DNA from: Apoda limacodes
Lineage: Eukaryota; Arthropoda; Insecta; Lepidoptera; Limacodidae
Assembly (NCBI GenBank): GCA_946406115.1
Contig: OX291540.1
Span: forward strand, 8,552,563-8,616,562
Reading direction: 5' to 3'
Length of the DNA: 64,000 nt
A program made the translations under genes and the position numbers. Each line of letters starts with the position of its first letter. Positions within the stretch are counted from its first letter, which is position 1. Positions 1-64,000 of this stretch are shown here, piece by piece. Under the pieces are notes generated by a model. It was not told where the DNA came from and searched no databases. It saw only the letters and a list, made by a program, of their open reading frames with translations.

Positions 1-238
1 TTTTATTATTCAATATTAATATTGTTATTATTATATTATTATTTATTCCCATCTTCTACATATTTGTTCTAAATGAAAGAAGTTCAATGAAGGTTTATAG
101 ATCTAGGTTTATTTTTAGAAATATTTTTGTTGTTTTTGAAGGAACCTTAAAAAAATAAAATGAAACTATTTACAGTTTCAACTTAATCTCAGTTACTCAG
201 AACTCAGAAGTTACTTATAATTTTGGATAAATCACACA
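1..238. other. AT-rich non-coding sequence
   Basis: Only AT-rich sequence with short poly-A and poly-T runs is visible. I see no open frame, repeat or RNA gene. Confidence 0.6.
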
Positions 239-465
239 GCACCGTCCGTTCCTTAACCAAACAAGGATTGTTATACGAATACCAGACAACGGATACCAAA
301 CACAAATACATGTATATTCTTTATTTAGTAAATAAATTTATATTATAAAACACCCAGTCTCAAAACAAACACCAATATAAATGTTTGTCATGTGCGGTAA
401 TCGTACCCACGCCTCTAGTTCAGCAGGCAGGTCATTACCTACTGAGCCACAGACGCAGTTTGGTA
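239..465 (-). mobile_element. tRNA-derived SINE copy
   Basis: Read on the minus strand, the head carries a Pol III A box (TGGCTCAGTAGG, 449-438) and a degraded B box (GGTACGATTACC, 407-396), spaced as in a tRNA-derived SINE. The body continues with TTGGTGTTTGTTTTGAGACT and ends near GGTATCCGTTGTCTGGTATT. The tail end matches a second copy at about 26.62 kb (shared block CCAGACAACGGATAC), which shows it is dispersed. The damaged B box suggests an old, inactive copy. The family name is not known to me; the host range is inferred to be Lepidoptera. Confidence 0.6.
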
Positions 466-2700
466 CAATTTTTGTCATTAAGCCTCAAACGAGTTCGCCT
501 TAAGCTCTTTTGAATTTCCCCTTCGTTCAAAGCCTCGTAAAAAAGTAAAAACTAGTGGTTAGCAATTTTCACATTATGTATTTTTTGCTACAGATAGACA
601 TTTTTACAGAAAGTGGCGGTTTTTAACATTAATGCTATCTAGAACCGCCAGATATATTCTAGAAGTTTCTTATTTAGAGGTTTATTCTAAAACGTTCTAC
701 AACTACAACAACGTTTAAGGCTATGGCATACCCTAGCAAAAGCGTGCCGTGTTTTGATAGTCAAATTATTATAATATAAGCAAATCCACTTAATTAAGGT
801 TTGAATCTTATATTTTTTCACGTCAAAAAGTGAACACAGAACTAGCAAATTTGATCAAATTCTTGCAAACTTAACTCGTTTGGATATGCCATCACCTTTA
901 ATATAAAACTCAGAGTCTTCATTAGATTCTTATTATTTTGTCTTTGTTATCCCATAATAACTCAACATATAGGTTAAATTGCGTCAGTCCAACGACCACT
1001 GATCGATGTAAATTACAAAAGAATGCATGTCCTGTCCCCATTAGCATATAAATATACGACCTCACGTGAACTGTCATCGGCTACGACACTAGTGGTAGAT
1101 CTTTGACGAAGAACAGAACAAGACTAACTACTATTTGGAGAGTCAAATTGTAGTAAAAATCTCTAAACTGTAGCAACCACAACACAACTTGAAAATTACT
1201 ACATACATCTATCATTCGTGTAATCGGGCATTGTAAATATATATGATGTAAAGTAAATACCATTCCCTATTCAATTCCACAATGGCTAACGGAATTTGTG
1301 TAAAATTTGGTACAGAAATAATTTGTTACAGTGATTTGTTCATAAGGACGATTGTTAATGATAGAAACTTTTCAGGAGAATAAGTTTATCGACGGGCAAC
1401 ACCGTAGGACAGTTACTACCTAATACGTTAAGATGAATAACAAAGCATTTCATTAAATGTACCTAATAATTACAACCTAGTTATAGGTACGATATGAATC
1501 AATCCAATTTTCTTACAAACTAAGTGCTCTTGACAAAGCATTTGCTATGGATATTGATTTTGAAATCATTCGTATTAGTACAGAAAATACTACTGGTAAA
1601 AATACTTCTAGAAAATTATTGGGATAAAGTGATATGGATTGCGATTACGCTGCTTGTTGTTATAAAATATGCAATTAAACAAAAAAATATAACTTCTTAA
1701 AAACTCTTGAACAAAAATCAGGTTAACACCCCAATATACTCATATAAAAGCTAAATTCTCACTGACCTGTTAATTGTTCAAGAAAGTTATTTAAACTCCT
1801 ATCCGGCAACATCTATAGACGTTTGAAAGTTACTTTACAAAGATCCGATGGTAAATTGATGGCACCACAATATTCGTTGAGGATATAATTGATGGAAACT
1901 GTGGGAGGAACATCGTTACACCAAGAGGGGATAATATATCACTACGGGCAATAGTAAATAGTTATGCGATAGCAATAAAAAAATGTATAGAGAAAAGAAA
2001 GGAGTAGGCATTGTGACCGGCGAGGGCGAAAATCGCTAAGTCTTATTATTTAATAAGCTTTTAGACATGGAATTGAACATTGAATTTATCCTGTTTCGAA
2101 ATCAATCCTGTTGTATTTGGATAATGCGAAATCCAAATAATAAATGTTACCATAGATAAAAAAGAATTGGTTTTACTCGATTTATTATCCTATACCTTTA
2201 TACCTATTATTTTTAAATTAGAATATTCAAATCATATTTTTTATTTACGCATTATATCTATAAAAACTTTTTCTCTTCTTATAATGTTTAAAATACTGTA
2301 TTAAAATATATTTAAATAATTTACAGTTTTATTTTAAATAAATCCAAACATATCCTTTTATCTTAACCATAAAAAATAAGAGGCAAATATTTTTTAAATT
2401 ATAAAAAAAAAACACCTTAATATTATGTTTATATGACTCATACTTGATCATTGTCATCAAACTATTATTTATTGTATGGTGTTGATTTTATTACATGATC
2501 TTTTGTCTCGAATGCTTTACCGAAATATTGATATAAGTTAATAATAAGTAAGTAGGAACATAAAAATATGTAATATATCAGTTATATTATTTTTTATATG
2601 AAAACGCATAGAATTTAGATCAGATTAGATTTGTAGGCATAAAGCTTAGCTCGGACAGTAATTGTAATTTATAACCAAAACGTTAGAGAAATTCGGCAAT
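466..2700. other. Non-coding AT-rich stretch
   Basis: No gene is supported here. A small inverted repeat with 8-bp arms lies at 614-621 and 643-650 (TGGCGGTT / AACCGCCA). A 60-codon minus-strand ORF at 1081-1263 is hydrophobic and AT-rich, and I treat it as chance. Poly-A/T-rich sequence dominates 2.1-2.7 kb. Confidence 0.5.
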
Positions 2701-2770
2701 AAAAAACTATAAAAAAAACAAGTCATTAGTGCAAGTGTAGAGTCTCCACTTCTTCTCTGTGCTCATCCGA

Positions 2771-2923
2771 ATGTCTTCATCTAAGGCCGTGACCGCACTT
2801 GACCCGCCTGTGTCGACCAGTTCGAGTTCCCGAGATAGCTCCGGCCGAATAACTGAGCCAGTCAGCGATATCAGCGAAATTACAAATACTCTGCATTTTT
2901 TTCTCTTTTTTTTTATTAATTAG
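2771..2923 (+). CDS. Candidate N-terminal coding exon, Ser-rich, 50 codons
   Basis: A GC-richer island of about 110 bp sits in AT-rich sequence. It opens with an ATG at 2771 in the frame MSSSKAVTALDPP, continues Ser/Thr-rich (VSTSSSSRDSSGRITEPVSD), then runs into a poly-T tract and a TAG at 2921-2923. The composition looks like a disordered protein N-terminus. A TATAAAA lies at 2708-2714, about 60 bp before the ATG. I see no consensus GT donor at the end of the island, so a spliced structure is not shown. The minus strand is also open across the island. It may be a first exon, a retrocopy fragment or chance. Product unknown. Confidence 0.2.
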   Translation: MSSSKAVTALDPPVSTSSSSRDSSGRITEPVSDISEITNTLHFFLFFFIN

Positions 2924-3390
2924 GCACAAGGTTCCTAACCTTTCCATCTTACACATTTCTCCTACCCATTTGTGGAGAAACCATCTTTAAGGTTAATTTT
3001 AAATTTTTTAAAAAATAAATAAACATAAATAGAAAATATTATATAAATCTTATATATACATATAATTCTTTAATGAAAACATAATATAAATCTTATCTTT
3101 GTCTTAATCATCACTAAGCATTAATCATACACAAAAATCATAGCAAAGACACAGTTCCGCTTACCTATTCATTCAATTCCTGCCTCCTGTCAAATCTTTG
3201 GACTATGTCTATATGCTATTAAGATTAAAACATTCAATATTCATACCAAATATTAAAAATCAAATTTGACCATCTTTTCGATATCGGATCGTATTTTAAA
3301 TTGGCATGCACTTCGCACACACAACCACTTAGTCCACGCACAATACGATATAACAATCTGTCCCATACTTATTTATATACAATTTTGCAT
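2924..3390. other. Non-coding AT-rich stretch
   Basis: A poly-T tract at about 2899-2912 is followed by A/T-rich sequence. No gene or repeat is recognised. Confidence 0.5.
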
Positions 3391-3826
3391 TTAAAAGGTT
3401 TTTTCACTTTTATTGTATGCACTTGAAATACGGGTTGATGAGGATTCCCCTTCCGCATAATGTGGCAGTTCCTCAGTTTTTTGGGATTCCGCATCCATTT
3501 TCTCTTTTTCCTCCAATTAGTTTATTAATTATTTTTCCACTTCCGCTTTCTCATTCTGAAAAGGAATTTATGAAGAGTGTCATAACATTACTTTGCTTCA
3601 CGCATAAAATCTCTCGTCTTTTGTACGCTGCATATTTAAAAGTTTTTAAAGCCAAAAAGATAGAAATAACTCGCTTATCATTTAAGATTCCTTTCTTCCA
3701 CATCCTCTTCCTTATCCTTATATCAAATCCTTATCCTCCCTCCATATCAGCAACGAATATTTCTAATTCTTCCTCATCCGCATCCTCTTTCACATAACTG
3801 CCCAAAATATTAATACCTAAATGTGC
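3391..3826 (-). pseudogene. Possible decayed coding sequence, unknown family
   Basis: On the minus strand, 3826-3731 is open and reads an acidic stretch (YVKEDADEEELEIFVADMEG) before a TAA. The same frame then stays open for about 56 codons. In another frame, 3516-3391 is open with a polar, coding-like composition (KMDAESQKTEELPHYAEGES ... KSEKTF, stop). This looks like a gene broken by stops and a frameshift. The plus strand also has a 126-codon ORF (3417-3797) over the same bases; its Pro/Phe/Ile/Leu-rich composition looks like an antisense shadow. I recognise no domain. Chance open frames in low-complexity DNA remain possible. Confidence 0.2.
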
Positions 3827-5638
3827 TCAACCATACAACAACTAGTACACACACTTATACTTAGAAAAAAAAAACATTAATTACTCACTTCTATTTTATT
3901 TATAAATGATGTAAAATTCAATAAAATAATAATGGAAAAATTTAATTGAAGAATACTTGAATATTGATAACTCATTAATGATAATATTAAAAGAAATGAA
4001 ATTGTAATGGCAAACACTTTGTATTCTGTTAATATTAAACATGTAACGTTAATTGAGTGTCAGAAAACACAGCGCATTACCATTAACTGTCTAAAATATT
4101 ATAATATTAGTTGTAAATTGATATGCGTACTATTACCTTATTGCTACACGTACCTTGGTAATTTTATTTAGAATATATTGTTCATTAAATTTTTTTATTA
4201 AAGTATAATTAGTAGAGATACTTCTCTTATAACATTGTAAGTAGGTAAATAACAATATGATGTATATATTTATTTATAGAGACAGTTAGCCTATCCCAGT
4301 ATTCCAGCCACCTTGGTACCACATATTTGTACGTACAAGAACACATATTTGTTAAAAACAAATTTATCAACATATTTCAATTTGATTCGTAGACTACTTA
4401 TAACAAAATACAAATTTAATCGTAAATTCTGAACCATTTCTTTATGACTTTATTGTACTGGATTTTTTTTTAAAAAAAACGGCCAATTGCTTTTCGTATA
4501 CGCATTAAGTTAGGATACGAAAAGTAATGCGGTTTTCACGGTTGCTTTGATTCAGGTTTATTTTAAAATAATGTGTAAATTATTATTATTACTTTCGTCG
4601 TCGTCTAGAAGACAGTTTTAGGCTAAGATATTTTAAGTTAAGGCGCGGCAAGGCTTACTTAACTTAAAGTGGTTACTTGTATATACAATTAGACATGCGA
4701 TTAAACCTAAACTTAAACACGACATCCACGCAGACAGTGTCACAGGCAACAGTTAGTTACTAATAAAATTGTTAGTATAATACATGGATCTACTCGCTGA
4801 ACTGTAATGGCTCAATATACTTCATTTGGATCAATAGAGATTGCGTGGACCCAGTCAAAGTCGACGACCGCTCGAGCCTTTACACCAAGAACAACCAGTG
4901 TTTTAGACCATTCTGATCAATGATATAGGTAGGTACTATGCTATAGATTTCTTGATTTTATTGCAGTTATGGCTCGAAGCTTTCAACATATGGATGGAAT
5001 TATCTTTTAACTTACAATAATACAATTTAATTGACAATAAACTGGTTATTTGTATTATATACATAAAACTTATTTAACTTTCGGACTGATTTGTAGTGTT
5101 AAGTTACAATAATTGGGTACCAAGCAGTTTAAAATATTGGACTTTTTATGTTAGTTTTTGTACTTACATACTTTATAGTATAGAGATTATATTATATATT
5201 CTAAGGGAGATTAAATTACCTAACCTACTAGTAAATTTTATAGAAATGTGTTATTTAAAAAAAAGTGTATCCATCAGCCATGTGAGACGAATTAAAGTAA
5301 ATAACATAATGAAACTATACTTAAAGGTAGTGACTTAGAATTTTGTTGTATCTACGAAAAACAGATTATTTTAAGATTTATATAAGTAAATCTAAGAACT
5401 CCTGTAAGTTCAGGATCTGCTGATTTTTTTTTCCGCAACTCATTGTGGGGGGTGTCGTTAAACAGGTCTTGAAAATATTTCTGTGGTGCGTTTGGTTTTG
5501 AAAATCTTTTTTTAAAAATTGATCTAATCATTTAATATGAACGACTAACAAATGTACAAGTTGATTATTTCCTCTATGATTTCTCTACTCTGTGGCATCG
5601 ATTGTGCGATACAAACAAATCATAATTTTATCTGTTCG
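3827..5638. other. Non-coding AT-rich stretch with small hairpin
   Basis: A 14-nt stem with one mismatch lies at 4486-4499 and 4515-4528 (ATTGCTTTTCGTAT / ATACGAAAAGTAAT). An 80-codon plus-strand ORF (5096-5338) is AT-driven and shows no recognisable feature. No gene is supported. Confidence 0.5.
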
Positions 5639-5752
5639 TGATCATCTCCGATCGGGCCGCATCGAGTCTTCGGGGCGGTTCGTGAAACTTCGGCACAGAT
5701 CGTGAAAGGCAAAGTTATTATGGCGTTAAGAAATTATTGGTGTTTGTCGGAT
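5639..5752 (+). CDS. Candidate first exon: 5'UTR, ATG and consensus splice donor
   Basis: A GC-rich leader of about 80 bp, unlike its surroundings, precedes an ATG at 5720. The frame reads MALRNYWCLSD and after 11 codons meets GTAAGT at 5753, a consensus insect 5' splice site that falls on a codon boundary. The leader has no clear TATA box. CpG-rich, TATA-less first exons are common for insect housekeeping genes, but that is general knowledge and not shown here. I cannot identify the next exon, which could lie beyond a long intron. The 11-residue peptide matches nothing I know. Confidence 0.3.
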
Positions 5753-7299
5753 GTAAGTTTAATGTCTCTATTCCGTATGAAGTTCTTGTAATTAATTTTG
5801 TATTATACTTACCTAAGGTGGTATATCTATTTTTGCTTATGTAGACTTAAGTAACTAAGTTAACGTTATAATGATCCCAATAAATTACGAAAAGAGATGC
5901 TTATAGTCCTAGGTGTACGCAAAAAGTACCTGTGTGCCAAATGGCTAGACTCTACATCGATTTGCGATTTTCGAGCGAATTTGCCGTTGTACACCTGCCA
6001 CTATTAACTGGCTATGGTTTTTACCTACGGAATTGTTAACAAATTTTTATCCCCAGTTTCCACAAGGGAATATTTTTCTATAAAACAATGAAACATCTCT
6101 ATTAAAGTTTTCAACCTAAACCTAAATTTTAGAAAACATTTAGAAGTATTTACAGCTGTATTACTTGAACTTAAAGTTCAATTTCCTTTTTTAAAGTCCT
6201 TTCTAAAAGTCTTGAATCGTCTTAGGGTTCTGTGATTATCTTTAGTGCCAAATATATTCTAGAGTAAGAAACCCAAAGAATTATATTCATTCTTGGCAGC
6301 CAGTTTCGATTTTCAAAACAAGCGATGACACGACTTCGTTTTACCGATAACGTCATTGTTTCGCTCAGTGTGGCAGGTCGCGCCATCCCATTTTACCAAA
6401 TCTCAGATACGTTGATTCCATCAAATTCTTGCCAAAAAAGTTGGTCAACATGCCAACATGACAATCGAAATTGGTACGAGATTTGGAATTCAAGTTCTTA
6501 TTGAGTCAACCATTATAATGAAACTGTATAGAGAGTCCACATCTTCCGCACAGGGAGCTTATTGGGAACAGTTTTGATTACAGCCAGACTCTAGAATTCA
6601 GGAGAAAAATGTGTGCAAGCTTACCTCTCGAGACCCGAGAAAGTACTTGCATATCATTATATATACATTTTCCTCTCAAATTCCAGTCTGTCCTAGGTAC
6701 TCGAGACGGCTGTTTATTTTAAGCTTCCAGGGTAGTTGTTGATAAAACTTGGCATAAAAGGAATCAATGCGGGTAAAAATTAAAGGGGATTTAATGAAAT
6801 TTCCAAATCAAAGTCATGGGCAAAGCTAAAAAAATAAAGATAAGAAATAAAGATATAAAAGCCTAGTATGATCGCTTTGCAAAACACCCGCCTATAGAAA
6901 TGATTTTTGTGTTTTTCAGGAGCACAATAACAGGCAAGTTTTTCAAACTTTATTTCTAACGTTAAAAACTTACACCCATTGTGTACGCTGCCATATACAA
7001 GGAACCCTAGTTTCAAGATGCTGTCCTTCCGTTGTTATTTTTTAAAAATTTAAAGATATTAAAACTATGGCGCCCAAATTTAGTACACGTAACGACAAAT
7101 CTAGTTATTTAATACGCGTAAAGACAAATTATATATAAATACTTGATATTAAAACATAAATCAATATTTTGAAAGCCAAAACTAAGTGTAGCTTAGCTTC
7201 TCCTAAAATAACAAATAAATGTAATGTATCTAGTATGATTGATAAAAAGTGTAGCTTCCCTTTATCATTTAATGCAGAAATGAAACAAAATCTAATTAC
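5753..7299. other. Non-coding stretch (intronic if the 5.72-kb exon is real)
   Basis: AT-rich with a few GC-richer patches near 6.35-6.45 kb. A 78-codon minus-strand ORF (6780-7016) has no recognisable features. No gene, repeat or RNA is supported. Confidence 0.45.
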
Positions 7300-7701
7300 C
7301 TAATCGAGTGAATTACGGAACCAATAAATAAGGAATTTAATATCATTATTAGATTTTATATACCGACTGTTTTTCAAATGCTCCAGTTTAGAAATATTCA
7401 TCTTGTGGCAATTCTGGGTTCGGATCGTATTGTTAAAGATGATGAATCCACTGTTGGAGTAATCCAGAATACTAAAACGGATACTAAAATTACTAATAAA
7501 ACTAACACGACTTACTAGAGTCAAATAGTATCCGAAACACAGCCGAAAAAGAACAGCTACGAACTCTACACTAAGCATGGCCCGAAATGCTCCTGACCGA
7601 TTATTATAAACAAATAGAATAGAAGATCGGTGTACCTTTACTTTCAAATTGTTTCGTAAAGGATAGGAACTTTCTAATACCGCAAAGACAAGTGAATACA
7701 A
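7300..7701. other. Region open on both strands, no recognised product
   Basis: The minus strand has a 133-codon ORF (MYSLVFAVLESSYPLRNN...), one of the longest unassigned frames in the window. It is hydrophobic and Ser/Phe-rich, as antisense shadows often are. The plus strand is open without an ATG for 69 codons at 7312-7518 and reads a more protein-like sequence (FQMLQFRNIHLVAILGSDRI, then VKDDESTVGVIQNTKTD). After a TAG it continues SQIVSETQPKKNSYELYTKH. Either could be a decayed gene. I recognise no family and cannot choose a strand with confidence. Confidence 0.2.
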
Positions 7702-8797
7702 ACCCTACATTTGGGCTGTAATAAAGCCCGGTATTCACGGGTAAATCAATACAGTTGTTGAAATAATTAATAAAGAACTTCAAACCACAGTATTACATTT
7801 ATCTGTAAAAAACTCACCCTAAGTAGGGTTTTAAACGCCGCGCCACCCATTTATTATAAAAATAAAATACGCGTAACCATCGCCACTTCAACAACTCTTA
7901 ATTACAAATAACAATAGTTTTATAGTAACCTGCATGATTTCTCAATTTCAAAATTTCTCAATCGCATTAAAATTTTGAAATGGAAATTGAATTCAAGAGT
8001 AAAGCATGGTAACAATCGCTTGCAGATGAGTTATGATAAAGGTAATATAAATAACTTACCTCGCAAAACTGAAAAAAAAAAATATACAGTGTAATTAAAG
8101 TGACTACAAAATTCGCTTGCTGGTAATCTTAATATTATTTATATCTCCTAATGTATGTATGTTAGCTCATGTAAGGCAGTGGCGGACTCGGTTTTACATT
8201 ATTATTTAATAATTGACCTGATATCGTTTTGGCAATTTTTTATATATTCCTTGATATATAAAATATAAAGGAAAATTCAAAATTTTTATACATAGCCTAA
8301 TTAAGCCCAGTATTGTATAGGATGACTATAGGCATTTAATAGAATGCCTAAATTTTATGCTTTGCCGGTGACATGTATACTTTCCGGGTTATTATAACAT
8401 TTAAGGGGGCGGGACACAGCTAGTAAATGCTTATATAAAGGTAGGTAACTAAAGGAATATATATATATATATATAAATTTTAATATAAAATTATAAATCT
8501 GTTTAAAAAATTAAAACTTCCTTACAATAAAGTTGAATCCCGCAGAATAAATGCAATCGAAGCTTAGAATATCTGAGTTTAGGAATCAGTAAGAAGCAAG
8601 ACAGAATGATCAATTCTGGGGCTTATAAAATTAATGAGGGGTAGTTATAGACTTAATCAGTCAGTTAAAGATATTTTTGTTTAGTTTGAGGATTACTCAG
8701 ATACCTAGTTATAATACACTTAGGACAGGCAAGGAATTAATGTTCAATTAATTTTATGTCGGTTTTGAATGTCTGTTTAAAATAACACAAAGAGTCT
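7702..8797. other. Non-coding stretch with (TA)n run
   Basis: A (TA)n microsatellite lies at about 8457-8475. The rest is AT-rich with no supported gene. Confidence 0.5.
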
Positions 8798-9035
8798 CCT
8801 TGTTTTTTAGGGCTCCGTAGTAAACAAGGAACCCTTATAGTTTCTCCATGTCTGTCCGCCCGTCTGTCTGTCGATCCGCGGCTTGGCTCAGAGACCATTA
8901 CTACTAGAAAGCTGTAATTTGGCATGGATAAATATAAAATTAGAAAAACAAATTATTATAAATTATATAAATGGTAGTAGGTACGGAACCCTCGGTACCC
9001 GAGTTCGATTCCCACTTGGCCTTTTTATAGGATAG
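8798..9035 (-). mobile_element. Lepidopteran dispersed repeat, 'GGGTTCCGTAC' family, copy 1
   Basis: The block starts with TTTTAGGGCTCCGTAGTAAA and AAGGAACCCTTATAG, has a CTGTC-rich segment (TCTGTCCGCCCGTCTGTCTG), and ends with CGGTACCCGAGTTCGATTCC followed by CACTTGGCC. Reversed, this is the same architecture as the copy at 25.94 kb. From memory this pattern is very common in moth and butterfly genomes. I do not know its transposon class. It is diverged and carries no coding sequence. Confidence 0.6.
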
Positions 9036-9344
9036 GTCTTTTTTTTAAGTTATTTTAATAAGACAAAAAATACTTTCAAATCAAGAAGAATCACCTACCT
9101 ATATAAAAGACATTTGCAAACTGATAGTCATTAGCACATCAAGAATCAGTTTTATAATACTGCTATATATATATTTGAAAGTTGCAGGAACTTAAAAGGG
9201 TGTAGAAGTAAAATACAGTTGCAGTTATAGAAATGAATGTCATAAATAAAAATAAAGCACACTTAGACTGTTGCAGGAATGTGCTAAGTACTTATTTTCT
9301 ATTCAATTTTAATATTAATAACGGCCTAGGAGATTGGGAATCAT
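9036..9344. other. Non-coding AT-rich gap
   Basis: No gene, repeat or RNA is recognised. Confidence 0.5.
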
Positions 9345-9720
9345 CTATACTTTAATGTTATAAATGCGTTAGTGAGTTTGTTTGTTTGTGCTTCCTTCAC
9401 GTAGCAAACGGAGCATCCAATTGAGCTGAAATTGAGTACAGGGATAGTTAAAGAGACGGAGAAGAACATACACCTTATCCCGGATAAATTCAAAAGCTCC
9501 CGCAGGAATAACTATGTATATCCGAATTCCTCCTTGACTAACTAAAGCTATTACATGCAAATTTTCTTACTATTCTTAAAATCAAAGAGTTGTAAGAAAG
9601 AAATTCCATGCCGGTAACCAAATTTACGCAGACGAACCCGCAGGGAAACTCATATTCAAGTATTAATACTGAGTCATAGTTGGTCATTAATTGACCTAAA
9701 TCAAAGAACGAGTGGATACT
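9345..9720 (+). mobile_element. Lepidopteran dispersed repeat, 'TATAAATGCG' family, copy 1
   Basis: It begins TTATAAATGCGTTAGTGAG and continues with TTTGTTTGTGCTTCCTTCAC, CAATTGAGCTGAAATTGAG and CTTATCCCGGATAAATTC, then CCCGCAGGAATAACTATGTA at about 9500-9520. The same sequence order occurs at 17.28 kb and 23.47 kb. Two short minus-strand ORFs in it are by-products. I infer the tail of a non-LTR or similar mobile element; the family is unnamed here. Confidence 0.55.
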
Positions 9721-9879
9721 TCGGGCGCGCCTTGAAACTAGTTTAATCCATTGAAAAATTATTAAACTACCGACGGGAAATGAACACAAGGTTTCCTGAT
9801 GAACTTTGAGGAGATTTAAAAACTGAGCAATGCCCTCGCTTGCTTCAGATATTTTTCAAATATAAGGGTGATAGGCTTC

Positions 9880-10196
9880 AGCCGGACATGTTTACTGTGA
9901 TGTCCGGCTTTTAAATATGCTGATCAACGGCACAGCGTGACCAAATTCTCATAAGAAGGTAGGACTAATTTTTAATTGTTGTGATTAATTTTGTAACAAA
10001 ACTGTAGTTCATTAATAAATAATAATTAATAAACTACTTTAATACCAACTTAACCGATTTTTCTTTATAATAAAAAGTGATGGCTTTAAAAATGTATGGT
10101 TTGGCTCCTTTAAAGAACATTTGGCAGGCTCTTAGGGTAAAATGTCTGGTCTAATACAGCATAAAGTCCGGCTTTTGTATTTTATGGCCTGCAACC
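9880..10196. repeat. Hairpin plus TCCGGCTTT-type repeat remnant
   Basis: A perfect 10-bp inverted repeat with a 10-nt loop lies at 9880-9889 and 9900-9909 (AGCCGGACAT / ATGTCCGGCT). The end of the right arm recurs as AAAGTCCGGCTTTTG at about 10.16 kb. This looks like an old dispersed repeat with a terminal hairpin. The class is unknown. Confidence 0.4.
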
Positions 10197-10928
10197 CTAA
10201 CAGGATATAGATAGCCGAATTAAACAATTTTTTTTTTTATTTGCTTAGGTTATATTTTTGATGAAGCATATTAGGCTCATATGATTTGGGCTTAATTATG
10301 ATAGTACCGCTAGACACTGCCTCCCAGTGATATCTTGCTAGAACGAACGCAAGCTACCAACTGAAAATATCTATTTAGTAGTATTCCTATATAAAAAAAG
10401 TCAGTAAACGTTTAAAAACTTATGAAGTATTCTATAAGGTATATTTTATGGTTAAAATATAATGCCCAAGATTAAATCAATAAATAAATTGTGTTTAACA
10501 TGGGTAAGTATTTCACAATCTACAAGTCAATATTATTTAAGTTTATATTATTTTTCAATTTTATTTCATTTTTGAAGACAGTATGGGCTTTTATAATATT
10601 TGCCTTAAATTCGTATTTGTTTCAATATTAGTTGATATGCACTAAAATAGGCGCTTAGAATTATTTTGTTTTCCTACCCCTTGAACGCGTTTTAGATTGC
10701 GTTGGCTGGAGCAAAACGTGTCATTTTATTACAGATTTCGGACGTACATAATTATATTATAATGAATGCTATCATAATTTTTATCTAACAGATAAATTTA
10801 AAAATAATATAACTTGATATACAAAATGTATAATTAAATGTTAGTATTTATATTGCATACTTTTTTAAATAATAAATAATTACTGGTATATAAATTAAAT
10901 TATTGAATACAATAAATTTATATTTGAG
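10197..10928. other. Non-coding AT-rich stretch
   Basis: No gene or recognised repeat is seen. Confidence 0.5.
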
Positions 10929-11342
10929 CTAAATACCAATACATCGAAACCCATACACAACATAAAAATTCATAGAACATTCTGAGGACACAGTAACAAA
11001 TAAAAATTCCTGTGATTTCCAGGAAAAACGAAAAACGTGACTGTACTGCCACTCCGGCGGACTCCCCGCAGACGTCGCAAGGATTTCTTTGTTTTTAATA
11101 CAAAAAGTCAGCCCCTTCTCATTCTGAACGAAGCAGGTACCAACAAAATGTTGTTCGGGACACATGTTGAAAGCCTTTGCGCTTTTTCTAAGCCAAAACT
11201 TGTCACTTTTGTCAAGGAAGCAAGTTTCTGTAGGTCGTTGAAAATATTTCGAACATGTTGCGTAGTTTTAAAGGATTACCTACAGCCTTTTTGCAAAACG
11301 TCCAAAATGGACTATTTTTTTTATCGCTGGCATAATGTTTAA
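10929..11342. other. Overlapping unassigned ORFs on both strands
   Basis: A 101-codon plus-strand ORF (11037-11342, starting MTVLPLRRTPRRRRKDFF) and a 78-codon minus-strand ORF (10929-11165, containing SAGSPPEWQYSHVFRFSW) overlap in a patch that is GC-richer than its surroundings. Neither shows a domain, signal peptide or splice context that I recognise. It may be an old repeat or a gene fragment. I do not assign a product. Confidence 0.2.
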
Positions 11343-13702
11343 TTCACTAACATAATAAAAAGTAAATTATTATGTTATTCTTAAGTAGATAAAAATAAAT
11401 AAAAACAAACTTACTCTGTTGATGTCTTGATTTGTCAGGTTATCTCGAGTCAAATTAGTTTTGAGACAGTAGCAATCCATTCGCATTACATTATTAATAA
11501 ATAAAACACATACGTAATTCATTAGGTAGTACTCTTATTCACTTGTCAATCAGTATGTTAAAATAATTGTTCGAACACCTCTTGGGTAAAAATTGAACTT
11601 ACAGTCACTCAAAAGATGTATTTAAAATCTAGCCATTAAAAAAGTTTGTTTGAAAACAATCATGCGAATGTTTAAAAAAATATGAATTAAATGTTTGTAA
11701 AGACGTCCACCGAGAACACGGCACAAACCGATATAGCAATAGCGGGAGGACATGGAACGCGCCGCTGGCAATTTCATCTCAATCTTGCCCGTCGAAACGA
11801 GACAGTAACACGACAATAAACGGTTGTAAAACGTCAAGAACGAAAGAGATAACAACATTCTCATTATGCTCGCGTCTAACTTGACATTCAGGCTCTCTGT
11901 CTCGTTCGCACACAAAGTTATTTCCGTACAAATTGTATCAGGTTGTATACGAACGCCATCCCTTTCTGGTATGGATAGTGCTAACCAGATAATGTCTTAA
12001 TCGCATTTTCTTAGCGCTATGCTGACTGATGCACTAACATAAACAATGATAATTAATGGATTTGCGTTAGTGATAAAAGTTTTCTTATTGAGTCAGCTAT
12101 CATACATGACTCAGTATTTTTTTGTTGCCAGAAGGACTTTTCCATTTGCTATTACTTACAGTTTAAATGAATACGTCCTTTATTGTTCATGAGTTAAAAC
12201 TCTAGGGTAAGGACCTGTTTATTCTTATGTATGAAATAATACTTTTCATCAATATTTATAAATTATACTCATAATTATGACAGGGAACTGAAGATGCCTA
12301 ATATGAAGAATAAAATTGAAAACTTGTTTAATTTAAACCTTTTATACATATGAGTAAATCTCAAGTAGCTCCTAATTTGCCTTCGCTGGAATACTGAGGT
12401 CCTAACTCTTCTCTACTAAAAATACGTTTAATCCCTTTATTCTTTTCTTAAATTATTTTAATTTATAAGGTCATCTATCCTTGCTTGATGCTAAAAACCT
12501 CATCTCGATAGTCGCAAGTATATAATATACTTAATATGTATGTAACATACTTGTTTACTTACAGTAAAACACTTATCTTTAGGAGTCAAACAAGCACAAA
12601 TATTGAAAGCATTGAAAATTTGGTATCTAATTAAGCTGCCACATTGATTTACCTACTCTTACTTCAATTTCTTATGTTTTTGTTTGTATTCAATAATATC
12701 TACATATTTTTATGAATATGCAAAACAATTTATATTTTTATTATTACCTTTAGTAGGAAAGGGCAATTTTGAATAGATAATTTAGTATTAAAGACTTAAG
12801 ATACTATAAGAAATTTAAGCATATTTAAACGAATTGTAAGGTCAAAAAAATTACGCATAGAAAATATGACTAAAGTCGGACTAAATAATTATATTATCTA
12901 TTTGTAAAGTGGAGGGTAAATACTCATCTCGACTACGCGTTTACGGTGCGCTGTAGACTATGCAAATATTTAGCTTTTCGATGACAGGGCGCTGACAACT
13001 CAAGTAATATATTTTCTGGGAAATCAAACAAAAATTCCTTAACTACACAGAAGCTGAACTAGTTTTGAGTTAGACAACATTTAATGAAATCTTTCTGGCT
13101 TGATTGACAATGACCACACGAACAACGAAAAAAATTACACAAAATTTATATGAAAAAATTAATAGAATTAGACAGGTATTATTATAAGACCGTATTAAAG
13201 CTATAATACCCAAAAAAAATGGACTTGGATGTCTACCAAACCAAATAAACCATTTTTGATTGCTTTGTTTAACTGTTCGAGCATCGAGTGAAACCTAGCT
13301 TTTATGTGAGTTTTCGTTTAGAAGCAAATATCATAAAAAACTAAGAAGAAAAACAATGAAATAACTTTTATATAATTGCTATTCAAAAGTGTACAACAAT
13401 TTTAATATTTAAATACTTTTTTAAAATTCTTTCTTTGATGCATTAAAATTTTCTTTTTAAATATAATTTTATGATTTTCCACTTACATTAGCATTATTTT
13501 AACTATCTCTATAAATCTCCCTTTTTACTTTTATTTTTTCTACGGCTAGAAACACAAGTTCTAGGACCTACTTAGCCCGGAGAAAAAGATAAAATTTAGA
13601 AACATTATTTGTGTATAATTTTCAATTCGAAGGTAGTACAAAGTTTTTATATCAGAAGTGTGGTTTTATAAAATCTCTTAGTAATTTTTAAGAACTATTA
13701 AA
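11343..13702. other. Non-coding stretch with a GC-richer island
   Basis: The island at about 11.70-11.96 kb contains GAACGCGCCGCTGGCAATTT and CGTCGAAACGAGACAGTAAC. It gives a 97-codon minus-strand ORF (11622-11915) with no recognisable feature. The remainder is AT-rich. No gene is supported. Confidence 0.4.
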
Positions 13703-13957
13703 ATGTATTTAGTAAAATCTAAAACACAAGGAGCCGAATGTAACGTCAGTAAAAATCTCATGATCAATCAAGAAAGCATGTCAACAGAATGCGTTAAATT
13801 CCCATTAGTCGCAAAGCTGCCCTATGAATCATGCATAAGTTACTTGGAGGTAGCCAGCTCTTTGAAAACTAACATGGAGTGCAATCCCTGTATGTCTTAC
13901 TTAATGCATATCCAACAAAAAGACAGAACCGCGTCTTGCATCGATAGAACAACGTGA
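13703..13957 (+). CDS. Hypothetical small ORF, 84 aa, six cysteines
   Basis: The ORF starts at an ATG preceded by AAA (a favourable insect context) and is less AT-biased than its flanks. The protein (MYLVKSKTQGAECNVSKN...) has six cysteines, including a CNPC pair near residues 60-63. It has no signal peptide or membrane segment, so a secreted cysteine-rich peptide is unlikely unless an upstream exon exists. A possible AATAAA lies about 85 bp after the stop, near 14,044. I recognise no family. It could be a small gene, an exon or chance. Confidence 0.2.
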   Translation: MYLVKSKTQGAECNVSKNLMINQESMSTECVKFPLVAKLPYESCISYLEVASSLKTNMECNPCMSYLMHIQQKDRTASCIDRTT

Positions 13958-15184
13958 CAGCAACATCGTTACAAAATATTGTGAACAACCTAACTTACTA
14001 CACTTACATGATTTTTGCTTTCAAAAAGAAAGGGCAGTTTTAAATAAAATGTTACAGTATTAAGAGGATTTTAGAAATGTACCTGTCTTCAATACGGTCC
14101 GAATGAAATGTTTCAAGAAATAAGACGCGATACAATGAGCAATCGTGGTAAAGCAACTAAACTCGAAAGCTCAAAGGACTTGTGCTGTATTTTGTTTTGT
14201 CGGAGCGAGATAACTTGATCACCACTGCAGTGTACAAAATGACATTTAAAATTAGTATGAAACCAATTTGAACTCTATCATTACTACCGATACAGTTTAC
14301 AGTCCACAAAAAACTAATACGTAAGTCGTTCCAGATCGGACACATTGTAAAAAGAACAATTTACAAGTTCGTCTGGCGCAGAAAGAGACGAGAGACAAAT
14401 ATACTTAAAGGTAGAAAAGGATAGCAAACGAAGCGTGGACCGCTTTTGAGGCTGTGTATTTTTTTGAATTATTATGCCGGTTACGATCTTTAATTAAGAC
14501 ATTTGTGCATTTATAATGAAATAACAATATGAGTCAACGTTACTGGCACCTCCTAAACCCGTACCGTGAAGTGTTTGACCTTAGATTAAAATATTTAAAA
14601 ATGGAATGGGCAAACGTTGTTTTTATTTTGTCATTTTTTTCGTTAAACACTGTAGGTTTTTCGGTTGATGTATTTTTATTAGTCTGCCGTGACATTTCCA
14701 ATTACTAATCATAAGGTTTTTAATGTGAAATTTATTAAAGGGTTAAAAATTTGAATAAATTTGTTTGATATAGACATTATCTGACACTGACAGAAAAGAC
14801 CTCACACACTGTAAAATCTGAGAAAAAGAACTTTAACTCGAAGTACCCAATTGAATAAATTATTGTTTTAGCAGGTCAATACTCTTTACGTATTAACAAG
14901 TATAACAGGCATTTATAACATAAAATTTAACTAAAATTATATAAATCTAAACTAATTTAAATCCTACAAATAAATTTATAACCTAAACAGCATATCATAT
15001 TCTTTAATTAAAGCAGCTCTTACTTAGTGCCACTTTTCCAAAATGACTGATTTGGCCAAAACTGCCACCTAGGTTTTTCGAGAACAAAATTTATATTTTT
15101 TATCTATGTATTTCTCCGTCCTCATTTGTCCAAGTGTCATAAAATGTCTCAAATTTACCTTAACTACCTACTAGCTGGCTTAGA
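13958..15184. other. Non-coding AT-rich stretch
   Basis: A 62-codon minus-strand ORF (14157-14345) has no recognisable feature. No repeat or RNA is recognised. Confidence 0.45.
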
Positions 15185-15187
15185 TAC

Positions 15188-15270
15188 AATATAGATTACA
15201 ATTTACAACGTTAAATAATTTAATATCGATACAATATACATTACAACGTTTAATAATTTAATACAAATGT
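15188..15270 (+). repeat. Short imperfect tandem duplication
   Basis: The block ATTACAATTTACAACGTTAA followed by ATAATTTAATA is repeated about 45 bp later as ATTACAACGTTTAATAATTT. It is a local duplication, not a recognised family. Confidence 0.5.
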
Positions 15271-15417
15271 AAGGTAGATTACAACTTCACCAAAATAGGA
15301 CAATAAAAGAGCATGCATAATTTTCATAAAAACTATAACAAACATAATAATACATTATGATACAAGTGAGCCAAGTTGGTAATTATACACGATACAGGAT
15401 TTAGGGCATAATAGAGC

Positions 15418-15444
15418 CAAGTGTGTGTGTGCCGAACACACTTG
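15418..15444. repeat. 9-bp inverted repeat around CACTTG
   Basis: CAAGTGTGT and ACACACTTG form a perfect 9-bp stem with a 9-nt loop. Related CACTTG-bearing blocks occur near 15.88 kb and 16.01-16.03 kb. Confidence 0.45.
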
Positions 15445-16206
15445 TAAGGAAAAATTAAATAAAATTCTTAAACTTATTTTGTCAGTAAGTTTTAAAGTAC
15501 TTATAGATAAAGAGTTGAACTGACCTCGGTTGCCAGGTACTGGCTATCCGGAGCTTGTTTCAAAAACGTCATTATATGAGGTATATAATCGTCGTGTCTT
15601 GGACTGAGCGTGTCATTAGAAACGAAGTCTGGTTGAAATATGTTCTTATGTCAACACAATTTTTAGTCTTAATAGGTTATTTTAACATGATATAGATACA
15701 CCACAGCGAGAAAGGCTGGTATTTATTGGCACTTCATTAAAATAAGCCAAAAATACAATCTCAATCTCAATACAAAAAATACATTGACTGAAAATTTTTG
15801 CTGTCCAATTAATGAATTTTTCGTAGGGCGTAATTCAGCAAAGTGTGTATTGAGCAGAGCTCACGATTCTCATTTCAACACACTTGAATGGTAGTAAATA
15901 CTTAAATTACTGTTAAAATGTTGTAAAAAGTTGTATTTATTTTTCCCAAAATAATAATAGTTTATAGGATTTCTTAAAAACAAACTTTTAAAAAATCTAT
16001 AAAGTAAAAGGCACTTGTCATTGCCGCACAAGTGTATAATGGGCGCTTAAAAGGTGCAGTTAAGGCTGCTTTAAAATTAAGTGAATTGAAAACTTCATTA
16101 AGCGATGATGACATTCCTTTTCAAAAACAAAAGCAAACTACAACTACTTAGCACAATTTGTCTAAACATAAATAATGTTCAGACAAATTATCTATATGTT
16201 TTTTTC
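15445..16206. other. Non-coding stretch (upstream of candidate exon)
   Basis: AT-rich sequence leading to a polypyrimidine tract at 16,199-16,206. No gene is seen. Confidence 0.45.
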
Positions 16207-16208
16207 AG

Positions 16209-16326
16209 CGCGCCGCCCGCGCTTGATGAAGCAAACCTACTGGCCACACAGCCGCCATTTGCCTATATTTTAGTCCCACTAAACAAATATCACCCATTAT
16301 GCACGAGTGCAGCTTTGGTAAAGTAA
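16209..16326 (+). CDS. Candidate terminal coding exon with acceptor, stop and poly(A) signal
   Basis: A clear 3' splice acceptor (TATGTTTTTTTCAG, ending at 16,208) is followed by a GC-rich start. One frame, with one leftover base at the splice, stays open from here: APPALDEANLLATQPP, then FAYILVPLNKYHPLCTSAAL, ending VK and a TAA at 16,324-16,326. An AATAAA lies 48 bp downstream at 16,374. Acceptor, switch in composition, stop and poly(A) signal in the right order make a terminal exon plausible. The frame also reads upstream to an ATG at 16,105, but that part is AT-driven and lies across the acceptor. The product is unknown, and no upstream exon is identified. Confidence 0.35.
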
Positions 16327-16373
16327 AAAGAACGTGTGTTTTATAGGTTGCATTATGAACCTAAAAACGATAC

Positions 16374-16379
16374 AATAAA
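16374..16379 (+). terminator. Candidate poly(A) signal AATAAA
   Basis: It lies 48 bp past the TAA of the candidate terminal exon at 16,209-16,326. AATAAA is frequent by chance in AT-rich DNA, so its weight depends on that exon. Confidence 0.25.
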
Positions 16380-16867
16380 AGACGCAAGCATGTTGTAAAA
16401 ATAAAATAAGTTGATACAAAGAAGCCCAAATATTCTTACTTTAGGTTTCTTTCATATTCAATGTATACAGTCTAATTTAACTGTACAACTAAATCCGATG
16501 TCTTCTCCGCGAACTGCAGTACGAGGTTGTTCAAGAGAAAAGTGATAGAATTTTAAAAGGGATGGTGTTGTGTGTCTAATACTAGGCATCACGGGGGCCG
16601 TCAGCTGGTTATAGCTTCACTTGACGGTATAAAAGAATCCAATCTTAAATTATTAACTATTAAATATTGGAATATTTAAACTTAGAAACTAACCTTTGTT
16701 TGGAAGTTAGTAAATGTTATGGTTATTAAAGTTATTTGGTATGTATTTAGATATACATACGTATATATTAAATTGCACTTATCATCGTGTATTTAGGTAC
16801 GTTGATTTGACTTAAAGAAGAAATAATAATACGCATGCCGTATTATTAATTTACTATTATAATAATA
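16380..16867. other. Non-coding stretch with a small hairpin
   Basis: TAATAATACG and CGTATTATTA form a 10-bp stem with a 5-nt loop at about 16,825-16,849. No gene is seen. Confidence 0.45.
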
Positions 16868-17130
16868 CATGCACAAGGAGCTCGTGTCCCAGTAACATTC
16901 GTCTATCGGAAAAGATATGCGAAGTTAAGCAACGTCCGGAGTGATTAGTCATTGTATGGGTGACCGTCTAGTGGTTTATTATTCTGAGCTTCTGCTTCGG
17001 AGGCAAGGGCATCGTACTTGGGCATAAACCATTGGTTCTGGTTGTTGTCATAATATAACAGCAGTGATTAAGTCAAGTCAGAGCCTTATGGGCGGTATGA
17101 AAATTTTGACAGTCAATTTACCAATAGTCC
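16868..17130 (+). mobile_element. 5S-rRNA-derived SINE, degraded
   Basis: The head retains 5S rRNA internal promoter blocks: GAAGTTAAGCAACGTCCGG (A-box region) and TGTATGGGTGACCGTCTAG (C-box region). It then departs from 5S into GTGGTTTATTATTCTGAGCT and CTGCTTCGGAGGCAAGG, and a body including TGGTTCTGGTTGTTGTCATA and AAGTCAAGTCAGAGCCTTAT. The 5S head followed by a non-5S tail defines a 5S-derived (SINE3-type) element rather than a 5S gene. The 5' third of a true 5S gene (ending in the usual GGTTCTCGTCCGATCACCGA block) is poorly preserved. It is presumably silent. Confidence 0.65.
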
Positions 17131-17274
17131 CTTCACTGCTAAGTTACCATGACTTGTCTTAATGTTTTGTATTCCGACCGAATAGTACCAACAAAAGCAT
17201 TATGCTCTTCAAAGTCTAAGTTCGTAATAACAAAATATTTCCTAAATACCCTTTCACTTCTCTTACTGAAAAGA

Positions 17275-17455
17275 TCTATACTAACATTATAAATGCGAAA
17301 GTAAATCTCTCTGCCTGTCCTTTACCTGTTCACGCTTAAACCTCTGAACCGATGTAGATAGGTTAGGTTTGGAGATAGTGTCAGTCCCGGGGAAGGACGT
17401 AGCGTAGTTTTTTTTCCGATAATTTAAAAGTTCCCGCGGGAATAACTATAAGTGA
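17275..17455 (+). mobile_element. Lepidopteran dispersed repeat, 'TATAAATGCG' family, copy 2
   Basis: It starts CTATACTAACATTATAAATG, followed by CGAAAGTAAATCTCTCTGCC, AACCTCTGAACCGATGTAGA, GTCAGTCCCGGGGAAGGACG and TTCCCGCGGGAATAACTATA. The order matches the copies at 9.35 and 23.47 kb. No coding capacity. It ends about 110 bp before the LINE remnant and may belong to a nested repeat cluster. Confidence 0.6.
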
Positions 17456-17569
17456 CCTATAGCTACAGCTTTAGCTTGCTGTAGCAAATTTCATTAATAT
17501 ACGGTGAACAGGAAAATATTCAATCAAGTTACAGTAATCTCCTTCCTGGACTTCGACTTTGACGGGATT

Positions 17570-17905
17570 AACGAATATTGAAAAACTATGCAAAAAACCA
17601 GGCAGTGCCTGCTTCGCCCTCGAGCGTCTGTCAAATGTGGTATCCAGGGAGGCGGTCCGCGCGTGTTACTTTGCGATGGTTCACTCGCTGCTGCAGTACG
17701 GGGTGCGTCTTTAGGATGCAGTAACGAGCGGTCAGAGCGATCGTCAAAATAAGTCAGGTAACTTTAGCAAGAACTCATTTTGAGGCGCTTAAAATATTAA
17801 CTATGCCTTCACTACTTATCTTGACCATTGCAGAGAGCGTATTCATATTTTAAAAAAATGTGACAGACACCAGTATAAAACCCGGATCGTTGATTCGCTT
17901 TTAAC
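17570..17905 (+). pseudogene. LINE reverse transcriptase remnant (Jockey/CR1-type C-terminus)
   Basis: Plus-strand translation gives KLCKKPGSACFALERLS, then REAVRACYFAMVHSLLQYGV followed by an in-frame TAG. This matches the region after the RT palm in Jockey/CR1-type LINEs (pattern ACFALR...AYYALFHSHLSYGI). After a frameshift, FEALKILTMPSLLIL (about 17,780-17,825) matches the later conserved block KxLxILTLPSLYI. The intact LINE at 60-62 kb shows the equivalent block (FSYFHSLMTYGILLWG). Stops and frameshifts show it is dead. It carries no RT catalytic motif, so only the 3' coding part was inserted or survived. Confidence 0.75.
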
Positions 17906-18020
17906 AGCACGCTGTAGTCTGGAAAAATCAAAGAAACTAATACAGGTGATAGGACCGATGGTGAATAACAACTAACCAAGTAGCGTGCGTGACTGGTGCT
18001 GCAAGTGTTAATTGTTTAAA

Positions 18021-18476
18021 AAACAATCTGAAGCGCTAGCTTTTCGAGCAAAAGATAAAAAAACAGACTGAAGCGCTGGCTTGTCGCTTGTTGAACAAAC
18101 GTTTAAAAACAGACTGAAGCACTGGCTTGTCGCTTGTTGAACAAACGTTTAAAAACAGACTGAAGCACTGGCTTGTCGCTTGTTGAACAAACGTTTAAAA
18201 ACAGACTGAAGCGCTGGCTTGTCGCTTGTCGGACAAACGTTTAAAAAACAGACTGAAGCACTGGCTTGTCGCTTGTTGAACAAACGTTTAAAAACAGACT
18301 GAAGCACTGGCTTGTCGCTTGTCGAGCAAACGTTTAAAAAACAGACTGAAGCGCTGGCTTGCCGCTTGTCGTACAAACGTTTAAAAAACAGACTGAAGGT
18401 CTGGCTTGTCGCTTGTCGAGCAAACGTTTAAAAACAGACTAAAGCGCTGGCTTGTCGCTTGTCGAGCAAACGTTTT
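18021..18476 (+). repeat. 46-47 bp minisatellite, about 10 copies
   Basis: CAGACTGAAG recurs at 18,064, 18,110, 18,156, 18,202, 18,249, 18,295, 18,342, 18,389 and (as CAGACTAAAG) 18,435, giving periods of 46 or 47 bp. A degenerate first copy precedes them. The unit reads CAGACTGAAGCGCTGGCTTG, TCGCTTGTTGAACAAACG, TTTAAAAA. Copies vary at a few sites (GCGCTGG/GCACTGG, TTGAAC/TCGAGC). A 75-codon minus-strand ORF inside is a by-product of the repeat and changes frame with the 46/47-bp steps. Confidence 0.9.
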
Positions 18477-19553
18477 ATAGCATTAAAGAATGTCCAGATG
18501 CCTAAGTATAATAAAGGTACCTACATATTAATTTATTACAATTCCTATATTTTTAGTTTTATCTTATTGATATTTTTTTAATGTAAAATTGATATAACAC
18601 ATTTTTTTTTTGATTGTATTATTAGTTGTAAAACTAACAACCTCTAGGTAGTATATACCAATGCTTAGAAATTATCTTAATGTAATGTACATTGTACATA
18701 ATATGAATGACGTGTAACACTAACTATTATTAATAAAGAATGTCTGAATGTATGAACGCCTCCTCTTCCACACGATAACCGAATATAGGGCGGGCGGAGC
18801 CGCTGGCAAAATCTATGTTACTATATATGTTAATCTCTTAATTGTATGGTATTAACACTGAAAGAAATTTGTTTTTGGAATCCACCTGTATGCAATATCA
18901 GTGAATTTATAAACATAAACAATCTCACGGTTTCTCTACCTACGGGTAAGTTACAAGAATTCACCAATCAGCAAATCTGCAGCTGTGTAGCTGCGTTGCT
19001 TAAAACATGTCTTTACTAACCAGCTAGATCTAAGTAGATTATACAGGAGGATATAGAAACCAGATAAAAAAAATACCTAGATAGGAAATACTTATTTGAA
19101 TGCATAGATACAAAATAATGTTGACTTTTAAACAATACGTCCGGCAGTATGTTCACTGAAAAAAATATTTAACCAAACTCTTTCGGCTATTTCAGTTATA
19201 ACCAGAATTTGATTAGACATTATTAACGTTATGTTCTTTCTACTATTCGGTTTATCTATAAAAAACACAACAGATAATGTTATTTTGAATTTGGCTAAGT
19301 GTAATCACATGTTTATTTACCCCACAAAAGTAAACAAACCTAAGTGATCACAGGTAAATAAACTGTTTATCTAATTTTAATCGTAATCATTAATAATATG
19401 CAACAAAAACCAAGACCAAGCTTCTAGCAAATACTTTGATTAGCCCTAACAATATCAACCTTTTAATAATGGTTTACTGTTATTAGACCTTTTTTTGTCT
19501 CATACAACCTATTAATATGTAGACAAAATCAACTACTATTAAAAAAAAAAGTA
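18477..19553. other. Non-coding AT-rich stretch
   Basis: A short GC-rich patch at about 18.77-18.81 kb (GGGCGGGCGGAGCCGCTGG) resembles the 3' part of a dispersed repeat. No gene is seen. Confidence 0.45.
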
Positions 19554-19609
19554 TGACGTCACGCGTCCTACATCGCGCTATTGAAGTTTCTTCGATAGTC
19601 GCATATATA
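19554..19609 (+). promoter_or_regulatory. Candidate promoter: CRE palindrome plus TATA box
   Basis: A perfect CRE/ATF palindrome TGACGTCA lies at 19,554-19,561. A TATATA core lies 43 bp downstream at 19,604-19,609 (CATATATAC), and the DNA turns GC-rich directly after it. This order is what an inducible TATA promoter would show. The expected start would be near 19,634. No initiator consensus stands out. Confidence 0.35.
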
Positions 19610-19633
19610 CAAACCGAATCGCAAGTGAGACCA

Positions 19634-19753
19634 AAGCGTTCTCCAGGCAAAACTTCTCACCTGGCGGGGAATTCCTTACTACCGCCACTTTAAAGTTGGT
19701 GACTGAGCTGAACAAATTTGACGCACCTTCCGCCGCAGCCCTTCATCTACCAG
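19634..19753 (+). other. Candidate first exon ending in a splice donor
   Basis: This is a GC-rich segment in AT-rich flanks. It ends CTACCAG with GTATAT following at 19,754, an acceptable insect donor. The coding state is unclear. One ATG-less frame is open across it and reads protein-like sequence (SPGGEFLTTATLKLVTELNK, then FDAPSAAALHLP). A different frame gives a 46-codon ORF from an ATG at 19,553 that starts upstream of the TATA box. It could be a 5' UTR exon, part of a coding exon or a non-coding RNA exon. Confidence 0.3.
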
Positions 19754-20006
19754 GTATATCTGTTATCAACATAAGGTATGTTTACTTCAAAAATGTTTTG
19801 AGCAAGATATAACATAACCTGCGGTAAAGTATAAAGAAACGTTTTTATAAGATGTAAGTAATGTTGTGAAGTAATATACATCAATTGTTCAGTTAGAAAA
19901 TTAGCAAAACTGATTTTGGTTAGGTATTGCATTAGTTATGTAGTCATTTTTTTTAAGTTACACGTAGACGTAAGTTCGGTTACACCTAACGAACTATTTT
20001 TTTCAG

Positions 20007-20160
20007 TATTATATGTACGTTGCTAAAGCCAGACGTCGTATGTGATGGTAGCCGGATCTTTACCGGGTATTCTTAGCACCCCCTGCTCCAATATTACCTT
20101 GACCCTTACAATAGCCATCAATAGTAGGCTGCCGGAGACTAGGGGCAAATAATAAAGAAG
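20007..20160 (+). other. Candidate second exon after a 253-bp GT-AG intron
   Basis: An acceptor CTATTTTTTTCAG ends at 20,006, giving a 253-bp intron from 19,754. The following sequence is GC-rich and open in one frame (CTLLKPDVVCDGSRIFTGYS) to a TAG. AATAAA occurs near 20,149. The part after 20,065 may instead be the tail of an old SINE (it ends AAAGAAGAAG). Joining phases do not give an obvious long protein. Confidence 0.25.
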
Positions 20161-20721
20161 AAGGGACATGAATTTTTTTTCTACCACGTAATGCTGGTAA
20201 TTGCCGCGCTTGGCATGCGTGTTGACGATTGGTGGTTGCAGTTGTTATAAGTACTCAAAATGATGCTTTTGCTCACCATATGGTAAATATTCTGTATAAT
20301 ATAAGAATTAGAGTTCTACTTACGTTAGGGTTGCCATTATTAACGGGAACTGATACGGGTCGTTTAGAGTGCTATCTCTCGAGTTTAGCAATAAGTTTAA
20401 AAAAAAAATATGTTTTGGTCCATTTAATATTTTTTTTCATTAAACTGACGATTTGAAACAGTCGTATATCTTTTTCCCTTTAAACGAGGAATTCTGATAT
20501 GTATGTATATAATCTGAATCTCTGAAACGGCTCCAACGATTTTCATGCAATTAAGCATGCAGGCAGCGTGTCTCGGGGGCTATAAATCGATCTAGCCAGG
20601 ATTCATTTTTAGAAAACGTCGTTTATCCGTGTTTCCCAGCAATGATAAACTGAAAAATATAACTGTTCCTGACATCTATTGGCGAGTATTAATACTATTA
20701 TTTTTACCAACACAGCAACAG
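20161..20721. other. Non-coding stretch
   Basis: A 75-codon plus ORF (20229-20456) has no recognisable feature. At 20,671-20,690 the block GACATCTATTGGCGAGTATT is of a type common in lepidopteran repeats. No gene is supported. Confidence 0.4.
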
Positions 20722-20799
20722 TAAAGCCACTTAACAATAGATGGCGCTGTTAAGCAACACTAAAGCTATTTGACAATAGATGGCGTTGTTAAAAAAAAC
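20722..20799 (+). repeat. Two-copy 39-bp tandem repeat
   Basis: TAAAGCCACTTAACAATAGA with TGGCGCTGTTAAG is followed 39 bp later by TAAAGCTATTTGACAATAGA with TGGCGTTGTTAAA. The ACAATAGATGGCG core is inverted relative to CATCTATTGGCG at about 20,673. Confidence 0.7.
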
Positions 20800-21304
20800 T
20801 AGCAAAGCTCGATCCCCAGGTACTTTATCAAAAAACGGGACAAAATAGCAATACAAGGTTCTTAAATATGGTGACAGTCCTGGCGCAACATATGCTAACC
20901 CTAACTTACGTAGAACAGTTTTCCAAACAGTCCATCCGTTCAACAGAAGTCTCCTTAATAAAAATATATATTTTACTATTGCTGATTAAAAAAATTAATT
21001 ACACAAGTGAGGAAAAAGGGATTTTTTTGGAGGCAAAAAGTTGGATCACCTGCGGAGCGAGTTACACATAGAGCCTGAAATATTATTTTTAAGGGTAAAG
21101 CGTTTTTCTCAGTGTAATAGGTGAACAAAATGACGCGGTTCGAGTGATAATGATAAAATAACAAAGAAGTTTAACCCGACTGTACAATCCACCCACCAAA
21201 TATAATGAATTTAATTTTAATTTTTTTATTTCTAGGTGCATAAGTGCGAGCAACAACTCGTATAGATTTGAAATTGGTAATTTGAAATTAAAAAAAACAA
21301 TTGG
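20800..21304. other. Non-coding stretch with small shadow ORFs
   Basis: Overlapping ORFs of 60-70 codons on both strands (20.73-21.16 kb) show no recognised protein. Confidence 0.4.
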
Positions 21305-21450
21305 TACCCTCCTCCTTTTGGCTTCTCCGTAGTAGTCGGGTAAACATTACAAGGGAGCAAAGTGATATTTTTGCAGCAACGAGAGATTCAATATAAGTCG
21401 CCCGAGCTAAAAATATTTTGTGACCGAGTTATACAGTCTACTATTTTTAG
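21305..21450 (+). mobile_element. Dispersed repeat fragments shared with 31.1 kb and 56.1 kb
   Basis: CCTCCTTTTGGCTTCTCCGT and AGTCGGGTAAA resemble CCTCCTTTTGCTTCACCGCA with AGTCGGATAAA at 31.11 kb. TTTTGTGACCGAGTTATACA with GTCTACT matches TTTTGTGACCGAGTGATACA with CTCTACT at 56.12 kb. Both are fragments of dispersed families of unknown class. Confidence 0.5.
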
Positions 21451-22065
21451 ATACTACAGTGTTTTATGATACAACACATAAACTTATTTAATATTTAAAA
21501 AGGTATTATATTGTATTGTACAAAGTAAAAGTACATTTATAATGATTTATAATGATATTTGGTCAGCAAACATCTTCCAAAAAAGATTTTGCTCTATTTT
21601 CATTTTGTATAACGATGAAATTATTATACCTTTCAACAATAATAGTGTATATATACGACTTTTTCGGGAATTAAAGGGGTATACAATTATGTAAAACATT
21701 TATAGTATATGTTCTAATGATTTCCGGTGTTAATACAATAACTTTTTTCTGCTACCTTCAATAAAAAGTTCCATTACATACCTACTCGAAATTAGTTTCG
21801 AAAATAGAACATTCTGTATGGGCCGCGGTGCGAAATATCTCACAGATCGGTACGAAATATTGGTTGAAATTTCATTTCGTACTCGGTCGCAGCAGTATAA
21901 TTATCACATCTGTATTATCCTGGCCATTTCACCCCTCGCCGCGGGACATGGTTATTGTAATAAACTAACAAAGTGGCGGGAAAATAACGTTTTTTTCTAA
22001 AGTGATGCTGATAAAGAATTAGGATCGGACTTCCAGGTAGTAGTAAAAGTAGCATTTGTAGCGAG

Positions 22066-22133
22066 TACAAAATCGCTTTTATTACCCTCGGAATTGAAAG
22101 CTTGCTTCTGGTAATAAAAAGCGTCATTTTGTA
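22066..22133. repeat. Inverted repeat, about 22-bp imperfect arms
   Basis: TACAAAATCGCTTTTATTAC (from 22,066) pairs with GTAATAAAAAGCGTCATTTT ending GTA at 22,133, with about 23 nt between the arms. MITE-end-like. It lies beside a repeat-like block starting near 21.82 kb. Confidence 0.55.
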
Positions 22134-22836
22134 TTGGATAGAAAATATACTATTTAGCTACTTTATTTACTGATTTTTCGATTTTTTACCACTGAAATCT
22201 CACTCTTTCTCACTAAGATCAGAATTCTGCTATAGAATCCCTGACTATGCTTAGGATTATACTTTAGAATCTTTCGCTATTTTCTGCCTGTTCTGGAAAA
22301 TTGCGACCTCATCATAAAAATAATAATTTGCTCCCTTTGTAATACAATGTACTATTTAGCATTCGACTTTAAAAGGAAAGGAAAACACTTTACTAAATGT
22401 TTTATAAAAATTGCTTTTTTACTTATTAGTGGATTTTTGTGTAATTTTCGGTCGGTCCGTGTAATTTTTTATTTATTTTAGTTGGTACCGGGACATATGT
22501 ATAGATATTAGTAGGGGTAACCCTTATTAATTAAAAAAGTATAAGTTCTTCAAGAATTTAGTGATTCGAGACTTAAATGATCGCGAATGCCCCCTGGATG
22601 ACATTAAAAAAGTCCATGGGCTGTTTAACATCAGTTAGGCCGTTTTCTTATTTGTTTTCTTAGTGGTATGAATAAAGCAAAGATACTGGGTAACAAACAC
22701 AAAAAAGTATAATACATATTATATTTTTATGTATTATATTATTATACACAAAAGCTTAGAATTGCGGGGTTCAACCGAACTATTTTCTTCATCATAACCT
22801 AAAAAAGAGGGTTTTTCTACAACTTTCATCGACAGA

Positions 22837-23039
22837 CAAATTATCAAGTGATTAACTAGATCGTAGATCCGATATTTGTGGGGAAGGAAGATTATAAAGT
22901 GGAAGCTGCAATACCCTCTCTGAGGCAGTGCGTTTTAAACTTCTAGTAACCATAGACATCTTATAAAATTTCAAAATAATCACCGATTATCCACAAATAT
23001 CGGATCTACGATTCTGTTAGTTAATCACTTGATAATTTG
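22837..23039. mobile_element. MITE-like element with 45-49 bp inverted arms
   Basis: The left arm 22,837-22,881 begins CAAATTATCAAGTGATTAAC and ends GATCCGATATTTGTGG. The right arm 22,991-23,039 is its reverse complement except for a 4-nt block (TAGATCG versus TAACAGAATCG). The arms enclose about 110 bp of non-repetitive sequence. There is no coding capacity. The structure fits a short non-autonomous DNA transposon. I did not find convincing target-site duplications, so the true ends may lie further out. Confidence 0.65.
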
Positions 23040-23468
23040 ACCTAACAACATCTATTCCAAACACGAACCCAACGCACACATTGTCACCCTAACCGGTTCC
23101 AAGAAGTAAGTGATCAGTGATCAATTTTATTAAGAGGGATAACTCGAGGTTTTTAAAAATAAACATTTTGATTACGGTTACATGTCACACCGGGCTACAG
23201 GTACGGCTAAGGAATTTATGTTAATCGATGGGTAACTAAAAAAAATATGGTGTTTGAAGTGGTTTCGGTGAGTATAGATATTCGGTGTCTGCTGATGACC
23301 CATGGCGACGTAAATTAAGCTGCTGACTACGGTAACGATTTGATAAAGGTTTTGGGTTATGTTACACTGGGTGATAATGTTTTTCTAAGATTTTATAAAG
23401 GAAATGTATGGTGATGAGAGTAGATTTTTTATAAATTTTTATTGATATTTTTTTTTATTAAATACATA
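23040..23468. other. Non-coding stretch
   Basis: No gene or recognised repeat. Confidence 0.45.
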
Positions 23469-23670
23469 CTAATAATATAAATTCAAAGGTTTATTTGTTT
23501 GTGCTTCCTTAGCGTCGCAACGGAGTATCGTTGATTTGAAATTATAGGTAGGCACAGGAATAGTTAAAGTAACGAAGAACAACAGACTATACTGAACAGA
23601 CTACGTTACTCCGTTGTGTTATCCCATAAAAATCAAAAGGTACTGCACAAATTACTATAACTAAAGGTTA
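23469..23670 (+). mobile_element. Lepidopteran dispersed repeat, 'TATAAATGCG' family, copy 3 (degraded)
   Basis: ACTAATAATATAAATTCAAA, then TTTGTTTGTGCTTCCTTAGC and CACAGGAATAGTTAAAGTAA, match the copy at 9.35 kb in order and spacing, with heavy divergence. Confidence 0.5.
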
Positions 23671-24582
23671 CTTTTGGACATACACTTCTAAAGCTACAAC
23701 TATAACTCGCTTATGTGCCTTACTGTTTTTCGAAGCTATGAGCGTCAAATTACCTATAGTTTAGGTTTTGAATGAGAATAGGGATTGTACAGATATCAGA
23801 AAAGGAACAACTTTCAGTACTCTATATCTTAATAAAAATTACTTTAACGAAGTCCGGTTTTCACGGTAATAATTGTTTCTGGGGGTTAGGCAGCAGTGCG
23901 CTAACTATTCTTACATGTGAAAACGCAACGGAGCAACGTAGTGACTTGGTTTTTAGTACAGGCACTAGTTTGGTATTATTTATAGTATATGGTACAAGAA
24001 TAGCTCGAGGTATTTAAAGGGATTTACAAGTATACTTTTAGTCCCAGTCAAGAGTTCTCAGGAAAAAAGGTTTCAAAATAATTATCATTAAAACATCATT
24101 ACCGAAAGATCTAATTTGAGCTCAAAAGTGTCACTGCTTTACTGACTCACCATTCATAAATGGTATTTTCTGTCCCAATTATTATTTTAACATGTTCCGT
24201 AAGCATTTTGAGATATTATCTCTGCGGGGAGCAATTGAAGATGTAGTTGGGAATCGATAAATAAGTCCGGGTGGCCAGCCAGGGTCCATGTTGCCACCCA
24301 TATGTGCGAAATGCGTGGTGTCTGACCCCTTAAGTGCTTCGTAGAAAATATCCAACTATGAACTTTGTTCTTATCTTATTTTATGTGTAGCCATTAAACA
24401 TTGAGTAACGAAAAGGTGTAAGGGTGAATTTCCACAATAGTTTTTTCTTTAATTTTCTATTACTAATTTTTTTTTTTATTTAAACTTCGATTTATTGTAC
24501 TTCTTTTATTGTATGCTCTTCCTTTATGCTATAAAATAAATCTTAATAATCTTTATAATATACGTGCTTGAAATTTTGATAC
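23671..24582. other. Non-coding stretch
   Basis: An 81-codon plus ORF (23772-24017) has no recognisable feature. No RNA or repeat is identified. Confidence 0.4.
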
Positions 24583-25062
24583 GACCGAAATGAAACATTC
24601 GTTCACCAAAATGAAATAACTAGCAATAAAAATTAAAATCTACCAATTTAATTATTTAAACACCTGCGTTACTAGTACGACGAATCGCTCATCATAGCAT
24701 ATAACGTTACTGTTTTTTATCCACAAATTATTATAATAAGATTGTTACAAGTGTAAAGTGGGCAAAAAGAGGGGGCTTCTGCTAATACAGGTTTCACAGA
24801 ATGGGACCAAACCTTGTTAAAAAATTTAAGCTTTTGATTTTTTTTAATAATACATTTAAGGATTTTAAAAATTCACCTGCTGTCCTGGATTTTCACTAAA
24901 ATGAAATTATAATCAACCGAAATGATACGACAATGTACCGAAATGACACAATTAAACACTGAAATGATAAAAACTTACCGAAATTGGAATTTTTATCAGT
25001 TCGGTGAGTTTTTTATCATTTCGGTTGACAATTTAGGCCATCGAATCAACCGAAATGAAAAC
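24583..25062. repeat. ACCGAAATGA motif cluster with central hairpin
   Basis: (A)CCGAAATGA-type motifs occur near 24,583, 24,917, 24,937, 24,977 (as ACCGAAATTG) and 25,049. The inverted form CATTTCGG occurs near 25,018. A long stem is formed by 24,961-24,982 (GAAATGATAAAAACTTACCG) and 25,000-25,023 (its near-complement), with about 17 nt between. The spaced motifs around a hairpin suggest transposon subterminal repeats. No ORF is present. Confidence 0.55.
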
Positions 25063-25204
25063 CAAGGAGAAAAATAAGCATTACAAGAAAACTACAACGT
25101 AGTACAATTAGCGCACTCACGAATACTTAATTAAACATACTAGCTCATTGAAGACGAGTTATGCCTATACACGGAAATGAAAAGAAATTTGTCCCGTAAA
25201 ACCG

Positions 25205-25288
25205 ATGTGATATGCTGACGTGTTTGGCGGGAACACGCAGGCAAGCAGCGCACATCCTTCTACAACAAGCACGAGGCGGCAATGGTGC
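25205..25288 (+). other. GC-rich exon-like island with GTAAGT donor
   Basis: This GC-rich patch of about 80 bp is followed by GTAAGT at 25,289. All three plus frames are open over most of it. One reads VWREHAGKQRTSFYNKHEAA then MVRKF and a stop. Another starts at an ATG and reads MLTCLAGTRRQAAHILLQQA. With several open frames the coding frame cannot be chosen. A nine-G run follows at about 25,305-25,313. Confidence 0.2.
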
Positions 25289-25319
25289 GTAAGTTCTGAG
25301 CGCATGGGGGGGGGAGCTA

Positions 25320-25941
25320 GACTTGTTCTAGGCAAAAATATTCTTGGTAAACTTTAACTCACCTGACTTTCTAGGACACATGCAGTTTTACTTTTGATAA
25401 TACTATTCATGTTTATAATAAAAGAAGCCATAAACCTAGATAACAAAGAGTTTTTTTTGTAGAAAATTACTTCAAAAAAGTTGTGAATTAATGAAATGAG
25501 AAATTCGGGGCTTGGCCTTTTTTTTTGCTAAAATGCAATCCTAATAAAAAAATAAAATTATTGCCTCCAACAGTTAACTACCTCGTCTACCAAGAAAAAA
25601 ATATAAGCACAGTATATTTACGTTCTGCACTGCCGATAACATGTATGCCGCGTAAATTTTGCTGTTGGGAAATCCAGCCATAACATTTTTTTATTCGAAC
25701 TACCTCATCAATCCAATATTATTCGATTATTTGTGTGACAGTTTTTTACACTATGAATGTTTGTGACTCGATCGTGATAAATGGATATGGATGAAATTTG
25801 GAAAAGAGTAAGATCATGTAATGCATTAACACATCAAACAATTTTATCCTATTCGAAACTTACTAAGGGAATATATTTTCCGCAGGGAAACCGAAGGCAG
25901 GGCTAGTGCATTATAAAAACATAAACATGCTTGAGATTATT
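25320..25941. other. Non-coding AT-rich stretch
   Basis: No gene is seen. A short GC-richer end (GGGAAACCGAAGGCAGGGCT at about 25,885) resembles the tail of a dispersed repeat. Confidence 0.4.
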
Positions 25942-26212
25942 AAAAAACCGGTCAAGTGCGAGTCGGAGTCACTAAGAGTTCCGTACATAATGCGTGGACC
26001 CGACTCGAATTGCACCGTTTTATCATTTTTTGTTGTTGCAAAAACAGTTATTTATATTTTATAATATTATTTGTTGGGTAACCCGCCACAATATCCCATA
26101 TTCGGTGAAATTTGAAAAATGATACAATCCTCTAAAGGTCGCACGGACGGACAGACATATAACGAAGGCTTAGGGCTCCATTAGCACCAGTGGTTACGGA
26201 ACCCTAAAAATT
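25942..26212 (+). mobile_element. Lepidopteran dispersed repeat, 'GGGTTCCGTAC' family, copy 2
   Basis: It opens AAAAAACCGGTCAAGTGCGA, then GTCGGAGTCACTAAGAGTTC with CGTAC, contains CACGGACGGACAGACATATA and closes GGTTACGGAACCCTAAAAA. This is the best-preserved head of the family in the window and defines its orientation. Non-coding. Confidence 0.7.
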
Positions 26213-26619
26213 TAATCAATAAACTAATTATTCCTATATCATTAATAGGTATATTATTTTATTTTTATGTTCGTCTGATTATTTAACTACCGAACAGATT
26301 GGTGGTGGACGCAAAGGTTACTTGTTCAAGGGACTGATCTATGTCAATCACAAATAACAAATGCCTATAATAATCACACTAATTCTAAAAATACCTGCCA
26401 TTATCTTTTGATAACAGACATTGAAAAAACGCAGTTAAAGGAAGTAATTAGGTTGAGCGCCACTTTTGGGGTTATATTCAATACTATTGTCAGGCAGAAA
26501 TAATTTTGCGAATATTTTTTTCGTTATACTCACACATTTGTTAAATTTCCTTTTTATAGAAAGATGAGCAAAGCATTATGTCACTTAAATAAAATATGAC
26601 CGCACACACAAAAATATTA
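26213..26619. other. Non-coding AT-rich gap
   Basis: No gene, repeat or RNA is recognised. Confidence 0.45.
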
Positions 26620-26830
26620 CACACAAAGCAAACTAAACAAGGGTTGTACAATGGACACCAGACAACGGATACTAAATACTAATATCCTTTTTTTAAAGAC
26701 ATATTTGGAATACTTCCAGACTCAAAATAATCACAAATTTCACAAAAATGATCATGTCAACCTCACCTTCTCCCATCGGTTTCAGGCAATCATTACCAGA
26801 GTCACTGCTACCAAAAAATGCATGCACGGA
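26620..26830 (-). mobile_element. tRNA-derived SINE copy 2 (degraded)
   Basis: CAAACTAAACAAGGGTTGTA and CACCAGACAACGGATACTAA align with 255-300, and CCAGACTCAAAATAATCACA aligns with the body of the first copy. The Pol III head (expected near 26.80-26.83 kb) is too eroded to show clear A and B boxes. An 85-codon plus ORF across it is a by-product. Confidence 0.5.
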
Positions 26831-28361
26831 GCAATCTACTATACACCTAGTTTATGGCTACCTTACTTCTTCAAGACACTCGTTTCAGTCACAAGAGATT
26901 TGACATAAATATGACGTCAAAAAATACCGGAATTTAGGGCACTAGTAGAACCTTGAGGAGCTAGAGCAATAACGCTCAGGTTTCATGCTTAATAAATTCC
27001 TACACCTGATTTGCAAGTCCCTGCAGGAAAGTAATACCTTTATTAGTATGTTATATTACTTTTTAACTTTATAACAATATATTTACAGTCAGACACGAAG
27101 GAGTTATGAAGTCGATTATCGTTCGATGATGAAAACGTTCAAAATATAAAAAATCTGTTTTAAAATAATCTTTGGTTCGTTGCACTACATTGTAATGACA
27201 ACCTATATAATTAAAAATATAGGCATAGACAACATTAAGAAATACGACGTAGAAAAAAGACGCTGTTCCAACCTTACAATAATACAATACCAACTTCTAT
27301 GCGCACTTTCGAGAAAAAAAGTGTCTTTCAAACAGGTATGTCATAAAATTAACATCAATGTCTCTAACGCCCCATCAACGAGCTCTTCTTCAGCTAGTGT
27401 CACAAGCGATTCCTTCAACTTTTAATTATTGCACCACTCAATTTTTTTTTTCTATATAAAATTTATTTTCCGTATTATTTTCTTAGCAAATTAGATAAAA
27501 TCTTGTATGCAAATGCAAGCAATTAAAATACCTTCATTTAGTGACAGTTGAAAGAATTGCTATTATTCTGTACTTTTTTTTTGCGTGTAATAAATTTTTT
27601 ACTATCCAAAAACCTGAATTATAAAACATTAATAACTGACATCAGCTGATGCTCAGACAGTACTCAACATAATTTTGATACATTTTTTTATTTAAAAGCT
27701 GAACGTTGTTTCAGAGACTCTAGAAACGGAAATTTGGTTTTCTCATTAAGGTTACCATTAAGATACTAAACAAGTAGTAACGTGCCAGTGAGAAAGGGAA
27801 GAGGGGACATAAATCTTTTTAATACCTATGTTAGAAAAATCAGAGACATTTCAAAGACAGCGCAAGTGAACCGCAGGCAAAGAATATGGTTGTTATTATT
27901 ATGAAATAAAATTAAATATAGTAGCAGAAAAGTCTATACCAGCCTTAATTGAACATTGCTACATTCACGTATTTAAACTTTACCAAAGGCAGGAGAAAAT
28001 GCCAGTAGTTTTTTTTCCAGTCACGTCTGTCACATTTATATGTCCATGTAGAAAAGTCTTCATAGCGTAATAATGTACAAGAGGCGGCAAATGAAAACAA
28101 GACCACGTTTAGACTTCATTAGAATAGGCTGGAATACATCGCTGTCCGTGGTAAATGTACTTGCAATTTATGTTATCAATATTTATACCTAGAAAATTAT
28201 ACAAGGTCTCAATTTATGTTAACTACTCTGTATCTACTATATGTACATAACATACGTAACCTATTGAATCCTAACATAAAATAAACAGTGAAGCTTATTA
28301 AACCTAAAGTTTTCTCTTTGTGAAAAGGTAGGTGAAAATTTTAATTAAGAGTAAGAGTAAC
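26831..28361. other. Mostly non-coding stretch
   Basis: An 81-codon plus ORF (27180-27425) and a 74-codon minus ORF (27069-27293) overlap and show no recognised protein. A 27-codon open minus stretch at 27,421-27,341 looks helix-forming (KLKESLVTLAEEELVDGALE) but has no start or clear splice sites. No RNA or repeat is recognised. Confidence 0.35.
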
Positions 28362-28560
28362 TAAAAAACCGGTCTAATGCATGGCGGAGTCCGCAACGTT
28401 CAAATATGGACGTCTTCTGGCTGAGATGACGATGATATTCTTATAGAGGATATAATTATCTATCTATATAAATATGTAAACTACATTTATAAATTAATCT
28501 GAGATAGGTATGGGTGGGCAGACGTGGCGAAACTATAAGGGTTCCTTGTTAAACAAAAGA
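28362..28560 (+). mobile_element. Lepidopteran dispersed repeat, 'GGGTTCCGTAC' family, copy 3 (remnant)
   Basis: AAAAAACCGGTCTAATGCAT with GGCGGAGTCCGC at the head and ACTATAAGGGTTCCTTG at the tail match the family, with most of the middle diverged. Confidence 0.5.
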
Positions 28561-28868
28561 GTTTTGTGCCTTTAAACATTTTTATATACCACTTTGCCTA
28601 TATCTACCGAATTTTCAATACAACCATACGACAAACGAGGTTTGTTTTGAGTTTTTCAGGATAGCTTCGTCTATAATAAAGATTTTAAAACATCCATTAA
28701 AATAGCACCTTTTCGGATGACTACAATACTTCCCGTAACAGTACCGTCCGTGGGTTGAAAGTTTGGATAGAAGTAACAATAACTATAAACAATGCTTGTA
28801 CTATAATTATCAGTGACACATAGGTACATACATGATACTTTCTTGAAAGAGATATAAAAAGTAAGTTT

Positions 28869-29124
28869 TAAAACTAAAACCCGACTACTGAAAAATCGGT
28901 GTCAGTCTCATGTCCCCCCTGATAAAATCACGCTCTAAAAAGTATGAAACAAAAAATCTCATCTCATCTTACACATACCCAATATTATTATTACGTGTAA
29001 GTTGTTTATTTAATAGACGACAAAAACTAAATAGTTTATACATCACAATTTCAGCTGAGAATATTTTCTGGTTTCATACTTTTTAAAGCGTGATTTTTCA
29101 GTTGTATGTTGGGTTTTAGTTTTT
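28869..29124. mobile_element. MITE-like inverted-repeat element, 256 bp
   Basis: The left side holds AAACTAAAACCCGACTACTG then AAATCACGCTCTAAAAAGTA with TGAAAC (to 28,950). The right side (29,071-29,124) holds GTTTCATACTTTTTAAAGCG, TGATTTTTCAGTTG and GGGTTTTAGTTTTT in inverted order. The left arm has a roughly 25-nt insertion between the two blocks. The enclosed 120 bp is AT-rich. This arm pair is familiar to me from lepidopteran sequences. It has no coding capacity. Confidence 0.65.
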
Positions 29125-29439
29125 GAATTGTTAGTTTTTAAATTATCTTGGGGTTATAATAGCGTGGTAAAATATTTACAGAGCCGCTTTTCATTCTTCT
29201 GTTAAGATTAATTATTTATAAGGTACCCAGGTAACATACCAAAATTACACAGGTTTATTTTTCAGTAGTTTATTATGATCCAAAAATCAAAGAAATAAGC
29301 CATTGAAAGACCTGAGTCCGCCGAGAGCCACATAGTTCTGTTGCTTAGCGAATAGTGACTGCACATCCAGAATGCAACCTTGCAATTTGTGCACAGTACC
29401 TGCCCAAGTAATAATTAAAATTTTGCGTAATTTCATTTT
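29125..29439. other. Non-coding gap
   Basis: No gene or recognised repeat. Confidence 0.45.
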
Positions 29440-30190
29440 TACGTAATCCAAAAAGGATGAGCACTAAGAAAGGATTTAGCACAAATCATCCCCCAAGGAG
29501 GTAAAATAGGGGTTGGAAATTTGTATGGAAGTCTTGAAGTTTTGAAGCTCACTACATAAAACTTATTATTTGGCCTTTAAGTTAAAAATTAAGATTGATG
29601 TAATTCACCATTTTTGGAATACATTCTCTAGAGAGCAGAATAGGGGATGTAAATGTGTATGAGAATTTTGATATTTTTGTGTCTAAAGATATGAAATTTA
29701 TTGTGGCGAGCAATAAGAAAGATTTTGCTAAACTGGGATGAGTTGAAGGAATGGAATGTAAAAAATGGAAGTTAAAAGTTTGTATGGAAATCCGTTATTT
29801 CTGAAATTAAATTTAAAATATTCATAATTAATCATGGTATTTAGCTTGAGGTTGAAAATTAAGATTGACCTATTAAGTTAGACCTGTACTGATAAATCAT
29901 CCCCTAGAGGGCAAAATAGGAGTTTGGAGATTTTGTGTGAGAATTCCGACATATTTGTGTCTAAAGACCATTGATATAAACAATTCTTGAATTTTTCATA
30001 TTGTTACATACGCCAGCAATTAAAAACAATTTTACAAAATTCATCTTCTAAGGGGGTAAAATCGGGGATAGAAGTGTGTTTGGAAATCCGTTATTTTTTA
30101 AAGCATAAAATTTGATAAAATTGACGCGAATAATCGTTTTTGGAAAATTATCCCCTAGACCGAAAAATAGGGGATGAAAATTTGTATGAC
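29440..30190 (+). repeat. Degenerate tandem repeat, 'ATCCCCTAAGGGGGTAAAAT' type, about six copies
   Basis: Diverged copies of one module recur about every 110-180 bp: TCATCCCCCAAGGAGGTAAA at about 29,488; CTCTAGAGAGCAGAATAGGG at about 29,625; a weak copy at about 29,740; TCATCCCCTAGAGGGCAAAA at about 29,906; TCATCTTCTAAGGGGGTAAA at about 30,041; and TTATCCCCTAGACCGAAAAA at about 30,148. Most are followed by a TTTGTATGGAA-like block. It abuts the GGGTTCCGTAC-family copy at 30.24 kb, so the two may be parts of one larger mobile element. Non-coding. Confidence 0.65.
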
Positions 30191-30237
30191 TTCTTTGATT
30201 ATTGTAGGTGAAACGGTAAACAGTCAAAAGCTGTCTT

Positions 30238-30612
30238 TTTTAGGGTTCCGTACCTCAAAGGAAAAAAGGAACCCTTATAGGATGACTTTGTTGGTCGTCT
30301 GTCTGTCAAGACCCTTTTTCAGGTTCGCGTAAGGTAAGGTTTTCCTTTGTGTATAGATAGTTTTGTATTAACACACACAGTAAAGCAAATAACTTTTGGT
30401 AACTAAAATGCCTGCGAGAAGAATTTCAAAAAAACAAATGGTGCATTAAATAATATATTTTTAGTATAATCAAAGTGTTACAACAATGTAAAATAAACAG
30501 TATGTGAATCAATATAGGTAAGGTTACATAGGTTAATGTAAATTTAAAGGTTAGGTATCAAATTGTAATTAATACGCCGAATCCGATTCGCACTTTTCCG
30601 GTTTTTTTTCAA
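30238..30612 (-). mobile_element. Lepidopteran dispersed repeat, 'GGGTTCCGTAC' family, copy 4
   Basis: It reads TTAGGGTTCCGTACCTCAAA, GGAACCCTTATAGGATGAC and GGTCGTCTGTCTGTCAAG, and ends CCGATTCGCACTTTTCCGGT. Opposite in orientation to the copy at 25.94 kb. Best-conserved 3' part of the family in this window. Confidence 0.7.
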
Positions 30613-31087
30613 AATTCCACACGGACAAAGTTGTTTTAGATTTAGCTAGTTATTTTAGAAATTTGATTTGCTTGCGTAAACCTCATTCCAGCGAGAGTCC
30701 GACTCGCAGTTGGCCGAACATAATTTTAAGATAACTGCGCTGCGAATGTGTGCTCAAAAAATATTGAGCATCATTTCGTACAAGGTACAGGTATTGTAGG
30801 CATGATTATTAAAGACCTTAAAATCCAACGCTTTCCTTGAGTTTACCGTACGTCATTACTTCCCAGAACTCGTTCCTTATCAGCAACGCTATCGAATGCT
30901 GTAATAATACAGTGTGTTTTTTTTTAAATAACCGGGTTCGATTCCTGGCTAGGATTATTGATTTTTCAAAAATCCAATGATGCAGTTTTAGTTTTCATCA
31001 AAATCGGGCCCGAGACACCTTCGAGTACTTTTCGCTCCTCATAGTTTCGGATTTGGCCATGCACTTGAAAAATTCATTCTGTATACA
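30613..31087. other. Repeat fragments
   Basis: GAGAGTCCGACTCGCAGTTG with GCCG (about 30.69 kb) is another end of the GGGTTCCGTAC family. CCGGGTTCGATTCCTGGCTA (about 30.93 kb) contains a perfect Pol III B box (GGTTCGATTCC), but no A box or tRNA fold precedes it, so I read it as a SINE fragment. No gene is seen. Confidence 0.45.
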
Positions 31088-31345
31088 TACCGGTCAAAAT
31101 CATAACCCTCCTTTTGCTTCACCGCAGTCGGATAAAGAGTCATAGTTACCAATAAAGTAAAAAACACGCTTTTTAGATAAAGAAATATAGTCCATGGAAA
31201 TACAACTGTACGTCTGCAATATCTGCATATAACCGCATTTGGGTTTTAGGCTAGGAAGAAAGATAAACGGGACAACCCAGGTAAAAAAAACTACGGTGAA
31301 TTTACACGTCTGAACTCCCCGTATGGGGATACTGCGCCCGCAAAA
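31088..31345. mobile_element. Dispersed repeat fragment ('CCTCCTTTTG ... AGTCGG' family)
   Basis: ATAACCCTCCTTTTGCTTCA followed by CCGCAGTCGGATAAAGAG is a repeat end also seen in altered form at 21.31 kb. The 82-codon minus ORF (31100-31348) across it shows no recognisable protein. Confidence 0.4.
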
Positions 31346-31736
31346 CACTGAAGTAGTAAAACACTTTAGTTTTCGAATTTTTCTGTTTAAATGTTAATTA
31401 TAAAAAAAAAAAAAACCCGACAGCAAAATTATTAATAACTAAATAGACAATAAAACAAATTAATTATGTATCTATTAGCAGACGGAACCTGGTCTATCTA
31501 TAGGTACTCAATCTGACCGTCAACTCGGAATGGTCAAGCACACTTTTGTGTTCGATGACATTCCTAAAGGTATGAAGACAATAAGAGATATACTATACAA
31601 ATTTAGGGGTCCATTACAAAAGTATCACATTCTTTTAAAAAATAATACATATTTAGAACACTTCAAATCACAATAAGACAAAAAAACCTTCTTTGCTTCT
31701 TAAAATCATATAGCGAAATCAATACAGAGATAGTAG
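31346..31736. other. Left flank of the giant element
   Basis: AT-rich sequence with a poly-A run at about 31.40-31.42 kb. No gene is seen. Confidence 0.5.
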
Positions 31737-31745
31737 GATACCTTC
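31737..31745 (+). repeat. Left target-site duplication, GATACCTTC
   Basis: The 9-mer is repeated directly at 54,304-54,312, right after the other end of the element. The outermost bases can be assigned to target or element: a 7-bp duplication (ATACCTT) with termini CACCGGTG, or a 9-bp duplication with termini ACCGGT, both keep the ends symmetric. Confidence 0.85.
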
Positions 31746-31905
31746 ACCGGTGTGAAGTTAGCGGCCTAAGTTAGCGGCCTTTTATAATCCGACCAAATTG
31801 AAAAGTATGGGATTTTAATGAAATAATTTACTGAATTAAACGGATATAACAATAAATAGACCAAAATAATGAGAAACCGGTTAAAAATTAAACAAATATA
31901 TATAT
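31746..31905 (+). repeat. Left terminal inverted repeat, 160 bp
   Basis: It begins ACCGGTGTG and carries two copies of AAGTTAGCGGCC at 31,755-31,766 and 31,768-31,779. It ends where the array-unit sequence (AATTTAAATAATAAA) begins. Compared with the reverse complement of 54,144-54,303 I see about three mismatches. The ends read ACCGGT or CACCGGTG, which is itself palindromic. Confidence 0.9.
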
Positions 31906-34900
31906 AATTTAAATAATAAAAAATTAAAGTAAAAGAAAATTTCACAATGTGATACTTATCGGCCTAAAAGGTCATCATAAAAATGCGGTAACACTTAGTG
32001 ACGTATGTCAAATTGAGCCTCGTTAAACCAGAAAGCATATGAAGTTTTCAAATCACACCTATCTCGGGGTTAACTGTGAGAAAAATGGTTAGCGGCGTAA
32101 AAAATATTTTCTTTCAAAATTTCAAACACACCGTAAATCTGTTGGTTAAGGAAAAAGTAACAATCAAAGGCTGTTGGAACAAGCATTTTGTATTGTTCTT
32201 ATTAATAAATATTGCTACATGTGTAATACCTCTTCAATTTAAATAATAAAAAATTAAAAGTTGAAAATAATTTCACAATGTGATACTTATTGGCATAAAA
32301 AGTCATCATGAAAATGCGGTAACACTTAGTGACGCATATCAAATTGAGCCTCTTTAAACCAGAAAGCATATCAAGTTTTCAAATCACACCTATCTCGGGG
32401 TTAACTGTGAGAAAAATGGTTAGCGGCCTAAAAATTGTTTTCTTTCAAAATTTCAAACACACCGTAAATCTGTTGGTTAAGGAAAAAGTAACAATCAAAG
32501 GCTGTTGGAACAAGCATTTTGTATTGTTCTTATTAATAAATATTGCTACATGTGTAATACCTCTTCAATTTAAATAATAAAAAATTAAAAGTTGAAAATA
32601 ATTTCACAATGTGATACTTATTGGCATAAAAAGTCATCATGAAAATGCGGTAACACTTAGTGACGCATATCAAATTGAGCCTCTTTAAACCAGAAAGCAT
32701 ATCAAGTTTTCAAATCACACCTATCTCGGGGTTAACTGTGAGAAAAATGGTTAGCGGCCTAAAAATTGTTTTCTTTCAAAATTTCAAACACACCGTAAAT
32801 CTGTTGGTTAAGGAAAAAGTAACAATCAAAGGCTGTTGAAACAAGCATTTTGTATTGTTCTTATTAATAAATATTACTACATGTGTAACACCTCTTCAAT
32901 TTAAATAATAAAAAATTAAAAGTTGAAGATAATTTCACAATGTGATACTTATTGGCATAAAAAGTCATCAAGAAAATGCGGTAACACTTAGTGACGCATA
33001 TCAAATTGAGCCTCATTAAACCAGAAAGCATATGAAGTTTTCAAATCACACCTATCTCGGGGTTAACTGTGAAAAAATGGTTAGCGGCGTAAAAAGTATT
33101 TTCTTTCAAAATTTCAAACACACCGTAAATCTGTTAGTTGAGGAAAAAGTAACAATCAAATGCCGTTGAAACAAGCATTTTGTATTGTTCTTATTAATAA
33201 ATATAGCTACATGTGTAATACCTCTTCTATTTAAATAATAAAAACAAAAGTTTAAGAAAATTTGAAAATGTGATATTTATCGGCCTAAACGGTCATCATA
33301 AAAATGCGGTAACACTTACTGACGTATGTCAAATTGAGCCTCGTTAAACCAGAAAGCATATGAAGTTTTCAAATCACACCTATCTCGGGGTTAACTGTGA
33401 GTAAAATGGTTAGCGGCCTAAAAATTATTTTCTTTCAAAATTTCAAACACAGCGTAAATCTGTTGGTTAAGGAAAAAGAAAAAATCAAAGGCTGTTGAAA
33501 CAAGCATTTTGTATTGTTCTTATTAATAAATATTGCTACATGTGTAATACCTCTTCTATTTAAATAATAAAAAAATAAAAGTTGAAGAAAATTTCACAAT
33601 GTGATACTTATCGGCCTAAAAGGTCATCATAAAAATGCGGTAACACTTAGTAACGTATGTCAAATTGAGCCTCGTTAAACCAGAAAGCATATGAAGTTTT
33701 CAAATCACACCTATCTCGGGGTTAACTGTGAGAAAAATGGTTAGCGGCCTAAAAATTATTTTCTTTCAAAATTTCAAACACACCGTAAATCTGTTGGTTA
33801 AGGAAAAAGAAAAAAATCAAAGGCTGTTGAAACAAGCATTTTGTATTGTTCTTATTAATAAATATTGCTACATGTGTAATACGTCTTCTATTTAAATAAT
33901 AAAAAAATAAAAGTTGAAGAAGATTTCACAATGTGATACTTATTGGCATAAAAAGTCATCATGAAAATGCGGTAACACTTAGTGACACATATCAAAATGA
34001 GCCTCTTTAAACCAGAAACCATATCAAGTTTGCAAATCACACCTATCTCGGGGTTAACTGTGAGAAAAATGGTTAGCGGCCTAAAAATTGTTTTCTTTCA
34101 AAATTTCAAACACACCGTAAATCTGTTGGTTAAGGAAAAAGAAACAATCAAAGGCTGTTGGAACAAGCATTTTGTATTGTTCTTATTAATAAATATTGCT
34201 ACATGTGTAATACCTCTTCAATTTAAATAATAAAAAAATAAAAGTTGAAGAAGATTTCACAATGTGATACTTATTGGCATAAAAAGTCATCATGAAAATG
34301 CGGTAACACTTAGTGACGCATATCAAAATGAGCCTCTTTAAACCAGAAAGCATATCAAGTTTTCAAATCACACCTATCTCGGGGTTAACTGTGAGAAAAA
34401 TGGTTAGCGGCCTAAAAATTATTTTCTTTCAAAATTTCAAACACACCGTAAATCTGTTAGTTGAGGAAAAAGTAACAATCAAATGCCGTTGAAACAAGCA
34501 TTTTGTATTGTTCTTATTAATAAATATAGCTACATGTGTAATACCTCTTCTATTTAAATAATAAAAACAAAAGTTTAAGAAAATTTGAAAATGTGATATT
34601 TATCGGCCTAAACGGTCATCATAAAAATGCGGTAACACTTACTGACGTATGTCAAATTGAGCCTCGTTAAACCAGAAAGCATATGAAGTTTTCAAATCAC
34701 ACCTATCTCGGGGTTAACTGTGAGTAAAATGGTTAGCGGCCTAAAAATTATTTTCTTTCAAAATTTCAAACACAGCGTAAATCTGTTGGTTAAGGAAAAA
34801 GAAAAAATCAAAGGCTGTTGAAACAAGCATTTTGTATTGTTCTTATTAATAAATATTGCTACATGTGTAATACCTCTTCTATTTAAATAATAAAAAAATA

Positions 34901-37900
34901 AAAGTTGAAGAAAATTTCACAATGTGATACTTATCGGCCTAAAAGGTCATCATAAAAATGCGGTAACACTTAGTAACGTATGTCAAATTGAGCCTCGTTA
35001 AACCAGAAAGCATATGAAGTTTTCAAATCACACCTATCTCGGGGTTAACTGTGAGAAAAATGGTTAGCGGCCTAAAAATTATTTTCTTTCAAAATTTCAA
35101 ACACACCGTAAATCTGTTGGTTAAGGAAAAAGAAAAAAATCAAAGGCTGTTGAAACAAGCATTTTGTATTGTTCTTATTAATAAATATTGCTACATGTGT
35201 AATACGTCTTCTATTTAAATAATAAAAAAATAAAAGTTGAAGAAGATTTCACAATGTGATACTTATTGGCATAAAAAGTCATCATGAAAATGCGGTAACA
35301 CTTAGTGACACATATCAAAATGAGCCTCTTTAAACCAGAAACCATATCAAGTTTGCAAATCACACCTATCTCGGGGTTAACTGTGAGAAAAATGGTTAGC
35401 GGCGTAAAAAATATTTTCTTTCAAAATTTCAAACACACCGTAAATCTGTTGGTTAAGGAAAAAGAAACAATCAAAGGCTGTTGGAACAAGCATTTTGTAT
35501 TGTTCTTATTAATAAATATTGCTACATGTGTAATACCTCTTCAATTTAAATAATAAAAAAATAAAAGTTGAAGAAGATTTCACAATGTGATACTTATTGG
35601 CATAAAAAGTCATCATGAAAATGCGGTAACACTTAGTGACGCATATCAAAATGAGCCTCTTTAAACCAGAAAGCATATCAAGTTTTCAAATCACACCTAT
35701 CTCGGGGTTAACTGTGAGAAAAATGGTTAGCGGCCTAAAAATTATTTTCTTTCAAAATTTCAAACACACCGTAAATCTGTTAGTTGAGGAAAAAGTAACA
35801 ATCAAATGCCGTTGAAACAAGCATTTTGTATTGTTCTTATTAATAAATATAGCTACATGTGTAATACCTCTTCTATTTAAATAATAAAAACAAAAGTTTA
35901 AGAAAATTTGAAAATGTGATATTTATCGGCCTAAACGGTCATCATAAAAATGCGGTAACACTTAGTGACGCATATCAAATTGAGCCTCTTTAAACCAGAA
36001 ACCATATCAAGTTTTCAAATCACACCTATCTCGGGGTTAACTGTGAGAAAAATGGTTAGCGGCCTAAAAAATATTTTCTTTCAAAATTTCAAACACACCG
36101 TAAATCTGTTAGTTGAGGAAAAAGTTACAATCAAATGCTGTTGAAACAAGCATTTTGTATTGTTCTTATTAATAAATATTACTACATGTGTAACACCTCT
36201 TCAATTTAAATAATAAAAAATTAAAAGTTAAAGAAAATTTCACAATGTGATACATATTAGCATAAAAAGTCATCATGAAAATGCGGTAACACTTAGTGAC
36301 GCATATCAAATTGAGCCTCTTTAAACCAGAAACCATATCAAGTTTGCAAATCACACCTATCTCGGGGTTAACTGTGAGAAAAATGGTTAGCGGCGTAAAA
36401 AATATTTTCTTTCAAAATTTCAAACACACCGTAAATCTGTTGGTTAAGGAAAAAGAAACAATCAAAGGCTGTTGGAACAAGCATTTTGTATTGTTCTTAT
36501 TAATAAATATTGCTACATGTGTAATACCTCTTCAATTTAAATAATAAAAAAATAAAAGTTGAAGAAGATTTCACAATGTGATACTTATTGGCATAAAAAG
36601 TCATCATGAAAATGCGGTAACACTTAGTGACGCATATCAAAATGAGCCTCTTTAAACCAGAAAGCATATCAAGTTTTCAAATCACACCTATCTCGGGGTT
36701 AACTGTGAGAAAAATGGTTAGCGGCCTAAAAATTATTTTCTTTCAAAATTTCAAACACACCGTAAATCTGTTAGTTGAGGAAAAAGTAACAATCAAAGGC
36801 GGTTGAAACAAGCATTTTGTATTGTTCTTATTAATAAATATAGCTACATGTGTAATACCTCTTCTATTTAAATAATAAAAACAAAAGTTTAAGAAAATTT
36901 GAAAATGTGATATTTATCGGCCTAAACGGTCATCATAAAAATGCGGTAACACTTACTGACGTATGTCAAATTGAGCCTCGTTAAACCAGAAAGCATATGA
37001 AGTTTTCAAATCACACCTATCTCGGGGTTAACTGTGAGTAAAATGGTTAGCGGCCTAAAAATTATTTTCTTTCAAAATTTCAAACACAGCGTAAATCTGT
37101 TGGTTAAGGAAAAAGAAAAAATCAAAGGCTGTTGAAACAAGCATTTTGTATTGTTCTTATTAATAAATATTGCTACATGTGTAATACCTCTTCTATTTAA
37201 ATAATAAAAAAATAAAAGTTGAAGAAAATTTCACAATGTGATACTTATCGGCCTAAAAGGTCATCATAAAAATGCGGTAACACTTAGTAACGTATGTCAA
37301 ATTGAGCCTCGTTAAACCAGAAAGCATATGAAGTTTTCAAATCACACCTATCTCGGGGTTAACTGTGAGAAAAATGGTTAGCGGCCTAAAAATTATTTTC
37401 TTTCAAAATTTCAAACACACCGTAAATCTGTTGGTTAAGGAAAAAGAAAAAAATCAAAGGCTGTTGAAACAAGCATTTTGTATTGTTCTTATTAATAAAT
37501 ATTGCTACATGTGTAATACGTCTTCTATTTAAATAATAAAAAAATAAAAGTTGAAGAAGATTTCACAATGTGATACTTATTGGCATAAAAAGTCATCATG
37601 AAAATGCGGTAACACTTAGTGACACATATCAAAATGAGCCTCTTTAAACCAGAAACCATATCAAGTTTGCAAATCACACCTATCTCGGGGTTAACTGTGA
37701 GAAAAATGGTTAGCGGCGTAAAAAATATTTTCTTTCAAAATTTCAAACACACCGTAAATCTGTTGGTTAAGGAAAAAGAAACAATCAAAGGCTGTTGGAA
37801 CAAGCATTTTGTATTGTTCTTATTAATAAATATTGCTACATGTGTAATACCTCTTCAATTTAAATAATAAAAAAATAAAAGTTGAAGAAGATTTCACAAT

Positions 37901-40444
37901 GTGATACTTATTGGCATAAAAAGTCATCATGAAAATGCGGTAACACTTAGTGACGCATATCAAAATGAGCCTCTTTAAACCAGAAAGCATATCAAGTTTT
38001 CAAATCACACCTATCTCGGGGTTAACTGTGAGAAAAATGGTTAGCGGCCTAAAAATTATTTTCTTTCAAAATTTCAAACACACCGTAAATCTGTTAGTTG
38101 AGGAAAAAGTAACAATCAAAGGCGGTTGAAACAAGCATTTTGTATTGTTCTTATTAATAAATATAGCTACATGTGTAATACCTCTTCTATTTAAATAATA
38201 AAAACAAAAGTTTAAGAAAATTTGAAAATGTGATATTTATCGGCCTAAACGGTCATCATAAAAATGCGGTAACACTTACTGACGTATGTCAAATTGAGCC
38301 TCGTTAAACCAGAAAGCATATGAAGTTTTCAAATCACACCTATCTCGGGGTTAACTGTGAGTAAAATGGTTAGCGGCCTAAAAATTATTTTCTTTCAAAA
38401 TTTCAAACACACCGTAAATCTGTTGGTTAAGGAAAAAGAAAAAATCAAAGGCTGTTGAAACAAGCATTTTGTATTGTTCTTATTAATAAATATTGCTACA
38501 TGTGTAATACGTCTTCTATTTAAATAATAAAAAAATAAAAGTTGAAGAAGATTTCACAATGTGATACTTATTGGCATAAAAAGTCATCATGAAAATGCGG
38601 TAACACTTAGTGACACATATCAAAATGAGCCTCTTTAAACCAGAAACCATATCAAGTTTGCAAATCACACCTATCTCGGGGTTAACTGTGAGAAAAATGG
38701 TTAGCGGCCTAAAAATTATTTTCTTTCAAAATTTCAAACACACCGTAAATCTGTTGGTTAAGGAAAAAGAAAAAAATCAAAGGCTGTTGAAACAAGCATT
38801 TTGTATTGTTCTTATTAATAAATATTGCTACATGTGTAATACCTCTTCTATTTAAATAATAAAAAAATAAAAGTTGAAGAAAATTTCACAATGTGATACT
38901 TATCGGCCTAAAAGGTCATCATAAAAATGCGGTAACACTTAGTAACGTATGTCAAATTGAGCCTCGTTAAACCAGAAAGCATATGAAGTTTTCAAATCAC
39001 ACCTATCTCGGGGTTAACTGTGAGAAAAATGGTTAGCGGCCTAAAAATTATTTTCTTTCAAAATTTCAAACACACCGTAAATCTGTTGGTTAAGGAAAAA
39101 GAAAAAAATCAAAGGCTGTTGAAACAATCATTTTGTATTGTTCTTATTAATAAATATTGCTACATGTGTAATACGTCTTCTATTTAAATAATAAAAAAAT
39201 AAAAGTTGAAGAAGATTTCACAATGTGATACTTATTGGCATAAAAAGTCATCATGAAAATGCGGTAACACTTAGTGACACATATCAAAATGAGCCTCTTT
39301 AAACCAGAAACCATATCAAGTTTGCAAATCACACCTATCTCGGGGTTAACTGTGAGAAAAATGGTTAGCGGCGTAAAAAATATTTTCTTTCAAAATTTCA
39401 AACACACCGTAAATCTGTTGGTTAAGGAAAAAGAAACAATCAAAGGCTGTTGGAACAAGCATTTTGTATTGTTCTTATTAATAAATATTGCTACATGTGT
39501 AATACCTCTTCAATTTAAATAATAAAAAAATAAAAGTTGAAGAAGATTTCACAATGTGATACTTATTGGCATAAAAAGTCATCATGAAAATGCGGTAACA
39601 CTTAGTGACGCATATCAAAATGAGCCTCTTTAAACCAGAAAGCATATCAAGTTTTCAAATCACACCTATCTCGGGGTTAACTGTGAGAAAAATGGTTAGC
39701 GGCCTAAAAATTATTTTCTTTCAAAATTTCAAACACACCGTAAATCTGTTGGTTAAGGAAAAAGTAACAATCAAAGGCTGTTGGAACAAGCATTTTGTAT
39801 TGTTCTTATTAATAAATATTGCCACATGTGAAATACCTCTTCAATTTAAATAATAAAAAATTAAAAGATGAAAATAATTTCACAATGTGATACTTATTGG
39901 CATAAAAAGTCGTCATGAAAATGCGGTAACACTTAGTGACGCATATCAAATTGAGCCTCTTTAAACCAGAAAGCATATCAAGTTTTCAAATCACACCTAT
40001 CTCGGGGTTAACTGTGAGAAAAATGGTTAGCGGCCTAAAAAATATTTTCTTTCAAAATTTCAAACACACCGTAAATCTGTTAGTTGAGGAAAAAGTTACA
40101 ATCAAATGCCATTGAAACAAGCATTTTGTATTGTTCTTATTAATAAATATTGCTACATGTGTAATACGTCTTCTATTTAAATAATAAAAAAATAAAAGTT
40201 GAAGAAGATTTCACAATGTGATACTTATCGGCCTAAACGGTCATCATAAAAATGCGGTAACACTTAGTAACGTATGTCAAATTGAGCCTCGTTAAACCAG
40301 AAAGCATATGAAGTTTTCAAATCACACCTATCTCGGGGTTAACTGTGAGAAAAATGGTTAGCGGCCTAAAAAATATATGCTTTCAAAATTTCAAACACAC
40401 CGTAAATCTGTTAGTTGAGGAAAAAGTTATGTTGCTATTGAATC
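31906..40444 (+). repeat. Left-arm satellite array, about 26 units of ~331 bp
   Basis: The marker CTCGGGG occurs at 32,063, 32,394, 32,725, 33,056, 33,384, 33,715, 34,047, 34,378, 34,707 and so on to 40,332, with steps of 328-332 bp. Each unit runs through TTTCACAATGTGATACTTA, ATGCGGTAACACTTAGTGAC, AACCAGAAAGCATAT, CTCGGGGTTAACTGTGAG, GGTTAGCGGCCTAAAA and AAACACACCGTAAATCTGTT. Two unit classes differ at linked sites: TTGGCATAAAAAGTCATCAT with GAGCCTCTTTAAAC, and TCGGCCTAAAAGGTCATCAT with GAGCCTCGTTAAAC. Higher-order repeats of 4 units (1,323 bp) and 7 units (2,314 bp) are visible. Confidence 0.95.
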
Positions 40445-40459
40445 AAGCATTTGATGCTT
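40445..40459. repeat. Inversion centre with 15-bp mini-hairpin
   Basis: At the point where the array flips, AAGCAT-TTG-ATGCTT forms a perfect 6-bp stem with a 3-nt loop. To the left the sequence follows the unit at TTGAAACAAGCAT (here TTGAATCAAGCAT), and to the right the inverted unit at CCAGAAAGCAT (here CCAGGAAGCAT). The two arms therefore meet at different unit phases that share AAGCAT, which suggests joining through that microhomology. The bases at 40,427-40,440 (GTTATGTTGCTATT) do not match the unit well. Confidence 0.85.
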
Positions 40460-43400
40460 CCTGGTTTAAAAAGGCTCAATTTGATATGCGTCACTAAGTG
40501 TTACCGCATTTTCATGATGACTTTGTATGCCAATAAGTATCACATTGTGAAATTTTATTCAACTTTTAATTTTTTATTATTTAAATTGAAGAGGTGTTAC
40601 ACATGTAGTAATATTTATTAATAAGTAAAATACAAACTGCTTGTTTCAACAGCCTTTTATTGTTACTTTTTCCTTAACCAACAGATTAACGGTGTGTTTT
40701 AAATTTTGAAAGAAAATAATTTTTAGGCCGCTAACCATTTTACTCATAGTTAACCCCGAGATAGGTGTGATTTGAAAACTTCATATGCTTTCTGGCTTAA
40801 CGAGGCTCAATTTGACATACGTCAGTAAGTGTTACCGCATTTTTATGATGACCTTTTAGGCCGATAAATATCACATTTTCAAATTTTCTTAAACTTTTAT
40901 TTTTCATTATTTAAATAGAAGAGGTATTACACATGTAGAAATATTTATTAATAAGAACAATACAAAATGCTTGTTTCGACAGCCTTTGATTGTTACTTTT
41001 TCCTTAACCAACAGATTTACGGTGTGTTTGAAATTTTGAAAGAAAATTATTTTTAGACCGCAAACCATTTTACTCACAGTTAACCCCGAGATAGGTGTGA
41101 TTTGAAAACTTCATATGCTTTCTGGTTTAAAGAGGCTCAATTTGATATGCGTCACTAAGTGTTACCGCATTTTCTTGATGACTTTTTATGCCAATAAGTA
41201 TCAAATTGCGAAATTTTCTTAAACTTTTATTTTTTATTATTTAAAGAGAAGAGGTATTACACATGTAGCAATATTTATTAATAAGAACAATACAAAATGC
41301 TTGTTTCAACGGCATTTGATTGTTACTTTTTCCTTAACCAACAGATTTACGGTGTGTTTGAAATTTTGAAAGAAAATTATTTTTAGACCGCAAACCATTT
41401 TACTCACAGTTAACCCCGAGATAGGTTTGATTTGAAAACTTGATATGCTTTCTGGTTTAAAGAGGCTCAATTTGATATGCGTCACTAAGTGTTACCGCAT
41501 TTTCTTGATGACTTATTATGCCAATAAGTATCACATTGCGAAATTTTCTTAAACTTTTATTTTTTATTTTTTAAAGAGAAGAGGTATTACACATGTAGCA
41601 ATATTTGTTAATAAGAACAATACAAAATGCTTGTTTTAACGGCATTTGATTGTAACTTTTTCCTCAACCAACAGATTTACGGTGTGTTTGAAATTTTGAA
41701 AGAAAATATTTTTTACGCCGCTAACCATTTTTCTCACAGTTAACCCCGAGATATGTTTGATTTGAAAACTTGATATGCTTTCTGGTTTAAAGAGGCTCAA
41801 TTTGATATGCGTCACTAAGTGTTACCGCATTTTCATGATGACTTTTTATGCCAATAAGTATCACATTGTGAAATTTTATTCAACTTTTAATTTTTTATTA
41901 TTTAAATTGAAGAGGTGTTACACATGTAGTAATATTTATTAATAAGAACAATACAAAATGCTTGTTTCAACAGCATTTGATTGTAACTTTTTCCTCAACT
42001 AACAGATTTCCGGTGTGTTTGAAATTTTGAAAGAAAATATTTTTTACGCCGCTAACCATTTTTCTCACAGTTAACCCCGAGATAGGTGTGATTTGAAAAC
42101 TTTATATGCTTTCTGGTTTAAAGAGGTTCAATTTGATATGCGTCACTAAGTGTTACCGCATTTTCATGATGACTTTTTATGCCAATAAGTATCACATTGT
42201 GAAATTTTATTCAACTTTTAATTTTTTATTATTTAAATTGAAGAGGTGTTACACATGTAGTAATATTTATTAATAAGTAAAATACAAAATGCTTGTTTCA
42301 ACAGCCTTTTATTGTTACTTTTTCCTTAACCAACAGATTTACGGTGTGTTTTAAATTTTGAAAGAAAATAATTTTTAGGCCGCTAACCATTTTACTCACA
42401 GTTTACCCCGAGATAGGTGTGATTTGAAAACTTCATATGCTTTCTGGCTTAACGAGGCTCAATTTGACATACGTCAGTAAGTGTTACCGCATTTTTATGA
42501 TGGCCTTTTAGGCCGATAAATATCACATTTTCAAATTTTCTTAAACTTTTATTTTTTATTATTTAAATAGAAGAGGTATTACACATGTAGCAATATTTAT
42601 TAATAAGAACAATACAAAATGCTTGTTTCAACCGCCTTTGATTGTTACTTTTTCCTTAACCAACAGATTTACGGTGTGTTTGAAATTTTGAAAGAAAATT
42701 ATTTTTAGACCGCAAACCATTTTACTCACAGTTAACCCCGAGATAGGTGTGATTTGAAAACTTGATATGCTCTCTGGTTTAAAGAGGCTCAATTTGATAT
42801 GCGTCACTAAGTGTTACCGCATTTTCTTGATGACTTTTTATGCCAATAAGTATCAAATTGCGAAATTTTCTTCAACTTTTATTTTTTATTATTTAAAGAG
42901 AAGAGGTATTACACATGTAGCAATATTTATTAATAAGAACAATACAAAATGCTTGTTTCAACGGCATTTGATTGTTACTTTTTCCTTAACCAACAGATTT
43001 ACGGTGTGTTTGAAATTTTGAAAGAAAATTATTTTTAGACCGCAAACCATTTTACTCACAGTTAACCCCGAGATAGGTTTGATTTGAAAACTTGATATGC
43101 TTTCTGGTTTAAAGAGGCTCAATTTGATATGCGTCACTAAGTGTTACCGCGTTTTCATGATGACTTTTTACGCCAATAAGTATCACATTGTGAAATTTTA
43201 TTCAACTTTTAATTTTTTATTATTGAAATTGAAGAGGTGTTACACATGTAGTAATATTTATTAATAAGAACAATACAAAATGCTTGTTTCAACAGCATTT
43301 GATTGTAACTTTTTCCTCAACTAACAGATTTACGGTGTGTTTGAAATTTTGAAAGAAAATATTTTTTAGGCCGCTAACCATTTTTCTCACAGTTAACCCC

Positions 43401-46400
43401 GAGATAGGTGTGATTTGAAAACTTGATATGGTTTCTGGTTTAAAGAGGCTCAATTTGATATGCGTCACTAAGTGTTACCGCATTTTCATGATGACTTTTT
43501 ACGCCAATAAGTATCACATTGTGAAATTTTATTCAACTTTTAATTTTTTATTATTGAAATTGAAGAGGTGTTACACATGTAGTAATATTTATTAATAAGA
43601 ACAATACAAAATGCTTGTTTCAATAGCCTTTGATTTTTACCTTTTCCTTAACCAACAGATTTACGGTGTGTTTGAAATTTTGAAAGAAAATATTTTTTAC
43701 GCCTCTAACCATTTTTCTCACAGTTAACCCCGAGATAGGTGTGATTTGAAAACTTGATATGCTCTCTGGTTTAAAGAGGCTCAATTTGATATGCGTCACT
43801 AAGTGTTACCGCATTTTCATGATGACTTTTTATGCCAATAAGTATCACATTGTGAAATTTTATTCAACTTTTAATTTTTTATTATTTAAATTGAAGAGGT
43901 GTTACACATTTAGTAATATTTATTAATAAGAACAATACAAAATGCTTGTTTCAACAGCATTTGATTGTAACTTTTTCCTCAACTAACAGATTTCCGGTGT
44001 GTTTGAAATTTTGAAAGAAAATATTTTTTACGCCGCTAACCATTTTTCTCACAGTTAACCCCGAGATAGGTGTGATTTGAAAACTTTATATGCTTTCTGG
44101 TTTAAAGAGGTTCAATTTGATATGCGTCACTAAGTGTTACCGCATTTTCATGATGACTTTTTATGCCAATAAGTATCACATTGTGAAATTTTATTCAACT
44201 TTTAATTTTTTATTATTTAAATTGAAGAGGTGTTACACATGTAGTAATATTTTTTAATAGGTAAAATACAAAATGCTTGTTTCAACAGCATTTTATTGTT
44301 ACTTTTTCCTTAACCAACAGATTTACGGTGTGTTTTAAATTTTGAAAGAAAATAATTTTTAGGCCGCTAACCATTTTACTCACAGTTTACCCCGAGATAG
44401 GTGTGATTTGAAAACTTCATATGCTTTCTGGCTTAACGAGGCTCAATTTGACATACGTCAGTAAATGTTACCGCATTTTTATGATGGCCTTTTAGGCCGA
44501 TAAATATCACATTTTCAAATTTTCTTAAACTTTTATTTTTTATTATTTAAATAGAAGAGGTATTACACATGTAGCAATATTTATTAATAAGAACAATACA
44601 AAATGCTTGTTTCAACGGCATTTGATTGTTACTTTTTCCTTAACCAACAGATTTACGGTGTGTTTGAAATTTTGAAAGAAAATTATTTTTAGACCGCAAA
44701 CCATTTTACTCACAGTTTACCCCGAGATAGGTGTGATTTGAAAACTTCATATGCTTTCTGGCTTAACGAGGCTCAATTTGACATACGTCAGTAAGTGTTA
44801 CCGCATTTTTATGATGACTTTTTACGCCAATAAGTATCACATTGTGAAATTTTATTCAACTTTTAATTTTTTATTATTGAAATTGAAGAGGTGTTACACA
44901 TGTAGTAATATTTATTAATAAGAACAATACAAAATGCTTGTTTCAACAGCATTTGATTGTAACTTTTTCCTCAACTAACAGATTTACGGTGTGTTTGAAA
45001 TTTTGAAAGAAAATATTTTTTAGGCCGCTAACCATTTTTCTCACAGTTAACCCCGAGATAGGTGTGATTTGAAAACTTGATATGGTTTCTGGTTTAAAGA
45101 GGCTCAATTTGATATGCGTCACTAAGTGTTACCGCATTTTCATGATGACTTTTTACGCCAATAAGTATCACATTGTGAAATTTTATTCAACTTTTAATTT
45201 TTTATTATTGAAATTGAAGAGGTGTTACACATGTAGTAATATTTATTAATAAGAACAATACAAAATGCTTGTTTCAATAGCCTTTGATTTTTACCTTTTC
45301 CTTAACCAACAGATTTACGGTGTGTTTGAAATTTTGAAAGAAAATATTTTTTACGCCTCTAACCATTTTTCTCACAGTTAACCCCGAGATAGGTGTGATT
45401 TGAAAACTTGATATGCTCTCTGGTTTAAAGAGGCTCAATTTGATATGCGTCACTAAGTGTTACCGCATTTTCATGATGACTTTTTATGCCAATAAGTATC
45501 ACATTGTGAAATTTTATTCAACTTTTAATTTTTTATTATTTAAATTGAAGAGGTGTTACACATTTAGTAATATTTATTAATAAGAACAATACAAAATGCT
45601 TGTTTCAACAGCATTTGATTGTAACTTTTTCCTCAACTAACAGATTTCCGGTGTGTTTGAAATTTTGAAAGAAAATATTTTTTACGCCGCTAACCATTTT
45701 TCTCACAGTTAACCCCGAGATAGGTGTGATTTGAAAACTTTATATGCTTTCTGGTTTAAAGAGGTTCAATTTGATATGCGTCACTAAGTGTTACCGCATT
45801 TTCATGATGACTTTTTATGCCAATAAGTATCACATTGTGAAATTTTATTCAACTTTTAATTTTTTATTATTTAAATTGAAGAGGTGTTACACATGTAGTA
45901 ATATTTTTTAATAGGTAAAATACAAAATGCTTGTTTCAACAGCCTTTTATTGTTACTTTTTCCTTAACCAACAGATTTACGGTGTGTTTTAAATTTTGAA
46001 AGAAAATAATTTTTAGGCCGCTAACCATTTTACTCACAGTTTACCCCGAGATAGGTGTGATTTGAAAACTTCATATGCTTTCTGGCTTAACGAGGCTCAA
46101 TTTGACATACGTCAGTAAGTGTTACCGCATTTTTATGATGGCCTTTTAGGCCGATAAATATCACATTTTCAAATTTTCTTAAACTTTTATTTTTTATTAT
46201 TTAAATAGAAGAGGTATTACACATGTAGCAATATTTATTAATAAGAACAATACAAAATGCTTGTTTCAACGGCATTTGATTGTTACTTTTTCCTTAACCA
46301 ACAGATTTACGGTGTGTTTGAAATTTTGAAAGAAAATTATTTTTAGACCGCAAACCATTTTACTCACAGTTAACCCCGAGATAGGTGTGATTTGAAAACT

Positions 46401-49400
46401 TCATATGCTTTCTGGTTTAAAGAGGCTCAATTTGATATGCGTCACTAAGTGTTACCGCATTTTCTTGATGACTTTTTATGCCAATAAGTATCAAATTGCG
46501 AAATTTTCTTAAACTTTTATTTTTTATTATTTAAAGAGAAGAGGTATTACACATGTAGCAATATTTATTAATAAGAACAATACAAAATGCTTGTTTCAAC
46601 GGCATTTGATTGTTACTTTTTCCTTAACCAACAGATTTACGGTGTGTTTGAAATTTTGAAAGAAAATTATTTTTAGACCGCAAACCATTTTACTCACAGT
46701 TAACCCCGAGATAGGTTTGATTTGAAAACTTGATATGCTTTCTGGTTTAAAGAGGCTCAATTTGATATGCGTCACTAAGTGTTACCGCATTTTCTTGATG
46801 ACTTATTATGCCAATAAGTATCACATTGCGAAATTTTCTTAAACTTTTATTTTTTATTTTTTAAAGAGAAGAGGTATTACACATGTAGCAATATTTGTTA
46901 ATAAGAACAATACAAAATGCTTGTTTTAACGGCATTTGATTGTAACTTTTTCCTCAACCAACAGATTTACGGTGTGTTTGAAATTTTGAAAGAAAATATT
47001 TTTTACGCCGCTAACCATTTTTCTCACAGTTAACCCCGAGATATGTTTGATTTGAAAACTTGATATGCTTTCTGGTTTAAAGAGGCTCAATTTGATATGC
47101 GTCACTAAGTGTTACCGCATTTTCATGATGACTTTTTATGCCAATAAGTATCACATTGTGAAATTTTATTCAACTTTTAATTTTTTATTATTTAAATTGA
47201 AGAGGTGTTACACATGTAGTAATATTTATTAATAAGAACAATACAAAATGCTTGTTTCAACAGCATTTGATTGTAACTTTTTCCTCAACTAACAGATTTC
47301 CGGTGTGTTTGAAATTTTGAAAGAAAATATTTTTTACGCCGCTAACCATTTTTCTCACAGTTAACCCCGAGATAGGTGTGATTTGAAAACTTTATATGCT
47401 TTCTGGTTTAAAGAGGTTCAATTTGATATGCGTCACTAAGTGTTACCGCATTTTCATGATGACTTTTTATGCCAATAAGTATCACATTGTGAAATTTTAT
47501 TCAACTTTTAATTTTTTATTATTTAAATTGAAGAGGTGTTACACATGTAGTAATATTTATTAATAAGTAAAATACAAAATGCTTGTTTCAACAGCCTTTT
47601 ATTGTTACTTTTTCCTTAACCAACAGATTTACGGTGTGTTTTAAATTTTGAAAGAAAATAATTTTTAGGCCGCTAACCATTTTACTCACAGTTTACCCCG
47701 AGATAGGTGTGATTTGAAAACTTCATATGCTTTCTGGCTTAACGAGGCTCAATTTGACATACGTCAGTAAGTGTTACCGCATTTTTATGATGGCCTTTTA
47801 GGCCGATAAATATCACATTTTCAAATTTTCTTAAACTTTTATTTTTTATTATTTAAATAGAAGAGGTATTACACATGTAGCAATATTTATTAATAAGAAC
47901 AATACAAAATGCTTGTTTCAACCGCCTTTGATTGTTACTTTTTCCTTAACCAACAGATTTACGGTGTGTTTGAAATTTTGAAAGAAAATTATTTTTAGAC
48001 CGCAAACCATTTTACTCACAGTTAACCCCGAGATAGGTGTGATTTGAAAACTTGATATGCTCTCTGGTTTAAAGAGGCTCAATTTGATATGCGTCACTAA
48101 GTGTTACCGCATTTTCTTGATGACTTTTTATGCCAATAAGTATCAAATTGCGAAATTTTCTTCAACTTTTATTTTTTATTATTTAAAGAGAAGAGGTATT
48201 ACACATGTAGCAATATTTATTAATAAGAACAATACAAAATGCTTGTTTCAACGGCATTTGATTGTTACTTTTTCCTTAACCAACAGATTTACGGTGTGTT
48301 TGAAATTTTGAAAGAAAATTATTTTTAGACCGCAAACCATTTTACTCACAGTTAACCCCGAGATAGGTTTGATTTGAAAACTTGATATGCTTTCTGGTTT
48401 AAAGAGGCTCAATTTGATATGCGTCACTAAGTGTTACCGCGTTTTCATGATGACTTTTTACGCCAATAAGTATCACATTGTGAAATTTTATTCAACTTTT
48501 AATTTTTTATTATTGAAATTGAAGAGGTGTTACACATGTAGTAATATTTATTAATAAGAACAATACAAAATGCTTGTTTCAACAGCATTTGATTGTAACT
48601 TTTTCCTCAACTAACAGATTTACGGTGTGTTTGAAATTTTGAAAGAAAATATTTTTTAGGCCGCTAACCATTTTTCTCACAGTTAACCCCGAGATAGGTG
48701 TGATTTGAAAACTTGATATGGTTTCTGGTTTAAAGAGGCTCAATTTGATATGCGTCACTAAGTGTTACCGCATTTTCATGATGACTTTTTACGCCAATAA
48801 GTATCACATTGTGAAATTTTATTCAACTTTTAATTTTTTATTATTGAAATTGAAGAGGTGTTACACATGTAGTAATATTTATTAATAAGAACAATACAAA
48901 ATGCTTGTTTCAATAGCCTTTGATTTTTACCTTTTCCTTAACCAACAGATTTACGGTGTGTTTGAAATTTTGAAAGAAAATATTTTTTACGCCTCTAACC
49001 ATTTTTCTCACAGTTAACCCCGAGATAGGTGTGATTTGAAAACTTGATATGCTCTCTGGTTTAAAGAGGCTCAATTTGATATGCGTCACTAAGTGTTACC
49101 GCATTTTCATGATGACTTTTTATGCCAATAAGTATCACATTGTGAAATTTTATTCAACTTTTAATTTTTTATTATTTAAATTGAAGAGGTGTTACACATT
49201 TAGTAATATTTATTAATAAGAACAATACAAAATGCTTGTTTCAACAGCATTTGATTGTAACTTTTTCCTCAACTAACAGATTTCCGGTGTGTTTGAAATT
49301 TTGAAAGAAAATATTTTTTACGCCGCTAACCATTTTTCTCACAGTTAACCCCGAGATAGGTGTGATTTGAAAACTTTATATGCTTTCTGGTTTAAAGAGG

Positions 49401-52400
49401 TTCAATTTGATATGCGTCACTAAGTGTTACCGCATTTTCATGATGACTTTTTATGCCAATAAGTATCACATTGTGAAATTTTATTCAACTTTTAATTTTT
49501 TATTATTTAAATTGAAGAGGTGTTACACATGTAGTAATATTTTTTAATAGGTAAAATACAAAATGCTTGTTTCAACAGCATTTTATTGTTACTTTTTCCT
49601 TAACCAACAGATTTACGGTGTGTTTTAAATTTTGAAAGAAAATAATTTTTAGGCCGCTAACCATTTTACTCACAGTTTACCCCGAGATAGGTGTGATTTG
49701 AAAACTTCATATGCTTTCTGGCTTAACGAGGCTCAATTTGACATACGTCAGTAAATGTTACCGCATTTTTATGATGGCCTTTTAGGCCGATAAATATCAC
49801 ATTTTCAAATTTTCTTAAACTTTTATTTTTTATTATTTAAATAGAAGAGGTATTACACATGTAGCAATATTTATTAATAAGAACAATACAAAATGCTTGT
49901 TTCAACGGCATTTGATTGTTACTTTTTCCTTAACCAACAGATTTACGGTGTGTTTGAAATTTTGAAAGAAAATTATTTTTAGACCGCAAACCATTTTACT
50001 CACAGTTTACCCCGAGATAGGTGTGATTTGAAAACTTCATATGCTTTCTGGCTTAACGAGGCTCAATTTGACATACGTCAGTAAGTGTTACCGCATTTTT
50101 ATGATGACTTTTTACGCCAATAAGTATCACATTGTGAAATTTTATTCAACTTTTAATTTTTTATTATTGAAATTGAAGAGGTGTTACACATGTAGTAATA
50201 TTTATTAATAAGAACAATACAAAATGCTTGTTTCAACAGCATTTGATTGTAACTTTTTCCTCAACTAACAGATTTACGGTGTGTTTGAAATTTTGAAAGA
50301 AAATATTTTTTAGGCCGCTAACCATTTTTCTCACAGTTAACCCCGAGATAGGTGTGATTTGAAAACTTGATATGGTTTCTGGTTTAAAGAGGCTCAATTT
50401 GATATGCGTCACTAAGTGTTACCGCATTTTCATGATGACTTTTTACGCCAATAAGTATCACATTGTGAAATTTTATTCAACTTTTAATTTTTTATTATTG
50501 AAATTGAAGAGGTGTTACACATGTAGTAATATTTATTAATAAGAACAATACAAAATGCTTGTTTCAATAGCCTTTGATTTTTACCTTTTCCTTAACCAAC
50601 AGATTTACGGTGTGTTTGAAATTTTGAAAGAAAATATTTTTTACGCCTCTAACCATTTTTCTCACAGTTAACCCCGAGATAGGTGTGATTTGAAAACTTG
50701 ATATGCTCTCTGGTTTAAAGAGGCTCAATTTGATATGCGTCACTAAGTGTTACCGCATTTTCATGATGACTTTTTATGCCAATAAGTATCACATTGTGAA
50801 ATTTTATTCAACTTTTAATTTTTTATTATTTAAATTGAAGAGGTGTTACACATTTAGTAATATTTATTAATAAGAACAATACAAAATGCTTGTTTCAACA
50901 GCATTTGATTGTAACTTTTTCCTCAACTAACAGATTTCCGGTGTGTTTGAAATTTTGAAAGAAAATATTTTTTACGCCGCTAACCATTTTTCTCACAGTT
51001 AACCCCGAGATAGGTGTGATTTGAAAACTTTATATGCTTTCTGGTTTAAAGAGGTTCAATTTGATATGCGTCACTAAGTGTTACCGCATTTTCATGATGA
51101 CTTTTTATGCCAATAAGTATCACATTGTGAAATTTTATTCAACTTTTAATTTTTTATTATTTAAATTGAAGAGGTGTTACACATGTAGTAATATTTTTTA
51201 ATAGGTAAAATACAAAATGCTTGTTTCAACAGCCTTTTATTGTTACTTTTTCCTTAACCAACAGATTTACGGTGTGTTTTAAATTTTGAAAGAAAATAAT
51301 TTTTAGGCCGCTAACCATTTTACTCACAGTTTACCCCGAGATAGGTGTGATTTGAAAACTTCATATGCTTTCTGGCTTAACGAGGCTCAATTTGACATAC
51401 GTCAGTAAGTGTTACCGCATTTTTATGATGGCCTTTTAGGCCGATAAATATCACATTTTCAAATTTTCTTAAACTTTTATTTTTTATTATTTAAATAGAA
51501 GAGGTATTACACATGTAGCAATATTTATTAATAAGAACAATACAAAATGCTTGTTTCAACGGCATTTGATTGTTACTTTTTCCTTAACCAACAGATTTAC
51601 GGTGTGTTTGAAATTTTGAAAGAAAATTATTTTTAGACCGCAAACCATTTTACTCACAGTTAACCCCGAGATAGGTGTGATTTGAAAACTTGATATGCTC
51701 TCTGGTTTAAAGAGGCTCAATTTGATATGCGTCACTAAGTGTTACCGCATTTTCTTGATGACTTTTTATGCCAATAAGTATCAAATTGCGAAATTTTCTT
51801 CAACTTTTATTTTTTATTATTTAAAGAGAAGAGGTATTACACATGTAGCAATATTTATTAATAAGAACAATACAAAATGCTTGTTTCAACGGCATTTGAT
51901 TGTTACTTTTTCCTTAACCAACAGATTTACGGTGTGTTTGAAATTTTGAAAGAAAATTATTTTTAGACCGCAAACCATTTTACTCACAGTTAACCCCGAG
52001 ATAGGTTTGATTTGAAAACTTGATATGCTTTCTGGTTTAAAGAGGCTCAATTTGATATGCGTCACTAAGTGTTACCGCGTTTTCATGATGACTTTTTACG
52101 CCAATAAGTATCACATTGTGAAATTTTATTCAACTTTTAATTTTTTATTATTGAAATTGAAGAGGTGTTACACATGTAGTAATATTTATTAATAAGAACA
52201 ATACAAAATGCTTGTTTCAACAGCATTTGATTGTAACTTTTTCCTCAACTAACAGATTTACGGTGTGTTTGAAATTTTGAAAGAAAATATTTTTTAGGCC
52301 GCTAACCATTTTTCTCACAGTTAACCCCGAGATAGGTGTGATTTGAAAACTTGATATGGTTTCTGGTTTAAAGAGGCTCAATTTGATATGCGTCACTAAG

Positions 52401-54143
52401 TGTTACCGCATTTTCATGATGACTTTTTACGCCAATAAGTATCACATTGTGAAATTTTATTCAACTTTTAATTTTTTATTATTGAAATTGAAGAGGTGTT
52501 ACACATGTAGTAATATTTATTAATAAGAACAATACAAAATGCTTGTTTCAATAGCCTTTGATTTTTACCTTTTCCTTAACCAACAGATTTACGGTGTGTT
52601 TGAAATTTTGAAAGAAAATATTTTTTACGCCTCTAACCATTTTTCTCACAGTTAACCCCGAGATAGGTGTGATTTGAAAACTTTATATGCTTTCTGGTTT
52701 AAAGAGGCTCAATTTGATATGCGTCACTAAGTGTTACCGCATTTTCATGATGACTTTTTATGCCAATAAGTATCACATTGTGAAATTTTATTCAACTTTT
52801 AATTTTTTATTATTTAAATTGAAGAGGTGTTACACATGTAGTAATATTTTTTAATAGGTAAAATACAAAATGCTTGTTTCAACAGCCTTTTATTGTAACT
52901 TTTTCCTCAACTAACAGATTTACGGTGTGTTTGAAATTTTGAAAGAAAATATTTTTTACGCCGCTAACCTTTTTTTTCAAAGTTAACCCCGAGATAGGTG
53001 TGATTTGAAAACTTGATATGCTCTCTGGTTTAAAGAGGCTCAATTTGATATGCGTCACTAAGTGTTACCGCATTTTCATGATGACTTTTTATGCTAATAT
53101 GTATCACATTGTGAAATTTTCTTTAACTTTTAATTTTTTATTATTTAAATTGAAGAGGTGTTACACATGTAGTAATATTTATTAATAAGAACAATACAAA
53201 ATGCTTGTTTCAACAGCATTTGATTGTAACTTTTTCCTCAACTAACAGATTTACGGTATGTTTGAAATTTTGAAAGAAAATATTTTTTAGGCCGCTAACC
53301 ATTTTTCTCACAGTTAACCCCGAGATAGGTGTGATTTGAAAACTTGATATGGTTTCTGGTTTAAAGAGGCTCAATTTGATATGTGTCACTAAGTGTTACC
53401 GCATTTTCATGATGACTTTTTATGCCAATAAGTATCACATTGTGAAATTTTATTCAACTTTTAATTTTTTATTATTTAAATTGAAGAGGTGTTACACATG
53501 TAGTAATATTTATTAATAAGAACAATACAAAATGCTTGTTTCAACAGCATTTGATTGTAACTTTTTCCTCAACTAACAGATTTACGGTGTGTTTGAAATT
53601 TTGAAAGAAAATATTTTTTACGCCGCTAACCTTTTTTTTCAAAGTTAACCCCGAGATAGGTGTGATTTGAAAACTTGATATGCTCTCTGGTTTAAAGAGG
53701 CTCAATTTGATATGCGTCACTAAGTGTTACCGCATTTTCATGATGACTTTTTATGCTAATATGTATCACATTGTGAAATTTTCTTTAACTTTTAATTTTT
53801 TATTATTTAAATTGAAGAGGTGTTACACATGTAGTAATATTTATTAATAAGAACAATACAAAATGCTTGTTTCAACAGCATTTGATTGTAACTTTTTCCT
53901 CAACTAACAGATTTACGGTGTGTTTGAAATTTTGAAAGAAAATATTTTTTAGGCCGCTAACCATTTTTCTCACAGTTAACCCCGAGATAGGTGTGATTTG
54001 AAAACTTGATATGGTTTCTGGTTTAAAGAGGCTCAATTTGATATGCGTCACTAAGTGTTACCGCATTTTTATGATGACCTTTTAGGCCGATAAGTATCAC
54101 ATTGTGAAATTTTATTTTACTTTAATTTTTTATTATTTAAATT
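40460..54143 (-). repeat. Right-arm satellite array, about 41 inverted units of ~331 bp
   Basis: The reversed marker TAACCCCGAG (or TTACCCCGAG) recurs every 330-331 bp at 40,751, 41,081, 41,411, 41,741, 42,072 and so on to 53,977. The units are the reverse complement of the left arm. Some classes have a decayed core (GACCGCAAACC in place of GGCCGCTAACC). Long higher-order repeats are present: 16 units = 5,290 bp and 11 units = 3,638 bp. Confidence 0.95.
40990..51660 (-). repeat. Two tandem copies of a 5,290-bp higher-order repeat
   Basis: Sequence from about 40,990 to 46,280 repeats from about 46,280 to 51,660 at an exact offset of 5,290 bp. Wherever I compared the copies (for example 42,121 with 47,411 and 42,767 with 48,057) I found no difference. 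The match starts just after GACAGCCTTTGATTG (40,978), where the other copy reads AACGGCATTTGATTG. It either reflects very recent amplification or an assembly duplication. Confidence 0.85.
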
Positions 54144-54303
54144 ATATATATATTTGTTTAATTTTTGACCGGTTTCTCATTATTTTGGTCTATTTATTGT
54201 TATATCCGTTTAATTCAGTAAATTATTTCATTAAAATCCCTTACTTTTTAATTTGGTCGGATTATAAAAGGCCGCTAACTTAGGCCGCTAACTTCACACC
54301 GGT
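54144..54303 (-). repeat. Right terminal inverted repeat, 160 bp
   Basis: Reverse complement of the left TIR, with about three mismatches. It carries GGCCGCTAACTTAGGCCGCT (two GGCCGCTAACTT cores) and ends CTTCACACCGGT. Confidence 0.9.
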
Positions 54304-54312
54304 GATACCTTC
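54304..54312 (+). repeat. Right target-site duplication, GATACCTTC
   Basis: Direct repeat of 31,737-31,745. See the left copy for the 7 versus 9 bp ambiguity. Confidence 0.85.
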
Positions 54313-54968
54313 CCTATTACGTTTATTACATACAACTCATATAATTTTTCCTTTTTCCTGTGTGAGTGATAATATTCTCTTTGGTGTGGAAGGATATAGA
54401 ACAAAGACACTGCACAGTGGGCACAGAGACACCGCTTACAGAAATAAATTATAATATTCATTTATTGAACTTTATTGAATCATCTTTAAATTCAAAACAT
54501 CGAATAACAATTTCTCACAACGCGGAGCAAAACGCAATCGTAGATAACAGCAGGCGTATGTAACGAATGAGACGAAGATATGAATAGTGATCGTATGGAA
54601 AAGAGACAGATAGATATAAAGTCATAAATATCGCACAGCTGGGTTCTTCTTACTCGATACTTTTTTCTCCAAAAACGAACAACATGCCCCGTGTCGCTGA
54701 GTGGACAGTCTTGGACACAACTGTTATTTCAAGGAATGTTTCACTTATTTTATGAGTGTTTCTTTGACAGAGACAAAGGTCCAAGATACTTTTTAAGCAT
54801 TGGCATTAGAAATTGTACAGAACGAGGTCACAGTTGTAATAAATGCTAGATTGAGAAATATATAGATATTTAGTTCAAATCAAATAAAATGTAATTATTA
54901 TAATCGTAGAAATCAAGAAAAAGAATCGTTGAGATCATTATTTCTACGACGAAATGCAATGAGATAAA
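54313..54968. other. Right flank, no gene recognised
   Basis: A 65-codon plus ORF (54366-54563) in less AT-rich sequence has no recognisable domain. No RNA or repeat is identified. Confidence 0.4.
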
Positions 54969-55203
54969 TCTTATATATATAAATATTACGTGTCACGTTG
55001 TTTGTCCGCGATGGACTCCTAAACTACTGAACCGATTTTGATCAAACTTCGTAACTATCTGTTATTTGATCCAACTTAAGAGATAGGATAGTTTTTATCT
55101 CGATCTGTAAGTGCGAGCCGGACTCGGGCACTTTAGGTAAACACCAACATTCGCCGGGTTACAGAGGGACGGCAGCGGAACAACGTTCGCCGGGACCGCT
55201 AGT
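54969..55203 (+). mobile_element. Lepidopteran dispersed repeat (CACGTTGTTTGTCCGCGATG type)
   Basis: TATATATAAATATTACGTGT, CACGTTGTTTGTCCGCGATG, CTAAACTACTGAACCGATTT and TGATCAAACTTCGTAACTAT, then a GC-rich end (TTCGCCGGGACCGCTAGTAT). This layout (AT-rich start, 'ACTGAACCGATTTTGAT' core, 'CGCCGGG..CGCTAGTA' end) is a familiar lepidopteran dispersed repeat and shares the AACCGAT core with the 17.28-kb copy. Non-coding. Confidence 0.65.
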
Positions 55204-55339
55204 ATACATATAAAAAAGAAACAGCGACATGTTTATGTTAAACAGTCATTAACTGATTGTTGAATATAATTTTTTATGGTGATTTTTAATTAATAAGAAT
55301 GCTTATCATCGTTATTTTATGAAAAAGTATAGAGCATAA
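55204..55339. other. Short non-coding gap
   Basis: AT-rich, nothing recognised. Confidence 0.5.
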
Positions 55340-55615
55340 GATGGTTCCTGAGGTCCACTAGCGCCGCCAATTGATATTTTTATTTTCCTCTTTGTGCAAA
55401 GCGAATTTCAAAAATGTGCGTCTACAGAAATGTATAACTGGTTATAAGCTATTTTATGAACTTTTAGTATTGTTTCTGTGATAAAACTGTGAGTTGTAGT
55501 AGAAAGCACTTCAGCTAAAAGTGCCCGTTTTTTCTAGACGCACAATTCTGAAATAAAAAAAATATTAATTAGCGCCGCTAGCTACCAAGGTAGGGCTCTT
55601 AATAAAATGTTTTTG
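55340..55615. mobile_element. MITE-like imperfect inverted-repeat element
   Basis: Left: CACTAGCGCCGCCAATTGAT and TTTCAAAAATGTGCGTCTAC. Right, reversed: TAGCTAGCGGCGCTAATTAA and TTTCAGAATTGTGCGTCTAG. The two pairs lie in mirrored order around a centre near 55.48 kb. The arms are diverged, so the copy is old. No coding capacity. Confidence 0.5.
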
Positions 55616-56036
55616 TCTAGTGTTGTAGGTTAATTTTTTAGTAATTTGAATTTATTGCATTTGCATATAATACAAACAAAACCATTTTTCAATTCAAACT
55701 CTGTGCAAATATTTAAAGTGTGTGAGTTTAGTTGTAATGAATTTCAGTCAAATAATAATAGTAAATAAATATTGACAAAGAGTCAAAAAATGCGACTAAA
55801 AAAGTTAATGTTCATACAAAAGTTTCAAGCCTATATTACCAAGACATTGTGCAATGATTTTTAGTACCTACCTACAGTAACACATACATTATTAGAATTA
55901 CAGAATTACCTTTCTGGCCTATATCGCCCTACTTAGTTAATAAACTCACTGTACGTATGTAAAAATAGTTAATTGAAATCAAACAAGTATCACATGGGAT
56001 AAAAATAATATGTTTACGGCGAGGCTATTTGAATCC
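55616..56036. other. Non-coding AT-rich gap
   Basis: No gene or repeat is recognised. Confidence 0.45.
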
Positions 56037-56145
56037 AGAGTAGAGTGAAGGATTCTAGAGTAGAATCCCGAGCACAGCGAGGGATTTAAAGGACGGCGCA
56101 CAACGTAAAATAGTTTTGTGACCGAGTGATACACTCTACTTTTTA
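56037..56145 (+). mobile_element. Dispersed repeat fragment shared with 21.4 kb
   Basis: GAATCCCGAGCACAGCGAGG, then TTTTGTGACCGAGTGATACA with CTCTACTTTTT. The last block matches 21.41-21.44 kb. A 76-codon minus ORF across it is a by-product. Confidence 0.5.
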
Positions 56146-57262
56146 AAGTTTTTTTATGTTCTTGATCGATCTCTTTGGTGACTGGAACATTAACTAACAA
56201 TATCCACATTCGGAATTGAAATCACTTTGCGTCCCTAGGAATTATAGTGCAACTTTAATCGCTATTAAAGAGGAACCAACCAGCTCTTTTTGAATATATG
56301 TGATAAAAAAACTGAAAAATATTACGGATGCATAATAAAACTTTTGTGTCCGCCTATACTTTAAGAACAAGCTAATAAATCCAAATAGGCTTTATTGGGA
56401 ACCCTACAGAGGCATCTGACACCAGGGTTATACCAGTGCAGGGAGGGTTTATTAATTACTTCCACGGGACCATCGATTACTCATAGCATTATCGGGTTAA
56501 GAAGTTATTTGTAATTTAGGTACTTCTAATAGATACGGCGCTGTCAGTTCAGCTTCTATGAGGCGAGATAAAAAGTCTTTGAGCTTATAAGTTGCTTGAA
56601 AGGTTAAAAGTTCTTGGTTACGTTATTTGTTAAATTATATTATCGATCGTGTTTGCAAAATCAATGTACTTCTGTTTTGTACATTTGAAATACTGTAGTG
56701 CTTAGTGGTTAATGATCTTTGGAACCCATGAGAACAACCGTATAACGAGTTTTTTAAGTTGGTGTCAGCTTAAGTAATAACTTATTGGAGACTGGTAATG
56801 TAAGAATGTAATGTAAGACTTAGAAGAAATACTTATTTTGTATAACATACATAAATATTTTCCAAATTTTTAAAGAGCTACGATAACCTAATTTGCGTGG
56901 CGGTAGTGGCGCCGGCGCTAGTTATTGTAATTTAGGGCATTAATAACTTCATATTGTGTCGCTACATAGATTCCTAATTGAATCGCTGTCACATAAATGT
57001 ACACTATTCGTACTCCTTTATTGTTTGGTAACACATACTTGCTAAAGCTCCGGCTTTAAAATCGTTTATCCTGCTAAAAATCAGAACAACAGAGCAATTG
57101 TGAAAGCACAAAAGTATGTCTAGCAATACTGTAATAACACTGTATAATAAAAAATAATAATAATAATACTGATCTTTACAGATTTGCACCTCATATAGTT
57201 GACAAAGTTGACAGGCTAATACGATCTGTAGAACATATATGTGTATATGTATATCTATACTA
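56146..57262. other. Non-coding stretch
   Basis: CTGACACCAGGGTTATACCA at about 56.42 kb resembles the tail region of the 5S-type SINE. A TAA/TAT microsatellite lies at about 57.15 kb. No gene is supported. Confidence 0.4.
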
Positions 57263-57296
57263 ACAGAACATTATAAGACTACCTTTAATGTTCTGT
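57263..57296. repeat. Perfect 11-bp hairpin
   Basis: ACAGAACATTA (57,263-57,273) and TAATGTTCTGT (57,286-57,296) with a 12-nt loop. Possibly the end of a small mobile element; nothing else is visible around it. Confidence 0.5.
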
Positions 57297-58319
57297 AGGT
57301 GGGGGTGAAAAAATTTTGCACGATAGAAAATGTTATCGATATTTTAGATACCTGAAAATAGAAAATTTAAAATTTATATTACTGGCAACTCAATACGTAA
57401 GAAGTTAATTACAATATTGTTTAACGTGCCGTTCACATTTTCTACGAGTACAAATATTGACGACGTCACTAACCTTGTACTGTTTAGTTTAACAGCTCAA
57501 TTTAATAAGGGATGATGTTTCCAATTAACAACGACCTTTAATAATTACGCACCAAAAAAAATTGAAGCCACTAACTTATTCAATGGACAAGCTACCAGTG
57601 GCTTTGCTAGTAGATTTAAAAAACAGTTAAGTATTATGCGTTTGACAGCTGTCAAAAAGAAGCGCAAAATACCCACCCCCCAACATGGCTTTTTGGCAGC
57701 AATCTTTCGTAGCAAAACCGCTTCAACAAAAGAAAAGTTAACATTAGATTTTGCTACCAAAAGCTAATGAAACGCAAACCGCTAACAATTCTGCTACGAT
57801 GTAGGTGAATGGAACGCCCTACATGTCATGCATGCTAATATTGATAGTTTTCTAGATAGATGCTGTTTTTAAATTTGGTTTTTATTGAGATGCCGATTCT
57901 GGTCAATAACAATTAAATTATTAATTGAATCATGCAGACTGATAGTGAATGTAGTATGGCGGCAGTGCTGTCACTAATATCTTCCAGACAAGTAAAATCA
58001 TTAGATGAGAAGAAGGTACAAGTCCGTGACGATACCGGCTCAGATGGATCTACTAATTATCACGTCAACCGCCGATAGAGATATTTTTGTTTTTTCTGCT
58101 CACCCACTTAATAACATTCTTCACGCCGTCTCTCACAGCAATGCAATGGAGACGACCTACAATAATATTTTTTTTTGGATATATATGGAAAAATACTTTA
58201 ATTAAACAGCAGCCCAGTGGAGTTATTGACTTAAAAAAAGCATTTGCACCTAAGCCCCATGGTCCTAGAATCTATTGCAAATGGCACAAACTCTAGTAAT
58301 GAGTTTGAGACTGTGATGT
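57297..58319. other. Non-coding stretch with a 16-bp palindrome
   Basis: TTTGACAGCTGTCAAA at 57,641-57,656 is a perfect palindrome in a GC-richer, repeat-like block (57.59-57.81 kb). A 71-codon minus ORF and overlapping 66- and 69-codon plus ORFs (58.0-58.3 kb) show no recognised protein. Confidence 0.35.
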
Positions 58320-58640
58320 TTCGGCTAACCATCCGGCTCCATGCTTAGTTCGGGAGGCAGGATTACGCATCCAAGGGAATGTAGGTACAGACAGATATTA
58401 CACAGCCAATATTGCCCCCGGAATACGTGTACAAGGATTTCAAGTACTGGCTGCGTAGTATTGGTTGCGTAATACGGGCTGTACATTTTCTGTCCGCACG
58501 AGTATTGTACGGCCAAGGATTACGTGACCACGGATTTCGAGTACATGTGCTCATGGTTGAGTATTCCTGGCTGCGAATTCTCGGTCCGAACAAGTATTGT
58601 CCGACCTAATAATGTACAGCCACGGATTACGAAGCCAGTA
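58320..58640 (+). repeat. GC-rich degenerate tandem repeat
   Basis: GTCCGCACGAGTATTGT (58,492) recurs as GTCCGAACAAGTATTGT 92 bp later (58,584). CTGGCTGCG recurs at about 58,447 and 58,567, and GGATTACG at 58,360, 58,517 and 58,624. The block is far more GC-rich than its flanks, which explains the overlapping ORFs of 60-76 codons on both strands. No protein is recognised. Confidence 0.5.
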
Positions 58641-59126
58641 CCAGTGTTTCAACGCATTATGTGCATTAGGCTGCATAAACATGAGACATTGGATATATTA
58701 GTTTAGTATTTTAAAAGCGACAATCACTATCAAATTAGGGCTATGGTTAAGACAAAAAATACAAAAAAGGTAGGATGTCGTTTATTGAATATTTTATTCT
58801 ATAAAGTATTATGCTTGAAATTACCCGGAAAAAAATGTCATAGAAAATTCATCTAGATCTCTTATCTGTTTGAACTTTTTATTTTTTCACAATAATTGAT
58901 AGTGTCGGTATAGGTTTGTTCAGGATTATAATCACGTTGTGTTTGAGTTGTCTTGATTTTTTTTTTCTCTTATAATAATACGAACAAATTTCGTGCATAG
59001 AGAAGGAATAACTAAAGAAGTGACAACAATATAAAAAACTCGTGGAAAAAGCTTATTGACGTACAACATAGGTTAAAACGAGAGCAAAACTTTTTTAATG
59101 TCCCTTTCTAAGTATCGCTTTTTTGA
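58641..59126. other. Non-coding AT-rich stretch
   Basis: Nothing recognised. Confidence 0.5.
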
Positions 59127-59156
59127 TGTTTACCACCAAATTTTTGGTGGTAAACA
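59127..59156. repeat. Near-perfect 30-bp palindrome (14-bp arms, 2-nt loop)
   Basis: TGTTTACCACCAAA (59,127-59,140), TT, then TTTGGTGGTAAACA (59,143-59,156). The stem has no mismatch. A related half-site GTGTTTAC occurs about 50 bp downstream. Confidence 0.85.
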
Positions 59157-59702
59157 CTGCTTAAATTATATGTTACACGCCAATAAAGTAATTTCTAGGT
59201 GTTTACTGTGTATTGTTTTTGACTAAAAACGGCATTGATAATGGTTACTTGCAGTATTTTCGGCTGAAATTTCCACAGTGAACAAAAATTGTGTGTTGTT
59301 ATCCTCCTTAGCGATACGCTAATGACCCTTCTATACTAGTTACTCTTTCTTCTTATATAAAAATGATCATATAAGTAAGTAGGAAGTCAGCAGTAAGAAT
59401 GTGTACTACGTATGGATAGGCCGGCTTGACTAAGGACCCTTAGACTTGTGAGCACTATAGCGATAGCGATCATAGAAACGCTTCTACCAGACCGAGTAAA
59501 GTTATCTTTGATGAACGAACCTTACGACGAACGAACCTGTTTTTTGTGAAATAATAACGTGTTTTTGAGTGGTTTTTATTTGATTAGAGGTTCTGTGTGA
59601 CTACAACTTGTCAAGTCTCCCTTAAACACAATGACGGAACGAACTTCCTAGGCAAGTGTATATTCAGAATGTAGCGATCGTAGGAGGTGTTGAAAAAAAG
59701 GC
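59157..59702. other. Non-coding stretch
   Basis: A pair of CGAACGAACCT-like blocks at about 59.51-59.54 kb forms a short direct repeat (GAACGAACCTTACGACGAAC). No gene is seen. Confidence 0.45.
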
Positions 59703-62295
59703 GATTCAAAGTCAAAGTGAAAGTCAAAATGGTTTATTCAAATAAGGATTTTACAATCACTTTTGAATCGTCAAAGTTATAAAATATTATTTTTTGAACC
59801 CTCCCACCTTCCCGCCGGTTCACAATGTTGTTGATTTCTACCGAGAAGAATCCGGCAAGAAACTCGATAGTTACTCTTTTAAAAACACTTAAATAAACTA
59901 AAATACAATTAATGTTTTAAATAAAAGATTTTTAGTCGTACAATTTTATGTTATTTCCATTTTAATTTGGTTTACCTATGCATCCTGTAATTGAGCATCA
60001 TCAGTCCCAAGGATTTTTATCATTTACATAGTCTGAAATATTGTAATATGCCTTTTTACAAAGTACCTGCTTGATAAAAGATTTAAATTTACTTATTGAT
60101 AGATTTTGAATTTTATTGGGAACTTTGTTGTAAAAGTGTATACATTGCCCCATAAAAGAGTTACTTATTTTGTGTAGACGTGTATCATGCACCAACAGCT
60201 TATTTTTACTTCTAGTATTTACTTTGTGAACGTCACTTTTCTTGCTGAAACTATTGATATTTTTATGTACATATAAAAGATTTTCATATATGTACTGCGA
60301 CACTAAAGTTAAAATATTTACTTCCCTGAACCTATCCCTCAGAGATATCCTAGATCCTAATTTATAAATAGCACGAATTGCCCTTTTTTGTAACAAAAAT
60401 ATTGTATTTACATCAGCAGCGCTACCCCACAATAGGATACCATATGTCATTAAACTATGGAAATAGCTAAAATATACTATTTTTGCAGTGTCGACATCGG
60501 TCAATTGTCTTATTTTCTTGATCGCATACACAGCAGAGCTAAGTTTTTTGGCTAGGTTATGAATATGAGGACCCCATTGAAGTTTGGAGTCCAGCGTTAT
60601 GCCAAGAAAGACTGTTGAATTAACAAGTCCTAATTGCTCGCCATTAATATTAATACATGTCTGTCTCTGACTAACATTTGGTAATGTAAATTTAACACAT
60701 TTGGTTTTTTTTTCATTAAGTAACAAATTATTAGCGTTAAACCAATTTAAAATTTTAGAAAGGGCATCATTTAATTCATTATAACATGTCTGTCGTCTCT
60801 TAACTTTAAAAAGCAAAGAGGTGTCATCAGCAAATAAGACAATGTCATGGTTTTTTACATTATATGGGAGATCGTTAATGTAAATAAGAAATAGAAAAGG
60901 ACCTAAAATTGAGCCCTGAGGGACTCCTATAGTGACTGCTGATCCCGGAGATCTTTCACCGTTGACATCTATTTTCTGTACTCTCCTACTCATATAGGAT
61001 GTCAAAAGGTCGAGAGCTTTGCCTCTAATACCATAGTGATGTAGCTTCCTGATGAGATTTTCATGTTGAACACAGTCAAATGCCTTATATAAATCACAAA
61101 ACACTCCAAGGGCGTCATGCGAATCCTCCCAGGCGTTATATATATTTTTTAATAGTGCCACTCCTGCATCAGTTGTGGAACGGCCTTTCATAAAGCCAAA
61201 CTGTTTACTACTAAGTAGCTCATTAATACAGAAATGGCTTAACATTTGACAAAGTATGATTTTTTCAAAAACTTTACTGAGTATAGGTAGTATTGAAATA
61301 GGCCGAAAATTATTAGGATCTGTTGAACTACCTGATTTAAAAAGAGGTATAACTTTGCTAAGTTTCATGTCATCAGGAAACACACCACTATCAACACAAC
61401 TATTAAATATAATGGCTAAGGGTTGTGCTATAACATGAATAATTGAATTTATAGTTTTTACAGAAAGTCCCCAAAGGTCTGTGGTGTTTTTAATTTCTAA
61501 TGTTTTAAATGTATTAATGATATCTGTAGGACTAATGTTTTTAAATACAAAGGGAACGTTACATTCAGGAACACTAGCTTTTAATAATTTTTCTGCTAAG
61601 ATTGGACTTGAGTTTAGATGTTCAGTTGTTTTGAATGGGATATTCCTAAAAAACTGTTCAAAGGCAACTGCTACCTCAGAATTTGTTTTAAAACTAGCAT
61701 CATCTACAATCAACTCAAAGTCCTGACAAGAATGCCTAGCTTTACCAGTTTCATTATTTATTATGTTCCATGTAGTTTTTATTTTATTTGTTGAATTTTT
61801 TACTTTATGTCTGAGGTGAATTGCTTTTGCAACAAGACAGACCTTTTTAAAGGTTTTTGAGTATTTTTTTAAATATTCCCTAAATATTTGGCTATTATTA
61901 TATGTTTTTTCTTTATATAATTCATACAGTTTACGCCTACTTTTATGAATACCTGGGGTAGCCCATTCACTAAAACTGAAGCGACTGGAAATAAGTTTCT
62001 TTTTTGCAGTAAATATTTTATTATACTCTGTAGTAATAGTGTCAAGAACAGTATTGTACATATCATTTGGGTTGCCATTATAAAGCAAATCTGGAAGTTT
62101 ATGCATTAAGTTAGATTTAAATGATTCAACCCGTTTAGTTGTTATTGGTATAAATTTAATTTCCTTTTTAGTAATACTATTCTTTCTTTCTAAAACCACT
62201 AACTGTCCACAATGATCTGACTCTAGATTGCTTATAATTGATTTTTGAATTGGTTTTATGTCAGTAAATATATTGTCGATGTAAGTATGTTCCTA
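59703..62295 (-). mobile_element. 5'-truncated Jockey/CR1-type LINE, 2.6 kb
   Basis: Read on the minus strand, the copy starts abruptly inside the endonuclease coding region (near 62,295), carries the complete RT part of ORF2 and a 3' UTR of about 300 bp. It ends with AATAAA (59,738-59,733) and a GACTTT-type repeat tail (GACTTTCACTTTGACTTTGA). The 3' UTR includes CCGGATTCTTCTCGGTAGAA. 5' truncation with an intact 3' end is the usual result of target-primed reverse transcription. I found no clear target-site duplication. The clade (Jockey, Daphne or CR1) cannot be fixed by eye. Confidence 0.85.
60001..62292 (-). CDS. LINE ORF2 fragment: endonuclease C-terminus plus reverse transcriptase
   Basis: The minus frame is open for 764 codons including the stop. 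It begins after a TAG at 62,295-62,293, so the true start is lost. The first residues (HTYIDNIFTDIKP ... NLESDHCGQL) are the end of the APE-type endonuclease, with the SDH catalytic motif. The RT follows: NNFRPISILPILSKVFEKII, the GFMKGRST block, palm motif A FCDLYKAFD, GVPQGSILGPFLFLIYIND, and the catalytic FADDTSLLF (motif C). After the palm comes the LINE C-terminal region with FSYFHSLMTYGILLWG, and the frame ends NPWD. All catalytic Asp residues that I look for are present. The RT domain is intact, but without the endonuclease core and ORF1 the copy cannot move by itself. A GTG at 62,199 is not a likely start. Confidence 0.9.
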   Translation of the reverse strand, partial: EHTYIDNIFTDIKPIQKSIISNLESDHCGQLVVLERKNSITKKEIKFIPITTKRVESFKSNLMHKLPDLLYNGNPNDMYNTVLDTITTEYNKIFTAKKKLISSRFSFSEWATPGIHKSRRKLYELYKEKTYNNSQIFREYLKKYSKTFKKVCLVAKAIHLRHKVKNSTNKIKTTWNIINNETGKARHSCQDFELIVDDASFKTNSEVAVAFEQFFRNIPFKTTEHLNSSPILAEKLLKASVPECNVPFVFKNISPTDIINTFKTLEIKNTTDLWGLSVKTINSIIHVIAQPLAIIFNSCVDSGVFPDDMKLSKVIPLFKSGSSTDPNNFRPISILPILSKVFEKIILCQMLSHFCINELLSSKQFGFMKGRSTTDAGVALLKNIYNAWEDSHDALGVFCDLYKAFDCVQHENLIRKLHHYGIRGKALDLLTSYMSRRVQKIDVNGERSPGSAVTIGVPQGSILGPFLFLIYINDLPYNVKNHDIVLFADDTSLLFKVKRRQTCYNELNDALSKILNWFNANNLLLNEKKTKCVKFTLPNVSQRQTCININGEQLGLVNSTVFLGITLDSKLQWGPHIHNLAKKLSSAVYAIKKIRQLTDVDTAKIVYFSYFHSLMTYGILLWGSAADVNTIFLLQKRAIRAIYKLGSRISLRDRFREVNILTLVSQYIYENLLYVHKNINSFSKKSDVHKVNTRSKNKLLVHDTRLHKISNSFMGQCIHFYNKVPNKIQNLSISKFKSFIKQVLCKKAYYNISDYVNDKNPWD

Positions 62296-63289
62296 ATTTT
62301 TGCAAAACATGTTTCAGTGTTTTTTCGATATTATAAAATAAACTTTAATCTTATATTATTAAATTAAACAGTTTTGCTTATTAATATAATAAAATATATT
62401 TTTTAATCTGGCCACTAAATTCGTGATTGCGGAATTCCAATAGGCGTCACAGCAATTTACATAATTACCTTCTAATAAAAACTAAAAAAAAAGTAGATTA
62501 TTCATACCCGAAGCAAGCCTGCAGGGTAATGGTTTTCGCGGCTATCTTTGTATGTTATTAATATACTTTATTTTTTCATATCGTCCAAACCACTACGCGG
62601 ATTTCGATAATTATTAGTGAACGTAAAAAGCATAGAAGTGTAATGAATGCTTCGAATTCGCCAAACCAAAGAGACGCCGGCTGGCAGTAAAAGAAAACTA
62701 GCCGGGCTTAAAAAAAGATGCCGCTCCCACTTTTGAAACTGCTGGGAGACAATAACGTAATGACGTAAATATATTAATGCTGTTTTGAGACAATTTGAAC
62801 GTAATCTCTCGAACATTTAAAGCTATTATTATTTGTTTTATGAAGACTGTTATCTAATTTTGCAAATAAATGTGTTATGAAAGATAGGTATGTTAATTTT
62901 TGTGCCTAATTCTCAATTGATTTAAAGGACAAAAATCGTTCTATGCTTTTTTCGTTTACTGATAATTAAAGTATAAGGTAATAGTTAGATTTGCCTTGAT
63001 AGCCCAAGTTTTCCTAGCTAGGTGGTGTAAAATAAAATTAAACATGGCAGCTGTGAGGTCAAATAACATAGGCACAAATTAAATGGATTATTACAAGGAA
63101 TTCAAAATGGTATATCATTAACGTAATAATAAAAAAAACTGGTTGCCTGTAAAGCCGGTTCACGGTGCCTCTATCACTTGTTTACTTTACTGGTAACTTT
63201 AAAAAAAATATTTTTGTCTTTAGTTGTATTACTAAAAGTATATTAAAAAAAAAATAGTAATTTTTCCAGTCGGTCTGTTACGAACAGAT
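62296..63289. other. Non-coding AT-rich stretch
   Basis: An 82-codon minus ORF (62568-62816) lies in a GC-richer patch (GCCGCTCCCACTTTTGAAAC) of repeat-like composition. No gene is supported. Confidence 0.4.
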
Positions 63290-63420
63290 GGAGCTAGTGG
63301 ACGTTTTATATAAAGAAGTGAAATTGGTTCGGTAGTTATTACATTACATACACGCCTTGGAACCGACTCTACAAAAGATTACACAGAACGTGCAAACAAA
63401 CTTTAACTATAAAACTTTTT
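63290..63420 (+). promoter_or_regulatory. Weak promoter candidate with TATA-like box
   Basis: TTTTATATAAAG at about 63,305-63,316 follows a GC-richer block (CAGATGGAGCTAGTGGACG), and sequence 25-35 bp downstream is GGTTCGGTAGTTATT. No coding frame follows. The evidence is thin. Confidence 0.15.
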
Positions 63421-63740
63421 GAGTTTGCACTTTACATACAGACACTTTTTAATACTTGGAGCTTGTACCATACATACTGACAAATAATAATTTAATATGA
63501 AAACCACTGTTCGCAAAAATTTTTTAATCAGCCTTTAGCCTTTTTTATCATGCCTTTTAAGGCATACAAACACATTTACACTTTATTGAAAACTCAAAAA
63601 CAAAACGTTATTCCTTCTTGATCAAAAAAATAACTTTATATAAAGTATATATTTTAAGTAAAATAACGTCTTCAGGAAGTACTCGTATAGCTATATAGAG
63701 AGTACCTCTAAGAACTTATCACCTCAACCGGATGTCTCGT
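63421..63740. other. Non-coding AT-rich gap
   Basis: Nothing recognised. If the minus-strand candidate gene at the edge is real, this would be its first intron or 3' sequence. Confidence 0.4.
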
Positions 63741-63824
63741 TCAAGATTCTTGACCAGTCGCTTCAAGTTGTGAAAGTTTTTTCTTCCGCAGACCAGGACT
63801 CTTGGTCGTCACTGGTTTCTTCAT
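63741..63824 (-). CDS. Candidate small ORF, 27 aa, basic, behind a TATA box
   Basis: Minus-strand ATG at 63,824 preceded by AAAGCA. The frame reads MKKPVTTKSPGLRKKKLS and ends QES at a TGA (63,743-63,741). It lies about 80 bp downstream of a good TATA box, in a GC-richer block. Seven of the first 16 residues are Lys, Arg or Pro. No signal peptide or known family is recognised. It may be a micro-ORF, or an exon whose reading continues through splicing that I cannot see. Confidence 0.25.
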   Translation of the reverse strand: MKKPVTTKSPGLRKKKLSQLEATGQES

Positions 63825-63879
63825 TGCTTTAACTTTTTCTACTTAAGTCACTTGACGACTTGATAGACTAGGCACGACC

Positions 63880-63925
63880 ATGCATTAGTGTTTTGTAGCC
63901 TCTTTTATACCCTTTGGAGGCCGCA
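63880..63925 (-). promoter_or_regulatory. TATA-box promoter candidate, minus strand
   Basis: On the minus strand CAAAGGGTATAAAAGAGGCT carries TATAAAA at 63,909-63,903, flanked by G/C as in strong insect TATA promoters. The expected start is near 63,878. GC-rich sequence continues on both sides (GTGATTTGCGGCCTCC upstream). This is the best TATA box I see in the window. Confidence 0.45.
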
Positions 63926-64000
63926 AATCACTATGACAACTGCGTCTTCTCTCGTCTTGATTAGCCAATCAAAGCAGACTTTAATTTTCTTAGAATAATC

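Follow-up and report, generated by a model that had tools for sequence, protein, structure and literature searches.

The element at positions 31746..54303 of the window (the whole 64,000-nucleotide stretch of Apoda limacodes DNA considered here) is a foldback element of 22,558 bp. Very probably it is non-autonomous, was mobile recently and belongs to a family of very large foldback DNA transposons akin to Rehavkus and Mutator. More broadly, we think it probable that a satellite family is spreading by transposition. On this view, palindromes of 5–23 kb would carry arrays of as many as about 68 units, whose variants come in a set order, whole from chromosome to chromosome; block loss or gain would rebuild the arrays at such a rate that the arms differ between any two of twelve near-identical copies; and the autonomous source would be a 20-kb palindrome in which two transposase genes lie in divergent orientation. 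The origin and scatter of satellite arrays is an old question; if this reading is true, satellite origin, dispersal and the rate of array turnover can be counted copy by copy in one genome.

Layout of the element in the window

The sequence-only reading had described a satellite enclosed in a transposon, and the ends, the terminal inverted repeats (TIRs) and the target duplication were found at the positions it gave (Table 1). The 160-bp ends differ at three positions, GATACCTTC stands on both sides, and the inverted similarity of the two ends extends ungapped into the array, with 96% identity over 557 bp. The long inverted termini consist of tandem repeats and are able to fold back; since the array is bounded by TIRs and target duplications, it is not a classical free-standing satellite. 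From the window copy alone the target duplication may be read as 9, 7 or 5 bp, and the length of 9 bp is settled by the other copies of the family. The proposed period of 331 bp was confirmed, while the proposed count of about 67 units became 68 anchors, 26 in the left arm (plus orientation) and 42 in the right arm (minus orientation).

Table 1. Features of the foldback element, in window coordinates
Feature	Position	Strand	Remark
Left target site duplication, 9 bp, GATACCTTC	31737..31745	.	identical to 54304-54312
Left TIR, 160 bp, L type	31746..31905	+	3 differences vs right end; 100% matches elsewhere in the genome
Tandem 13-mer AAGTTAGCGGCCT inside left TIR	31755-31780
Left arm, 26 units of 331 bp	31906..40452	+	4-unit higher-order repeats
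Exact 1,319-bp repeat, left arm	34488..35806	+	second copy 36802-38120
394-bp tract	35937..36330	+	identical, inverted, to right arm outer end 53686-54079
Central segment around inversion junction	40251..40510	.	0/260 differences in 12/15 compared copies, window copy included
Junction hairpin AAGCAT-TTG-ATGCTT	40445..40459	.	joins both arms without a unique loop
Right arm, 42 units of 331 bp, inverted	40454..54143	-	5-, 11- and 16-unit higher-order repeats
5,417-bp stretch, 16-unit tandem duplication	40985..46401	-	exact recurrence at 46275-51691; insertion relative to C12 right arm
Right TIR, 160 bp, R type	54144..54303	-	3 differences vs left end
Right target site duplication, 9 bp, GATACCTTC	54304..54312	.	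identical to 31737-31745

No frame inside the element exceeds 87 codons from stop to stop, no homologue was found for the 87-residue frame from the array, and a scan of the window yielded neither an RNA family at the gathering score nor a tRNA. The TIR and the unit were not found in viral contigs, nor the unit in contigs of prokaryote genomes, as expected for an insect element. A reverse transcriptase is encoded near the element in the window; it has no match among phages. Among the 120 homologues listed for it, all nine rows that name an organism belong to Lepidoptera, in support of a lepidopteran host.

Among the 17 elements read from end to end, the window copy has the greatest length, in part because of the 16-unit duplication in its right arm. 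The 394-bp tract common to the two arms is likely a tract of inter-arm exchange.

The TIR and the unit share a single 13-bp match, so the earlier statement that they have no obvious similarity apart from one motif was about right. The TIR holds two tandem copies of the motif TTAGCGGCC and the arms have it at 34 places, which would suit an explanation in which the units are kept for transposase binding sites, as proposed for Galileo and Tetris, and longer arms transpose better. The repeats of Galileo TIRs are described as carrying functional sites (PMC3688188). However, a match of 13 bp or longer arises in 31 of 1000 dinucleotide shuffles, the motif ranks below 279 of the unit's 323 nine-base windows in conservation, and the 9-mer is kept in only 34 of 68 units' worth of sites. 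The shuffles and the conservation ranks weaken TTAGCGGCC as a marker of selected binding sites; we hold this explanation, which is compatible with the one preferred here, to be possible but doubtful.

Copies elsewhere in the genome

The window element belongs to a family and has recently been mobile. A search of the 800-Mb host genome with the TIR, a single occurrence of which would have told against the sequence-only reading, gave 592 candidates, and all 40 that were scored match at 98% or more. Both ends were read for 18 elements, which lie on 15 contigs, and exact 9-bp duplications flank 15 of these elements. Among the 15 elements fetched whole they are seen in 12, the exceptions being C3, C19a and C19b, which have no matching duplication; further exact 9-bp duplications flank C1 (ends only), C5 and C11b. 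The 331-bp units follow immediately on the 160-bp TIR at either end, as in the window. The 12 main copies each combine one L-type with one R-type end; C21a, C25 and C27 deviate in the ends or the centre. The copies read whole span 5.4–22.6 kb with 6–42 units per arm. A look for short copies had been suggested as a check, and they were seen down to 16 units (5.4 kb), but none with 1–3 units.

The family has not only a common junction but also a common order of unit variants. In the main copies, left arms begin with the variants L M N Q A C in 10 of 12 cases and finish with X U in six; right arms begin with O I in 11 and finish with S R in nine. Runs of up to 22 units are common to copies at different sites, and four of five tested pairs of copies share 4.5–4.9 kb without a difference. 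The edges and centre (1,494 bp) show 0–6 base differences among the 12 main copies, eight of them having none. At the same time, no left arm among the 12 has the structure of another, and the same holds for the right arms. Since 12 of the 15 copies have one junction and largely one variant order, long arrays moved whole; since no two of the twelve are alike in arm structure, blocks of units were also lost and gained. Of the two histories considered initially, movement of the array as one unit and growth after insertion, both thus apply, blocks of units having been gained and lost during dispersal or after it.

Growth alone would mean that a short TIR element was inserted, its few internal units multiplied in place later, and the other copies expanded independently. 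The exact 5,417-bp duplication, being younger than the difference between the TIRs, and the dissimilar arm structures agree with such growth. However, independent growth would not yield the shared order, nor does it fit the long identical stretches or the 99.7% identity of two 19.5-kb copies (C5 and C11b, below). It is therefore disfavoured, indeed very improbable, as the sole explanation and survives as a later step.

It is equally hard to credit that assembly error produced the palindrome or parts of it, the exact 5.4-kb duplication for instance. The zero differences across 5,417 bp and the reliance on assembly sequence would allow this, but clean ends with exact duplications recur in most elements and on many contigs, and identical junctions with a common unit order are found at unrelated places.

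Movement of whole arrays with later block changes, the preferred reading, makes the ordered variants serve as barcodes, and block losses and gains can be read against a near-zero background of substitutions. Since instability is expected of long palindromes, their spread is surprising. In a published model (Scalvenzi and Pollet, as discussed in PMC7492417) repeat number falls as mobility rises; here, arrays of dozens of units moved recently, and a candidate autonomous source is present in the same genome.

Gene-bearing relatives and their protein

A transposase gene flanked by the same TIR had been suggested as a further check, and 20-kb elements with closely similar TIRs (5–6 differences of 160 from the window type), the units and a transposase-like gene were indeed found. 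Two such palindromes, C5 and C11b, lie on different contigs with different target duplications and are 99.69% identical over 19,554 bp. Their layout is TIR, an arm of 14–15 units, gene, short centre, inverse gene, arm, TIR; of the two divergent gene copies one is open (about 1230 codons), and the arms within a copy are 98.1% and 98.6% identical over 9.2–9.4 kb. In all, four frames of 1237–1241 codons occur at three loci, in inverted pairs, and the length of one gene-bearing copy exceeds 28 kb. The C5 units differ on average by 6.3–6.7% from the main units versus 4.6–5.0% from those of C25. As both units and TIRs diverge, the window type does not derive directly from the gene-bearing copies. 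Relatives of the C25 frame were sought in viral contigs, and none were found.

The gene encodes a PHD protein of 1233 residues, and its homologues carry PHD as well as Ulp1 domains. In the C5 protein the PHD finger (PF00628) scores 23.9 bits (E 4.2e-5), just below the cut-off of 24, and it is above the cut-off in four of seven homologues (P0121-P0127); PHD chains from PDB match the profile of the protein family. Pfam found neither the MULE catalytic domain nor Ulp1 in the C5 protein, an NCBIfam search with it returned nothing, and it has no match to THAP. The MULE catalytic domain (PF10551) matches weakly in one homologue of seven, P0124 (E 0.0013, 19.5 bits versus a cut-off of 27.6). The protein alignment conserves D...D, C-C-x-H and E: D390 and D462 (P0124 numbering) are invariant in all eight rows, and the SNxxVE glutamate in the seven rows with letters at that position. 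The AlphaFold model of P0124 (mean pLDDT 44.5) is too poor to use. The protein is likely the enzyme for the family.

The following history may be proposed. The gene-bearing 20-kb near-palindrome, still present in the genome, would be the ancestral form. A derivative would have lost the genes, its two arms being fused at the six-base hairpin. With two long arms of ordered variants already in place, it would have spread to many sites with 9-bp duplications, presumably by cut-and-paste and through the protein of the gene-bearing copies acting in trans. During the jump or after it, each copy would lose or gain blocks of units via exchange between like units, unequal exchange or slipped repair perhaps causing the length changes. 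The order of these events is likewise conjectural.

Comparison with known elements

Galileo, of the P superfamily, makes target duplications of 7 bp; those seen here are 9 bp, and the C5 protein gave no THAP match. The two share long TIRs with internal tandem repeats that in Galileo vary in number independently in the two ends, but Galileo is described with TIRs of up to about 1.3 kb, two or three repeats and a P-type transposase with a THAP domain (PMC3573991).

Foldback/Phantom Mutator elements, Tm1 among them, have variable tandem repeats in composite TIRs, a Mutator-type (Phantom) transposase and, commonly, 9-bp duplications; they differ in repeats of about 14 bp, described element lengths of 1.1 and 2.6 kb, and FLYWCH instead of PHD (PMC3169594). 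Arthropod MULEs, as covered in a 2026 survey, are DDE transposons with TIRs present in 88 lepidopteran species; complete elements measure 1,875–9,972 bp, the transposases 313-1136 aa and the TIRs 13–1193 bp (up to 1527 in a table row), and Rehavkus serves as the outgroup (PMC13359780). In the literature searched, mostly freely accessible papers with Repbase outside its scope, no lepidopteran element of the present kind was found.

Tetris of Drosophila virilis is, similarly, a non-autonomous foldback element with 8–10 bp duplications and repeats in the TIRs; its TIR repeats of about 220 bp gave rise to satellite arrays, and fibre-FISH revealed long arrays flanked by two TIR domains (PMC4079207). 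In the same paper the TIRs reach 1,735 bp, three copies are structurally complete and no transposase source was found (PMC4079207), whereas here the arms reach 42 units, the copies are more numerous and a candidate source of transposase has been found.

The closest known kind, likened by the features described, is Rehavkus (Rehavkus-1_TC, in Tribolium and others), which shares the 9-bp duplications, the PHD finger in the transposase and the satellite in the inverted termini (PMC10218199, PMC6446971). Its satellite TCsat23 has a 164-bp unit, mostly in five and eight monomers, in an element of 9.5 kb (PMC10218199, PMC6446971). The present family differs in its 331-bp units, the numbers of units per arm and the lengths of whole copies given above, its gene-bearing 20-kb palindromes with two divergent genes, the Ulp1 domain in homologues of the protein, and the lepidopteran host; its elements are about twice the described length or more.

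The window element and its two arms

The terminal inverted repeats (TIRs) of the foldback element in the window differ at three positions over the outer 160 bp, and the ungapped inverted similarity of the two ends, 96% over 557 bp, extends past them to include part of the array. The arms join at 40452/40454, where AAGCAT-TTG-ATGCTT forms a small hairpin and a unique loop is absent. Since the left arm stops near unit position 282 and the right one near position 132, the units are out of phase across the centre. The element contains no frame longer than 87 codons. Two other repeats of the window are listed in the table; among the 120 listed of 7,305 homologues of the reverse transcriptase (60001–62199), all nine with a named organism come from Lepidoptera.

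Features of the window and of the gene-bearing relatives (C-numbers denote host contigs and the element copies on them)
Feature	Position	Strand	Size	Remarks
Window element	31746–54303		22,558 bp	GATACCTTC flanking both sides
Window left arm		+	26 units	period 331 bp
Window right arm		-	42 units	period 331 bp
Exact repeat, window right arm	40985–46401 and 46275–51691		5,417 bp	
Minisatellite	18014–18475		about nine copies	46-bp units
Non-LTR retrotransposon	60001–62292	-		732-aa reverse transcriptase frame; homologues in other Lepidoptera
C5 element			20,047 bp	AAAAACGGA flanking both sides; TIR with 5–6 differences
C11b element			19,704 bp	14 + 14 units; TTTTTTATT flanking both sides
C23 gene-bearing copy (L053–L056)	C23:14588002 to beyond 14616600			left end and 13 units

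The units of the window copy sort into classes with at most 1% difference, none of the classes being common to both arms. Higher-order repeats comprise four units in the left arm and five, 11 and 16 units in the right arm. With the two chimeric central units left out, 47 unit sites are variable in the left arm and 65 in the right arm, 29 being variable in both, and for 25 of the 27 representative units the closest relative belongs to the same arm, a count reached in none of 5000 permutations. By mean distance, the signal is weaker (p 0.035). Taken together, the sites variable in both arms and the same-arm nearest relatives indicate that much of the unit variation is older than the separate growth of the arms. 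A tract of 394 identical bases occurs in both arms; it favours occasional exchange between them and counts against their full independence.

Shared arrays at different sites

The search of the host genome (G000, 800.3 Mb, 31 contigs, the window being on C28) with the 160-bp TIR yielded 592 candidates, and all 40 scored ones match at 98% or more. Fifteen elements, that is, the window copy and 14 others, were compared as a whole, and further elements by their ends. The whole elements range from 5,365 to 22,558 bp, with arms of 6–42 units; the exact 9-bp target duplication is present in 12 of them, the exceptions being C19a, C19b and C3, and also in C1, compared by ends only. Nine more scored places were read at a single end each: five differ from the L-type TIR (that of the window left end) at 15–16 positions, two are of the C25 type and two of the main type. 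The 331-bp units are present at all seven tested single-end places of the first two types.

The two C19 copies, L016 (C19:11745830–11755228) and L017 (C19:11441957–11451021), are oppositely oriented, with about 300 kb between them, and have no matching duplications. The 9-mer AAGTATTAT adjoins the L-type end of one copy and the R-type end (that of the window right end) of the other, and is a possible trace of inter-copy exchange inverting the intervening stretch. A simple two-copy inversion fails to explain this arrangement, because the other two flanks differ. In the chimeric copy L011–L012 (C21:22108690–22119750), a main-type end is combined with an end of the 15-difference type; its 9-bp duplication is nevertheless intact.

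Twelve of the fifteen elements, the window copy included (the main copies), have a common pair of ends and a 260-bp centre with zero differences. Their edges and centre, 1,494 bp in all, show 0–6 base differences, eight copies being identical and C8 being the outlier. The left arm starts with the unit variants L M N Q A C in ten main copies and ends with X U in six, and the right arm starts with O I in eleven and ends with S R in nine. The longest identical stretch per element pair is 2.4–4.9 kb (five pairs tested), and the right arms of the window copy and C12 are equal except for one unit and a 16-unit insertion in the former. Clustering of 460 units from the fifteen elements, with the innermost unit of every arm excluded and the right end of C27 set by hand at the place found earlier, yielded 137 distinct sequences and, at two differences, 79 clusters; 28 clusters are found in at least two elements, and three of the 30 multi-member ones are present in both arms. 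The shared ends, centre and unit order and the long identical stretches argue that the arrays were long and ordered before dispersal.

No two left arms and no two right arms of the main copies have the same structure, the differences being block deletions, insertions and replacements of units; the right arms of C20, C11 and C3 have one block deletion each relative to C12. The substitution rate in butterflies is 2.9e-9. At this rate, the mean pairwise difference of the twelve copies, C8 included, corresponds to roughly 150,000 generations, and the exact 5.4-kb duplication, again as a rough estimate, is younger than about 95,000 generations (95%). The TIR pair is more divergent, but every one of the twelve main copies has the three differences that separate its L end from its R end, and hence these differences predate dispersal.

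Gene-bearing relatives and their protein

Longer centres are seen in C25 (L026; 1,909 bp) and C27 (L027; 390 bp). The C25 centre contains a 165-codon frame and retains a relic of the gene-bearing middle domain; C25 and C27 may be intermediates. The host search with this frame gave 76 matches. Four frames of 1237–1241 codons are situated at three loci, every one within an inverted pair; pairs are present at C8 and C13, the detailed reading covering C5, C11b and C23.

The order in C5 is TIR, 15 units, an outward gene, the centre, a second outward gene copy, 14 units and TIR, the arms being 98.1% identical over 9,249 bp. As C11b matches C5, in inverse orientation, over 19,554 bp at 99.69%, the entire 20-kb element, arrays included, was copied. 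Each of the two has one open gene copy (1233 codons from the first methionine in C5, 1229 in C11b) and one broken copy, and both copies are open in C23 (1238). The right arm of C23 counts 38 or more units and reaches the end of the sequence read, 28.6 kb away from the left end, with no right end up to that point; if this is one element, it would exceed 28.6 kb. The C5 units differ on average by 6.3–6.7% from those of the main copies versus 4.6–5.0% from the C25 units, and this closeness to C25 counts against direct descent of the window type from such copies.

The Pfam search of the C5 protein (1233 aa) yields a C1 match and a PHD finger close to the cut-off, and nothing else. Scoring of 7,983 candidates gave seven homologues, at 31–38% identity. 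Domains above the cut-off are PHD in four of them, YqaJ in three and Ulp1 in three, and one has a weak match to the MULE domain. In the alignment, the C5 protein has a gap at the position of YqaJ and bears QxDxxNCG, a motif belonging to the Ulp1 part. Among structures, the eight-protein profile hits Ulp1/SENP1 (best E 1.5e-16) and also PHD fingers. FDATG and V-x-D are invariant in the alignment, which also has a C-C-x-H/S-H motif and the SNxxVE glutamate; these features are ordered as expected for Mutator transposases. With moderate confidence, the C5 protein is a putative Mutator-type transposase.

Comparison with known systems

The closest known system is Rehavkus. It is similar in its 9-bp duplications and PHD finger, and has a minisatellite ahead of the 3' TIR (PMC6446971), while the 9.5-kb Rehavkus-1_TC has a 164-bp satellite within inverted termini, mostly five and eight monomers (PMC10218199). 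Tetris (PMC4079207), Tm1 (PMC3169594) and Galileo (PMC3573991, PMC3688188) each have part of the architecture in common with the window family; the longest complete element of an arthropod MULE survey is 9,972 bp (PMC13359780), and in an oyster set that is partly carried by Helentrons, the longest array comprises 29 monomers (PMC7492417). Compared to these systems, the window family is new in its size, its double-gene palindrome, the length of its arms and its copy-by-copy reshuffling.
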